From: Naegleria lovaniensis
Lineage: Eukaryota > Heterolobosea > Eutetramitea > Acrasida > Naegleriidae
DNA: 64,000 nt
Reading direction: 5' to 3'
NCBI RefSeq assembly: GCF_003324165.1
Contig: NW_025407888.1
Span: 18,121 to 82,120 of the forward strand
Shown here one piece after another: positions 1-64,000 of this stretch. Each line of letters starts with the position of its first letter. Position 1 is the stretch's first letter. A model generated the notes under the pieces. The model had not been told where the DNA came from, made no database searches, and saw nothing but the letters and a program-made list of their open reading frames with translations. The position numbers and the translations under genes are program-made.

Positions 1-1054
1 TCAATCATCTCCTCTAGATGCACTGATCACCATTCCATGTTCATGAGTTTTCACTGACATCATTTAATACTTGTGTGGATGGTCAGAGATACTGCTGAAC
101 CTGCCATCAAACCATAAACTTTTGATAGTAATTGAAATTGTAGAAAGAAGGTGTGAACATGATACAACAAAGAAGTGAGATTTATGAAATGTCACCCATT
201 GTCCTTCAATCATGAAACACATACAACTACTCATGAAATCCAAACACGCGAAATGAGCTGTCCATATTTCCATACTCTTGTATTAGTACAGGATTCATCT
301 TCTCGACAACTTTTAACATAAAAGCCAATGTTGTCTTCCTGAAGAGTTCTTCACCTTTTTTGGCGTTCTCCAAATTCTGAATTCGTTAACATTTTGAAGC
401 ATTCGTGACATCATTTTGTCAAGTTTCAATTTTGAAAAAATGCAATTTTGAAAATTTCGTGGACTCATCTTTCACCCTTACTAACCCAAATGAACTAGGG
501 TCAACCAATAGTTTTCCCACTATCCAAACTTCTCTCTCTTTCAATGGCAGTCTTGGTTCCTAATTAGAACGGACTTCTCACGTCTTTATCTCAGACAACG
601 TATTTCAAATTGTATATTCGTGTCAAAGCTGTGGAAGTCAATTACGAAATACCCTGATAGAGCAACAATAATGCACGACGATGAAGAGAGAGATTCACTG
701 TTGCGAGTGTCCGCAAGATTTGGGTTGAGGGAGTGATTGAGTGATTACTTGCTCGTTTGAATCGATTCTGTGGGCTCTTTTATACTCATCGTCAGCGAAA
801 AAGATTTCGTTCTCCACTTCAAATAAAAACGAACAAATCCAAGACCTCTCTGAGAAACATCCACAAACTTCGACATTGAAAGGACGGAATATAATTTTCA
901 AGTGATCTATTTAACTGTTCCACCTACAACAGTTGTAGTACAATAATAGAACACAGCTGCTCGTCTCTCTGCAATATATTTTGATTTCAATTACGGAACG
1001 AATCGTTCGTGTAAAACCTCACCTCTCTCTGCAAGCAACAACAACGATATCAGA
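1..1054. other. Gene-poor left edge and 5' flank
   Basis: I see no convincing gene here. The short open frames are low-quality and overlap on both strands. The last few hundred bases are probably the promoter and 5' UTR of the gene starting at 1055. A short plus-strand frame of about 21 codons opens at 671 but has no supporting features. Confidence 0.4.
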
Positions 1055-2534
1055 ATGCCATCATCCAAACAGCTCCGATCTTCTTGTGCCACCAATACGA
1101 CTCTAAACTCTTCTCCATCCCTCTCATCATCGAATGATTCCATGGGCGATTCGGGATCATCCCAAACGATTGCCAATAGCCCTTCGTTTGATGTGAGTAC
1201 AAGCAGTGGTCGCCAACCCCGTAAATTAAGAAAGCAAATTAATACAAAGGCTTTCAAAGAGAATTACTTTGAATTAGATATCACTTCATCGAGCGAGGTT
1301 CAACTGCTTCAATTTAGAACTACTGACACTTCTCGGTCATCTACTTCCTTGCCGACCACCACCAACAAGAAGGAAGTTCATAAGCCTCCAACAAGATCAA
1401 TCATGAATAATAATAACAACCAGCACTCTCCTCGACCACCACAGAGAAAGCAGAACCAAATCCCTACTCAAACGTTGAAGGAAGAATCAAACAACAAGAA
1501 GAGAAAGACCATGGATCATAATGTACCAAATCTTCAAGAGGCTCCAAGTGCTTTCAATACGACCACAAGTATTTCGTACAACAATAATGTCAACAACCAC
1601 TCTATGAAGATCAAAGAACCAAGAAGATGAAAACATCACCAACCCCTTCCTCGTCCTCACCCAACCAAGCTTCAGTGGTTGCCCAAATTCAAGAGAAGGT
1701 TGAACAAATGATTCATGAAACTATTCCATTCATCTGTTATTTGAATTCTCTTCAGAACAACACTGTAAACACTATGAACCCTTCCAATCAGTATCGACAA
1801 GGCTCTCCAGAAGCTATGAATAGCTGCCAAGACTCATCCATACACCAAATAATGGGTTCATGTAACGAGACATCCCAACCCAACGCCTATGCTCATACGA
1901 ACCAAGAACAAGTAACTGGCGTACCAGCACCAACGACATTGTTTGTCAATTCGTTCATTCCACCACATCCTCCACGTCAGCATGACCATCATCATGGCGA
2001 ATTATTACATTCTCATTCGTCATCAATGGTAAACAATGTACCTCAACCACCAACAAACACTACCTTCAACGATGCTAATTTTCAAGAACTGTGTAAGATC
2101 TTGACGACTATGCTTGAACGTGATCCTCATGCCTTGCAACAACTTTTACAAAACCACTCGATCAGAATCCTTCACCAACAATGGTGTCTAGTCATTCAGA
2201 ATCTGTGGTTAATCCTACTACTCATGGATCTCTTCAACAACAAACTCTACCTGTCGACCTCAGTTCGTTGCAAGATTTGATCTCCTTCTCAACTCCAATA
2301 CTTGTTGATCAACAGGTTCTACCTTTTCAGACTGCAACAACATTGACACCTCCAATTCAACAGGTAGTGAGCAATATCAATGTTCAACAGTCACTCCCTC
2401 TCGACACCAATACTTTACAAGATTTGAACTCTCTGTTGATGCTTAATTGCATGAACAATGGAAGTGCAACTTCTAATGACGACTCTTCTCCATTACTCAA
2501 TATTCCAAGTAGTAACATGTTCTTTCATGAATGA
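1055..2534 (+). CDS. Ser/Asn/Gln-rich protein, unknown function, in three frames
   Basis: Three overlapping open frames (1055-1630, 1627-2280 and 2181-2534) have the same low-complexity Ser/Thr/Asn/Gln/Pro-rich composition and run head to tail, so I read them as one gene of about 490 codons. The first frame ends at a TGA overlapping the next ATG (ATGA at 1627). The second loses its Gln/Asn-rich character near 2160, exactly where the third frame takes over. No catalytic domain is recognisable. The composition suits an intrinsically disordered regulatory protein. The breaks could be single-base assembly errors, true frameshifts or an unrecognised intron; no strong GTAAGT donor is visible at either junction. 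A polyadenylation-like AATAAA lies near 2628. The function is unknown. Confidence 0.55.
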
Positions 2535-2721
2535 AAGATTAGAGTTTGGATTGGATCCATCTCTTTTTGAATCAAAAAAAGTAACACACATCGTGCTTGT
2601 TCAACACAATTGAAAATCAAAATACAAAATAAATTCTCCACCATCATTATGTAAACTTATTCATTTCGTTAACAGCAGAGATTAGTAATCAATTAATTAA
2701 AATCACAAAAAACAGAAAAAA

Positions 2722-5684
2722 ATGAAAAAATTCGCTGGTGGACTCTCTCAGCAACTCGCCAGCGGTGGTGGTAGCAACAGAAAGAAAGCACCAACGTCGG
2801 GATTGAAAATTGAATCAAAAAGACAAAGTGTGGGTGAGAGCAATAATAGTATTACTGGATCATCTAGTCGATATAGCAACAATCATACAGCAAATGACAT
2901 GGAAGAACCATTTTCTCCATCCATGATTGAATTTGAAGAGGAAAAAAGACATCATCGTTATGGAAACAAGGAACGGTTGTCATCATCATCGGATCACGAT
3001 CACCGAGGTGGTGATGATATATTCGATCAATACAGCAGTAACAATATCGGAAGTAATAGAATTGACCACTCGTTTTTACCAACTCGATCATCATCGCCTC
3101 CGATGCCTCTGTTTAATGACCGTAAAAGTTTTCATTCAGAAAATATTGAGTACAATATTAATGGTGATGATTATTCGCAAGAAGTATCATCTCCACAGCC
3201 TAGAAAGAGTGAAAGCAGTATTGTAGATCACGAAATTTCAAGAAGTCCCGGTGAGTCACTGGGAAGTGCTTTCAAAAAGCTGAAAACAAAGAAGAAAAAT
3301 TTGTCCTTTTCTAAATTTTCAGAAAATGTAGGTTACACCCACTGTTACAATCACATTTCTCATGACATTATCTGATTGACTTGATTCTGATTTTTATGAA
3401 ATTTTTCACTTTTCCAAATGGTGTACCATTGGGATGAATTTTTTCATTCAACACGAAAATTACTTGTTGGATTACGTTCAGGTAAAAAACTTTAAAATAA
3501 TGAACAAGAGTGCATTGGAAGACTACACGAGTGATATAGAAAGAGGTCACACTCAATTACTTGACGCGTGTGATGAATTTTTTGAAAAGAGAGAAAGTGC
3601 AGAAATCGCCATATGTAAAAGCTCTGACATTTTGAATCTATTTGGTAATGAAGTGACAGAAAGAAATGTTATTTTCATTTTGGAAAAGATTGAAGCTTGT
3701 CACTGGGAATACGGGTATCATTTGCTTGCTGTGGTCATGGGATACGCTAGCAACGCAAACAGTGTGACTGGAGGATTTGCAAACTCCAAAAAGAATTGTA
3801 GCACAGTTCTGGATTGTAATGGATTGGGAACCATCATTTATGCATTCAAACACCATGCATTTGCATTAGCAAATATAGAGGTTTCTCACTCAATTCCCAC
3901 AGAACAGCTCGAAAAGATGTGCAAGGAAAAAGAAAAGTGGTTTAATCTCTATGCCAACATTTTATATGTATTTTTAACAGTTCTGTCTTGGAGTCCAAGC
4001 AAGGAGGTTCTTGACGAGCTCAAGTATGACTTGTTTGACCGAAATGTTAACGAATCACGAACTCAGTACGGAAAGAAGGAAAATTCTGAACACTTCTTTA
4101 TTGTCCTTTTAACACTTCTTAGAAAGAGCGTTTTGAGCGATGCCACTGATCGTGCCAATATTCACAGTCTGAAGAAATTGGTCATGCTCATGCACAAGAC
4201 GTTACACATTCTATTTATTTGTGATGCAGACAATTCTCACAAGAAAAAGTACACTAAAATCACCAAAGTGCTACAAAAAGAACGTTCCAAGTCCATGAGA
4301 CTGAAAGTGGCACAAGAAATGAAGGAAGCCTACATTAAAGTGAATCAAGGAAATGCTTCAAAGATTGTTGAAGAGGCCATTGATGTATATCAAAAAGCTC
4401 CAGAAAAGAAAGATACTTCAGAGAAGGTCACAGACAGTTCTATTCCGAGAGCACTTATTGAAAATCCAAGCATGAAAGAGGTATTATATGTAAGTAGTAC
4501 TGATTTTGTGGTGCTCATGTTACATTGTTACTGATTATTATGTACATGTCTAAATAATCATTTTATTCACCTTTAAAAAATTCAACACGATGAAGAGATT
4601 ATTGCTTGAAGAATTACCTGATTTTGTGGTGCTCATGTTGAGTATTCTCGATAAAATTACCAAAGGAGAATGCGGTGTCAACTTTTCCACCGTCGAGAAG
4701 AGAAGGTATTGCAACATTCTTCTCAAATCGTTGCTGTCAGTTGTGCTCTTGCTTATCAAAAATTGGAGAAAGAGCTGTCTCATGCAAGCCAAATACCTCA
4801 TTCATTTGCTTGGTGAGGCTGAAATTTATGTACTTTTATTTCGATTAATTGAATTGGATATTAAGGCGTTTGTTTATCATGACGATACGAATGCAGAAGT
4901 ATTGTAAGTTTTTTTAAGAGTATTCAAGAATAGGTTAATTTTTTTAATTCGTGACTATTCCAATAGCTTTATGCGAGGAGAACCTTCTATCAAAACCAAC
5001 GCATCATTTTCCACAAAGCCAAACTGGAGAAATATCTATGTAGTCACCATTGCCTTACGAATTATTCATCAAATGACAAAAGATGATCCATTCTTAATTT
5101 CTAAACTCATTCGAAAAAACAAGCTACATGTATGTATTATTTGTGGTCACAACATATTTTTACCAAAATAATATTATCATTCAACTCTATTCAACACTGT
5201 AGAGAACTCTCAAAAAAGTAATTCAAGCAGAGGACATTGAAGCATTATGCAAATATTCTTGTAAGATTTTGAAAAATTGCTTGCCACAGCTCCCACTAAA
5301 ATGGAAGACAACGAACATGCTTGTGGTAATAATATTTACTTCCATGTACGACCCACGTTAACAGATACAAGTTGGATTCAATCTCTCAACACCACCATTC
5401 AAATTTCTCAAACGGAATATGTGAATGAAATGAAGAGAGTGCTTCACGACATTGAACATTTCCATAACGTGAACTATTTTGGTTGGTGGAAGCATATTGG
5501 TTATAGAGCTATTGACAAACTTGCCAAAACAAAACGTCAAGCAAATTCTCAACAACAAGATTATGATCAATTAGTATTCTCAAAAGACAATGGATCGTTG
5601 GGTGAGGATTATATTTCATACTTGTACAATTCTATTGAGCTTACAGAAGAGGAGAAAAGAAGAGCTTTGCTATTGCAAATTTAG
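2722..5684 (+). CDS. STRIP/FAM40 (Far11)-like STRIPAK scaffold subunit
   Basis: The multi-exon model is exon 2722-3327, 3482-4489, 4596-4903, 4967-5129, then 5203 onward, with GT-AG introns of 154, 106, 63 and 73 bp and consistent phases. The N-terminal 200 residues are low complexity. The middle matches the N1221 region of striatin-interacting proteins (DACDEFF, then helical repeats). The C-terminal part matches the DUF3402 region (KNWRKSC, PNWRNIY, then LPQLPLKWKTTNM aligned with the GRQWRKSNMKTM region of human STRIP1). STRIP proteins are core scaffolds of the PP2A-containing STRIPAK complex. Near 5320 the reading frame must shift by one base to continue into the last 115 codons (SQTEYVNEMKRVLHDIEHF to the stop at 5684). 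Homology supports both sides of the shift, so an indel is likelier than a splice. The gene is convergent with the FANCI-like gene 89 bp downstream. The family assignment rests on recall of the human protein. Confidence 0.72.
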
Positions 5685-5773
5685 AATGTGAAAAAATGTA
5701 AATACATTCCTAATTGGAGATCGTGTAGAAGGGAATGACTACCGCTTTCATGACATTATGAATCAACGATCAA

Positions 5774-8700
5774 TTAATATGCTGGCTCCCAGTTGTCATC
5801 ATCAATCCAATCTTCAAGATCAGCATGAATATCATGATAATCTTCATCTTCTACACAAAGTGCATGGTCAATGTACTTGTTTTTGCTTCGTAGAACCAAA
5901 TTCTTTTTTCTACGTTTGGATGTTGAGCTAGAGCCAGCTTTCTTTCTCTTTTGTGTCGCTTCTTCATTCTCCTCGTCATTATGCGTTGTCATGTCTTCAT
6001 TAATCAACCTGTATTTTGTCAACTCTTCAATAATTACCAATCGTTGCAGCTTGGCTTTTTTGTTTCTGTTTTTATATGCCCGATTCAGCTCTCGAATTTC
6101 AAAGCACATCTTTTCCATTGCTTGCTCTAATTTTGTGTAATTTTTCGTCAAATCTACCTCCATATTATTTTTCGCTGTAGAAATACTTCCTCGTAGTGAC
6201 ATGACGTTCGAGATGGTATCAAATACAGACTGGAACGAGGCACTGCATTCAATAATTAGTGCTGAAGTTGATCGATCCAAGTTTTTCTTAATTTTCTTTT
6301 TAAAAGCAATCGAACTGTTAATGACATAATTACACAGGCCTGTCATGATCTTATCGAGCTTGGAAGTTACTGAATCGGTACTTCCAAATTCTGCATACTC
6401 TCCATGAACTAATTTCACACCTGCGCTTAAACATTCCTTAATTTTCACAAATATTGATCCTGGAAGAATGAGATGAGCATGTTGATTTTTTCGGGCGCGT
6501 TCAGAAAATGTTGAGCTCACATTGAAAATTTCAGTTCGTCGATTTGAAGTACTGCCTTGAGAAGCGCCTTTCTTTTTAAATTGCTCATTCATTTTGACTG
6601 TGATCAATTCGACGTAGGACAAAATAACTGCCAATGCTTTGGATGAGCATTCTCGTGTTTTGATAATGTTGGCCATGTTGCACATACTAATGTGGAACGA
6701 TCGACTGGCTGAATCATTCCTCCTTGTTGTGGACTCGTTACTCGATGTTTTACACACTTCAATACAGGACACAATGGTGTCCTTGCAATAGTCGAGTGAT
6801 GTTGAAACACTGGAAAAATTGAGCAAAAACATTAAAATCTCTTTCACAAAAAGAGCACTCGACACAGATTTGAGTTCGTTCATAATGAGTAGCTCGATCA
6901 TGAGGCAACATTTACGAAGACGTGGATCCATGGAAAGAGGAGAAACAATATCAGAAGTGTCATCGTCTTCGCTACTACTCGTAGACATGTCATCGTTTTG
7001 ATCTTGTCTTGGTTCAAAAGGAATACCCATGGAAACGACAAATGGATGAATACCAGCAAAGGTTTTGATCAATTTCAAATAGGTGGAACATCCTCGTGGA
7101 TTCTTATTCTTTTCCATGTAAAGTAATTTCGAAAAATAAAACGTCATGGTAATGAAATCAAGCGGTTTCATGTGAAGTTCCAAATTTTCTTCTTGTTCTT
7201 CCGTTGTGTTGGGTATCTCTTGTGTGAGAGTTTCTTGAATGTGTTGCTCATTGAACATGAATTTTAACAACTTTTCCAAAGAGCTGTTTTCCGTAAATTC
7301 TTCACTTCCACTTAATTTGACACCCTCAAAGTAAACAGTAATGAGGTTAAGAATTTTCATTCTGACTTTTTCAAAGATTGAGCTGTCTTGAGTCAAGCTT
7401 TTCCAATATGGTGAGGATCTTTCAATGTGGTCTTCGAATTTTTGAACAAGTTCAGATTTTTTAAGTCGTAATCGAGTTTTTTGACTATTTTCGTCCTTGT
7501 AAAAGCTTATGAAAATATCAAAGAGTGTTCGAATGATACGAATCATAGAAAGACTCGTCTGCCTCTCCGTACCAAGTACTTCAACTTCATCCAACCTCTT
7601 TCTTGTAATAATTTTCAGCAAACTATTTGACAATTTCTCCTTGCATTCTCCAGCATAATAAGTCACATGATCAATGACGCTCGTAAGAGTAATGAGTAAT
7701 GATTTGCTCCATTGTTGAGTTGTTTCCTTAGAAATCTTATTGCACAATTCAGAGCATAATGATTTACAAGTATTGAAAGTGAGATAATTTCCTTTGACTT
7801 TCCTCTTTGACATTTTCTTTTCCATTCTTTGAAGAAGTGAATTAATTTCCAAAAGTTCTACAGAGATTTCATCAACTTCCAAAGTCTGCTGAAAACGCTC
7901 CTCGATTAGTACTTGAATAAGAGGAATAATGACATTTAGTCTTTCATTTGCTGAAATTGATGACTGCTCGAGTCCTCATGAATGTTAAAATTTTGCATAG
8001 CCATTCGATGTCTCGGATATTCTCCACAAGCTTTCAAACAATTTGGAGTACAAGCTGCCACACAGGTCTGAGTTTTGTTTTTTAAGTACCTTGTCAAGAA
8101 GAGCAAAGCATTTAAATAATTCTTCCAGTGGTTCTTGTTGTCTATATTTTCCGTCCTCGCTTACAAGTTCAAAACATTTTTCAATCTCAAGATTGTAAAT
8201 ACCTCTATCCTTGTTCATCGTGAAATAATTTAACAATTTCGATTTCAACATGTGAAACAAAATTTCACACGCTTCTTGGCTTATCTGCCCGTTAATGGAT
8301 GATTGCACTTTCTTTAAACTCTAATTAGAATTCTGTCTAATACAATTTCGCTACATACCATTAATGAGTTGCTGAGAGATTTGTACAAATGCATTTTCAT
8401 GTCCATATCATTAAACCGAAATGCATTTTGTAAAGCCGTTAATATAGTCACTTGATCTTGCTGATAACTTGGCATTGAAAGCAGCATGGATAATCCAAAT
8501 ATGGCCAATTTTCGCTTATCACCTATTTTTTCTCTCTTATCGTCGACACATATTTTTTCTAGTTTGGCAAGCAACTCTCCACGAATGTAGTCGGACACTT
8601 CTGATATTGGAAGTATGGCCAGTAAAATTCTGGAGCTGACAGCATAAGAATATTGATCAAAGGTCGATAAATAGTCGTATAACCTTTCAATAATTGAACA

Positions 8701-10738
8701 GAACGCAAAGGCCCGCTCCTCAGCCAGTAATGCTTCTAGGATAGCAATAGGTGTTTCACGCAGATAAACAACCTGGTTTTCTTCAGCAATACTTCCTATA
8801 ATTTTTTGTAAAATTGTGCTTCTGCTGCCTTCACAAGCGGAAAATAAGAAAACAATACCACTCTTTCCAATCGTATTCAACATTCTGTTATTCATTCTAC
8901 ACCATTCACCAAGAATGGAAAGCATTTCCTCGGATACAATATTCACATTACATGCAGATTTGATAATAGTCTAGAAGCATTGTTAATAACATGAAAAACT
9001 AAGTATAAAATATTTCGGCTTACCTCAACATAATAAGTATCGGTCATTTCTATCACATCGTGATCCAATATTGAGGTGGAGGATGAACCAAAGGACTTTT
9101 TAGACCCAGGCGAAAAGAAAGGTTCAGCGTCTGACATGTTTTGATTTTGAGGCGTCACATGTTTGTAAATGGAGTGAATAAACTTGTTGATATGAGTAAA
9201 AACCTTGTCCTTCACCAGTTCATTCTTATATGCGAGCAATAAGATCATAAAGTCAACAAAATGTTCGCTAAATGAACACTTATTCACGTCCACTGGTTTC
9301 ACCTCATAGAATTGGTCCATTGCTTTAAGTACAATGTTCAGTAGAGGCAATGAATATTGCAGTGCTGATTGAATGATATAGTACAAATTAAGTCTAGAAT
9401 CAATGTTTGTGCTCGTCTTACTAAAAACGGTTTTGATCACTTGAATATATTCTAAATTTGAAAACCCTTGAGAGTTGTATTGTTCAGCGAGTTTCAATAG
9501 TACTTGTACAATACCAGATATTTCTAAATTTCTTGGAGCTGTTTGAATTTTTTTGATGATACACACATGGAACTATTATTTCCTTGCTAAATACGATCGT
9601 GTAACGATTTTCCAAAAGTACTTACGTTTGAACTTTCATCAATTTTCACATCTAAAAAGATGTTTAACAAACTAATAAAATATTCTGGCTTCCATTGTTT
9701 CTCTAGGATGAAGGAAATAATTTCCGTATCTGTCTTTTCTTGAAAATTTTGAGAAATGGATAGTTGGTCTGCGAGAGTTTTGCACGTAGTGATCATTACT
9801 GGTATTAATTCAAGAAATGCAATGTTTCCATTCACGTTAGCAGTGTGTCTTCGATTATTAGATGAAAGCATGAGTTCTATTTTTTCGTTTGTGAATTCTT
9901 TCAGATCTTTTAGAATATACAAGATGGATGAGTTGAGAGCAGATGAAGAAATTTCAGTATTCGCTCCAAGTAGCATCACCCCTAGCAATTCAGAGCCAGG
10001 ATTATGTTGTAATATGTTGCCAATCTTTTGTTTTTCCATCTTATTGTTTTGAGCAATGTTTGCTTCCATCATGTCTTCTTCGTCATAGACAAGAAGTGAT
10101 TCCTCGTCTTCATCGTTTCCATTGCTGTATGTTTTCCTTTTTCTATGGGATCCTTGTTCCAATGTGAGTACAGACGTCGTATGCCGAAAATGGTACAATG
10201 AAGAGTGTACTTCGCTAATGACTGACATGATGAGCCTTCCCGATAATTCAATGGTGCAAGAAGCCGACGAGTCCACAAATGACTCTGCATAGTTCTGCTC
10301 AATATTTGAACTCGTCAATAAATCATAAACAAAATTTAAACTCTTCTTCCTAGTTTTATCAAATAATAATAAACATCTGAGTATGCTGGTAAAGTGTTGA
10401 ATTAATTCATCCTTCTCCGATACAGTTAAATTCTCTCTTGAAATAAATAATGCAGTTTTAAATAAATCATTGAATATGTTTGATTGATGTTGCTGATCGT
10501 AAATATTTCCATTGCTTGGTGTTGTTGAATTTCCAATGATAGTGTTATTCGTTGATTTTTCGTGAGATAATATTTGAATAATTCCTTCCAGATCATTATT
10601 GGCAATTCTTAGAAGCAGTTCTGTACATTTCGGACTCAACGAGCCTTGCAAGGAGGATGTTGATGATGATAATATTTGACCATTATGATAACTTCCCGAT
10701 GATGATGAGAGGAATGATGGAGTGCCAAAAGAAATCAT
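5774..10738 (-). CDS. FANCI: FANCI-like Fanconi anaemia ID-complex protein
   Basis: A long alpha-solenoid gene read from 10738 to 5774. The first ATG is at 10738. Exons are 10738-9626, 9572-9024 and 8970 to about 8320, then open frames 8308-7985 and about 7950-5774. The first two introns are both 53 bp, GT-AG and phase 0. A segment RQQEPLEELFKCFALL matches the QEPLDYLLCCIQ segment of human FANCI, and the preceding repeat (DYLSTFDQY, KRKLAIFGLSMLLSM, MHLYKSLSNSL) also fits. FANCI pairs with FANCD2 to clamp DNA during interstrand crosslink repair. The C-terminus is highly charged: a KRKK/KRRKK basic stretch, then an acidic tail ending DDDNWEPAY. Near 8315 the frame must shift by one base. Between 7985 and 7950 an intron probably ends at TTTCAG (7951), but I could not fix its donor. 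The ubiquitination lysine was not located. Confidence 0.7.
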
Positions 10739-10862
10739 CAGCAAATTTTTTTTCAAAATCTTGCCAACCAACTTGGATCTACTATTTTAATCTTATTTTC
10801 ACCAAAATTGAGTTTATTAAGATGCTTTCATCATTCTTCATCAAGAGGCTTGTCCGTAGGGG

Positions 10863-13800
10863 TCAATGGGATGATGATGATGCTTGCTGTAACAGCTGCT
10901 TTAAACGTTCAATTTCTTTTTGTTGCTCCTCAATGACACGATTCTTTTCTTTCAATAAATCAGTTGTGACAAAGGATGAGCCACTACTACCAAACGATGA
11001 TTTTCGTTCCAGGTGTGGAGGAGGATTGAGAGATTTGATGGACTTTTTGATATGTACCTTTTTGGTGAGGAGTGTAATTCTGTCGAAAATTTCTGATGCA
11101 GTTGGTCGTTTTTCTGGATTCTCGTCAATGCATTGTTTCACAATGGCCATTTCCTCAGGGAATTTGGTCCACATGGTTTCTGGTATGATTCCATTCTTGA
11201 GGTCTTTCAACACAAATGCTCTTTCAGTCTTGGTAACAAACGGATGCAATAATTCGAATAAGATGACACCCAATGAATAAATATCAGCCTTCTCATTGTA
11301 CTGTGAATGAGAGAGTTGTTCTGGACTTGCATAAAAGTAGGTTCCAACGCCCACTGTATGATCGATAGCTTGTGTTGGACTCATTGAAGCTTCATAACTT
11401 GAAATAATAGAAGTGGTGGTGTTGTTGTTGCTTCGGAGAGGTGTTGTTTCGGTCGTGCTCGTTGTGGCCCCAACAGTCGTAGCTCCATGTTGTTCTGCAT
11501 TGGCTCTCGTATGACTCAATGTTTCCAGGCAATACTTGGCCAAACCGAAATCACCAATTTTGATGGTGTTGTCTGAAGTTAAGAAGATGTTAGAGGGTTT
11601 CAAATCTCTATGAATCACGCCACGAGAATGCACATGCTTGATACCATCACAAATTTGGCTGAAAAAGTTGAGTGCTTCTGCATGATCAAGTTTCTTCTCT
11701 TGAGATCTTTCTGGTGACCATAACCAATCATCCAATGTATGTGGATTGCATAATTGCATTTGAATAAACAAAACCATTTCAAATTTTTGATTTTTAGGAT
11801 TGAACATGTCTCTCAAAGTATTGAGCAAATGAGCATCAAAAGGCTCTCTCTTTTGTTCTAAGGCAAATTCGAGGTAGCTCATATTGTTTGGAGGCGAGTA
11901 AGGATACTCAATATTGTCAACACCAAGAGTTGGTTGAGAAGTGGGTACCAGATTACCGCTACCAGAACTCTCAAATGATATAGTATTTGGATAATCTTTA
12001 GCAATCTGTTTCGAATCCATGTCATAGGAGAGAGGACTTTTGGAAGCCCCAAATCCACTTGATGAGTCGCTGGTATCTCCTTCTCTTGAAGTATGTTCGA
12101 AAACTGCACTCTTCGAACCTCGTAAATTGGTATTACCGGATCGATCGTGATTGGTTCCGGTAGCATTGGTTTCCTCTGCATCCTCAAATTCTGTATTGTG
12201 TGGAATTTCGTCATCGTGCATGCCATTTCGATTTGGCTCGAACCACGCTTGGTTATACCGAACGATTCTAGGATGATCTAGAGCTGCCAACGCTCGTACC
12301 TCTCTAATTACTTGCCCATAAACCTCTTTCAGTTCGTTCTTATCTCTAAATGAAAATTTAATTTTCTTGATCGCATAATAGTGTCCATCGATCTTGTGCT
12401 TGCAAACAAACACAACTCCAAACGCTCCGCGACCAATACGTTGTTTGTGATGAAAATCAGACTTGTATCTGCTTGGACTGAAAAACAATGAATCAAATAG
12501 TGGAAGTGAGGTCAGTAAAGTAGCAGGTTGTTTGTTCACATTTTCATGACCAGCCGTCGAAAGAAATGAATGATAACTTTCAGACCTCGACAAACCACTG
12601 GCAGATTTTAGTCGTGGCGATGCAGATGAAAAACTTTCAGCAGTTTTTGCACTTGGTGACGTTCTACCATGATCATTATTGTCTCCAAACGTTATTGGCC
12701 AATTCTCTACAACATCCTTCATAAAGTTTTTACATGTTTGCTTTAAAAACTGTTGATCCAAAAATCGTGTATCCGTCAAGTATCCTTCCTTGTGCAGCCT
12801 TCTCAGAAGAGAAATGAAAAAATTTGGGTCTGGATTGTATTGTCTTGAGACGTGTTGCAACAAAAAAAGGGTCAACATTTCACGCTTGTCCAAATTATCC
12901 AATGATATTAAACTGTTATCTGCAACTGCATAATCATCCTCAGTAAAATCTGTATCTTTCTGTGGGAAAGTATCAAAAGTCAAGGGAGTGGATATAGTTT
13001 CTTGATCTTCACACATTTCCTCTTCGTCATTAGTAGTACTGCTTGTGGTATCACTATCATTGTCACTTGCTGAACCGCCATCAGAATTGTCATCCTCCTC
13101 TTCGTCGTCAAGATTCGACGATTTAAATTTAAACCAATGTTTCTTTGCGTTGGTGGCATTTGATTTTAGCTTTTGAAATGCTGATGTTGGTTGATAAGAC
13201 CTGCTTGATGAATTTTTGCTCACGTTTTCGTCGTCCGAGCCAGATTCGTCGTTTTGAGAATCCTCTTCATCCTCTGAGCTTGTATATGATTTTTTAAATT
13301 TCCAATCATCTACTGTGGTGTCAAGAACTGGTTTTCTTACAAAATTTGATTTCACAATATTTGACTTGGAGGGTAACGTTGAACTTAGAATTTCCAACAT
13401 GTCTTCGTCATCGTCCTCCTCCTCATGAATGTTACCAAAGGAAAAATTTGTGGTTGGTTTGGTTTTTTGGGGAATGTGTTTTGGTTTAGAGCTTGTTTGC
13501 TGAGAAGCTTGTAAATAGTCATACATTTGATGTACTATTCCTTCGTGGATTGGGCTGAGCTGAGATTTCTTTTGAGATGCTCCATGCTGTTGTTTTGAAC
13601 AATGATCAGCTTGCAACATTGGTTTTCCACTCGAGTCAGCACTGCTCTTTGAAGTATTTGAATATTTAGAACTTGTATCAGGATTGTCATATTCGATAGG
13701 AGATATTTTACAGGTGGAAGAAGTGTGGTGGCTACTTGAAAAAGCAGATGAAGTGGTGCTGCTGCTTGTGGAAGAGAAGGAGGGGTTTCCAAATTTCGTT

Positions 13801-14108
13801 GAATTACTATTTGTGCTCGTAAAATCAAGGCTCGTGAATGAGGAGCTTGTTGAGTGTTGAGTACTACTCGAGGTGACATAGTCTTCATGATTCAGAAGTG
13901 TGGGTGGCTTTGATATGGAGTTTTGCCTTTTGAAAGTAGAAGGAAAGGAGATCTTTCTACTGAACGGCATGGAGGATGGTGATGAAGATTTCGTTGAGGA
14001 TGGAGTGTTATTGTAATTACATGATGATGGTAAAAGTTGTGAAGAATTGGAAATGGAGGTGTTTGGTGAAGTGGAAGAGGTGGTCAATTTGTGATTTTTG
14101 GAGGACAT
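10863..14108 (-). CDS. eIF2-alpha kinase family Ser/Thr protein kinase
   Basis: A single-exon protein of 1081 residues. The first 540 or so are a Ser-rich, acidic, probably disordered region. The kinase domain starts near residue 548 with IGRGAFGVVF, then the VAIK-type motif YAIKKIKF and the EVRALAALDHPRIVRYNQAW segment typical of PEK/HRI/GCN2 kinases. An insert of about 120 residues follows between the two parts of the N-lobe, a hallmark of eIF2-alpha kinases. The catalytic loop is HRDLKPSNIF, the magnesium loop is DFG, and the GVGTYFYASPEQL segment fits the family's activation and P+1 loops. The protein ends in a short coiled coil (EEQQKEIERLKQLLQQ). Such kinases phosphorylate eIF2-alpha under stress. 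No transmembrane segment or HisRS-like domain is visible, so it is neither a PERK nor a full GCN2. It follows the FANCI-like gene in tandem, 124 bp upstream of that start. Confidence 0.85.
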   Translation of the reverse strand: MSSKNHKLTTSSTSPNTSISNSSQLLPSSCNYNNTPSSTKSSSPSSMPFSRKISFPSTFKRQNSISKPPTLLNHEDYVTSSSTQHSTSSSFTSLDFTSTNSNSTKFGNPSFSSTSSSTTSSAFSSSHHTSSTCKISPIEYDNPDTSSKYSNTSKSSADSSGKPMLQADHCSKQQHGASQKKSQLSPIHEGIVHQMYDYLQASQQTSSKPKHIPQKTKPTTNFSFGNIHEEEDDDEDMLEILSSTLPSKSNIVKSNFVRKPVLDTTVDDWKFKKSYTSSEDEEDSQNDESGSDDENVSKNSSSRSYQPTSAFQKLKSNATNAKKHWFKFKSSNLDDEEEDDNSDGGSASDNDSDTTSSTTNDEEEMCEDQETISTPLTFDTFPQKDTDFTEDDYAVADNSLISLDNLDKREMLTLFLLQHVSRQYNPDPNFFISLLRRLHKEGYLTDTRFLDQQFLKQTCKNFMKDVVENWPITFGDNNDHGRTSPSAKTAESFSSASPRLKSASGLSRSESYHSFLSTAGHENVNKQPATLLTSLPLFDSLFFSPSRYKSDFHHKQRIGRGAFGVVFVCKHKIDGHYYAIKKIKFSFRDKNELKEVYGQVIREVRALAALDHPRIVRYNQAWFEPNRNGMHDDEIPHNTEFEDAEETNATGTNHDRSGNTNLRGSKSAVFEHTSREGDTSDSSSGFGASKSPLSYDMDSKQIAKDYPNTISFESSGSGNLVPTSQPTLGVDNIEYPYSPPNNMSYLEFALEQKREPFDAHLLNTLRDMFNPKNQKFEMVLFIQMQLCNPHTLDDWLWSPERSQEKKLDHAEALNFFSQICDGIKHVHSRGVIHRDLKPSNIFLTSDNTIKIGDFGLAKYCLETLSHTRANAEQHGATTVGATTSTTETTPLRSNNNTTTSIISSYEASMSPTQAIDHTVGVGTYFYASPEQLSHSQYNEKADIYSLGVILFELLHPFVTKTERAFVLKDLKNGIIPETMWTKFPEEMAIVKQCIDENPEKRPTASEIFDRITLLTKKVHIKKSIKSLNPPPHLERKSSFGSSGSSFVTTDLLKEKNRVIEEQQKEIERLKQLLQQASSSSH

Positions 14109-14850
14109 GAGAATGGAATAATAACGAGAGTATGATATCAGAATTTTCGTTATATGGTGATGAGTTACAATGTTATTTCAACATTCATATGAAAGTGAGT
14201 GATTCCTTGTTGTAGGTCCGTTCCTAAGACTAAATCCGAATGTTTGGTAAAATTACTATGAATTACTCTGATGAAAAAGAAAAGCTAGTATGTACACAAT
14301 TTGAGATGATGATGATAAAGCCTACTCCGTTGCAAAGGATTTCACCAACAGAACCCAACAACGATATTTTTTGATAAATAAATTGTTATTATTTATAGCT
14401 TTCAAAAATCTTGTCATGCCTGACATACCTGCAAATCAGAGAAGATCACACAGACCGATCGGATCGTTTTTGGTAAAGTAAAATTATTGCCTGCACAAAC
14501 AACAATGGCTGCCGATTGGAAAACAACAACTGCCAATTGCTGAGTTTTTTTTGATTGGAATTTTGATTTTCGGATTGGAAACTTCCGAATGAAGTTTCCT
14601 CAGAGAAGCGCACGTGTTATTGTGCTGTTTTGAAAATTCAATGAGAATAATACTGGTGATGTCATCAAGCCTAAGGATCATCACAAGCAAGAACAGTGTC
14701 CTTCATGAAACCATGACTTGACTCTTCGGAAGGTTATCTGACTTCAGAGCCCGCCTTAAAAATCGGTTGAAAATTAACGACAAAAAAAAACAACCAATAT
14801 CTCTTGGCCGTAGACTTCCGATCGGCCACCATCGGGTCTTCTCCTGGGAA
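14109..14850. other. Divergent promoter region
   Basis: 742 bp between the starts of two divergent genes (kinase on minus, coiled-coil protein on plus). It is AT-rich with no credible gene. It should hold both promoters. Confidence 0.5.
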
Positions 14851-17800
14851 ATGAAAGAAACCAACCCTAAGGCCTCGTTTATGCATGAAGATGATGAAGA
14901 GGATGAGGTGATTGGTGAGTTCAATACTTCAAGCGTGGCCACCAATTTTTCCATGCGTAGACAGTTGGCTAAATTAAAAGCAAAAAATAATGAAGATGAC
15001 AACAATCAACAGGACTCTTCCATTCTTTCTTCCGACGAGAATGCAATCAATTCCGTAGATAATACCATTCCTGAAGACTCCTCAAATAATATTGAAGAAG
15101 AAAAAATAGAAGAGGAAGATGACAGAGAATGGATTAAGGATTTTTCAAAAAATCGTCAAACCTATTACAACAAGATTATCAGTGAATTTGATTTATTACA
15201 AGAAAAGTTGAGAGACAAAACTCAGCCATTTACATTTCAAAAAGTCACCCATAACAAAATTTGTCAAACTGAAACTGATTGGGATCAAGTTCTATCCCAA
15301 GACACTAAAAATTATATCAATATTTTAAGGAATGAAATTGAAACACTTGTTGAAAAGCACATTACAAACGAGTCTCAAATGAAAAAGAAATACGAGTCAC
15401 ATTTGGATCAATTAAGAAAATTCAACATGGAGCAGTTCAAGCATTTACAATCAAAGTGTGATGAGCTTACAAACAGAGAATTCGTTTCTGTGGAGGTGAG
15501 AATTAAGAACGAACTTGACAAGCAAGATTACAAATACAGAGCAGAAATCCACAATTTCAAAACAGAGTTGGCAAGCTTTGTGGAGGCGTTTTTGAAAAGA
15601 GAATTTAAAAATTACGTGGACAACTTGTATTACTCGTATGGAAAATATTTTGATATCAGCAAGCGGCTCTCAACCTACTCTACACATGATGGCTACAGAG
15701 AGGAGTACATGTCTCTTGTAAAGAACCTTAAAGTTTGTCAACCTCTCGATTTCAATGCCAAAGTTAAGGCTCTGAAAGAAGCCATCCTCACCAAATCTCA
15801 ATTTGATCCAGTGACCTGCGAAAAAGCAAGTCAAGCGGATGAATCAAGCATATTTATTGATCAAACCATTCTAATGAAACAGCTCAGCTCTCACTACAGA
15901 GAGCAAGGTTGTCTGGCGAAACCTCAAGTATGGGACGTAGGATGTCAAACAAAACCGAGCCCTCTGACCGTCTCACCACCTCAACCTGTTGTTGAAACAG
16001 CACCAACCATTGACAAATCTGATTCTGAAGTACCAAGCAAGCAAGAAGCAGCAAGACCAGTCATTAGGGCGTCACCATCCCGAAGTTCATTGATCATACC
16101 TAATCCAAATAATAACTCGAGCACATCACCGAAACCCACTCTAACTCGAGAAAAATCGGCTTCATACCTTAGAAAAAAGTTTGTAGAGGCTGCTAGGACA
16201 TCTGTGAAAAATCTTAAAAACATGTCGTCGAGGAATCTAAATCAGATATCCAATGCTCCACCTGCCAAAGAAAAGATTGAAATTAAGGAAGCACGTCTTA
16301 ATAATGACAGAAACAGGAGTATTAATGGCAGTATTGAAACTGCTCCACAACAACAAGCTTTGAATAACAGCAATGTAATTAGCCAAGAATCAGATTCAAA
16401 GGTTGTCATTGTTCACGATCGTGACGCATCACCTCCGTTACAGGAAACATCAAACGAAGAAACGCAACTCACCCTCGAGTCTCAACAAGAGACGGCGATC
16501 AACAGTGGGAAAGAAGAAGAAAAGACAGCTCCACCAGAAGAAGACCCATTGCCACCTCGAGCGCCAACACCCACTTCCTCAACCATTCAGGCAATACATC
16601 AAGAACCAACTGTCAATTCCATAGATATGAACGAACAATTTCTGTCAAAGCAACAGCAGCCATCGTCAAAATCATCCTCTCGTCAATCGGAAAGAGGCAA
16701 AGCCAACACGCCATCTCCTCCCTTAAATCATGCTACTCCAATTCCACAAAAATCTCAAACCAGTGAGACTTCACAGCAACATTCAACTCCATCTACCTCT
16801 CGTTCTCAAGCTAGCAAGTCCTCGGCCAAACATCGGCCAGTAGAAAAACCACCTTCCCATTCATCCACGAACAGAAGCTCTCACTCAGGAAATCTACATG
16901 GCAACAATCACAAGAATTCTTCGTTTCTACCCAAGATTGATAGGAACGGCTCGTCTAAGGAAGAAAAAAGACCTCATCACACAAATTCTCAAGTTAGCGA
17001 AGAACTGTCATCAGCAAGAACCACCACATCATCAAAACACTCTCACTCTGTACACAGCTCAAAACCCACTTCTCCTGTTATTGTGAACAACACAGCACCT
17101 AGTGTCAAACTGCCACGGCTAGAATTACCCAAAAACAAATTTGAAACAATTAACGATTCTGAAGCGCCCAAAGAAGAGAATATGGACACTCAACGAACGG
17201 ATTCCTCCTACGCACGGCTTTCAACTGAGAGATCTCTGATTAAGAATAGCGTACCAAGTAGCGTAGCAAAGAAACAAGTTCGACTCAATACAAACGAACC
17301 AACTAATACCATTTCCAAACCAAAGAAAAAGATTCCAAAAATTGATGATCATAACACGAAACCAAAGATCTCACAAGCCAATTTATCACCAGAGGAAATG
17401 GAAATTTTGAAAAAGATGAAATCTAGAGTTGGATTTTCTATTGACGATCATTTACTACCTGTGTACGCAGACATTTTCAAAAGAGCTTCGTTAGTGCTGG
17501 CCCCACACCACGTCTCCAAATTTACATTGAAGCAAAACGAACACCATATTGTTAATCATCATCTTTTCCCTGAAAGCCTTGACTCTCTCAACAAGTTACT
17601 CGAAGCTCCCAAAACTCCACATCTTTCTTATTTGAGCCCAAAGAGAAAGGACTCGTTTGAGATAGAGTATGAAAAGCTTTCTCGTTTCGTGAACTACTTA
17701 AAAGAATCCTTTATGAAGAAGGAAGAATTGCTGAAAACTCAGGTGGTGAATATTGAAGAAAAATTATCATCCTTACTCAAGAATCATGACGAAGAGCGAT

Positions 17801-18222
17801 TGAATCGAGAACGTTTAATACAAGACCAATCACAATCCATTGTGAAACTTTCGAATGAAAACATTGCACTCATGCAGAAAATTGAACACCTTAATAAGCA
17901 TATACAAGACATTACGAAAGGAAATTGGAAGTATGATGTTGATAAGAAGGAATTGGTGTATGTGAAATATGAAGACCTTGTGTCACAACAGCATCATCAT
18001 TTATATGAACATTCCAAATATACGCCATCACGAAGTAGTAACAATGCTAGCAACACGAATCGTCACGCACCCACTTTATCTACTCAATCCTCTCAATCCT
18101 CTCACACCTTTAAACAACAACCCTCTCTCTATCCCTTCTCTAATTCCCTAACCAGACAATCTTCCTCTCTCATATCCTCTCCAAGAAGTTTAGCTTCCAC
18201 GAATAGCATGAATTATTTGTAA
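14851..18222 (+). CDS. Large disordered and coiled-coil protein
   Basis: 1123 residues from the first ATG of the frame at 14851; the frame is open upstream but has no earlier ATG. The N-terminal third is acidic then helical. It includes the Cys-Gln-Thr-type motif CQTETDW, and a similar motif recurs later (VGCQTKPSP). Short motifs of this kind are common in centrosomal and ciliary scaffold proteins. The middle (roughly residues 400-850) is Ser/Pro/Gln-rich and probably disordered. The last third has long heptad-rich helices (KLSRFVNYLKESFMKKEELL; SNENIALMQKIEHLNKHIQD) and then a Ser-rich tail. No enzyme domain is visible. A cytoskeletal or flagellar-basal-body scaffold role is inference only. 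It is divergent from the eIF2-alpha-type kinase and followed 88 bp later by PPME1. Confidence 0.7.
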   Translation: MKETNPKASFMHEDDEEDEVIGEFNTSSVATNFSMRRQLAKLKAKNNEDDNNQQDSSILSSDENAINSVDNTIPEDSSNNIEEEKIEEEDDREWIKDFSKNRQTYYNKIISEFDLLQEKLRDKTQPFTFQKVTHNKICQTETDWDQVLSQDTKNYINILRNEIETLVEKHITNESQMKKKYESHLDQLRKFNMEQFKHLQSKCDELTNREFVSVEVRIKNELDKQDYKYRAEIHNFKTELASFVEAFLKREFKNYVDNLYYSYGKYFDISKRLSTYSTHDGYREEYMSLVKNLKVCQPLDFNAKVKALKEAILTKSQFDPVTCEKASQADESSIFIDQTILMKQLSSHYREQGCLAKPQVWDVGCQTKPSPLTVSPPQPVVETAPTIDKSDSEVPSKQEAARPVIRASPSRSSLIIPNPNNNSSTSPKPTLTREKSASYLRKKFVEAARTSVKNLKNMSSRNLNQISNAPPAKEKIEIKEARLNNDRNRSINGSIETAPQQQALNNSNVISQESDSKVVIVHDRDASPPLQETSNEETQLTLESQQETAINSGKEEEKTAPPEEDPLPPRAPTPTSSTIQAIHQEPTVNSIDMNEQFLSKQQQPSSKSSSRQSERGKANTPSPPLNHATPIPQKSQTSETSQQHSTPSTSRSQASKSSAKHRPVEKPPSHSSTNRSSHSGNLHGNNHKNSSFLPKIDRNGSSKEEKRPHHTNSQVSEELSSARTTTSSKHSHSVHSSKPTSPVIVNNTAPSVKLPRLELPKNKFETINDSEAPKEENMDTQRTDSSYARLSTERSLIKNSVPSSVAKKQVRLNTNEPTNTISKPKKKIPKIDDHNTKPKISQANLSPEEMEILKKMKSRVGFSIDDHLLPVYADIFKRASLVLAPHHVSKFTLKQNEHHIVNHHLFPESLDSLNKLLEAPKTPHLSYLSPKRKDSFEIEYEKLSRFVNYLKESFMKKEELLKTQVVNIEEKLSSLLKNHDEERLNRERLIQDQSQSIVKLSNENIALMQKIEHLNKHIQDITKGNWKYDVDKKELVYVKYEDLVSQQHHHLYEHSKYTPSRSSNNASNTNRHAPTLSTQSSQSSHTFKQQPSLYPFSNSLTRQSSSLISSPRSLASTNSMNYL

Positions 18223-18310
18223 TTATTTTGTGCCTAATACACACACGATTGAGAATCTTGTTGGAATTCAACCATAAAAGTATTGTTGTAATCTTATCAA
18301 CTCAAAAAAA

Positions 18311-19645
18311 ATGCAGCGAGACTTGTTCACAAAAAAGCTTTCATCATCATCCTCGGGAGTGAATCATCAAGAAAATTCAACAATGGGACCACCATCATCC
18401 ATGTCCATGCCGAGCACTTGCCATCCCACTTCAAGATCACCACAAAAATCTCCCAATTCTAATTCTCCATCATCTTCCGAGCAAGATCTTCAAGCCTTTA
18501 AACCCGTGTTAGATTATTCAGCATATTTTGAACCACATGATGTTCATTTGGAAGAGAGAGGAACATTTAGAGTGTATACCATTAATCATTCTTCCACTAT
18601 GAAGAATCAGCCTGTGCCGACAACTACAACATCGGAACCATCTACAATTTCTAGTGCCTCCATTAAGAGTATCAATATTAACAATTCAATTCTTGGAAAG
18701 AAAAGCAAATCGGATACTGTACTTGTATTTATCCATGGAGCTGGTTTCACTTCATTATCATGGGCTCTCTGCATCAAACATTTACAACAATTTGTGATAA
18801 AAAGTGGTGGAAATATGCAGAATATTAATTTCCTACGATCGCCTCCGACCCCCATGGAAATGGGAAATAACAATATTTTGACAAATGCATTTGATGATTA
18901 TGAATATTGTGCAATTGATTTGAGAGCTCATGGAGCTAGTCATACAAGTACCAATGATTTGGATTTGAGCATTGAAACACTTGTGGATGATGTGACATCT
19001 GTCTTACAGAAAGTATACCAAGGAAAGAAGAGAGATTTTGTGTTAATTGGCCACAGCTTGGGTGGAGCAATTGCTGTACGCGTTGCTGCTAAAATGGATA
19101 AAATTGAGGATGAGCAGAAAAAAGCTGGTCTCCAAGTGAACTCCATCATGACTGTTCGAGGAGTTATCGTCATTGACATGGTTGAGGGAAGTGCCCTTTC
19201 AAGCCTGCCCAATACCAAACGATTTCTAGAATCGAGACCGAAAAAGTTTAAAACTATGGAAGCAGCAATCAAGTGGTCTGTGCAAAATGGTGTTGTCAAC
19301 AATATTCAGAGTGCTTGCATTAGCATTCCTTCTCAATTGCAAGCAATTAGTGACGAAGATCATTCTGAAATCATGTACTACAAGTGGAGGACAGCGTTGG
19401 AACATAGTGAACAATATTGGACCGATTGGTTTACAAACATGTCAAAATTATTTCTTTCCGTCCGAGGAGTGAAATTACTCATGATTACCTCAACAGATAT
19501 TTTGGATAAGGAATTAACCATTGCGCAAATGCAAGGTAAATTCCAAATGAAAGTTCTCAATCGAACTGGACATTGCATTCAGGAAGATGATCCTTCACAT
19601 ACTGCAGAAGTTTTGTTCTCGTTTTTGAGTCGATTTAGATTGTAG
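18311..19645 (+). CDS. PPME1: Protein phosphatase 2A methylesterase (PPME1)
   Basis: 444 residues, single exon, ATG after an A-rich leader. An alpha/beta hydrolase that removes the methyl ester from the C-terminal leucine of the PP2A catalytic subunit. Visible motifs are the oxyanion-hole strand VFIHGAGFTSLSW, then DLRAHGAS, the nucleophile elbow GHSLGGAIAV (Ser near residue 249), IDMVEGSAL with the family-specific EG pair, FLESRPKKFKTMEAAIKWSV, and the late catalytic His in TGHCIQEDDP. All match human PPME1 closely. The first 60 residues are a low-complexity Ser/Pro extension, as usual in this genome. The gene lies between the coiled-coil gene and the P450 on the same strand. Confidence 0.94.
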   Translation: MQRDLFTKKLSSSSSGVNHQENSTMGPPSSMSMPSTCHPTSRSPQKSPNSNSPSSSEQDLQAFKPVLDYSAYFEPHDVHLEERGTFRVYTINHSSTMKNQPVPTTTTSEPSTISSASIKSININNSILGKKSKSDTVLVFIHGAGFTSLSWALCIKHLQQFVIKSGGNMQNINFLRSPPTPMEMGNNNILTNAFDDYEYCAIDLRAHGASHTSTNDLDLSIETLVDDVTSVLQKVYQGKKRDFVLIGHSLGGAIAVRVAAKMDKIEDEQKKAGLQVNSIMTVRGVIVIDMVEGSALSSLPNTKRFLESRPKKFKTMEAAIKWSVQNGVVNNIQSACISIPSQLQAISDEDHSEIMYYKWRTALEHSEQYWTDWFTNMSKLFLSVRGVKLLMITSTDILDKELTIAQMQGKFQMKVLNRTGHCIQEDDPSHTAEVLFSFLSRFRL

Positions 19646-19974
19646 AGAATAAGGCCAACTTCCATGACAAGAAGTTTGAGACCCAAAGTTTTATGATTAC
19701 AGTCATTCAGTCAACATGATTGTAGGCGCTCTTTTACTAAATAGGTGTGCGTCCATGTTTGTTTCCACTGTGTATGAATATGAAATGCAATCCAATTGGA
19801 CCCGATAGGTCATGGCGGACGCTTTTTATCTTGTATCTTGGAAACGCACAGAAGTCGAACAAAAATTTCCGGTTTTAAAAGTTTCAACTTACGGAGATTA
19901 GTGAATGCATTCAACAAAAAAACATCAACACCAATAACAATATTCAACGTTGAACATAGTCTCACAACAACAAC

Positions 19975-21701
19975 ATGCCACTCTATGAAATTGCTTTGGC
20001 TTTGGGACTGATATTGATTGCCACGCTTGTGTTTTGTGCCCTATCCATCTATCACCAATACAAACAAGTAAAACACATACCTGGTGTGTGGCAGTTGGCA
20101 TTCTCTCCTTTCCGAATTCCCATTGTGTCTGAATATCTTTATTTCGGATCACACAACGTCATTGACAAGGTAATGAACGAGAAGGGTGATCCTAAAACCA
20201 AGACCATACGAATTTCCATGTTGGATCGAAACGTGGTGGTCGTGAGTGACAAACAAATGCTCAAAGAAATGTTAATTGTCAAGGGAAATAACTTTTTGAA
20301 ACCCAAGATTGCCTACGAATCTTTCAACATTTTTGGGCAAAACATTCTTTCTATTTTAGATGCGAATAGTGAGGCCTGGAAAAATCATCATCGTGTCGCG
20401 TCAGGTGCTTTTGCTTCGAAGAATTTAGAATATATGAGTTCAGTGGCTTCCAACAGTGTCGATTTGATTCGAAGTACCAAATGGGATAAAGAAATTGAGG
20501 CAAGCAAGACAAAGAGTATTATTATTGATTCGAATGGTGATTTCTCAGATATTACTTTGGATGTTTTAGGAAAGGCTGGTTTTGGTAAGTAATTGTTATT
20601 CCTATCTATATATTTGATTATCTATTTTTCAATGTGGATTGTAATTGAATTACATTGAATTGGCAATTGTGAACCATGTGTGAATAATCAAAATTGACAT
20701 TTGCAACAGGTTTGGATTTCTCCATTTTCGATCAAGTCAGTAAGGAAGGAAGAAATTTCAGAAAAGCTCTCGAGCTCATGTTCACCACAGGTATCATTGC
20801 ACGTCGATTCCTTGTACAGAATTCTCTCGTTTCATGGCTTTATCCCATTCTTTCCAAATGGACAGGTCTCGATCATGCCACATCACTCGTAAGTCAAAAA
20901 TTGGATGAAATCATTCGAGAGCGACGAAGTGAAATTGTCAATAAGGGAATGGCTGATTTATCTTCGGCTTCAGAGTCCAACTCTGAGGAACGAAAGGACT
21001 TGCTCAGTGTGTTAGTCGAGGCCAATATCAATGAAAAGGGTCTTTTGAATGATGAAGAATTGAAATCGGATGCTTTCATCTTTTCATTGGCAGGACATGA
21101 AACAACCTCAACGGCTCTACAGTGGACATGTTATGAATTATCGAAAAATCCTCATATTCAACAACGTGCTCGTGACGAAGTGGATCGATTGTTAGGAAAG
21201 GGTGTGAATGCTCGTTCGCCCAACTTTGAAGATTATGCTCAATTGCATTATGTGAATGCAGTGATTATGGAATCGATGAGATTGCATCCACCAGTGGTGA
21301 ACGTGATTCGAATGGCAAAGAAGACCACAGAAGTTGGAGGAATCGTCATTCCAAAAGATTCTACAGTGATTGTGCAGATTTATGGAGCAAATCGAAGTGA
21401 AAAGAATTGGGAACGACCTTTGGAGTTTAATCCAGAACGATTTCCAATGAACTCTGAAGAACAAGCCAAGATTCAACACGACTTTTCATGGATTCCCTTC
21501 TCAGCTGGTAATCGAAAATGTATTGGATTTAAATTTGCACTCATTGAGGCATGTACCATCTTGTCTCGAATTTTACAATTTTATACATTGGAATTGGGTA
21601 ATGACGAATCGAATCCTCAAGATCAAGTGCATGATGTTCCAGGTGTCACTGTTCGCCCAGGAAACTTGAAAGTCATTCTCAAGCATAGAACAGATTTGTA
21701 A
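19975..21701 (+). CDS. Cytochrome P450 monooxygenase, microsomal type
   Basis: Two exons, 19975-20584 and 20710-21701, split by a 125-bp GT-AG intron in phase 1 (GTAAGT ... CAACAG), giving 533 residues. The N-terminus has a hydrophobic anchor (ALALGLILIATLVFCALSIY) expected to hold the enzyme on the ER. P450 landmarks are the I-helix AGHETTSTAL, the K-helix ExxR in ESMRLHP, the FNPERF meander and the heme-binding loop FSAGNRKCIGF with the thiolate Cys. It resembles CYP4/CYP3-like eukaryotic P450s, but I cannot name the family or substrate. It needs a P450 reductase, not seen here. Its 3' end converges with the RCC1-kinase gene. Confidence 0.93.
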
Positions 21702-21860
21702 TGAAAGAAATTTACACAATTTACATGTAAATAAACAAATCATCTCAAGCATCGTTGTCAAGGTGTGTGTTTAAAATCGAGGTTACTTCTTGTACACCAA
21801 TTTGAATTTTCCAAAGAGAAATACAGGGGTCACTCATCATTGTCCCTTGAAAAGGCTTAT

Positions 21861-24488
21861 TCAGCCTTGAAAGGACCACTTCTCTCCTCGTGAAAGATAA
21901 TCCAAAACGTTTTTCACTTCTCGCATCGTGGGGCGTTTGGTCCAATCTTTCTGTAATAAACTCAGTGCCAAATCAATACACAACTTGGGATATGGCTTTA
22001 AGGAAAGTTGCTTGGTAATTTCTTGATGAGCTGCTCGTTCGTCATACAATAATGCGTCAGAAATGTAATGCTCAACACCATCGAGTGTGATTTTTGATTT
22101 GAATATGAGTAATTGATAAAGCAAGACTCCAAAGGAGAAACTATCTGTTGCTTTGAGACTGTCTTTGGAAATGTGACTCTTTGTTTTGATCTCTGGAGCT
22201 ACTGTAGGCAAACTTCCAATGTACATGGCCGATCTCTTCTTGTTAAAACTGTCTACGAGATTCTGATTCAAAGATCCAACATCTTCAGAATAAGCATGAG
22301 TAGAATGCACTTGATTGATATTCGTCATAAATCCATAATCAGTAATTTTGGCAAATTTGTGTTTTCCTCCGCACGACTCAATCAAAATATTCTCAACCTT
22401 AACATCTCGATGTACCAAATCAAGTTGATGTAAGTAATCAATGCCTTCAGCAATTTGATAGCCAATTTCGTAAACATCTGTAATGGTTGTTGCATCATGT
22501 TCCATATCCGAATGATAAAATATCAGATCTGATAAATCTTGATAATAGTAAGGCATGATGATATGACAATAAAATGTTTCGGATTTCTCTTCCTTCTCAT
22601 CACAAAAAGCGTCCAAGTATGGGACCAGATGTTTGTGGTTGAGTTTTCTGACTTGTTCAATATGAGCTTGAAAACTGGCTTTTTCATTTTCGGAAACCTT
22701 CATGTGCTTAATGACTACATGTTCTTGAGTTGTTTTGCACTTGTATTTGTGGATGAGACCTTCAGCTCCACTTCCCACTTGTTCAACAAATTCAAAGTTT
22801 TCCAAAATGTACTGGTTCTTTTCTTCATAGGTTTGAAAATCTTTAGAGTCATGACGTGTTGTGAGTTCTGTTTTGGAAGGAGAGTTATTAATTGCACTCA
22901 TGGTATTCAAATCAATGAGTGGAATATCTTGTTGATTCAAAGAATCTACATTAAAATCTCTCAATAGCAACAATAAATTATTTCCACACGCAAAAACTTG
23001 TTGCAAAGAGGTTGATAATTTAAAATTTTCACGAATATTTGAAAAGATCATGGTAGGGATGTGAGAATGTGTGGAGTTGTGTAATAACTGTTTGTGTGAA
23101 TTGCTTCCCCAGGTAAAAATAGATCCGCTCTCTGTCAAAACTGCGGTATGAGCACTTCCTGTAGCAATGGTGGCAATCTTCTCGTCACCAAATAGTTTGG
23201 AAGTGATTGGGGTTGGAATGTGACTCTTAGAGGTTGAAGAAGGATTGAGCGCCACTTGCCCATTTTCATTAATTCCAAATGTGTAAATTTGATGATTGTC
23301 GGTCAATACAATGGAGAAATATTTTCCAACAGACACGTCTTTGATTTTTCCCTTAATTCCATCTGGTCGCGAGAGTGAGAGCACAATTGCATGGCTTTGT
23401 GAAAGACCAGCTTGACCATAGTCCTGTTTTTGAAAGTTCAAGCAGTGTTTGAGACATTGTATCACTAGAATGAAAAAAATACTACTTACATTTCCACCCA
23501 ATGAATAGAGTCCATTATCATGGGCTCCAATAATTAATAAATGATCAGTGCCTAGTGCTATTTTTCTCGCTTTAAACTCTCTATTATTATACAGGGCCTT
23601 ATAAATTTCACAATTTTGTGTCGAAGGTTGCCAAAATTGTTCAACATTGGAAATAAAGGAATAGTATACATGGCCTAGTGTTGTAAGCCAGACTGCCAAG
23701 TTGCCATTAAATTGAAAGTCTGCAATATTTCCCTTAAATAGCGTGGCCATAGTCTCGTTCAATAAAGGAATTCTTGAAGTAGGCTCTTCTTGGTTATTAT
23801 TCCACATTAAAAATTCGTCTAATAGCTTGTCAATAATAAATAATGGTCCAACTTCGCTGCCAAACTTGGATGCTGTAATTGTGGCAGCTTTTTTCACAGA
23901 GAAGGGTGATGCCATTCGCACTAAATATCGACTGGCACTCTTTTTTTGACTTGTCTCTGCCTGATTTTCATCTAAATGATCTAATTTGTCCAATTTTCGC
24001 TTAAATATGGCTTTAATACTCTTTTCTTCTCCATCGCTCCACTCTTTCATTTGTTCATACATTTTCACATGCCACGACATGGTTTCGTCATTTCCTTCTT
24101 TGTGGTTATTACTTTTTGAGAGAGTAATAATTCTATTTTTCACAGTATGAATTACGATCACTGTTTGAAAATTACTACTAGGAGTGTGTTCAGTACTACT
24201 ACTCCTCCTGCTAGTATCGTGGTCATCTTCTTTGGAGAACATGGAGTGGTCATCTTCATGAAAGCACTCAATTCCGACAATGCCATCTCCGAGAGGTAAT
24301 TGTAACCTTTGATTCAATTCTCCAAAACTGATCAACGTGTTTTGATGTAATGATTTTTGCTGGGTGGTAGCAGCAATTGTTGTGTATAAAAAGAGAGTAT
24401 AACAAGTTATTAGAGCAACAAGGAGGAGTGTTATCCATGAAAGGCTTTGATTGTTCAAGCGTCTTTGAAAAGAAAAATATAAAAACAT
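21861..24488 (-). CDS. Membrane-anchored RCC1-repeat Ser/Thr kinase
   Basis: 853 residues if started at the ATG at 24488 and spliced once. The open frame continues upstream to about 24653 without another ATG. A transmembrane anchor lies near the N-terminus (SWITLLLVALITCYTLFLY). The middle has RCC1-type beta-propeller repeats (GTDHLLIIG; YTFGINENGQVAL; GSAHTAVLTESGSIFTWGSN). The C-terminal kinase has GSGAEG, VIKHMK, HRDVKVENIL and ITDYG, with DYG replacing DFG. Catalytic Lys and Asp are present, so it may be active. A 66-bp intron (23489-23424, GTAAGT ... CAG) lies in frame. Removing it restores the RCC1 motif GGN-DYGQAGL. Topology suggests RCC1 and kinase lie on the same side of the membrane. 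The ligand and pathway are unknown. Confidence 0.83.
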   Translation of the reverse strand: MFLYFSFQRRLNNQSLSWITLLLVALITCYTLFLYTTIAATTQQKSLHQNTLISFGELNQRLQLPLGDGIVGIECFHEDDHSMFSKEDDHDTSRRSSSTEHTPSSNFQTVIVIHTVKNRIITLSKSNNHKEGNDETMSWHVKMYEQMKEWSDGEEKSIKAIFKRKLDKLDHLDENQAETSQKKSASRYLVRMASPFSVKKAATITASKFGSEVGPLFIIDKLLDEFLMWNNNQEEPTSRIPLLNETMATLFKGNIADFQFNGNLAVWLTTLGHVYYSFISNVEQFWQPSTQNCEIYKALYNNREFKARKIALGTDHLLIIGAHDNGLYSLGGNVSSIFFILVIQCLKHCLNFQKQDYGQAGLSQSHAIVLSLSRPDGIKGKIKDVSVGKYFSIVLTDNHQIYTFGINENGQVALNPSSTSKSHIPTPITSKLFGDEKIATIATGSAHTAVLTESGSIFTWGSNSHKQLLHNSTHSHIPTMIFSNIRENFKLSTSLQQVFACGNNLLLLLRDFNVDSLNQQDIPLIDLNTMSAINNSPSKTELTTRHDSKDFQTYEEKNQYILENFEFVEQVGSGAEGLIHKYKCKTTQEHVVIKHMKVSENEKASFQAHIEQVRKLNHKHLVPYLDAFCDEKEEKSETFYCHIIMPYYYQDLSDLIFYHSDMEHDATTITDVYEIGYQIAEGIDYLHQLDLVHRDVKVENILIESCGGKHKFAKITDYGFMTNINQVHSTHAYSEDVGSLNQNLVDSFNKKRSAMYIGSLPTVAPEIKTKSHISKDSLKATDSFSFGVLLYQLLIFKSKITLDGVEHYISDALLYDERAAHQEITKQLSLKPYPKLCIDLALSLLQKDWTKRPTMREVKNVLDYLSRGEKWSFQG

Positions 24489-24653
24489 GATGAGAACTAT
24501 GGGTACCAAGTCATTGATGATTCTTTCTTCCACTCGATCATTGCTATTACTTACAATTGGTTCAAAATTGATGATGAAAGGACTAAATGTTGATCCGAAA
24601 ATTTTACAAAGCAATCCAACAACTGTTCTCCAATGTGTATTCCATCCAACCAC

Positions 24654-25607
24654 TATTGTAGAAGGATGATGAAAACAATATGTTTCTTTTCACAATTCCG
24701 ATGCTTCCAAACAACAAGCGAAAAGAATTTTTGAATTTTTTTTAAACACCTTTTTTGGCGGGTTGATGTTTAGAAACAGAAATTCAAACCGTTATTAATG
24801 ATCGAAGCGGTGGTTGATGTTTGGTTTTCTTTTGGAGTAAAGATGACAATTGTTCAAGTACAAAGTTATGATATCATCTTTATTCTTGGTTTGGACAAGA
24901 TCAATGATTTTTCTGTAACAGAGATGTGAAATCTTACAAGTTCAATATAGAAAAAGGAAGCTGTCATTTGAGAACAAATTAATTCCAATCCTCGCTCAAT
25001 AAAAAAGACCAAGTGCAACACTTTTTTACAGACCGTCCAATACATGCTATATACTTAAAATGACGCCAAATCAAAGAAAGGTTTCAAAAAGCTTTACAAT
25101 ATCTATTTTAATGCATACTGTAACGTTTCTGGTTGGAATTTTTGAAAGGATCTCATTGATCTTGTATTGTGAATAGCATCGAATTGTTCACTTATCCATG
25201 ACGGTTATTGAGAATCTCATTTATCATGAAATTATGATCCAATCAGCAGCCAGTAAACTACATTATTATATTGAATCGAAATTGTCGAAGGGTAAAATTT
25301 ATCATTCCTTACAATATCACCAAGCTTCAAAGCAGGTTCACTAAGCTCTTCGTTATGACTTGTTGAGGTACTATGGGCGAATAACTTGTTACTCGAAAAA
25401 CTCAATTGAGGTCCCTTAAGAGAAGCTTAAAAAATTTTCAAACTCCTTCAAAGCCTTTCGCTGAAGCCTTGTAAAGAATTATTACAAAAAAAAATTCTCT
25501 AACTGATCGCTCTTCATCTCGGTTCCGACATTCTGAATCACTCATACCTGTGCCTCTACTAAAAAGAGAAACCTCTCACCCTGTGTTGTTGTTAGTGTTG
25601 TGGAAGC
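24654..25607. other. Intergenic region between divergent genes
   Basis: About 950 bp with no supported gene or RNA, between the RCC1-kinase start (minus) and the interrupted LRR gene (plus). It includes an E2F-like TTTGGCGGG at 24754-24762. Confidence 0.5.
24751..24762 (+). promoter_or_regulatory. E2F-like motif upstream of RCC1-kinase
   Basis: T-run followed by TTTGGCGGG, close to the E2F/DP consensus TTTSSCGC. It lies about 260 bp upstream of the ATG at 24488. Matching motifs occur upstream of the BEACH and Myb genes. Confidence 0.3.
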
Positions 25608-25972
25608 ATGCATTCAATCATGATCAATAATATTTCTGAAATTGATAATTCCCTCTCTCCAATGATGGTACATTCCAACCACGACAACCGTAACAACAAT
25701 GGACCATTTGTAGATGATATCATTTTTGAAATTCTTCATTTCTTTGAATCGTTGTTTATTATTCGAATTTGTATGAAAATCTCAAAACAATGGAGACAAG
25801 TATCATTTCAAATTCCTCTCTCATTATCATTCAAACGACGTCGTTACTTCAAACAAGTTCGTGGTGCCCAAATCAAACGTTTAGCTACTTGTGAATCTAT
25901 GAAGAATTTGACTTCTTTGGATTTGAATCTGGGAAACAAGAGAATTGCCAATGAATGTGTTAAATATATTGC
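25608..25972 (+). pseudogene. F-box/LRR gene, 5' segment, interrupted
   Basis: First of three segments of one split gene. It starts at ATG 25608 and reads through an F-box-like stretch (DDIIFEILHFF ... ISKQWRQVSF), then the first leucine-rich repeat (MKNLTSLDLNLGNKRI) up to KYIA. There the P-like transposon enters at the 8-bp target TATATTGC (25965-25972). The frame continues at 29644 in the second segment. F-box/LRR proteins usually present substrates to SCF ubiquitin ligases; here that role is inferred only. With both insertions removed the gene is 1800 bp (365 + 695 + 740), or 599 codons plus stop. As it stands, translation runs into the transposon and stops at 26024. Confidence 0.8.
25965..25972. 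repeat. Left 8-bp target-site duplication TATATTGC
   Basis: TATATTGC directly abuts the left inverted repeat of the P-like element and recurs at 29644-29651 just outside the right one. Confidence 0.9.
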
Positions 25973-26009
25973 GAGGGCCCTTTCAAACCTGCAGCCGCAG
26001 CAAACAGCC
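25973..26009. repeat. Left TIR of P-like element
   Basis: 37 bp, the exact reverse complement of 29607-29643. It starts GAGGGCCCTTTCAAACC and is GC-rich relative to the surroundings. Confidence 0.92.
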
Positions 26010-26124
26010 ATTCAGCCAGGATAGTCCTCGCTGCCGAAGTTATTTTCGGATACAATCAACAGAATCCTTTGGCATCCGGTTGAAACAGGATTTTTGCGGC
26101 TGAGATAGGATTTCGATCAGGTGA

Positions 26125-29100
26125 TCAGTTTATTTTGCTTACTAAAAAACCGTTCTCCACAATGACGGTTCTTGGAAACGAAGTAAATTCCTCATAATAT
26201 TGTGTAAAATCTTTAGAAACGTCTATCAATCTGCAATCTGCTTCATTCACAACAAAAGTTTTCATGAAAAATCTAAAAGTATTGAGCTCTCCCATTTTAG
26301 TATCTCTTCGGTATTCCCATTTGATAGAATATAAATAATCTTCTCCTTCCCATCCTGGCAAAGGTTTTTTGTTCTTCTTAGTCCTTTTTGTCCACTGTTT
26401 GATTTGCTTAATTTGGCAGATGAAGACATGATTGTTTTCATCTAATTGGAGAACATAATCACCAATGCTTAAATATTCGGAATTGATAGTCTGATTTGCT
26501 TCTGGTTTTTCAATTTGTTCTTGAGAAGTCAGTTGAGAATAGAGTTGCCATGAGAGGGAGTTTGATTGTTGTGAGATAGTGTTAGGTTTTCTCTTATCGA
26601 ACCTTCTATATCTCGAAACATCACAAGAAGTTTTGTGACTAAATGTTACTTGACGTATCAATTGTTGTTTGTGATAGATAATTCCTCCAATGGTGATATG
26701 TGCATTGGATTGTTTGTTTTTGAAATTTTGCAGCATGTTGTGTGGTTGATGTGTTCTGTTCCATTGCTGCTCCAATTTATCAAATTCCACAATGTCATTA
26801 TTCGAATATTGTTTCAATTTGAATTCTTTTGTAAGTAAAACTTCAATACCAGGTATATTCAAATTAAACAATAGAGTATGAATGGTTGGAGCTTCATATT
26901 CAGCATCTGAAAGCATGGCAAAAGTGCGACATGCTCTTTCAAATTCACCAATAACAATATAATTAATATGTTCTGGTGATGGGAAGCAACAATAATACTC
27001 ATATGGTAATCTTGTGGATTGATCTTTCTCTTTGTTGAATTGTAATCCAACAATTAAGGCACTTAAAAAATTATTGAGAGCATTCAAGAAATTTTCAGCG
27101 TTCAGATTGGTGTTAGAGCCACAATATTGTCGAGCCACTCCATAAAAATTCTCGATCATATATTCTTGCAGTTGAAAAGGCAAAAATACTCTGTTGTTGG
27201 ATGATGATTGAACTCTATACATTGTCAAACACAAACCGATCATTAAATAGCACACAGCATTAATAGATTGTCTACTAAATGTATGATCGGATCCATAATT
27301 GTTTTGAAAAATTGCGAAATGTGCTTGAAGCAAGAGAAACCAACCACCTCTACATACAAGCCTCAAACGTTGAAATGAGTTCAAATCTTTTCTTTTGATG
27401 GACATTGTAACATCTTGAATGGCTTGCAAGATATACACCATACCAAAAGCATCCATGTTCTTTTTCAAAGCAGTAATACATAAATCTGATATTAAAAAAT
27501 CTGCTCTTTCTTGGTTTTGCTTATTGTTGAGATTAAAAAAATCATTTGGAAAAGAGATTCGAGTTGTTGAAATATCATTAGAATGTAAATCAGAAATGTC
27601 ATTGAAGCAGCATGCGAATGTACCAACTGTAATCAATCTTTTGGGAGAAATTAATTGATTCGTCAGGTTTCTTTGGAGGTGACGTATATCTGGAATAGGG
27701 ATCAACACTTCTTTCAAATATTGGTCACCAATGTTTAAGAATGGTAATGGTTTAAATACAGTCTGAGAAAATCCAAACATTAGCTCAAATTGTTGACCAA
27801 AAAAAGTGGCATGTTCTGCAGCAAAATCTGCTGAAATATTATAAATTTCAAAATTCCTCTGTTTCAAATAATCCACAATTGGATCAATCCATGCTTGGAT
27901 GTTTAAGGATGTATAATTAGACCGTGGTATAGCTTTCAAAATAAAGGCATTGGTGTTTTTCCAATCCGTGCACGATGAGAGGTGTATGGTAACCATATTT
28001 GAAGCATAGGTGAAGTGATTTTCTCCAATACCTTTCAGAAATTCTTGCCAGTCTTCTATGTGTGTTATTGAAATGTGTTCTTCAAATCCAAAAATCATGT
28101 TTTTTTGGTGATTAATGGTGATTTCTTGATTAATGGCGGTAGCGTCAATACTTAAACACCCAATATGACAATTATTTTGAATATTGAAAAAGGTTAATGC
28201 ATCATCCAATAAATCATCCAAAAAACTATTCATCAACACCATTCTATTTCTTTTCAAGGTCTGTGTACTCGGGAGAGGGATTCCTATCGTTTTAAATGCT
28301 TTTGATGGATTTTGGTGATGGTGAGCAAAATTTAAAGCAGCTGTCACTTCTTGAGAGAATCTTGGTCGCTGTTTGAGAATATTTTCAATCATTTCAATTT
28401 TTGTTAGTTGTATTGTCGAGAGAGATTGAATAGGAGTGTTCAATAGATCTGTGATATTATTAAGAATTTCATGAGAAGTATTATCATCTTTTTCTAATAC
28501 CAGGCTCTGCAATACTTCATATTTGTGCGCGTGTAATTGGGTTCTATAATGAGTTATTGAATGATAGTTAATAACAACAATAATGGATAAATTGACAATT
28601 TATCTACCTTGAAGTCGAAGTATAAATTGACTCATTATCATCTTCGATGTCGGTATTGTTATCGTTGTCTTCATCATTGATTTGTTTCTTTTTCTTTGAG
28701 GAAGATGCGAACGATTCCACAAATTTTCGTTTTTTACCTTCAGGAGAGCTCTCCCATTTCTTTAGTTCCTCAATTAAATCATAATTCAATAATGCTTTTT
28801 CTGCTACAGATTTTGCTTGCTTTTCATTCAAAGATTTAGTTGCTTCATAAAATTTAGCTAGACGAGCAATTATTTTGGATTTTTCAATTGAAATAGATGA
28901 AGTTTTTCGTGATAAACCCTTATATGTACTCGATGCATTACTAATTTTTGCATTAGGTGGTAGTGTAAAATAGTTATCACGAATGGGGCAGTAATATTTG
29001 CCCTTTGTGGAGAAAAATTTCACTTCAATGTTATGTTTTGCGAATTTTTGATTCCATTCAAGCTCTTTTGTTATGAACATTTGTTTGACATCATCTTCAG

Positions 29101-29425
29101 TCATAATCTTGTTTTTACGTGAAATCTTTGGTTTGGATTTATCATTTTCGGATTGCATTCGGAAAGAAATCACTGCTTTGATGATGGATTTTGGAAGTGC
29201 AAATGACATGATCTCTTCATCATCAAATAAATTTAGAACAGCAATACTTCTGATAGCATTTTCTTCAAAAATACGAATTACTGAATTGATGTCTGATGGT
29301 GTGAATTTTATATCGGTAAGATAGTCATAGAGAAGATGAAGATCAGAATTCGTTTCGTGGGTGTAAGTTGATGTGGATTGGTTGTCTAGCTCCACATTTG
29401 AATTCATTTCGTTCAAGGATAACAT
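26125..29425 (-). CDS. P-like transposase, two exons, 1078 aa
   Basis: Exon 1 is 29425-28608, starting at ATG 29425. A 64-bp intron (28607-28544; GTAGAT ... TATAG) joins phase 2 to exon 2, 28543-26125. Exon 2 alone has no ATG at its start, which supports splicing. The N-terminal 80 residues resemble a SAM-like helical domain (FDDEEIMSFALPKSIIKAV). A Lys/Ser-rich linker follows. The RNase H-like core shows CLSIDATAIN (first Asp), YNISADFAAEH (second Asp), PDIRHLQRNL and MIENFYGVARQYCG, the last matching the ENFFGxIR region with the catalytic Glu of P/THAP9-type transposases. The C-terminus resembles a BAH-like reader module (SIGDYVLQLDENNHVF ... IKWEYRRDT ... VNEADCRLI). Domain names at both ends are weak. 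No THAP zinc finger is visible. Confidence 0.75.
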
Positions 29426-29606
29426 GCCAAAGCTTGTTCGGAATTGTTGTTGTTGCTGTTGTTGTTTTGCATTTTTTTATTGTTCAAAATTTTTTTCGTT
29501 TTAAAGCCAAAAACAACCGCCAAAATCCACAAACATCCGGATTCTGGAGGATTCTGGATTTCCACAAAGTTTGGGAAGTCAGCAGGAGCTGGCAGCCGTC
29601 CTTTTC

Positions 29607-29643
29607 GGCTGTTTGCTGCGGCTGCAGGTTTGAAAGGGCCCTC
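29607..29643. repeat. Right TIR of P-like element
   Basis: 37 bp, the exact reverse complement of 25973-26009, ending GGGCCCTC next to the right TATATTGC. Confidence 0.92.
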
Positions 29644-29651
29644 TATATTGC
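29644..29651. repeat. Right 8-bp target-site duplication TATATTGC
   Basis: Exact copy of 25965-25972. It begins codon-aligned, so the LRR frame resumes as Tyr-Ile-Ala. Confidence 0.9.
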
Positions 29652-30337
29652 TAATAGTGTATGGTTGAAGAATTTAACTTCTTTGAATCTGGGAGGCAAT
29701 GAAATTGGTAACAGAGCTGTCAAATATATCGCCAACAGCGAACGTTTCAAGAATTTGATCTCTTTGAAACTGAGTGGCAATGTAATTGACGATGAAGGTG
29801 TTAAATATTTTGCAAAGAGTAAATGGTTGAAAAACTTGACCTCTTTGGATCTGAAATACAACGAAATTAGCGATGAAGGTGTTAAATATTTTGCTAATAG
29901 TGCACTGATGAAAAACTTGACCTCTTTGGATCTGAAATGCAGTCAATTTTTCAGCAGCGAAAGTGTTAAATATATAGCTAACAGTGAACATTTGAAGAAT
30001 TTAATTTCTTTGAATTTGGCAGACAATGGAATTGACAATGAATGCGCCAAATATGTTGCTAATAGTGAATGTTTAAAGAACTTGATTTATTTGAAGCTGA
30101 AATTCAACAAAATTGGCAGTGAAGGTGTAAGACATTTTGCTAACAGTGAATGGTTGACAAATTTGACCACTTTGGATCTGGCAGACAATCAAATTGGCAA
30201 TGAAGGTGTCAAATATATCGCTACTAGTGAATGTTTTATGAATTTGACTTCTTTAAATCTGGAATGCATTTTTGTTGGTGATGAAGGCGTTAAGTATTTA
30301 GCTAAGAGTGAATGGTTGAAAAAGTTGACCTCTTTGG

Positions 30338-30346
30338 ATCTGGCAG
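30338..30346. repeat. Left 9-bp target-site duplication ATCTGGCAG
   Basis: ATCTGGCAG lies next to the left end of the miniature element and recurs at 30553-30561. Confidence 0.8.
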
Positions 30347-30552
30347 GGGATTACACATAATGGCATACAAACATATTTTGTTTAATTGACCAAACCTACC
30401 CAAAACCCAAACAACAACCCAAACCAAAGCCACAACTACAATAACCCAACAAATCAACCCATCCACACCAAAGAACAATGTTTTTTTGATAAGTAGTTAT
30501 TGAGATCGGACTCCCAAAAAAAGTATGTTTGTATGCCATTATCTGTCACCTC
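30347..30552. mobile_element. 206-bp miniature inverted-repeat element
   Basis: Non-coding, with imperfect terminal inverted repeats of about 31 bp. The outer 12 or so bp are degenerate (GGGATTACAC against GAGGTGACAG). The inner 19 bp are perfect (ATAATGGCATACAAACATA at 30357-30375, reverse complement at 30524-30542). The interior is a C/A-rich strand with repeated ACCCAAA-like words. A 9-bp duplication is typical of Mutator-like elements and also seen in Merlin. It is unrelated to the P-like element by end sequence and duplication length. No transposase matching it is seen in the window. Confidence 0.8.
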
Positions 30553-30561
30553 ATCTGGCAG
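30553..30561. repeat. Right 9-bp target-site duplication ATCTGGCAG
   Basis: Exact copy of 30338-30346. The LRR frame resumes as Leu-Ala-Gly-Asn-Gln. Confidence 0.8.
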
Positions 30562-31301
30562 GCAATCAAATTGGCAATGAAGGGTTCAGATATATTGCCA
30601 ATAGTGACTGTTTAAAGAACCTGACTCTTTTGGTTCTGGAAAGCAATGTAATTGGAAAGGAAAGTAGTAACTTCGTTTCCAATAGTGAATGGTTTAAAAA
30701 GTTGACTTCTTTGAATGTGGGAGGTAATGAAATAGGTTCTGGAGGCATTAAATGTATGTTTGATAGCGAATGGATGAAAACCTTGAGGTCTTTGGATCTG
30801 ATATGCAATCAAATTGGCAATGAAGGGGTCAAATATATTGCTGCATGTGAATGGTTGAAAAATTTGTCCTCTTTGGGTCTGTGTGCCAATAGAATTAGCA
30901 GTGAAGGTGTTGGTTATATCGTTAATAGTGGACATTTTAAGAATTTGACATCTTTGAATCTGGAAGACAACGAAATTGGCAAAGAAGGTGTTATGTTTAT
31001 TGTTGACAGTACATGTTTCAAGAATTTGACTTCTTTAAATCTGGGGAGTAATGCATTAGGTAATAGAGACATTAGACGTATTTCTTATAGTGAATGGTTG
31101 AATAACTTGACATCTTTGGGTCTGTGTGCCAATAGAATTAGCAGTGAAGGTGTCAAATATATCGCTACTAGTGAATGTTTTTTGAATTTGACTTCTTTAA
31201 ATCTGGTCTGCAACTATATTGACAATGAAGGTGCCAAATATATTGCTAAGAGTGAGTTCTTACGGAATTTGACTTCTTTTAATACGGAAGATATTGACTA
31301 G
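30562..31301 (+). pseudogene. F-box/LRR gene, 3' segment
   Basis: Final segment of the split gene, about ten more 24-residue leucine-rich repeats (LTSLNLGSNALGNRDIRRI and similar) ending at a TAG at 31299-31301. An open frame begins at 30525 inside the miniature element, but the only natural start is at 25608. If expressed alone this segment would give a fragment with LRRs and no F-box. Confidence 0.85.
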
Positions 31302-31477
31302 TTATTTTTCATTCTTAATTTTGTGTTAAGAATTCAAGTGGTATCACCATTCGAAGGTTTCTCTTTAATATAAATTGGATTCTCGTGACCCTTAATTGTT
31401 AGTGATTTTTCATTTTGCTTCTTTTTGTAATTGATTTTCAATCGTTGTTGTGTTTTAACAAATCTATGCTCAACAAA

Positions 31478-31735
31478 CTAAAAAGAATTTGAGTAGAACG
31501 AACCGTTGATCGCAAAATGGAAACAATGTTTTTCGATGGGATTTCCAAAACATAGTGGACCATAACATGTTGGACCTTCATCACCGAACACATACACTGT
31601 AGTAATGGCAAACGTTACCACAGCTTTATTGCCATACGTAATACTGATAATGTCGACCTTATCCGCCTTCATGCATGAAGTAGAAAACTTGACATAGGTA
31701 CCACTATCGAAACCGGCCTTAGCAAAGTCGATCAT
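31478..31735 (-). CDS. Small protein of unknown function, 85 aa
   Basis: A clean ATG-started frame (31735 to 31478) with balanced composition (four Cys, beta-rich hydrophobic stretches such as AVVTFAITTVYVFG). It has no signal peptide, membrane segment or family I can name. It sits between the LRR gene and the CRN-like gene, on the same strand as the latter. It may be a host gene or a fragment. Confidence 0.45.
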   Translation of the reverse strand: MIDFAKAGFDSGTYVKFSTSCMKADKVDIISITYGNKAVVTFAITTVYVFGDEGPTCYGPLCFGNPIEKHCFHFAINGSFYSNSF

Positions 31736-31962
31736 TTTTTTTATTGGTTGGAATTTAATTCCTTAATTTCTTGAAGTTGGATGTGTTCAGCCTTTTATCA
31801 AACCAAGGGACTTAAATGACTTGTTTCACTCAAATACATCACTTTATTAAGGAGAGCTGTAAACCCATTGGTTTCCAATTGGGGAAGGAATATCACAGAT
31901 ATTGATATTTGTCAAACCCCAAAACTCTCTACCCCAAGAACCAGCCACAATTCCAACAGCAA

Positions 31963-34737
31963 TTATTTTTCAAAGTAAATCTTCATGTGGGTTTCAATTT
32001 CTTGTCGATTCCTAAAAAGTATACCATTTTCCTTAACCTTCTTTACAGATTGTTCTTCCTCACCAGATTCATAAATGAAATACCAAGTGAATTGGACACC
32101 ACCATAGGTTACTGAGCTTTCAAGGTTTCCATCTTTGATGAACGTTAGATCGTCCTTTCGGGCTTGTAACAACTCTTCAGCTTTTGCTTCTTCAGTTCCA
32201 ACAATTCCGTGAAGTATCAATTCGAGCAACGAGAAATGATATTGCTCTGGAACGTTTTGAGTCCTTTTCATTGCCTTTCCTTCTCTATCTAAAACATAAC
32301 AACGTTCCAATAAATTTTCCACATCTGTGTTGCCATTACTGTGACAATAATGAGAATCAATAGTAGAAATTGTAGTTTTTTTCAAAAAGATTTTCGCTGT
32401 CCTCCCTTTGTACATAACAATAGCATAATCAAAGCTTGGGAAAGTTTCAGATTCTGGAATGAATAATACTCCTATTCCTTTCAAATAATTATTTCGATCA
32501 AGAGAACTTAAATCCTTTAGATCCAAGCTTGCATGTTTGTGAACGTAATATGATAACGATAACGTGGATGTTGTGGTCGTACTCAAGTTGTTTGTTACAT
32601 AGAATTCGCTATCTAATTGTCTACGAAGTCCATATTCTTGTCTCAACAAGTATTTTTTAAACATTGCTCCTTTCTCTGAATCAGAAATATTCTTGGGTAT
32701 TTTTGGCATGTCAAGTCTGCAGTAGTGATTGAATAAACATCTCTTTGCTGGGTCGTTAATAATAAAAAGTTTTCCATTAGAATCCTTGTACAATAAACCA
32801 ATATCGTATACAATTCCTGAAACATTATCAGGTCTTCCATTGAAAAGGCCAAGAGTAAAAAGATCTTCCAGTGTCTTTTCAAACTGTTCATTCTTACTTT
32901 TGTCCAATTTGCGAACTAATGAATCCAGTCTTCGATCATATATGTTAACTCTTTCGTTGAAAAATAGGTTGAAATCTTTATCACTACCCTTTTTGTCCTT
33001 CAAAAAGTGTGCCAAGTAATTCAATTCTCTTGGGTTTCTTCCTGTTACATGGGCTATTCTTTTATCCTTTGGATCCAAACCGAAGTCTGTGATAAGTGTT
33101 TCAAATTCTGTAGGTGTTGGAGGAATCATTCTAACCAATCTTTTTTCTTCTCCTCTTGGTAAGTTATTTTCAAAGGAACTATGAGCACATCCACAATAGA
33201 TAGTAACTGTGTTCTCCCCTGATGTAACTCCTGTCCATCTGGTAAAATCTTGGAAATATTCTTCACTAGCATGAATATTGTTATCAGTGTCAGGTATGAA
33301 TAATTCATTGTGTTCATCAAACAAGTAGAAAACCGATCTCTTGGATCCAAATTCTTTGCTCAAGTGTCGGAGTATATCTATAGATTTCTGTAACTCGATA
33401 ATTTGTGTTTGAGAGAGAATGTCACTATTCAACGAAAAGAATAATCTGCGCAAGTAGTTATTGGCGCCGATATTCTTTTTGTAGTCGTAATCCCTAATCC
33501 AGATATGACATCTTGGAACAAAAAGTACTGGAAATGAATTTACAAATGCATAGGCAGCTATTAAATAAAGTGTGTATGATTTTGAACTTCCATAAGGACC
33601 TGACAAAACCATTCCAGTACTTCCATTTACAAGTGTTTTCAGAACATCAAATCGTTGCTGAGTTAAAAGATATTTAGCATTTGGATTAAATGCTGTTGGA
33701 GACAATTCACGGTCTTTTGTTCCCAATACAGGAAGATCGATAAATGTTCCAATGAGTTTTTCTAGTTTTTTCATGTTTGTTGGATCATGTAAATTACGGA
33801 GATAGTCATATCTTGGATTTTCTCTTTCTTTTCTTAAATCTTCAGATATTTCTCCTTTAAACTTCCAAAGATCAAACAACTCGGATGGTATATTAATTAA
33901 AGAACCTCCTTCGCTGGCCTTTGTCAATTTGGTAGCAATCCACTCAGCAACGGCTTTGCAAGTAGATTTTGGTACTGAAGCAAAGTCCTTGTCGCTTTTT
34001 ATCATCTTGATGGCATTTTTTATACATTTTTCTTCTGTTATGCCTTTCACTCTTTCCTTCTCTATGGCAGTACCAATTTTGATGAGAGTTTTGCCATCCA
34101 ATGAAGAAACTTGATCAAGGCTCAAATCAGCACCTCCTTTTGTAATAGGTTCGCTCAATTTTTGAATGATTTGTTTACTCACTGGCTCCAATCGCCACAG
34201 TGAATATTGTCTGGTCATTAATTGGTTAAGCACCCAAAATACAACAGTTTGGCAAGTGTCGGAGAGTTGAAAAGTCATTTGGAAAACTCTTTCTTTTAAA
34301 TAGTTCTCAAGTTGATCAAGAGCAAAGTATACGTCCTTCTTCTGGATATCCTCAACAATGTTGTGGAGAGCTTCGCCATCAAAACAACTCTCATACAAAG
34401 GCTTCACATCATCAACCGACAAACCAGCACCCAAAGATTTAGGAGATGTCAATACTGATGCTACTTGTTGGGCATTCCAACTCTCGTAATCCATCAAATT
34501 GAGAGTAATTGGTTGAGAACGTATTTGGCCAAATGTGGTTGTTGTTGCTGATGTTGGATGATTCAACAATATGTTGTTATTGTTGTTCGGAACAACAACA
34601 TGTTGCAATGTTTTGTTTGATTTCATGGATGAAGAAGAATTCAAAACAAAAATATAGTTGCTGTTGATGATGCTCAATGTGTTGCTGTGGGAATTTAATC
34701 CTTTCAAGATCTTGTAATGGATGGTTGTTCTTTTCAT
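31963..34737 (-). CDS. CRN-like NTPase plus nuclease-fold protein, 924 aa
   Basis: Single exon from ATG 34737. The N-terminal 300 residues carry helical SAM-like repeats (WNAQQVASVL; GGADLSLDQVSSLDGKTLI). The central NTPase has a Walker A-like SGPYGSSKSYTL near residue 377, a Walker B-like FYLFDEHNELF near 470, and TGRNPRELNYLAHFL, the winged-helix/sensor segment of STAND-like ATPases in Crinkler-type proteins. The C-terminal 200 residues fit the restriction-endonuclease-like domain of that class (FPSFDYAIVMYKG ... KIFLKKTTIS). CRN/RHS-type proteins are thought to derive from transposon-linked nucleases; some act as secreted effectors. No secretion signal is seen here, so a role as a genome-conflict or transposon-derived protein is the more cautious reading. 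It lies directly next to the large transposon. Confidence 0.65.
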   Translation of the reverse strand: MKRTTIHYKILKGLNSHSNTLSIINSNYIFVLNSSSSMKSNKTLQHVVVPNNNNNILLNHPTSATTTTFGQIRSQPITLNLMDYESWNAQQVASVLTSPKSLGAGLSVDDVKPLYESCFDGEALHNIVEDIQKKDVYFALDQLENYLKERVFQMTFQLSDTCQTVVFWVLNQLMTRQYSLWRLEPVSKQIIQKLSEPITKGGADLSLDQVSSLDGKTLIKIGTAIEKERVKGITEEKCIKNAIKMIKSDKDFASVPKSTCKAVAEWIATKLTKASEGGSLINIPSELFDLWKFKGEISEDLRKERENPRYDYLRNLHDPTNMKKLEKLIGTFIDLPVLGTKDRELSPTAFNPNAKYLLTQQRFDVLKTLVNGSTGMVLSGPYGSSKSYTLYLIAAYAFVNSFPVLFVPRCHIWIRDYDYKKNIGANNYLRRLFFSLNSDILSQTQIIELQKSIDILRHLSKEFGSKRSVFYLFDEHNELFIPDTDNNIHASEEYFQDFTRWTGVTSGENTVTIYCGCAHSSFENNLPRGEEKRLVRMIPPTPTEFETLITDFGLDPKDKRIAHVTGRNPRELNYLAHFLKDKKGSDKDFNLFFNERVNIYDRRLDSLVRKLDKSKNEQFEKTLEDLFTLGLFNGRPDNVSGIVYDIGLLYKDSNGKLFIINDPAKRCLFNHYCRLDMPKIPKNISDSEKGAMFKKYLLRQEYGLRRQLDSEFYVTNNLSTTTTSTLSLSYYVHKHASLDLKDLSSLDRNNYLKGIGVLFIPESETFPSFDYAIVMYKGRTAKIFLKKTTISTIDSHYCHSNGNTDVENLLERCYVLDREGKAMKRTQNVPEQYHFSLLELILHGIVGTEEAKAEELLQARKDDLTFIKDGNLESSVTYGGVQFTWYFIYESGEEEQSVKKVKENGILFRNRQEIETHMKIYFEK

Positions 34738-34882
34738 TCTTCCATAAATTCAAATATTGAATGAACGAAAGAATTCTTTTTGATGATCAGGTTGCGAGCT
34801 TGAAACTATGAAAATGAATGAAACGCATTTTTTGTTGGGGGCAAATTTGATAGAGTTTCGTTTTTTGCCTTATTGCATCCTT
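34738..34882. promoter_or_regulatory. Upstream region of CRN-like gene up to transposon edge
   Basis: 145 bp between the CRN-like ATG and the left inverted repeat of the large element, ending in the putative CTT target duplication (34880-34882). AT-rich, no gene. Confidence 0.35.
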
Positions 34883-34927
34883 AGAGATCCGGGGAATCAG
34901 GTAGAATCAGGTTGAATCACATCACAT
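34883..34927. repeat. Left TIR of the 12.6-kb element
   Basis: Starts AGAGATCCGGGGAATCA and contains TTGAATCACATCACAT at 34912-34927. Pairs with 47399-47448 in inverted orientation. Confidence 0.65.
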
Positions 34928-35669
34928 CACATCATAATAAATCACATTTTTGAGATCACAATTTTTAATAATACCCGAATTTTATTGCGCGGATTTGAAA
35001 TTGTTTGAACGTTTTCATAGTCAATCGGTCATTTTCAAACAAAAGCAAATGCTCATTAATCGATTCATCATCATCAAATCCATTCGTGGAATATTTATAT
35101 TCACCAACAAATATAACGAGACGAAGCCATTGATACAAGTAAGATTGAGTCGCCAGCATGAGAACGCGTGAACCTTTGTCGTAATCTTCCGATACTTTCA
35201 ACCAACCTTATCTTACTCTGTTGTTGTTGAATGGATTCGTTCAATTTCCATGATAGGCATAGCAAAACTGCCAGCGAAACAAACTTCCGGGCTTCGAGTA
35301 TTAAGATTTCATACTCGACAAAAAAATTTAAATATTATTTATTGGCCCTTCGGTGCCTCAGTACGTTACATTAGACGTTCGTTTAGTAAGGATACAACTT
35401 CAGAATGTCAAATGTTTTTGTAAGGATATTTCAAATATTAACAGGTTTCTTGCTTGTTTTGAGCAACTGCTATAAATGGAGCGGGTTAAGTCCATCGATG
35501 AACAGATGGCGAAAATAATGCAAGGATTGTTCTATTAATGTTTTTTGAAATATCAATGGTTAGTAATATTGGGTTATCAATAATCATATTAATAGGTCAC
35601 GAATTAGTAAATAGTGCTGATTAGTCAATAAACAAATATATAAGATTACCAGTTTGTTCTTCATAGGAT
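34928..35669. other. Left subterminal DNA of the large element
   Basis: 742 bp. A protein-like minus-strand frame (35201-34965, about 78 codons, SEDYDKGSRVLMLATQ ...) has no ATG near its start and could be an exon or decayed fragment. A short hairpin with TACTCGACAAAAAAAT lies at 35294-35327. No other gene is supported. Confidence 0.35.
35294..35327. repeat. Hairpin followed by TACTCGACAAAAAAAT
   Basis: TCGAGTAT (35294-35301) pairs with ATACTCGA (35311-35318) across a 9-nt loop, followed by an A-run. The 16-mer TACTCGACAAAAAAAT recurs at 42796-42811, also after a small hairpin. Confidence 0.5.
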
Positions 35670-38609
35670 TCATGTCATAATAGTCGTGGTACAGCAGGGT
35701 GGAGAGCAATCCTGGATCCAATAAAGGGTGAGATGTTTTTTTCTTAATCCTCTAACCACTACATGTTTCTTGTCGAGTTGATGTTTGGTCAAGTGGATCG
35801 TAAGTGCTTGTCCAATTTCATCGTCGTCATGAACAACGTGGTTGTGAACTTTGTTCATCTTTTGGTTAGTTTTTCTTCTTGGCTTGGCTTTGACGGTTGT
35901 ACGTGGTTTCTTGGGTTGTATTCTCATGCTTGTTTTCTCAGGTGTTAATGGCGTTGGTCGTTCGGTATTAATTTCTGGTGGCTTTTTCTCTGGTTTTTCA
36001 ACATTTGAATTATTGACGGTTTCAATTGGTGGATGGTGTGTGTTTAAAGTAATGTGATGAGGGTGCTGTGTACTTTCCTCGTGGTTTTGTATGTATTCAT
36101 CGAGTATGTTATTTAATTGTTGGAGGGTAAAGATAATGTAATGCGTTTGTTGTTCAATCTTTGCTAACCGTTTTTCCAAGCTGTGGAGCATGTCAGAGTC
36201 TTTTCTGTTGATCATCTTGCGGTATTTTTTAAGGGCTCGATACCCGCTTCTCATGGACCCGCAACCCTCTTCGCAAAGTTGACGCTTTTGCGTTAAAAAA
36301 ACAACGCAAAAATTGCGCACCTGCAAAAAAAAAATTTCGAAACAAAGCAAGGTTTATTTTTCATCACGGCTTCATTAAATATATTGATTTACGTTCTTGT
36401 GCATCGGAATGAAATAACTCTTCCCCTTTCTAGTAACAGTAACACAAGGAACCAGAGGCTCTTTGTTGGACACTTCAATCACAGACCTGTCTGACAAATT
36501 CTGCAAAGTCACTGTGGAATCCGTGAATGATTTGATTTTGAAGTATTTTGCAGGAGTACAAGAAGTATCAGCCACAACATCTCTCTCTTTCTTCAATACG
36601 AAATGACCACACACACATTCCGAAGGTTTGAGTTCACTTAAACCAAATATATCGCATAACTGCGCCATATCAAAAAACATAATAGAATACCTTGCAGAAT
36701 TTGATGAAATGAACGGCTTGGTCAATGTGAAGTTTAGATTTTCCCCAACAAAGGCTGTATTATGTGCCAATGGACCATATAGGCTTGCATTTCGCACCAT
36801 ATCACTAGCTACATGGAAGTTCATTGTAGCCTTTGCAATACCTACCATCTCTTGATAATCCTCCAAAATACCTCTTAGTTCCTCATTAATTGAATTCAAA
36901 TCAGCTATATTAATGGCATCTGTTAACTTGTCAATTACAACAACCATTCTCTTAATAATTTTATACTTCAACTCAATCATACTGAAATTCTTAACATCCT
37001 GAAGTAGATCTAGATAATAGTGAATAATCATATATATCTCCATTGCCTTAAGGTGTACTAAATTTTTGGAAACTGATCTCGGGTGTCTATGTAAGAACGA
37101 AGGAAATTTTTGCTTGAGATATTCCTTGTCGAACTCGTCCCAATATTGAAGTGGAATCATCTCCATCATGTCACGCATAATTCCTTCATACAAGTTATGC
37201 ATTGAATCATAGGAGCATATTGTAGTGGGAGTTGGTTTCCAACTCTGGTCTAATATTGGAGAATATCCACGAACACCCCATGACAACTCTTTTCCCGAAA
37301 TATTATTCCAAAAATGTCGATCTCTCAAACCAAAAACAATTCGTTGATTACTAGAAATGTCTCTCCTAAGTGGATATCTAACTTGAGTAGTTCCTCCTGG
37401 TAACTGAACAGGTTCCCCTCGAATCTCGCATAAATGGCAAAAATAATACCCTGATTTTTGAAATAAGAGAATTTCAGACCTTGCAGGTAAGTCAGCAATT
37501 ACTCTTTCTAATCTCAATGATATTTGTTTAAATTGATCATTGAACACATTCAAATCATCCATCATGATTTTCAAACACAAATTGATTTCTTCTTGAGATG
37601 GTTTGTTAGGAAATAGTAGCCACAAAAAGTTATTCTTGCGCTTCTTTCTTACATTTGGTTTCATCTCATTGAATGTGACAGAGAATTCGTAAAAGCTTTG
37701 CTGACTAGATTTAAACGGAGCAACACCGTCACCAAATAACGTCATAGTTTTTCCTCCTTCATCTACGAATTTTTTGTGAATGTTTTTGTAGATGTCTCCG
37801 TCACAACGATCTTGGATAAGTTGGGGATCACGATTATCAAGTTTAAATTGATCCAAAAATTGTGGCTCTCTGAATATCCTTTCCTCGAATTGGAATTTTA
37901 ATGGGCGTAAAAAGCAATGAGTTTTGATATCTTTCCATAATTTCCCACATTTAGGACAGGATTTTTGGTCTGGATTTTTTTGATACGTCTGACAATGAGT
38001 GCACATTAGAATTTTCTTTGTCTTTGAAGACAAAAGGAAATACTTATAGAACCCTGTTAATGTCAGCTTATCTGAAAGTTCTTGTTTATCACTCTCATGA
38101 ATGAGTTGAATGGCTTCTCGAATTAGATTTAAAACCATTTTGAGACAATTTTCAGAGAGAGAACTTGTTACTGCAAACTTGAGAATTTTTTTCATCAACG
38201 TATCAACATTTACATTGACATTATCATTCACAACGCTTGAAAATGAATGGGAAGAGAGAACTTCTTCATCTAGTATGCCATCATCTCCATCACTCCAATA
38301 TTCTCTGAAAAACTGTAACAGGTCGTCTTGTTCTGATTGTGCATTGGATGGATTATTTTCATTCGTCGGAGATGAATCATGAGAACCTGAACAGAGATTT
38401 TCCAGACCCTCTGCACTACAATTACATTGTTGATTTTCTACTGTATGGTTCTGAGAAGAGTAATTTATATCTATTCCACCAATATCTAACAAAGAATCAT
38501 CATCAATGCAATGAGCAACAGTCTTACGAAACTTATTTACAGGCTCATAATTTGGCTCGTGATTGTATTTTGAATTGACAATTGAACTAGACCCTTCTAC
38601 AGTTTGTTT
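35670..38609 (-). CDS. Tnp2/CACTA-type transposase
   Basis: The main open frame runs 38609-36375. A phase-0 intron (36392-36321; GTAAAT ... TTTTGCAG) would join it to 36320-35670, adding a coiled-coil (EKRLAKIEQQTHYIIFTLQQ) and basic tail, total about 955 codons. The N-terminal half has a CxxC zinc-ribbon pair (CTHCQTYQ ... CPKCGKLW). The core shows the Tnp2 landmarks FGDGVAPFKSS (first Asp), IADLPARSEIL followed by a Cys-x-x-Cys (YFCHLCEIRGE), and YDSMHNLYEGIMRDMM (third acidic site). Tnp2 catalyses cut-and-paste transposition in CACTA/En-Spm elements. The start is unclear: an in-frame ATG at 38675 is cut off by a TAG at 38612-38610, which also reads as a possible splice acceptor. The element may be defective or have an upstream exon. 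Confidence 0.75.
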
Positions 38610-38675
38610 CTACATTGTAAACAACAACAAGAGTTTGGAATTAATTGGAGGAAAACTAATGGGTTTGTAACTCAT

Positions 38676-39468
38676 CAAACATCCATCCTTTGGAAAAGGA
38701 TTGGTGTTTGAGGGATTTTCTGCATATTTTGTCATTAGACTTTATTGAGCAGAGTCCCGAGCATTTGAAAAGGGGTGTAGAAGGTAAAAAACTCCAAAAA
38801 CCGCTCAGCGGAAAAAAAGGAGAAAACCAGAGAAACGCAAGGAAGTAAGAAGGAAGTGATGAAGAAGAGATGGATTGTGATCAACTCACATCATCATAAA
38901 TAAACCAAGTATCAAAGGTGGTGATAATGTCACAATAATGTAAAATAAATAAATATTAAAATAAGGTTAAAAAGTAAATGTTCAATTACTTGTCGAAAAG
39001 ATTCGAACAAGGCAGTCCCGCACTGTCATAATGTCCTTCCTTACCACAAGAACATTAAGGATCAGCGAAAAAGGAACTTGAAAAGCTTAAGAAAGCATGA
39101 TAAGGGTGGGAGTGCGATGGGTGGGAAGTCAGTAAGCAAAGCAAAGGGAGACGAAGTACTAGTATGCAGAAAATTTTTTGAGCATGAAAATTATTTCGAA
39201 TACTCAACCCAAACTCTTTTATTGTTTACAATCGAAACATTCCTGCCCTTCACTACGTTCAGAACAAATCATGGCGCTTCAAACCAAATTGCTTCATTAT
39301 TTACAACAACACAAAACAAGAACGTTGATTGTTTAACGATATAGATTCCATTAAGTGTCTCCAATTACGTAAATTCGTCAAGAAATATCTATCGTTCCCA
39401 AATTTTCGATCCACTTGCAAATTGGACATTTAACGGTTGTAAAACAAGATTCAACATTACTCAAAAAA
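38676..39468. other. Divergent region between Tnp2 gene and its partner
   Basis: About 790 bp, AT-rich with an A/G-rich stretch near 38770-38900. No supported gene. It probably holds promoters for the two divergent element genes. Confidence 0.4.
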
Positions 39469-40872
39469 ATGAAAAGAACAAAATCACACCCTGGCAAGAA
39501 TGCAACAAAGAAAACCAAAGCAAACGATAGTACACTTTCAACACAAGACACTTCCTCCGATTTAGAGCAAATAATTTTATTCGAGGCCAAAAAGCCAAAT
39601 GAAAAACAAGCTAAGTTAATTGCGAAACACTCTGAAAATGCTTTATGTAATAGTATTCCTCAACTTGAGAAATATTTAGACTTTTTGCAAAACATTCACA
39701 ACAAGGATATTGACATTACAAACAAAGACTCTGTCTCTGCAACATACATTCTGATGAATCAATTTCTCAAACAAGGAGAAAAGGTTTTTGTTGGTATTCA
39801 AGCTGGTAATCCAGAACGCTTGCGACAGTCAATTTTGCAAACTTATAGCTCGGACAAAGATTTTTCGGAACGAATATGTGCTGCAGTCAAGGCTATCAGT
39901 GTAAGCCTTTTGAAACAAAAAGGTTTAATTGAATCCACATGCCCACCTGTGAGTTCAAATCTCAAAGTTGGAGATTTAGTTGAAATTATTGAAAAGGGAG
40001 AGAATTGTTACTACAAGATTGGTAAAGGAAGAGTTCAATCACTCACTTCAACTAATTGCAGTTTAAATGACATTATATTTCACGTTCCATCCTTCGTTCA
40101 AGATCAAAAGAAGACGATTTTTGATATTTCATGCCTTTCATTAATTGAAGATCGAACCAATCATGCTCCTATGATTCAAAATGCTTTTTCTACGGTTCAG
40201 CGAGGATGTACTCCAGTCTCCTTATTTTCCATGAATTATGACACTGAAGTCGATGATGACAAAATTGATGACAATGAAGTTCTCTCTATAACTCCACCGG
40301 AAATTTCGGATTCAAGAACAAACTCAAATTCAAATGTTGAAGAGAGTGATTCTCCTTTGCAAAATGAGCCCAAGTCTACGGAACCTACTGATTATAAGAA
40401 TTTCGCTAGTGATATCTTTTTCCTTCAGCAAGTCAAAGACCTCAGAGAGAAAAACGAGGCCTTATCATTGGAAAACAAACAGCTAAAAGAATTAATCATC
40501 AAATTGAATAAGCCATTGAACGCATTAATTGCTCTTCAATTACAATACCCGAATATTCTTCCAAGCAAAACAATTTCTGTCACATATGGTGCTAATGTGA
40601 AACAAATACCCCCAAATTTGGTGTCCAGAATTATCAACAGCAACAAGACGGCTCGGCTTGGCATTGTTAGCAATTATTTGTTTGATAAGGATTATGTTCT
40701 TTTGAAAGATGATCAGAAAGATATTGTAATTGATTGCATTTTAGAATGTACTGAGGTGCCATTGGATAAGTGGAAAGCGGAACGAATATTGATGAATTTA
40801 AGTCGAACTTTAAAACACAACGCATCAAAGAAAGAGCATGAATCCAAAAGCAAGAGCAAGCAGTCGTTGTAA
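39469..40872 (+). CDS. Coiled-coil element-encoded protein, BEN-like C-terminus
   Basis: 467 residues from ATG 39469. The frame is open upstream without ATG. Order of features: a basic N-terminus (KRTKSHPGKNATKKTK), a helical region, an SH3-like stretch (LKVGDLVEIIEKGENCYYKI ...), an acidic Asn/Ser linker, a coiled coil (QVKDLREKNEALSLENKQLK), then about 85 residues (ARLGIVSNYLFDKDYVLL ... DKWKAERILMNLSRTLK) whose helical pattern resembles a BEN DNA-binding domain. This last call is weak. CACTA elements commonly encode a second, DNA-binding protein (TnpA) beside the transposase. By position, divergent from the Tnp2 gene, this is the natural candidate for that role. Confidence 0.6.
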   Translation: MKRTKSHPGKNATKKTKANDSTLSTQDTSSDLEQIILFEAKKPNEKQAKLIAKHSENALCNSIPQLEKYLDFLQNIHNKDIDITNKDSVSATYILMNQFLKQGEKVFVGIQAGNPERLRQSILQTYSSDKDFSERICAAVKAISVSLLKQKGLIESTCPPVSSNLKVGDLVEIIEKGENCYYKIGKGRVQSLTSTNCSLNDIIFHVPSFVQDQKKTIFDISCLSLIEDRTNHAPMIQNAFSTVQRGCTPVSLFSMNYDTEVDDDKIDDNEVLSITPPEISDSRTNSNSNVEESDSPLQNEPKSTEPTDYKNFASDIFFLQQVKDLREKNEALSLENKQLKELIIKLNKPLNALIALQLQYPNILPSKTISVTYGANVKQIPPNLVSRIINSNKTARLGIVSNYLFDKDYVLLKDDQKDIVIDCILECTEVPLDKWKAERILMNLSRTLKHNASKKEHESKSKSKQSL

Positions 40873-43012
40873 AATCTTGAATTACATAAAAAATTTGTTT
40901 TAAAAAAATTCTCAAAAGCTTGTAGTAGCCTCCACGTTCAACAATCACATTCATTCATCAACAGATGCCGCTTGTTCATCTTATATGCTGCTAGAGCTTG
41001 CTTTGCGTAAGTGTACGTGTTTCATTGATACAGGTATGATCTCCAAATCATCCAAAGATATCGACACGTTTCATGTTTGCTCGAAATGGAGGACTGTCTT
41101 TGCTATCATTTGCCTTTTGTCTCTTATAAAGGACAAAGCTGGCTTTTATTGATAAAGTTTTCTACGGTAAGCTCTTTTTCACAAAGTTGTTGTGAATTTC
41201 TTGAATCTGATCAACGATAGATGCTACAAAGGACCTTTAGCATCATCAAACATTTTGGCAAGACGAATGAATGTTATGTTGATGATAGGAGAAGATATTG
41301 TTGAACAAACAGATAGGGTTTGTAGTTATTGCTTGATTTGAAAGTAATTCTGTTCGTGCTGTTTGAAAAGGTAATTCGTTTCATTTACGGCCATTGTTAT
41401 TGTTGTGGAGGATGATTAAACTTGTTCACCTGTTAAACCGGTAAGTATATCCAACCATGTACTAATATCAACAACATTATTCGTTGTTTATTTATTTCCT
41501 TCTAGAGTAACATGATCGGTAGGTTGTTAGATTTGCTGAGCAGATTTTTGTTTATTCAAAATGTTTTAGTTGCTTCTTCTTTATTAGTTGTTGTTTTGAA
41601 TATCCATCATTACACTCTGTACATAGAATGCGTTGGTAGAGATTGGTTGAGGATATTGAAGCAAGTTCTAACATCCAGATAATGAAGGGATATCTTGAGG
41701 TAGGGATTGAATTTAATGATAATCAATTGAGGATAGGGATGATAAGACTTCAAATATATTTGATCCACAGTTGGTTGTTTGATTATTCGTACCCTCTTGT
41801 CCCACTATGCATTGAGAGTTAAAGGATTGTAGTTGCAACAATAACCAAACAACCGCTTTCTTAACATTTGTCAATGGTAGAACTGAAAAAGATGTTATAT
41901 TATCGAGTTATGGAATTTCAAGCTGAATTTGCTTGGTATTATGAAGGATTATTTGTAGGTTGTTAATTATTATGGATTGATTAACAGAGCTTTCAATGCT
42001 TTAGAGTTTGATGTTTAAACATTTTAAGCCTGGAGTGTATTTAGATCATCGAGGCATTTGTTTGTCATGAATAGGGATTGGTTTGATTGATGTTAAAATA
42101 TGACTTGTTGTGAATAATAATGTCAGTGCAATAGAGATATCAAAACAAATGACAAATTGATATATCATTTATATGAATTTGAAGTGTGTTTTGATTGAAC
42201 TATTGATCACTATGATTATTATGCCGCAACTGAAAAATATTTTAACTGAATGCAAAACCAACATCATGATAAACAAATGAAAAGATGATATGAAATACAA
42301 GTATTGAATTAGATGATATTTCAACCCGATAGCTTAAATTATTCAAAAGTAAGTAATGTCAATCCAATTCATCTTTCATTTACCATTTATATTCATTAAA
42401 TTGGCTACTTTAGCTTTGTTGTTGGATATAAATTAGAGAATTTGGATGAATGAATGTGAGGAAAATGGATAAATATACAAGATTTGAAGATTTGGAGTGG
42501 TTTGAAGAGATTGAATTAGTGAACGATTGGTTGAGCGAGAATGAAAGAGAAATTTGAGAAATAAGGAGCGTTAATTTTTCGTCAATTATTTTTATTATGA
42601 AACATCATAATAATTGACGTTAATTTGACGCGTGAATAATGAAATCGTTAATGTGGAAAATTAACGCTTTTTATTGACGTTTTTTCGTCAATAATTAACG
42701 CTTTTCAAGCGAGAATAAAATTTTTTTCGTTAACTTTTTGATTGTAATTTTTGACGAAAAAACGTTAAAAATTAACGTCAACCGCGAGTAGCGGGTACTC
42801 GACAAAAAAATGGGTAATGTTAACTACCTGATCAAACTGTAGTTTATGCTTCAACTAAAACGAAAACACGTCATGTAATTTCCTTTTTGAATCACACTTC
42901 GGAATTGTTATATTACAGCCATGTTGTTGACAATATTACAAAAATTGGCTTCCTAGAATTCGTGTAGAGTTCATCATCATTTATATATTAAAAATTATTA
43001 AAATTCATCGTG
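40873..43012. other. Long non-coding stretch inside the large element
   Basis: 2.1 kb with no open frame of note on either strand. It is AT-rich, with many GATTG/GATGAT words, and ends in the TTAACG/CGTCA hairpin cluster. It could be decayed element DNA or subterminal repeat DNA. Confidence 0.45.
42568..42811. repeat. Cluster of TTAACG and TGACG inverted repeats
   Basis: About 240 bp densely packed with CGTTAA/TTAACG and CGTCA/TGACG words in both orientations, able to form several hairpins. Examples are CGTCAATTATT paired with AATAATTGACG around 42580-42619, and ATTGACG paired with CGTCAAT across a T-run near 42672-42692. It ends with CGAGTA-GCGGG-TACTCG and the 16-mer TACTCGACAAAAAAAT. Clustered short repeats of this kind are typical transposase-binding subterminal regions. 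Confidence 0.6.
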
Positions 43013-45906
43013 ATGGGTAAAACTTTAGAGATTCAAGAACACCTTCCTGCACTTCATTCTTTACATACCTATCAATACGAAGGCGATCAATATTATTCTG
43101 CCGATGAAATTGTTGGATCGTTCTTTAAAAAGGAGAAAAATCAAAAAATCTGCAATATTATCGAAAGAAGCTATGGCAAACACATCACGATCAATAATTG
43201 CCAACAGCAAGAGATTGGGTTTCCAAAGGTAAAAAAGTCCGCAATTTTGTTAAGCTTGGCAGCCGTTATTGGAACTCTGTTAAAGTTGTCGAAGAAAGAT
43301 CATCATGATTTATTAATTCAACACCTGTTCCAAACGCATCCCAATCACAACAGTGATCACTATGATACACGTATGGATGACGATGAATTATTTGATAATT
43401 CAATGGAAGAAATTTTCAATCAGCCTCAAGTCGAGGACCAAGATGAAGCTTTCAATCAATTGGTTGCTGATGCTGCATCCTATTTTGTTGACGAGAACTC
43501 TAATGAAAATGATGATGATATTTATGAAAATAATATTATAGTAGAAGCTTCTGATATAATTAATGATGCAAGTCAGCAACATGAACTTAATACAACCTCA
43601 CAAGATTACTCTCAAACAGTAGATAGCATGGAAAAAGCAAACACTAATCCTAACCTTTCTCAACAGTGGAACGATCAATGGAACGCTTCTCAAAATTGTA
43701 TACAATATTCTGGGCTTAAGTATGTCGAACCATTCATTTTGGCAGACCAGACTTGTGAGACATATTTGTCCCAATTTGCACTTTGGAACTATTTCAAGCC
43801 TCAACAGCAATCACAGCCTCAACAATTCCCAACACAACCAGTTTGCTCTCAACAATATAATATTGAACAATGGAAAAATTGTTATACAACTGATACCGCT
43901 TTACAATCCAATACATGTGACTCATTCAACCATTCTCAAGCACAATCTGATAATGATCAACAAGTAGAATTGAAATATTGGGAATGTGCTTGTTGTAAAC
44001 ACCAAAAAGTCCAAGCATGTCCTCACAAATACCCTGGTATTCAATCAAATCAAGACAATTACAACCGTGGAGCGAAAGATCGAGCAAAAGAAATAGTGTC
44101 TATATTTGAGAAAATGTTAGGTAATTTAGGACATGATGTACATGCATGGCTGGAATGTTATCTTCAAACTGATGAAGGTATTAAAACAGTAATCCAAGAA
44201 TTAGAGTAAAATATTAGATACAGCCATCGTTATCAAAAACTGAAAGAATATCTAATTGAAAAGAAAGATGTAACTATTGTGCAATATTGGCGAGATAATA
44301 ACTTGATTTCTGATGTTACATATCATAACTTACGAAAAGAAGTCAATTTAATGACATTACTTCCGACAAGGAAAGAGATGACAACATCGAAACAATCACT
44401 AAATGAAAAGTTGAGAAAACTTTCAAATTACGATGTCCAAGTTCAAACTACATTGGATATATTATAGACTTAGATCAAGCCATATTTTATATTCTGAAGC
44501 TATGTATGTCATTAGGGAAAAAATTACCCAAGAAAATATTTTTTAAAATTGGGGTAGATGGTAGAGAAATTAATGGAGTTAAACAAGTTGCAGTTGCATT
44601 GGTTCCACTCAATTTAAGAGATGTATTTCCATCGCAGGCTGTTTATTCTGTGTTTTATATTGGGTTATTTCAGATGAAGGAAACAAAAGAAAGTATCAAA
44701 GAAACAATTGGAACGCTTCACGATGAGATTGAGCGTGTTTTGCAAAAACAATATTTTGGGAAGCATCAAGTTTGCCTTTTTTATGTTTCAGACATGCATA
44801 ATGTAGGCATGACGTTCTCATTTGATTTATGTCCCTATTGTATGGCTCAAACTATTGTAGATTTTGCATCAACTCCACGCGACTCTCTTGACGGCCAGTT
44901 ACCTTTTTCTCCATCACAAACAATACTATGTGCTCTTCATATCAAACAGAGGCTAGTAGAAAATGTTATTGGTTATATGGCATCAACAACTTACAAATAT
45001 GAGATTCAGAAAAATATACAAACATTACATGGATTGGAAACATTTAATTGGAAAGAGTTCCACGAACGAGTATCGAATTATGGAATTTCTCAAACCTCAG
45101 CACGATCATCAACCAAGTCATGTATGCTGTCGGGAGATCATTGTAACACTATTTTACAAAATATTGAGAAAGTTGTTGATAATATTGAACCAAGCACCAA
45201 ACAAAAATATTTACAAATTCTGAAATTGTTGCGAAATATTATCATTATTATTGAAATGCATCAAGATAACGAAAATAATGACAATGTATTGACAGCAAAT
45301 AAGATTGTGGAATTGGACAAACTGATAATGCAATTCTTAGTTGCGTGTTTTTCAATATGGACTCAAGGAATTAAAGCTCATTATTTCCATTTTATAATTC
45401 ATGTACCCTCAATAATGAGCTCTCTTTTCAAAGAAAAATTATCACTCTCGATTTTGAGTAATCAGGGATTCGAACGGTCTCATTTATTTCACCATGCAGT
45501 GTTTAATCGAATTATTAACAATGGAGGAGATCGTACTCAAATACACCCAACCAAACAATTGCTATTGTGGCAATGGAGAAAGGTATTAGTCGCAATTGAC
45601 TTGAAGGAAAAAACAGGAGAAACATATTGGCATGAAAAACGTTTAAAAAAGCTTTATTCTTGGGATGCAAGTCATGTCAAACCACAAAAGGAATTGTATC
45701 AATGGTATGATGCTTCTTTAGTGGACCCAACCATAATTACGGATCGTGATAATTTGAACATGATGATTCAAAAGATCCAAGAAAATGACAAGGAGAACAG
45801 GAAGAAGCAAACTTCCAAAAATACAGACACCAATGCCTTCGCTGGGAGAGTAACTGCAACAATGTCACACAAGAAACGGAAAGGATGTCCTAGCAATGAT
45901 GAATGA
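43013..45906 (+). pseudogene. Second RNase H-fold transposase, broken
   Basis: One ancestral frame broken twice. Segment one (43013-44209, Asn/Gln-rich, with ECACCKHQKVQACPHKY) stops at TAA 44207-44209, yet the same frame continues open to 44467 (KLKEYLIEKKDVTIVQYWRD ...). A one-base shift near 44455 then leads into the third part (to 45906). The core shows KIGVDGREINGVKQVAVAL (first Asp), YVSDMHNVGM with CPYCM, and LCALHIKQRLVENVI, a pattern seen in large uncharacterised transposase-like families of animals and protists and distantly like Tnp2/KDZ enzymes. It is distinct in sequence from the Tnp2 gene in the same interval. Whether it belongs to the same element or is an older insertion is unresolved. 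Read-through or splicing could still rescue it. Confidence 0.6.
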
Positions 45907-45908
45907 AA

Positions 45909-46583
45909 TCAAAAACTTTCAATCCAACAATCTCCATTCTTTGACTGTACCCAATGACTGAGGTGTGCATAATATAATTCGAATGAGGTGTCGTAGGAAA
46001 TGATCAACTTGGATGCAATGCAACGATATTGAACAGTTTCAAGTTCTGAGCGAATGGGCCTGTTGAATCTCTTTCTAAGGCTGTCAATTACATGCTTTTG
46101 GTCGACACTCATATAATTCTTTGCCCAAGTCCCATCCCCGAAAGAAGGAAAGTTTGGATAATTGAATTCGTAAATGATGTGACGAGTCCGTTCAATGTCA
46201 CCTTCTCGGTTGATCCAAGGAGAATATTGCTCCACACGAACATACTTCTCGGGCCCCATAGTCTTACACATATACATATCAAAAACGGATTCTTTACACT
46301 CACCTATTGGCAATCGAGTCCGTGCTGGGCCGTTGCAAGGAGAATTCATGTCCCACAAAAAGTTGAAAAGCTTGAGTTCCATACGAGCAGCTTGTTTCCG
46401 ATGGGAGTTGTGAGTAAAATGGATTAAATTGAGGGGGCTTGGATGCATGGTGATTGGTATCTTATCCACTTTAACAAAGGCCTCCAATGGATGATATTTG
46501 TAACGACGACGCTGCCTTTTTGGTGTACTTGATATCTTTGAAGGTTGGGAAGGTATGATCTTCTTTGATTGCTCTTTTGGCAT
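45909..46583 (-). CDS. Unknown element-associated protein, 224 aa
   Basis: ATG at 46583; the open frame extends to about 46688 without another ATG. It has a basic N-terminus (KRQRRRYKYHP) followed by a compact, Cys- and Trp-containing region (LWDMNSPCNGPARTRL; SVFDMYMCKTMGPEKYV; CWIESF). No family is recognised. Its stop lies only 2 bp from the stop of the broken transposase on the other strand, a tight convergence typical of mobile elements. Confidence 0.5.
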   Translation of the reverse strand: MPKEQSKKIIPSQPSKISSTPKRQRRRYKYHPLEAFVKVDKIPITMHPSPLNLIHFTHNSHRKQAARMELKLFNFLWDMNSPCNGPARTRLPIGECKESVFDMYMCKTMGPEKYVRVEQYSPWINREGDIERTRHIIYEFNYPNFPSFGDGTWAKNYMSVDQKHVIDSLRKRFNRPIRSELETVQYRCIASKLIISYDTSFELYYAHLSHWVQSKNGDCWIESF

Positions 46584-46688
46584 TGTGCTGGAGAGTGTTG
46601 TTGCTGTTAATGATGATGCGATCAGTGATCGGTGTTGAAGCAATGAAGTTGATGGTAAGTAGATGAGGTTGTGAATGATGCTGATCAA

Positions 46689-47398
46689 GAAGTGCTGATG
46701 ATGGTTGATCGGGGTGACCGTTTATATTTGTTTTGTTTCGATTGTTCTTGCAAGCGACATGGTAGCGTCCCAAACATTTTATTTTTTTTCAATTCCGGAT
46801 TGCCAAATCCATCCTGCAACTGGGTCTATTGGCTTGTCTTGCTATGGCTCAGTTTCTCTCCGATATCTTGATTGGAGTTGAGAGGTGAAGCCTCATACAT
46901 TGGTTGTTATTACCGTTCAAACAGGTTTCCAAGAAGTCATGTGTTACCTGGATATGATTCAAACGGATCTGCAATTACAAGCACAGCATCGGCGTTTTTT
47001 TGAGAATGACAGCGAATATTCACCAAGGTTCAATAGATTTTTTGATAAATTTTCGTGAAGCCTCATACGTTGGTTGTTATTACCGTTCATTTTGAAATTG
47101 TCAAAGATAACAATGAAAGATAGATACGTTGAATGAACAATTCGTTACAAAATTAAGAAAACTCCACAGAGCGAAGTTGTTGTTTCGTTGGTGTTTCAAA
47201 ATTTTGTCTTTAATTAGGCACGTTCACCTGAACTTCTTCAGTTGGTTCATGAGAAACTCAGAGAAAGAGCAAGAATTCGAGAGAAAAGAAGAATAGACGA
47301 GTGTTTATTGGAAACTCTGGCTGGCATTATTCGGGAATAAATGTTCTTGAATTTTTTTGAGTGTTCCTGAACACCGTCGAAGAAAATTCAACCCAAAA
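46689..47398. other. Right subterminal DNA of the large element
   Basis: About 700 bp without a supported gene. It contains a 35-bp direct repeat pair (46885-46919 and 47055-47089, one mismatch). Confidence 0.45.
46885..47089. repeat. 35-bp direct repeat pair, 170 bp apart
   Basis: GTGAAGCCTCATACRTTGG continuing into GTTATTACCGTTCA occurs at 46885-46919 and 47055-47089 in the same orientation, differing at one base. Confidence 0.8.
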
Positions 47399-47448
47399 AT
47401 GTGATGTGATTCAATGTGATGTGATGTGATGTGATTTCCCGGATCTCT
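47399..47448. repeat. Right TIR of the 12.6-kb element
   Basis: Contains five ATGTG/GTGAT units and ends CCCGGATCTCT. Reverse complement of the left end at 16 of its outer 17 positions. Flanked outside by CTT (47449-47451). Confidence 0.65.
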
Positions 47449-47660
47449 CTTGTTGTGGGATGATCTTTGAACTATAATCATTCCCAAAGTAAATCAACTG
47501 ACATCCTATATTGATGTATGGATCATCTTGAATTATTTGCACTGTTTTACAGGATAGTAATATAAAGTTTAATTATTCAAACGTTGTACTGGTGTTGGTA
47601 TTACTCTTTTTGAAATGTCAAATATTGCTGTCAACGTTTTGCAAAATTCAATATTACAAA

Positions 47661-49732
47661 ATGAAACGATTGCAAATAGAGGCTTCCTTGCCAGATGCTG
47701 ATCATTCTCTCAACGAACAACAACAACAAGAACCACAAGAATCCAGCACTGGATTAATAATTTCTTCATCATCATCGGATCCTTTACAGAAAAAGATTAA
47801 ACTTGAAACCATTGTAGAAAACCATCAAGATGTTACTCTCTCCCAACAAACCACTCGGATTTGTTCATCTTCTCTTGCCAAGTTATCGTTTGATGAAATT
47901 GAGTTGATTTTGGAATATTTATTGACCGGAGAACTATTAATGATGAGCCTTTGTTCGAAATGGTGGTATCAATCGTTTGTGGTCTTGTCAAGGAAAAATT
48001 CTGTAAATATTATTATATTCATGATGATGGCGATGATTGGGTACTTACGAAAGCCTTGAGAAGTGCCAAATCTCTTTCCATATCGTATGAAAATATTGAC
48101 CAAGTGAGAACCATTGTTGATGAAATTGTAGAACATGGAGACTCTCTCAATGACTTTTCGAAGCGATTGGTGTTTGATTCGATAGATCCTACAGATATTT
48201 ATGAAATTTTGAGTGCCCGTGTTGTGAAGCAAGAGTCGACAACAACAATTGTTAAAACAGCTGTTTTGGGAGTTGTAGATGATTTGGAAAAGATAAGTCT
48301 TACGGATGGAGAAAGTGACGAAAGTCATGATCAAGTTGCATTTAAACAAGTAGAAATTAGGGACATTCCTATTGGTTTTGGTCTCAAAGAATTGTCACTT
48401 CACGGCATATCTTTAAGTAGAACAGATTTGTATAGAATCTTGTCCAAATGTTGTGCACTCGAAAAGTTAGATCTGTATGGTCTTGAACAAGCTTATCATC
48501 AACCCTTTACCAGTGGCAGAGGTCGTGGAGGAAAAGGTTTACGTAGAGGAAAATCTACTAAAATTGAAGAGGACAATGATGAATTTTTTAATGGTCAAGA
48601 AGGACAAGTATATATTCCAGTATTTGGATCTCTCAAATCATTGACTTCAAATGCAGTATTTGACTATGATGCAGGGGAGAAATTTATGGTCGACATTTTG
48701 AAACTATGTCCTAACTTGGAAGAGCTGCACTACATTTATCACTATCCTGTCGATGATTCATTCTTGAGACATGTTTCCAAAATGTGTCCAAAACTCAAGA
48801 AATTTGTTAGTGAAGGTTATGATGGAGCAACACCGATTGAACTAGAGGTCACCGATGAAGGTCTTTATGAATTGATGAAAGCACTTGCCCAATTGGAACA
48901 TATTCATTTTCATCCATGTTGCAACATTTCAGGAGAAATTTTTAAAAAACTTGGTGAATTCTCTCAATTGAAACATTTTGATGTCAACAGAACTAGTTAC
49001 AACAACGGCTTGGTGGATTTGACATTTGACATTCATTTTGGAGGAGGAGTCCTTTCCAAACTCGAATATATCGATATTGGAGGTTGCTATGATCTTGAAA
49101 CACTTGAAGAATTTGAGAAATTCGTCACAACTCTACGATCTGTTGCTCCTCATTTGAAAAATTTTGGACGGTTAATGTTTTGTGAAAGCAGGAGAGGAAT
49201 CGATAAGAAAAAACTGGTAGAACTCTTCTCTGAAACGATCACTCATTTAGATGTTGACCGTGCGGCAACAGACTTGGCATCTATTTTGCCCAAAAATCTT
49301 ACTTCATTAAGTATGGAACTCACCCAAGAATTTGTCAACAAGAATGTTGTGACACAGTTACAACCAAATCGTGGCCTTAAAAAGTTAACCCTTCATCTAT
49401 CGGATGACAAACCAGAAATGGACTCAGTTATTGAAACATTGGCTGTTAAAATTTATCCATGTGTGACACATCTTCGATTATATCACACACGTTACGGAGA
49501 TAACTATGATGTTTTGGAGAAGATTTTAAGCAATCCCAATGCATGGCCCAATTTGAGATTTATGGACGGTGTATCGAATGTGAAAGGAATTTTAAAAGTT
49601 AGACCAAATATTCGATTGAATCTCGAAGATGATGCTACAGATATCTTGAATGAAAATTGTTGTAGAGACGATGAACGTTCTGCTTTCTATTACAAATGGT
49701 TGATTGCTGATCAACCTTTTGATTCTTGGTAA
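47661..49732 (+). CDS. F-box/LRR protein
   Basis: About 690 residues, starting at ATG 47661. The N-terminal 70 residues are low complexity. An F-box-like segment follows (LAKLSFDEIELILEYLLTGE ... SLCSKWWYQSF). The C-terminal 500 residues carry irregular leucine-rich repeats of the cysteine-containing/AMN1 type (CCALEKLDLYGL; CPNLEELHYIYHY; CPKLKKF). Near 47990 the first frame (47592-48059) must pass into the second (47951-49732) by a one-base shift, next to an A-run; both sides are clearly coding. F-box/LRR proteins usually recruit substrates to SCF ubiquitin ligases. It is convergent with the PIN-like carrier, whose stop is about 70 bp away. Confidence 0.78.
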
Positions 49733-49805
49733 TGTATGAAAGAAGAATGATGATTGAAAGGTAAAATTTACAAATTTCACACCAACCAAAACTTTATGTT
49801 AACAA

Positions 49806-51476
49806 TTAATACGTTCGACACAATTTCGAAGCACTTTCGTCATCCAAAAATTGACAAGACAATGATAAGAACCATGTCGAAAACAATGACAATGTGAAAG
49901 GACATAATAAATAATGCCATAACAACAATTCACACACTTCCTCTTGTCCATAATCCTTATTGAGACTGGACAATCCTGCCAAACTCATGGACATGGGCAT
50001 TGAGAATTGAATCAGAACGACCAAAATTAGAATTGGATCATTGGAAGGTAAAATTTGCAATTTCACACTCGCTGCTACAATTCCAATTCCAATCAATGGA
50101 AATACAACCAATTTAACAACGACAGAGATGGCAATGGCCAAAGGATGAATTCTCTTGACTCGAAATAGCTCCCTCAATTTTCCCAATAAATTCCTTAATT
50201 TGGACATCACGGTCACTCTCTCAGTATGTGTTGTTGTTGTTGATGACAATGTCAAACGACGTCGGTCATCATTTCCTTCTGTTTCTTCCTCTTCTTTCAA
50301 CAAGGTAAGAGCCAAATTTCCTCCCAATACAATCAACGCTGCAGGTGACACTGCTTGTGCAAATGTTTCACAAATATGTTTCAACGACGACACAAAAATT
50401 GGAGGATTTACAATTAGAAATTCCTTTGCAGGTGGAATCAATGCAAGTATGATGGCCAAAAAGATGGATACCAAAGGCGGTGACAAGACATTGACAAGAA
50501 ATTCCTTACATTTGGGCCAATGTTTGAAAATGAGAAATTTCAACTTTTGAAACCTTGTAGAAGGAGACACACGTGTGTCCATCTCTAGAGATTGGATTGG
50601 ATGATCATTGGATGTCATTGGAAGGGTTGAGTTTGGTGTTGTTTCGAATAATGATGGATCGATTGGATTTTGAATCGTTGGATTTTGGAATTCCAAATTT
50701 TCCAAAAGTTCAATTTTTTCTTCCTTTCCAAGTAATAATTCTTCATCTTGCAATTCTTTCATTGTTTCTTCTGCTTTTTCCATTTCTACTACTACTTTTG
50801 AATCCTCTTCCTTGTGAACTGGATCCAAATTAAGAGATTCATTTTCATGAATTAAGGCATTGGAATGATCATTTCTCTTAAATTCTTCTTTCAATAATCG
50901 TTCAGCTCCCAATCGAAACGAATGATATCCATACGTGTAAAAAATCAATTCGGTTGGAATGATAAATACTGAAGAAGCAGTGACAGAACTGTCATGAGCT
51001 TGTGCGTAGGTCATGTTAAATACTGGATTATTTTCCAAGGTTGAAACTTTACAAAGAGCTTCCAAAAACACGAGCGGTAATGAAACACTGGTATGACAGA
51101 CCAATGTTAAATTTAACACACTTCTAGAAACGTCACTTAATTTTTCCCTCCATAACCATTTTAGGAATAACAATTTTCCAAATAAAATTCCCAATAATTC
51201 TAATAAAATTCCAAACACAAAAATCATGTACAATTTTCGAAACACCTCTGCCGAAAATGCTTGTGAAATTCCAATAAAAAACAAACTTGGAATAAACAAA
51301 TTGAACCACAATTTGGATAAAAATCGAATTCGATCCTTGTTGAGAAGTTTTAACATTTTCACACGAGCCATTAAAAATCCGATCGAACATTCGAGTAATA
51401 CCTCGAACGTGGACGAGAGAGAAGTAAGAAAGAGAGTGAGAAGAGTCATCCCGAGAGGAGACGATTCCGATGACAT
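49806..51476 (-). CDS. PIN-like / auxin efflux carrier family membrane protein
   Basis: 556 residues, single exon, ATG 51476. Hydrophobic bundles at both ends (about five helices each) flank a charged cytosolic loop of about 130 residues. The first helices (VLLECSIGFLMARVKMLKLL then LSKLWFNLFIPSLFFIGIS) match the N-terminal PIN-LIKES/Mem_trans pattern, including the conserved NLFIPSL. The C-terminal half (FPLIGIGIVAASVKL; LIQFSMPMSMSLAGLSSL) matches the second repeat. Members export auxin or other small acids in plants and fungi. The substrate in a protist is unknown. Confidence 0.85.
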   Translation of the reverse strand: MSSESSPLGMTLLTLFLTSLSSTFEVLLECSIGFLMARVKMLKLLNKDRIRFLSKLWFNLFIPSLFFIGISQAFSAEVFRKLYMIFVFGILLELLGILFGKLLFLKWLWREKLSDVSRSVLNLTLVCHTSVSLPLVFLEALCKVSTLENNPVFNMTYAQAHDSSVTASSVFIIPTELIFYTYGYHSFRLGAERLLKEEFKRNDHSNALIHENESLNLDPVHKEEDSKVVVEMEKAEETMKELQDEELLLGKEEKIELLENLEFQNPTIQNPIDPSLFETTPNSTLPMTSNDHPIQSLEMDTRVSPSTRFQKLKFLIFKHWPKCKEFLVNVLSPPLVSIFLAIILALIPPAKEFLIVNPPIFVSSLKHICETFAQAVSPAALIVLGGNLALTLLKEEEETEGNDDRRRLTLSSTTTTHTERVTVMSKLRNLLGKLRELFRVKRIHPLAIAISVVVKLVVFPLIGIGIVAASVKLQILPSNDPILILVVLIQFSMPMSMSLAGLSSLNKDYGQEEVCELLLWHYLLCPFTLSLFSTWFLSLSCQFLDDESASKLCRTY

Positions 51477-51738
51477 TTTTTGTAAAAATTGAAAATTAAA
51501 AAGAGTTTTTGAAATGAACGATTCAAGTCGTGTCGTGTGGTTGTTTTGGTGGTTGACAATGAGATTACAACTGTCGTCTCATTCGAAAATGATGAGAGAT
51601 CGTTGTCAACTCTTTTTTTTTGTGCGTTTTTTTGAATTCTTCCGATAGGTCAGTACCAATGACACATCTTGAAACGGTAGCAAACAATATTGGAATCTAT
51701 TATTTCAATAATAAATAATATACAACAAGTACATCTTG

Positions 51739-53494
51739 TTAAATTCCAGTAACTTTTCTCATCAAACCCAAAGGTGACATGTATTGTCTCATCTTGTTAC
51801 TATCCTTTATATTTTTCACACCTTCAATGACACTCTCTTTTGCCTTGGCAACATTAAATTCAATAGCATCCAATAATTCATCTTGTTCTTCAACCAATAG
51901 TGCAAAATCTTGAAATAATTGATTCAATTGTAACATGGAATAATACAATTGTTTGATATCTTCATGAGTTTCTTGAGCTAATTTTAACTCAACGTCCAAC
52001 GTTTGTTCTTGACTTTGTGTCAAATGAAAATGATTGGAAATTAAATCTTGAAATTGGAGCTTATCTTCGAGAGCCATTTGTTCAATTTCCTTTTCAGTAA
52101 ATTCTTGAACAGTTCCTTTTGGACTGCATTTGGCAATAATTCTGTATTGTCGTTTCACACGATCGACCTTGTCACGTTTACATTTTTCTTGAGAATCGTA
52201 AAATCGATCGACGTGTTGCATGAAAAGAGAGACAAGTTTTTTTTGTTGTTGTTCTCGTAATCGAGTGACAGCGTTATCGCCCATGGTTTGTTTGATACCT
52301 TCTGTTTCAAGAGTCATTTCTTGAATGGATTGTTGAATTTTTTGTGTAATGTTGTTCGTTAGAGTAATTTGATCTCTTACTTGTCTATTTGAAAATTTTG
52401 AAAATTAAATGTGAAATTTAAATGTGAAATGTCAATGTGAAATGTTGATTTAAAAATAATTCATAGTTGTGTTTTAAACATCATATAACAATATTGAACA
52501 TACTTGGCAATTCCTTCTAATTGTTTGATATTTGGTTCTGATGCATATTTTTGAGAAATTTCTTCAAATGTGTTAATATTATCATTGAGCTCACCAAGAA
52601 TTCTTCTTTCAATATCAGCCTTAATCAAGATTATATTTAAACAAAACACACATGCATTCGAAAATCAGAGATGTTTGATCAAAATTTTCTATAGTAACTA
52701 CACTCAACTTACTACTTGGTTTTTGAACTTGTCAATATGCTCGTCAATGGTCTCTTCCGTTGTTGAACTCGTCGATTTGTTGTTGGATTTCAAAGTAGGA
52801 GATTGACCATTTCCAGAAGGAGAAGATGGGACTGGTGTCGAAGGAGAGGATGAAACAGAGTTTTTACCATTTCCTTGTAATGTCACGTTAATTTTAATCT
52901 TTCCCATTTTGGTTTGTTCCAAATCCACCCAAAATGGATCTTGATTCTTTTTCATGTTCAAAAAGTCTTGAAGTGTTTTTTCAACTCGTCCCATAGCAAC
53001 GTCCATCATGAGTTTGTTTTTATCGAAAACGCTGAAACGAATGACGTCTTTTGGATTGACACTGTGATATAGTTATTAATCAATCATTTTGTGAATTCAT
53101 TATGAAAAGTGTCAGTAATCATTCAAATACTTACTTTTCAAAAACAAATTCTTCATTCCATTCGGGTTCTAAATTTTTGTAAATGACTCTTGTTTTTTGT
53201 TCCGAGACTTTGGAAAATAGATTGGGAAGTTTGATCAATGAATCGCTTGGGTTAATGGCTCTACAATTATTGTGTTCATGATGGAGGAGGGAATGAGAAA
53301 TTTTGACAAGTGACACACAACGACTTACACAACGACATAGGGATCTGTGAATATTCAATAAATTCAATCCAACCAAATTTTGTGTTAAATTTATAATAAT
53401 TTTCATAATTTAATCATCACGCACCTGATGTTCCGTTAAAATCCTTGCTTTGCAATTCCGCTCCTTGAATCACGCTGACTCGAAGTGTTGACAT
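51739..53494 (-). CDS. C2-domain plus syntaxin-type SNARE fusion
   Basis: Six exons with consistent phases: 53494-53425, 53344-53329 (16 bp), 53260-53135, 53061-52713, 52619-52504 and 52384-51739, giving 440 residues. The N-terminus is a C2 domain (LRVSVIQGAELQSKDFNGTS, DPYVVV, NLEPEWNEEFVFE, VIRFSVFDKN) with several of the Asp residues used to bind calcium. A Ser/Pro linker and helical region follow. The C-terminus is a syntaxin-like SNARE motif (HEDIKQLYYSMLQLNQLFQD, ALLVEEQDELLDAIEFNV) with the zero-layer Gln in EEQDEL. Unlike syntaxins, no transmembrane helix follows; the protein ends MSPLGLMRKVTGI. It could act in calcium-linked vesicle fusion or as a soluble regulator. The architecture is unusual. 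Confidence 0.83.
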
Positions 53495-53661
53495 TTTTTA
53501 AAGTTGTCAAAGTTCAAATTGGTTCACAGTTTCCAATCAACCAAGGTGTTGTTTTAATGAAAGTATTTTAAATGGTTACAATTTCTTTTAGAATTTTACA
53601 AATTTTGAAATTCGAAAAGTGTTCCATTTATTGAATTTTTGAAGATTCGAGATTTTCAAGA

Positions 53662-54106
53662 TTACACAATGTCAAAAGTCACCAAGAAGGCATGGATCAT
53701 TCCCGGAAGCCATCCTAAAATTGTGAGCAAGATGTTCAAATACAAGTGTAAATGAAGACGTTTTTTCTGTCGTTACATTAAAAAATTAATTTTCAAATTT
53801 GGAAATGTGTGAAATTTGTTGCGAGTCATCATTTGTTATGGAACCATGGTTTAGAATAATGTGTTCTCGAAAATTGTTATCGTGTACTTACCACTGCCAC
53901 AGCTGTTGAGATTGAGAAATGTTGATTCACATTTGAATGTCATCCGTTGATCGGAATGTCATTTGACAAGTGGCATTTTCAATATCATGTACAACAATTA
54001 TTGCAACACTATCATTCCGTAATAACATCATCAGACACTTTCACTTACCCAATGGTGGGAAGAAAATACAGAAAATAATCATCACCAAGAGTTCCGTGTG
54101 ATTCAT
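53662..54106 (-). CDS. PMP3/UPF0057 small membrane proteolipid
   Basis: Three exons: 54106-54049, 53902-53892 (11 bp) and 53766-53662, with GTAAGT donors and AG acceptors in matching phases, giving 57 residues. The product has two hydrophobic helices: MIIFCIFFPPLAVAV, then LYLNILLTILGWLPGMIHAF. These are the two signature segments of PMP3/RCI2 proteins (PPLAV and NILLTxxGxxPGxxHA). Family members tune plasma-membrane potential and salt tolerance. The small loop is Lys/His-rich (KKRLHLH) rather than the usual Gly/Cys. The gene is too short and split to show up as one open frame. It lies between the SNARE and hydrolase genes on the same strand. Confidence 0.85.
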
Positions 54107-54232
54107 TTTTTTTAATTTGACACTTGACACTCCCATCATCAAACCTGGCTCTAAGGTTTTGAGGTTTTTAAAAGTAACAATCCTATGAGTTGTTTATGAA
54201 TTCAATCTAATCACGAAACACTAAAAACTAGC

Positions 54233-55603
54233 TTATTCAGATTTCACAAATTCTGCAAATCGATCCAAAGCTTCCCATGCCTCTGGTAAGTCATAATTAA
54301 ACAAAAACGGATAATCATGACACATGTCACGACCCACTAATTCAATATATTGCACACTTCCTGAATTTTCCTGTTCTTCAATTTCAATTTTCAATTCTTT
54401 CAACATTTCCGAAAATTTCATAATTTCCTCTCTCAATCGTTCTCGATCTCCATAATTCAAGAAAATTTTCTTATTTCTAATCATTTCCTTCAATTCACGT
54501 TTTGAAAATTTCAACACTGAGAACTCGGATGGATCACTCTCGAATGGCACCTTTCCTTCTCGACAGCTCAATAATAAATTTCGAGAAAGCATCATTTCAT
54601 TTCGATTCAATTTTTCAAACACACTCTCATGCGTCATTTCCAAATCACACCAAGGAGAGAGAATTAAAAATTTGTCCAATTGAGAATATGGAATCCTATT
54701 GTTATTGCTACTACTGCTGCTATTGCTACTACTACTACTACTATGGTTGGAATGATTTGAAAGTTGTTTCATTAAATTCAAAATTAAATTTCCTCCAGCA
54801 GAATCTCCTCCCAAACACACATGTTGAGGTTGCAACTGTAATTCTCTAAAGGCAAAGATCAATTCAGCCATGGCATCCGGGAAGATTTCTCGGAACGAGT
54901 GATCCGGTGCCAACACGTAATCAGCCATATAGACATTAATGCCATAACGACGAGCGAAGGGAATGAAAAAACCAGCATAACTTTCGGGAGAACCAAAGTA
55001 ATAACCACCTCCGTGGAAATAGAGGAGTGTTTTTCGGGGTGTTGATGATACTGATTTGGAAGGTTCATTTTCATCCGAATGATAAATCCATAAGGATTTT
55101 AAATTGGGTCGTCGAGAAAAGGTCTTGATTTGAAGAGGAGTGGAATGAAAAGTTGCATTTTCCTTAGGTGGTGCGACAGCAACAGATTTGCCTTGTTGTT
55201 GTTGTTGTTGAATGGTACATAACGTCAGCGAGCGTTCATAGTCATATTGAGAGAGTACGGAACGCATCATGAAATTCAAATATTTTCTCATGTGAATAAA
55301 GTCAGAGCGTTCGGGTGGACGAGAAAGATCGGAATCATTGATGGCAAAGGGAGAGACCATGGAAAAGAGAGCTCGAGCTTGAGGAGAGCAGTGAGTGCCA
55401 TACAGGTGTTTGCTTGAGAACAAGTATTGCTCTTTGAAAAGGAATAGTTTGTGAAGGAGACGTGTCAGAGTGTGGAGTGGAGAGGTTGTCAGCTGTTGCC
55501 AATGTTTCCACACCTGGTAAAGAAGGTAGGCGAGAATGAGACAGGCAAGCCATGCTGTGAGAGACATTTTTTTGTTTGTTGTTATTATGTTGCTCTCTGT
55601 CAT
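54233..55603 (-). CDS. Alpha/beta-hydrolase fold-3 lipase/esterase (HSL/AADAC-like)
   Basis: 456 residues, single exon, ATG 55603. An N-terminal membrane anchor (LTAWLACLILAYLLYQVW) suggests an ER or lipid-droplet membrane enzyme. The oxyanion motif HGGG is at about residues 197-200. The nucleophile elbow GGDSAGG has Ser near 268, and LILSPWCDLE is typical of the family. The late His is probably in RDMCHDYPFLF. A poly-Ser/Asn run (residues near 285-300, coded by AGT/AGC repeats at 54705-54755) interrupts the domain and is probably length-variable. Likely carboxylester or acylglycerol hydrolysis; the substrate is unknown. Confidence 0.86.
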   Translation of the reverse strand: MTESNIITTNKKMSLTAWLACLILAYLLYQVWKHWQQLTTSPLHTLTRLLHKLFLFKEQYLFSSKHLYGTHCSPQARALFSMVSPFAINDSDLSRPPERSDFIHMRKYLNFMMRSVLSQYDYERSLTLCTIQQQQQQGKSVAVAPPKENATFHSTPLQIKTFSRRPNLKSLWIYHSDENEPSKSVSSTPRKTLLYFHGGGYYFGSPESYAGFFIPFARRYGINVYMADYVLAPDHSFREIFPDAMAELIFAFRELQLQPQHVCLGGDSAGGNLILNLMKQLSNHSNHSSSSSSNSSSSSNNNRIPYSQLDKFLILSPWCDLEMTHESVFEKLNRNEMMLSRNLLLSCREGKVPFESDPSEFSVLKFSKRELKEMIRNKKIFLNYGDRERLREEIMKFSEMLKELKIEIEEQENSGSVQYIELVGRDMCHDYPFLFNYDLPEAWEALDRFAEFVKSE

Positions 55604-55725
55604 TTTGTCAACTTGGCTTAAATCATGTTTTCAAATAAGGTAATGTTGCGCCTGACATCGGGAAGCTCCTGCCAGGATGGATTACAACATTTTATTTATT
55701 GGTCAATGTTGAACATACAAGTAGA

Positions 55726-58326
55726 TTACAAATTTCTTTGGAATGCTAATTGATCTTCCAAGTTTTCATCCATTCCGCCTCTCACAGATGAAATGCTGGC
55801 AGTGTCGCCCAATAGTTCTTCGACAGATAGATTTAATGCATCCGATGCGATACCTTTGCTCAGCGCAATTCCCATAGTGTTGAGAGAATTGGAGTGTTGT
55901 CGAACTTCAATTTTGAGTGTCTTGATTTCTTCATCTTGCTTCTTATTCATGTCTCGAAGTTGAGTAATGAGTTTTTCCTTTGCAAGGTCCTCTTGTTCAA
56001 ATTGTTGAAGTAAAACTTTCAAATCATGAACTGTAAAATGCCATGAATAATTACATGTTAATTTAAACACTCAATTACTTCCTCACTTACCCTCTTGTTG
56101 TAATGTCTTAAGCTCACAAATTTTCTTCCAATACTTGTCAGCTCTGTCTTTAGTGTCCTTGTACTTATTCATATACTTGAGAAGAACCTGGTGAGTTTGT
56201 TCTAACTCAGATACTCGCTGTTGCTCGTCCTTTCTACTTTGGGCTAGGTCCTTTTCCAATTGAGCAATGTACTTGTTGGTTAGTTTGATGTCTTCAGGTT
56301 TGGTTGATACTTTGCTTGGTGTTGGAGGAGAGTGTACAACAACAGGAGGCTTTTGCTTCTTTGCTTCCTTTAGTTCAGCGTTCAAGGTTTCGATTTGAGT
56401 CTTGTACGATTCAACGTCTTGTTTAAGGGCTAGATTCTCTTCGGTGAGTCTTAAAATTTCTAATTGAATTTCTTCATTGTGTCGAGAAGATGGAGTTTGA
56501 TCTTGCAACTCTTGTTTCATTTTCTCGATTTCTTGTAATCGTTCATTGGCGTTTTTGAGTTTTAGCATTAAATCTTCGATAATTACATCTTTTTCGTGAG
56601 CAACTTCGTCACAAGCGCGTTCAAGCTTGGTACAACGCTGTCTGTGAGGCTGGTCAAAAAGTTTAGATGGAGCAATACCTGTAGTAGCGTTCAATGGTTG
56701 ATCCGATGAAAAGCAAGACTCTGGATACACTTGTCCATACTCTGAATGGTTCTGATTCACACCAAACATCAGATCAATCCATTTGTGTAAATTCTTGGAG
56801 ACATATTCAGACTCGAGTGCCTCTTTAGCCTTAAGAACAAAATCTTTGGCATCAATTGCCCATGGTGGTAGCTCTACATCTCCTGTACCCCCCAATGGTA
56901 GTCCTTTTGAATTTACCAATATTGAGCCATTGCCGTCGTATAATTCGGGAATTGCTTCCTTTGGATCCTTGCCATTAAGAATATTGGTCCAAGTGGTTTC
57001 TACTGATTTGAGTAATTGGTGGCCCTCCATAAATCTTCCATCATTGAAATGAATCATAACGTCAGGGTAAGGTCGAACAAGGTAGCTCATTGCAGACGAG
57101 TAATTCAAACAGAAATTGTTGCAAAGTGGTCTCTCCAGTTTGCTTGTAATTTGTTCACTGAGGCACGCTACATGTTTTCCCAAGTCCCTGAAAGAAGATG
57201 GCTCTTCCAAATTCAGTGATTCACTACTCGTGTCTGCAAAAATCCATGGGAAAATTGGATAAAGATGCACATCATTTTGAGTTCTTCCAGCCACTCTGTT
57301 CAATGTTGAGAGGTAATCAAAATTAGAAATTTGACCATTCACCCACAATTGCTCTTCTCTTCGAAGTAATTCTTCGTTTGATAATAGATTCACTTGGCTC
57401 TGTGCAATTTTGTCATGAATTTGATTTCGTTGATCTTCGTTGGTGAAGATAAATAGGCAAGAGGTCTCGTTGTGCAAATGCAAGATTAGCCCCTTTTGAC
57501 CTTGCAAGTACTGAGTTTTGGACATGGACAACACGCTCGATGAAGACAATTTCATGATGCGAGGCTCTCCGGCGAAGGAGTTGTTTGCAACAAAGTAAAT
57601 ACGCTTATCGGTAACAATAAACTTGCCTCGTGCTCTTTCAAAGGATACACACATGGTTGCTGGAAGTGTGGTTTGTACTTGCTCATCCATGAGCCATTCA
57701 GTCTTGAAAGGTGTGTTTTTCTCGCTCAATTCCAGTAATTCAGAGAGAAGAGTTTTGGAAAGAGCCTCATCATTGCTCTTTTCGGCAGCTGTCAAGCGTT
57801 GCATTCTATCTAGCAAATCCATGACAGTATTGAAGGAATCTTTGTGAACTCCAACCACAATTTTGGTAATCTATTGAGGAGGAATTTGGAACCACAGTAA
57901 AATTAGTGATAGCAGTATACAGTTGTAATGACGAAACCCCAAATATTAGTACAAGTCCGTGAAGCAACTTTAAACACTACTCACCGTTACTTTGGAATGA
58001 TCTTTGCTATCGATCAAACAGACTCTAGCTGTTGTGATTGCGAAAAGAGAACATTTCACGGAAAAGGACTTGGAGGTTGTTTTCTTAATATTTGAAACAT
58101 CTTTCATGGAAATACGATAGACTGGCAAGGATGAATCATCAGGGCAAAACATGATGGACTTGGTTGCCAAGATCAAGTGGCCTCTCGGATGCTCCGATTC
58201 ACTACTGCTGACCTGTACATAGGTGTTTGTACTAGGTTGAATATCAAGAACTTCTTCTCCTTTGTCTAGATAGAGAGAGGAAAATCTAATGCTTGGTGCT
58301 TTAGCCTTATAGAAATCTGGCATCAT
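55726..58326 (-). CDS. FAN/NSMAF-like GRAM-BEACH protein with coiled-coil tail
   Basis: Exons 58326-57985, 57870-56091 and 56030-55726 splice in phases 0 and 1 to give 808 residues. Start chosen at ATG 58326. The N-terminus holds a GRAM/PH-like module as in FAN (LYLDKGEEVLDIQPS; GKFIVTDKRIYFVANNSFAG). A BEACH domain follows: NRVAGRTQNDVHLYPIFPWI, PSSFRDLGKHVACL, YSSAMSYLVRPYPDV, LPPWAIDAKDFV, HKWIDLMFGVNQ, and the closing PSKLFDQPHRQR. Human FAN ends in WD40 repeats; here a long coiled coil (LKNANERLQEIEKMKQELQD and more) replaces them. BEACH proteins work in membrane traffic and vesicle size control. Loss of WD40 repeats suggests different partners. Confidence 0.85.
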
Positions 58327-58754
58327 GATAGAAATTTTCGGAATTTTGAAACACAATGGCAATACAAGAATGATGATTCACGGATCAAAAGAACGAGGTA
58401 GAGTTGAACAATTCTACTTTCAACCACCAGAGCCACCTCTACTACTACTTACTGAGCATATTTGTTAAACAGTGATTGTGTTGGTGATGTGTTGAGAATT
58501 TTTTGAAACAGCCTCTTGCCAGCAGTTCTACAAATTTGGCGGGTACCATGGTGTAGAATAGATATTGAAACGCTACTTTTATGTCTGATTAGGTTTACTA
58601 ATATTTAGCGATTGAATTGTTAATGATATCATTGTGTGTTTTAGTATTACATTATTGTCTAGATGAGTAGTGGACTTTCCATTATTATTATCATCATCAT
58701 GAACACAAAAAATAATGAAATCATTTCATGAATAAACTACAAAAACTCTCTTGT
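58327..58754. promoter_or_regulatory. Region upstream of BEACH gene
   Basis: 428 bp between the BEACH start and the 3' end of UBC12. It contains TTTGGCGGG at 58535-58543, an E2F-like motif about 210 bp upstream of the BEACH ATG. No gene. Confidence 0.4.
58535..58543 (+). promoter_or_regulatory. E2F-like TTTGGCGGG upstream of BEACH gene
   Basis: Same 9-mer as at 24754-24762, in a promoter position. Function inferred from resemblance to the E2F/DP consensus. Confidence 0.3.
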
Positions 58755-59306
58755 TTAGTAATAGGAACCTTTCATATAATTTTTAGCCTTGCGTTTAAAG
58801 TCTTCAAATTGATCGGTATAGTGCTTGGCAGCATCAAGATCAAGAGGATCATCGGGATTTGGTTCGAGGAACAGGAAGTGAAGACCAGTGAAAATGGCGT
58901 TCAAATTCAAAACAGGTTTCCAATCGGCTCTCAAAATGTTCAAACAGACGGCACCGTTTTGGTCAATATTTGGATGCCAGACTTTTGTTTTACAGATAAC
59001 CTTTGGTGGTTTGATTGGATATTCGTTTGGAATGTTAATTTCGAATTCGTGTGGGTGACCCTTCCAAATTCCATCATCAGGAATGAGTGTGAGAGTCATC
59101 TTGTTGAGTTTGTTGGCGTCTTCAATTTTGAGATTATCAGACCACTTCTTTTCCAATTCGTCGAGATCTTTCTGGACACGGATTTGATAACCAGTGCTTC
59201 TGCCACCACCCTGAGAGATGATACCAGTAACACCAGCAGTGGCCTTTTGGTCTCCGCCAGTAGCGTTTTGTTCCTTCTCCTTTTGCAATTTTGCCTTTGA
59301 GAACAT
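58755..59306 (-). CDS. UBE2M: NEDD8-conjugating E2 enzyme UBC12/UBE2M
   Basis: 183 residues, single exon, ATG 59306. The N-terminal extension begins MFSKAKLQKEK, comparable to the MIKLF-type docking peptide by which UBC12 binds the NEDD8 E1 and DCN1; the first residues differ. The UBC core has HPN in VWHPNIDQNG, then the catalytic Cys near residue 121 (AVCLNILRADWKPVL), a sequence specific to UBC12. The C-terminus ends FKRKAKNYMKGSYY. It transfers NEDD8 to cullins, activating SCF-type ligases, so it is functionally linked to the F-box genes in this window. Confidence 0.95.
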   Translation of the reverse strand: MFSKAKLQKEKEQNATGGDQKATAGVTGIISQGGGRSTGYQIRVQKDLDELEKKWSDNLKIEDANKLNKMTLTLIPDDGIWKGHPHEFEINIPNEYPIKPPKVICKTKVWHPNIDQNGAVCLNILRADWKPVLNLNAIFTGLHFLFLEPNPDDPLDLDAAKHYTDQFEDFKRKAKNYMKGSYY

Positions 59307-59535
59307 TTTTTCGTCGTCAAGAGAGTGAAATTTGATGGGAAATTGATGACGAGTTTTTGAGTTATTTTTTTGAGATGGAGTGACTATGAGTTCATAGCAG
59401 ACTATTTTTATCGTTTACAAATTCAACCTGACGCTGAACCATGATAACGAATGAAACCAGTTCACACAAGTCGCAACGTGTTTATTGTTCTCTGAATAAA
59501 TTAATTGAGAGGATGTTGAAAATTGTGCCTACTAA

Positions 59536-61215
59536 TTAAAATAAGCTTCCTGAAGTCAAAAAACCAGAGTTCTCAAATTCATCCCACTCTGCAAAGACAG
59601 TTGAAAACTCCTTTGGGTTGCCAGCAAGCGCTGCAAAAGAAGGGCTACTACATGGAACGGCAGCTGGATCAAACATATTTCCAAGTGCTTGGTTGCTTGT
59701 TCGAAGATGATTGCTTGGTGTTGTCGAAGAGCAAGATGACATGACCATCATATGATTCAAAATGTCTGCATCAGGATTCGTTTGAATATTGAACAATTTT
59801 TCTTCGAGTTCAATATCACGTCTCACAAAATCGTCAACTTCCTCTTGACAAGGATCAAAGTTTTCAGCCTCAGCACCACCACCATTCACAATTAAGGGTT
59901 GAGCTATTTCAAGCTTACATTCGAATGGAACAATGGCAGTTCCTTCACACAAAAGAATCTCTTGCTGGTCAAAGTGGTACACAGACTCATCCATCAAATC
60001 ATCGTGGCCAGCATCTTCGAATGAATCTCGATCAAAGCTATCTTCTCTCTTGACAGCACGGAGAAGTTGGTGAGGAGTCAAATGTTGTTGTGTGGGCGAC
60101 AACGCTTGGAAGTTTAACATTGGGAATGGATCTTCATTGCACAACAAGTCTCCTTCACTGGACAAGAATGCACTCCATGTACCTGTACACTCAGGTTGTT
60201 TGGTATTGTTACCATTGCTACTGGCATTGGAGGTGCTTCTCTTTTTTCGGGCCTGTGTCTTCCTGGTTGATTGAGGTTGTGAGGGAGCAACCGTAGAAGA
60301 TGCCTCAGTAAGAGTCTCTTTCAGCTTTTGAGGAATGGTCACATTAGAATTGCAAGTAATGTTCGTTCGAGAGACTGGTCTACCCTTTCCCTCTTGCTCG
60401 TACTTGCGCAGCATGATCCATCGATGGCGACACTGAATATCGGTCCTTCCAATGAACGAATCGGCAATACTCTTCCAAGCGCTTTCTCCAAATTCACGAA
60501 CCTTGTCAATGAGCATCAAATCTTCTTCTTCACTCCATGGTTTTTTACAAATCTTGGGATTGAGCACTCGCCACCAGTGTTGATTACATTGATCACTGTT
60601 CTTGGTACCCACCATTTTAGCAATTTCATTCCACTTCTTTTCACCATACTTTTCGATGGCCTTGATGAGCATTTCATTCTCGGTTTTGGTCCATCGATTG
60701 CAACTCTTTCGTTTTCCAGAGGATTGCGCAGTGCTTCCTGATGAAGAGCTGCTGTCATCTGAGGGTGATGAAGGTTCGCTTTTTGCTCTAGTTCCTGATT
60801 TGGTCGACGATTTTCGTTTGGTTTTTGATTGCTTGGTGATGGAGCTTAGATTGAGTTTAGGGAGTGAGGATGACTCTTGGTCGTTGGAAACGTTGTGGAT
60901 TGGTGCTTGAAAGGATTTGAGAGAAAAGTCGTCCCTTGAGATCGGAAGCGTTCTATTTGTTGTAATGTTAGCGGTAATGGTGGTTGTGATAGAGGATGGT
61001 GATGATGAGAGAATAGCGGTGGTGCCTTTGCTGTGTTGCAAGTGTCGTTGCAAAAACGAAGTGTGGTTGAGGGAGTTATAGAGAACAGAAGCATTGTGCA
61101 TGGCAGCGTTAATGGCTGAGAGCGGTGATGTGTTGCCCGTCGATGACGATGATGATGATGAAGATGGTGAGCCTTCTAGTGTATTAAGGCTTCCAAGGGT
61201 TGTTGATTTTACCAT
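59536..61215 (-). CDS. R2R3 Myb transcription factor
   Basis: 559 residues, single exon, ATG 61215. Two Myb repeats lie at about residues 170-275: NRWTKTENEMLIKAIEKYGE with QHWWRVL, then KPWSEEEDLMLIDKVREFGE with HRWIML. The Trp residues are regularly spaced as in c-Myb R2 and R3; no R1 is visible. The flanks are Ser/Thr-rich, with a basic stretch (TKRKSSTKSGTRAKSEPS) before the repeats and an acidic C-terminal half suited to activation. Nuclear DNA-binding regulator; targets unknown. The upstream region carries E2F-like motifs at 61592-61619. Confidence 0.9.
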   Translation of the reverse strand: MVKSTTLGSLNTLEGSPSSSSSSSSTGNTSPLSAINAAMHNASVLYNSLNHTSFLQRHLQHSKGTTAILSSSPSSITTTITANITTNRTLPISRDDFSLKSFQAPIHNVSNDQESSSLPKLNLSSITKQSKTKRKSSTKSGTRAKSEPSSPSDDSSSSSGSTAQSSGKRKSCNRWTKTENEMLIKAIEKYGEKKWNEIAKMVGTKNSDQCNQHWWRVLNPKICKKPWSEEEDLMLIDKVREFGESAWKSIADSFIGRTDIQCRHRWIMLRKYEQEGKGRPVSRTNITCNSNVTIPQKLKETLTEASSTVAPSQPQSTRKTQARKKRSTSNASSNGNNTKQPECTGTWSAFLSSEGDLLCNEDPFPMLNFQALSPTQQHLTPHQLLRAVKREDSFDRDSFEDAGHDDLMDESVYHFDQQEILLCEGTAIVPFECKLEIAQPLIVNGGGAEAENFDPCQEEVDDFVRRDIELEEKLFNIQTNPDADILNHMMVMSSCSSTTPSNHLRTSNQALGNMFDPAAVPCSSPSFAALAGNPKEFSTVFAEWDEFENSGFLTSGSLF

Positions 61216-62078
61216 TCTTGTACAATTTGGTGTTCGTAAAATGCCGAATATAATAAGGCTAGTGGTGGATGGGGTGGCGTTTTTGAATTAGCGTGGTATA
61301 TAAATATTGCTTCAAGGCAGCCTTGAATAATGTTAATTGAGAAATAGAGAATGAAGGTAAGGAAGGGAATAAGTGTGTACACTTGCGTTAGAGGGTTCCG
61401 TTGTCGAGCGAGAGTGAGTTCCGTCGTGATGAATGGCACCAGCAGTTCGAGATGTCTCGCTAGTAATGGCAGTTGTTGTTCGTTTTTTTGTGTTGTTGAG
61501 TTTCCAAGGCGGGCACAGATGGTTGCTGAGAAAGAGTTTTGGGACCATCTCTCGTTAGCGGCCGTTTTCGGTTAATAAAACTGCAGTTAGTGGCGGGAAA
61601 TGTTTTCAAATTTTGGCGGTATAATTTTGATGCCAAACCCTCTTCATTCGAATGATCTGAGAACATGTTGTTGATCATGATGGCAAGATACTCCCATCTC
61701 TCCCCCCAATTACAACGTCTTTCGTAACACTTTAAAGAATGTAATACTCGGTTGCGGGAAGGGAATTGTTGTGTAAGAGAGATCGTAAGAGATAATTGAG
61801 GATGATACTGCTGGAATCATGCTTTCAAACAATTCTGCAACACTGTCATGATTCAAATCGCCGTACGGCCAGGAAATTTGGCAAAAAGATCAAGGCGTAA
61901 TGACCTTAAACCTCCATGCAGGTTCTGAGTTGGAAGAGGTACCATACAAATGCAAGAGTCCAACAGGCAGACAATCCATAGATCAAAAAAAAGCTAATTG
62001 AGAAATGCCAAATCTCTTTGCAAACATGAGAAAGGAAAATGTCGGGAGAAATGTCATTCTCGCACCGAATTTCCCCTT
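61216..62078. promoter_or_regulatory. Divergent promoter region of Myb gene and unknown ORF
   Basis: 863 bp. GGCGGGAAA (61592-61600) and TTTGGCGG (61612-61619) form an E2F-like pair in opposite orientations, 380-400 bp upstream of the Myb ATG. A TATATAAATAT stretch lies near 61298. No gene is supported. Confidence 0.4.
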
Positions 62079-62537
62079 ATGATCTTGACTCATCCGCATG
62101 CGAAACCAATTAAAAAATCCATCATTAAAACCCCAATGCCAGTAGAAGAACATTCTTGGTGTAGTGAGCAAGTGATTGCAGCACTTTCGAGAGAGCCAGT
62201 AGGTACTGAACTCGCTCAACAAGTGGCTCAAGCCCTCAAGAGTGGTCGTTACATCATGAACGGACACAGGGATTATTGTGGGGTTGGTCTTGTTTACACA
62301 ACACCACAAAAAGTCTTTGAATTTTGCTACGTGAATGATGGTTTTAACACAGATTCCATCATTTCCTTCTCTGATGAGAATGAGTTTATCAAATTCTTGT
62401 CCGAGCAAAGTGATTATTCCATGAGCGGAGCAGATGAATCGAGTGCTGTATTTTACGAAAAGAATACCTTTGGAAGGAATAATCAACGCATTACTGTGGC
62501 TAGACTGGAACATTTGGTGGCTACCAGTCGTTTATAA
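62079..62537 (+). CDS. Unknown protein, 152 aa
   Basis: The first ATG of the frame is at 62079; the frame is open from 61998. The product looks globular (EEHSWCSEQVIAAL; GRYIMNGHRDYCGVGLVY; FEFCYVNDGFNTDSIISFSD) without membrane segments or disorder. I recognise no family. The even composition and lack of low-complexity sequence argue for a real, conserved gene. It lies between the Myb and gelsolin-like genes. Confidence 0.6.
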   Translation: MILTHPHAKPIKKSIIKTPMPVEEHSWCSEQVIAALSREPVGTELAQQVAQALKSGRYIMNGHRDYCGVGLVYTTPQKVFEFCYVNDGFNTDSIISFSDENEFIKFLSEQSDYSMSGADESSAVFYEKNTFGRNNQRITVARLEHLVATSRL

Positions 62538-62718
62538 AGGTAGATTCAGACATTTCCAAATAACTGCACACAGTAATTCAGTAATTATGAAAAATTAGGC
62601 AATCATGATGATATCATTGTGTGCGCTCCGATCAAAAAACGAAATCTGGTGATCCAGACGCGATGATTGATGAAAATTGTTGATGAAAAATTTTTATTTA
62701 CCAAATTAAAAAAATTTC

Positions 62719-64000
62719 ATGTTCAAATTATCATTGCCCCTTTCCAAAGTGAACAACACCAACAGCGAGGAAGGAGTGGCGGTTGATCGTGGTACTTCTT
62801 CTTCTGATACAACAACAACAACCACAAATCATGAAAATTCCAACTCCACGTCCGTTCCAAGCAGCACAACAAGTAATGGCATTACTATTCCGCCCGTATC
62901 ATTATCCAATTTGAAAACCGTCATCTCTTCCTCGTCAGACAACAACAATGACACGTCCTATGATGATGATGATGAGGAAGATATCAAGGACTATGAAATC
63001 TTCTCAAATGGAAAATCAGCAAGAGGTACAACAACAAACAGTAGCAGTGCCTCCTTCTTTTCTTCCATTTCATTTGATACTGACCCAATTCCAATTGAAG
63101 CTATGAGCAAGTTGATTGGATCATCCCCATCAACAGGCCAAGACGCAACTCTCTACACGAGCAATATCAAATTATTCGAATGTTTTGATGCTACCTCATC
63201 ATCCCACAAGAACTCTTCGGACAAGGTCTGGAAACGAGAGTTTAAAACAAGACCTCTCCATAGTCTGGTCTCGAGCACAATATCATCATCCTCTCGCTCC
63301 TCACAATTCAATACAACTTCGTGCTATATTGTTCTCCACCTCTATCATCATTCTCACTTGAACTCGACAACATCACCACAACAATCCAACAAACATGCCT
63401 TCCCATTCGCCACTATTGACGAATCATCGACTCGAGATGAAACTAACTTTAGACTACTCGAACAACTCTTCACAATTGGCTCTCTAGATGGATCTAATGG
63501 CATGACAGATTGTGCCTTCACACCGCGTGGTTTAGAGTATCCATTTGCTAGTACCCGATTAGACTCCTCACAACACAACAAGTACCTCTTCGATCTCTAT
63601 GTATGGTACGGAAAGGAGTCAAGTGAATTTGTCAAGAGCAGAACCATTGAGAGAGCACTCCACTTGGAATCATTGTTGCAACAACCTCATGCTGTTAGAG
63701 CAGTTATTCCACTCTGGAAAACCACAATCATTTGACGATTTGGTACTCAAAACAGACGTTCGAAACAGTGTCGCAACCTCTCAGTCACCAGAAACCTCAA
63801 CTACTGCTTCATCATCTGCCACATTGTCAAGTCTTTCATCGAGTGCTTTGCGTCATCATCTTTTAGCTCGGATTAAAGCCATGATGAGAGGCACAACACA
63901 AAAATCATCGAGACATCTTTTTGAAGAGTTGTCACTTCTTTCTCCTGACGAAACATTTAATAGCTCAGACGTTGATAAGCTGGGAAATCTTCTCCAACTC
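62719..64000 (+). CDS. Gelsolin-like domain protein, 3' end outside window
   Basis: ATG 62719. The first 110 residues are Ser/Thr/Asn-rich. Residues roughly 120-330 resemble a gelsolin/villin repeat (SCYIVLHLYHH; NKYLFDLYVWYGKESSEFVK; RTIERALHLESLL), as in actin-severing and capping proteins. The first frame stops at 63733-63735. The frame one base over is open from about 63693 (MLLEQLFHSGKPQSFDDLVL) to the window end, so a one-base shift near 63690 is needed. The continuation fits the end of a gelsolin repeat (QGKEP-like SGKPQSFDDL). The gene is truncated at the window edge. Confidence 0.6.

What the first reader, a model, noticed from the sequence alone, without database searches (positions are those of the whole stretch)
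34883..47448. 12.6-kb interval with matching ends and CTT duplication: candidate giant CACTA-like element
Inverted ends (16/17 outer matches plus an inner block), a flanking 3-bp repeat and a Tnp2-type transposase agree on a CACTA-like origin. The ends begin AGAGATCC instead of CACTA. The cargo includes a divergent putative DNA-binding partner, a second broken transposase and an unknown ORF. This is the strongest candidate for an undescribed mobile system here.
Basis: partly seen in the sequence, partly recalled or inferred. Interest (0 to 1): 0.78.

Follow-up and report, generated by a model that had tools for sequence, protein, structure and literature searches.

The report
Large two-transposase DNA transposon
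A 12.6-kb stretch of what looks like an amoeba genome is bounded by matching inverted ends and a 3-base duplication and carries what look like cut-and-paste transposase genes, so it is very probably a large jumping gene that works like the plant CACTA elements, with unusual end letters and a second, different transposase inside.

Summary
The ends 34883 and 47448 match 16/17, are flanked by CTT, and carry a subterminal motif (ATCACATCAC) found nowhere else in the window, in opposite orientation at the two ends. The 17-bp match plus CTT alone is not beyond chance (8 of 30 shuffles), but the 50-bp match plus CTT exceeds all 40 shuffles. Without the interval the flanking genes lie about 350 bp apart, an ordinary gap here.

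Best reading: one inserted DDE DNA transposon that works like a CACTA (EnSpm) element, with a Tnp2/Plavaka-like transposase encoded divergently from a possible DNA-binding partner, asymmetric subterminal repeats and a 3-bp duplication. It is not filed as CACTA: the ends are AG..CT, and no Pfam transposase model matches; the Tnp2 call rests on recalled motifs. A second ORF has the D-D-C2C-H-H3H-E order shared by RAG1, Transib and EnSpm; scans for nested ends around it gave only background. Its gene is broken or spliced.

No copies or empty site could be tested, since no eukaryote genomes are held. EnSpm-type repeats are already reported from Naegleria, the likely host genus. New variant of a known kind, moderate interest.

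The parts
34880..34882 (.). CTT, left copy of the putative target-site duplication
34883..34899 (+). outer terminal inverted repeat, left (AGAGATCCGGGGAATCA)
   Evidence: 16/17 complementary to 47432-47448
34895..34952 (+). left subterminal repeats (AATCAGGT at 34895 and 34905, overlapping ATCACATCAC at 34916 and 34921)
35670..36353 (-). ORF, 227 aa stop to stop, downstream of tnpA; coding score 0.189 in its own frame but 0.207 in another
36375..38609 (-). tnpA: 744-aa ORF, putative Tnp2/Plavaka-like DDE transposase (in the 743-aa numbering of 38606 downward: D293, D372, C390/C393, H470, H598, D602 where a second His is expected, E622); first Met at residue 138, a 5' exon is likely
   Evidence: roles of the residues recalled
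38610..39459 (.). region between the two divergent ORFs, presumed 5' exon(s) and promoters
   Evidence: layout only
39460..40872 (+). putative DNA-binding partner, 470 aa, coiled-coil-like stretch and a BEN-like C-terminus by eye only
   Evidence: highest coding score among the element's ORFs scored (0.274)
40873..42991 (.). 2.1 kb AT-rich stretch with no ORF of 100 aa; palindromic GCGTTAA/CGTCAAT block at 42568-42781
42992..44209 (+). tnpB 5' part, 405 aa, Q/N-rich with a Cys/His cluster (CACCKHQKVQACPH)
44407..45906 (+). tnpB core, 499 aa, second DDE transposase candidate (D51, D129, C142/C145, H178, H328/H332, E356)
45909..46721 (-). ORF of unknown function, 270 aa; weak coding score (0.089, not the highest of its six frames)
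46885..47089 (.). two copies of a 35-bp direct repeat (34/35 identical), 170 bp apart
47394..47436 (-). right subterminal repeats (4 ATCACATCAC in inverted orientation)
47432..47448 (-). outer terminal inverted repeat, right
47449..47451 (.). CTT, right copy of the putative target-site duplication

Best explanation
34883-47448 is one inserted cut-and-paste DNA transposon of the DDE type that works like a CACTA/EnSpm element. The tnpA product pairs and cuts the AGAGATCC ends; the divergently encoded partner (39460-40872) binds the asymmetric ATCACATCAC repeats next to the ends; insertion through a 3-nt staggered cut gave the CTT duplication. The second transposase candidate (tnpB, 42992-45906), unlike tnpA in sequence and with the motif order shared by RAG1, Transib and EnSpm, is either a resident gene of the element or a decayed element once inserted into it. 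Shown: matched ends, flanking CTT, subterminal repeats, open frames, an ordinary gap between genes once the interval is left out. Inferred: enzyme identity, roles of the proteins, mobility as a unit.
For: 50-bp inverted arms plus CTT exceed all 40 shuffles. Terminal 100-bp match far above 200,000 random draws. Subterminal motif exclusive to the two ends, inverted, 2 versus 4 copies, like the asymmetric subterminal repeats and 3-bp duplication of the soybean CACTA element Tgmt* (PMC2613891, passages). Without the interval the flanking ORFs lie 349 bp apart (about 358 from first Met to first Met, positions); of the 13 other gaps between the long ORFs that I listed by hand and that hold no transposon, 10 are 56-545 bp and 3 are 885-1829 bp. 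In tnpA, the partner and both tnpB parts the ORF's own frame has the highest codon score of six (0.147, 0.274, 0.245, 0.159), with a narrow margin for tnpA (next 0.117). tnpB carries D, C(2)C, H, H(3)H, E in order: 32 of 2000 shuffles of it do, and it is the 1 of 24 stop-to-stop ORFs of 250 aa or more in the window that does; this is the motif order given for the CMCT clade (PMC12730594, passages). Strand order in both low-confidence models suits an RNase H fold (weak, my reading).
Against: No second copy and no empty site seen. No Pfam, NCBIfam, PHROGs or PDB match identifies either transposase. The relaxed CMCT signature of tnpA also appears in 291 of 2000 shuffles, so it is no evidence alone, and its strict form fails. 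AlphaFold models are unusable (mean pLDDT 36.5 for tnpB and 35.5 for tnpA), and Foldseek with the tnpB model gave no match at E <= 0.001 (the tnpA model was not searched). Ends are AG..CT rather than CA..TG.
Confidence: 0.72

Rival explanations
1. The interval is an outer Tnp2-like element (tnpA plus partner) into which a second element carrying tnpB and the 45909-46721 ORF once inserted, now without recognisable ends. (This is one of the two branches left open in the best explanation.)
For: tnpB is unlike tnpA (no BLASTP similarity). Its frame is interrupted at 44209-44407. A 2.1-kb AT-rich stretch without long ORFs separates the halves and contains palindromic blocks.
Against: A scan for inverted ends (first 3 letters exact, 20 bp, left 40870-43020, right 45900-47420) gave at best 16/20, and 13/20 with a duplication of 4 bp or more; 60 control placements outside the two elements gave 15-18 and 12-15, so this is background.
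Confidence: 0.4
2. The two ends are separate insertions or remnants of one family that happen to face each other.
For: No copy of the whole unit was available; the window holds one pair only.
Against: The same CTT flanks both outer ends, the repeats are in opposite orientation, transposase-like genes lie between, and the interval accounts for the oversized gap between the flanking genes.
Confidence: 0.06
3. The element is mobilised by tnpB and belongs to a Transib/RAG1-like or unnamed lineage, tnpA being the passenger.
For: tnpB meets the strict D-D-C2C-H-H3H-E order and tnpA does not. The ends are not those of EnSpm.
Against: tnpB's reading frame is interrupted; tnpA's core is open. The 3-bp duplication and subterminal repeats suit EnSpm or Plavaka; a 5-bp duplication for Transib is recalled, not tested.
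Confidence: 0.12
4. Chance: no transposon is bounded by these ends.
For: A 17-bp match plus 3-bp repeat appears in 8 of 30 shuffles, and two matches to the end pattern with up to 3 mismatches in 8 of 100.
Against: Longer match and subterminal repeats exceed every draw of the controls; the repeats occur only at the two ends.
Confidence: 0.03

Closest known systems
CACTA/EnSpm elements, e.g. soybean Tgmt* (20.5 kb; PMC2613891, passages)
   Same: short imperfect inverted ends, asymmetric subterminal repeats, 3-bp duplication, a transposase and a candidate DNA-binding protein, large size
   Different: ends AGAGATCC instead of CACTA; no Pfam match of tnpA to any transposase model; second transposase candidate inside
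Plavaka (A and B), CMCT clade (PMC12730594, passages)
   Same: 2-3 bp duplications; Tnp2-related transposase by recalled motifs; CATCA letters occur in the subterminal repeats here
   Different: Plavaka ends are TGT..ACA or CATCA..TGATG; none of the 12 CATCA..TGATG pairings at these ends has a 2-3 bp duplication
Transib / RAG1-type transposases
   Same: tnpB has D-D-C(2)C-H-H(3)H-E in order; an HVPxI-like stretch before the Glu is recalled from RAG1
   Different: no sequence match to RAG1 or Transib among PDB chains at E <= 10; the duplication here is 3 bp
CMC-EnSpm repeats of Naegleria lovaniensis (38 copies, 69,762 bp; PMC6125883 Table 3, seen)
   Same: probable same host genus and same broad class
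   Different: no sequences or ends are given in the passages seen, so identity with this family could not be tested

Membership tests
CACTA/EnSpm | ends 5'-CACTA (or CAC..GTG) | tested here: not met
   ends are AGAGATCC..GGATCTCT
CACTA/EnSpm | 3-bp target-site duplication (2-5 bp in the clade) | tested here: met
   CTT on both sides; no empty site to confirm
CACTA/EnSpm | subterminal repeats at both ends, asymmetric | tested here: met
   2 versus 4 ATCACATCAC, none elsewhere in the window
CACTA/EnSpm | transposase matching the Tnp2 family | tested here: inconclusive
   no Pfam transposase match; only weak zinc-ribbon and similar matches, best E 0.031 for the core; motif order recalled from the family
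CACTA/EnSpm | second protein that binds subterminal repeats | not testable with these tools
   divergent 470-aa ORF is a candidate
[quoted passage not shown]
   C(2)C present; no H(3-4)H anywhere in tnpA, H598 and D602 instead
[quoted passage not shown]
   C142/C145, H328/H332, E356; 32 of 2000 shuffles do so too
[quoted passage not shown]
   AG..CT; feature from PMC12730594
Plavaka | ends TGT..ACA or CATCA..TGATG with 2-3 bp duplication | tested here: not met
   outer ends are AGAGATCC; 12 inner CATCA..TGATG pairings lack a duplication
Transib/RAG1 | sequence or fold match of tnpB to RAG1/Transib | tested here: inconclusive
   no phmmer match; model too poor for a fold test

The most novel reading that the evidence does not exclude
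A lineage of eukaryotic DNA transposons with AGAGATCC ends that stably encodes two DDE transposases of different CMCT-type lineages, one Tnp2/Plavaka-like and one RAG1/Transib-like, possibly dividing the work of cutting and joining or acting on the two unequal ends.
Probability: 0.12. Interest if true: 0.7.

Novelty: new variant of a known kind. Interest (0 to 1): 0.42.

Why it matters
If the unit is confirmed, it adds an amoeba lineage with non-canonical ends to the CACTA- and RAG-related transposons, and a second, RAG1-like transposase would help trace how these enzymes diversified. If tnpB proves to be a decayed insertion, the element is an ordinary large CACTA-like transposon with unusual end letters.

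Tried and rejected
Whole-genome search for other copies: no genome is held for this window. Relatives of tnpA and tnpB in viral contigs and genome contigs, of the partner and of the neighbouring P-like transposase in viral contigs: none confirmed; with a single protein these scans reach close relatives only, and both collections are viral or prokaryotic. tnpA in phage records by tblastn at E <= 0.1: none. The end pattern in viral contigs gave 35 contigs, each with a single match, none with the subterminal motif within 60 bp inward and none matching five of the element's ORFs (tnpA, partner, both tnpB parts, 45909-46721) by tblastn at E <= 0.01: taken as chance. Rfam at gathering threshold: nothing. 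Nested ends: around tnpB best 16/20, around tnpA plus partner best 17/20 without duplication; 60 control placements gave 15-18, so background. CATCA..TGATG ends inside the subterminal repeats: rejected, no duplication. Structure prediction without relatives: unusable; the Foldseek list for tnpB (392 matches at E <= 10, best E 0.06, splicing endonuclease, Tdp2 and others) was disregarded; the tnpA model was not searched. Similarity of the partner to the 290-aa protein of the neighbouring P-like element is a 36-column match at E 0.016 and was not pursued; partner versus tnpB 5' part gave E 0.002 over an acidic low-complexity stretch and was set aside. Literature searches on two-transposase or RAG-related elements gave comparators only; PMC9587614 (passages) reports Kolobok from Naegleria, not pursued.
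Full report
What is in the window. The host looks like Naegleria: GC 36.6% (37% is published for N. lovaniensis and N. fowleri, PMC6125883 passages) and arrays of a leucine-rich repeat that I recall from that genus. The tools hold no eukaryote genome for it, so the name is an inference, and no copy-number or empty-site test was possible.

The ends. Left: CTT|AGAGATCCGGGGAATCA at 34883. Right: TGATTTCCCGGATCTCT|CTT ending at 47448. Further facts lift it. The 50-bp arms match 36/50 with the CTT, while 40 order-2 shuffles reach at most 32. The terminal 100-bp pieces share 31 inverted 9-mers and no direct ones; 200,000 random draws (pairs closer than 200 bp skipped) reach at most 11 (repeats inflate the figure). 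The 10-mer ATCACATCAC is found twice at the left end and four times, inverted, at the right end and nowhere else. Finally, the flanking ORFs (31963-34749 minus, first Met 34737; 47532-48059 plus, first Met 47661) would be 349 bp apart without the interval by the limits used, or about 358 from first Met to first Met (positions). I listed 16 long ORFs or ORF groups by hand; of their 15 gaps two hold transposons, 10 of the other 13 are 56-545 bp and three are 885, 1240 and 1829 bp. GC of the element (0.350) equals that of its flanks (0.352, 0.349), so composition neither helps nor hurts.

Contents. tnpA (36375-38609, minus) is open for 744 codons; in the 743-aa numbering its first Met is residue 138, upstream of the recalled motifs, and acceptor-like sites before the ORF, seen by eye, suggest a missing 5' exon. 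By eye it carries the order that I recall from Tnp2/Plavaka proteins: FGDG (D293), VIADLPA (D372), C390-x2-C393, SMHNLYEG (H470), N-x-H (H598), GPL, FVGEN (E622) (positions). Pfam at E <= 10 on the core gave only a zinc-ribbon model at E 0.031, over the C390-C393 stretch; the full ORF gave five weak matches, mostly zinc ribbons, E 0.076-0.77; the PDB gave nothing relevant. No H(3-4)H is present; Asp 602 stands where I expect the second His, and the signature relaxed to allow it arises in 291 of 2000 shuffles. The margin of its codon score over other frames is narrow (0.147 against 0.117). So tnpA is a probable, not a proven, Tnp2 relative, and may be inactive or divergent.

The partner (39460-40872, plus) is oriented away from tnpA and has the highest coding score of the element's ORFs scored (0.274). 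It has a coiled-coil-like stretch (weak DivIC/CCDC85 matches). In CACTA elements the DNA-binding proteins of different families share little similarity (PMC2613891, passages), so lack of a match is expected and uninformative.

tnpB (42992-44209 and 44407-45906, plus) is a second transposase candidate. Its core has D51, D129, C142-x2-C145, H178, H328-x3-H332 and E356, the order that PMC12730594 gives for the CMCT clade including RAG1 (passages); 32 of 2000 shuffles show the part of it that I tested (D, C2C, H, H3-4H, E), and of 24 window ORFs of 250 aa or more only tnpB does. I recall HVP-x-I before the catalytic Glu in RAG1, but phmmer finds no RAG1 chain with the whole core or two pieces at E <= 10, and the AlphaFold model is too poor for a fold comparison. 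Its frame is interrupted; 51 GT-AG pairs would bridge the gap, none with a strong donor. tnpA and tnpB share no BLASTP similarity. The best nested ends around tnpB, 16/20, or 13/20 with a 4-bp duplication, lie within the range of 60 control placements (15-18 and 12-15), so a resident gene and a decayed nested insertion both remain open.

How it probably works. Shown: matched ends, duplication, repeats, open frames. Inferred: tnpA cuts at AGAGATCC, the partner loads on the subterminal repeats, and a 3-nt staggered insertion gives CTT. This is the Spm/En logic described in PMC2613891 (passages).

Comparison and novelty. It works like a CACTA element, but it should not be filed as one: the end letters were tested and not met, and the Tnp2 match is unproven. 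A 20.5-kb CACTA element with a 3-bp duplication exists in soybean, so size is not special. N. lovaniensis has 38 CMC-EnSpm repeats annotated (Table 3 of PMC6125883), and DNA elements make up 1.12% of an N. fowleri assembly (PMC6831594, passages), so this class is known from the probable genus. Searches for Naegleria with CACTA, with EnSpm, with transposase and terminal inverted repeats, and with RepeatMasker and transposable elements (3, 5, 4 and 4 papers, all listed) showed no title or abstract start that describes this element; two searches listed only 20 of 3,999 and 8 of 593 papers. Only open-licence papers are held. The unusual ends and the second transposase candidate make it a new variant of a known kind.

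A neighbour serves as a positive control: 25973-29643 has 37-bp perfect inverted ends and an 8-bp duplication TATATTGC, encloses a P-element-like protein (recalled motif; no Pfam match) and a second ORF, and by eye splits a leucine-rich-repeat frame. It shows that DNA transposons with intact ends are present in this region.

Noticed in passing
window 25973-29643: A second transposon: 37-bp perfect inverted ends (GAGGGCCCTTTCAAACC...), 8-bp duplication TATATTGC, an 824-aa ORF that looks like a P-element-type transposase (recalled; no Pfam match) and a 290-aa SAM-like ORF (by eye); it interrupts a leucine-rich-repeat gene.
   Followed up: partly
window 42568-42781: Block of palindromes built from GCGTTAA and CGTCAAT in the AT-rich stretch before tnpB; function unknown, perhaps a remnant of a small inserted element.
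   Followed up: partly
window 35312 and 42796: TACTCGACAAAAAAAT, a 16-bp exact direct repeat inside the element, near the left end and before tnpB.
   Followed up: no
window 46885-47089: 35-bp direct repeat, 34/35 identical, 170 bp apart, near the right end; best other place in the window 22/35.
   Followed up: partly
window 31963-34749: 928-aa P-loop protein with a weak DAP3-like match (E 0.0054) next to the left end; resembles Crinkler-type ATPases by eye.
   Followed up: no
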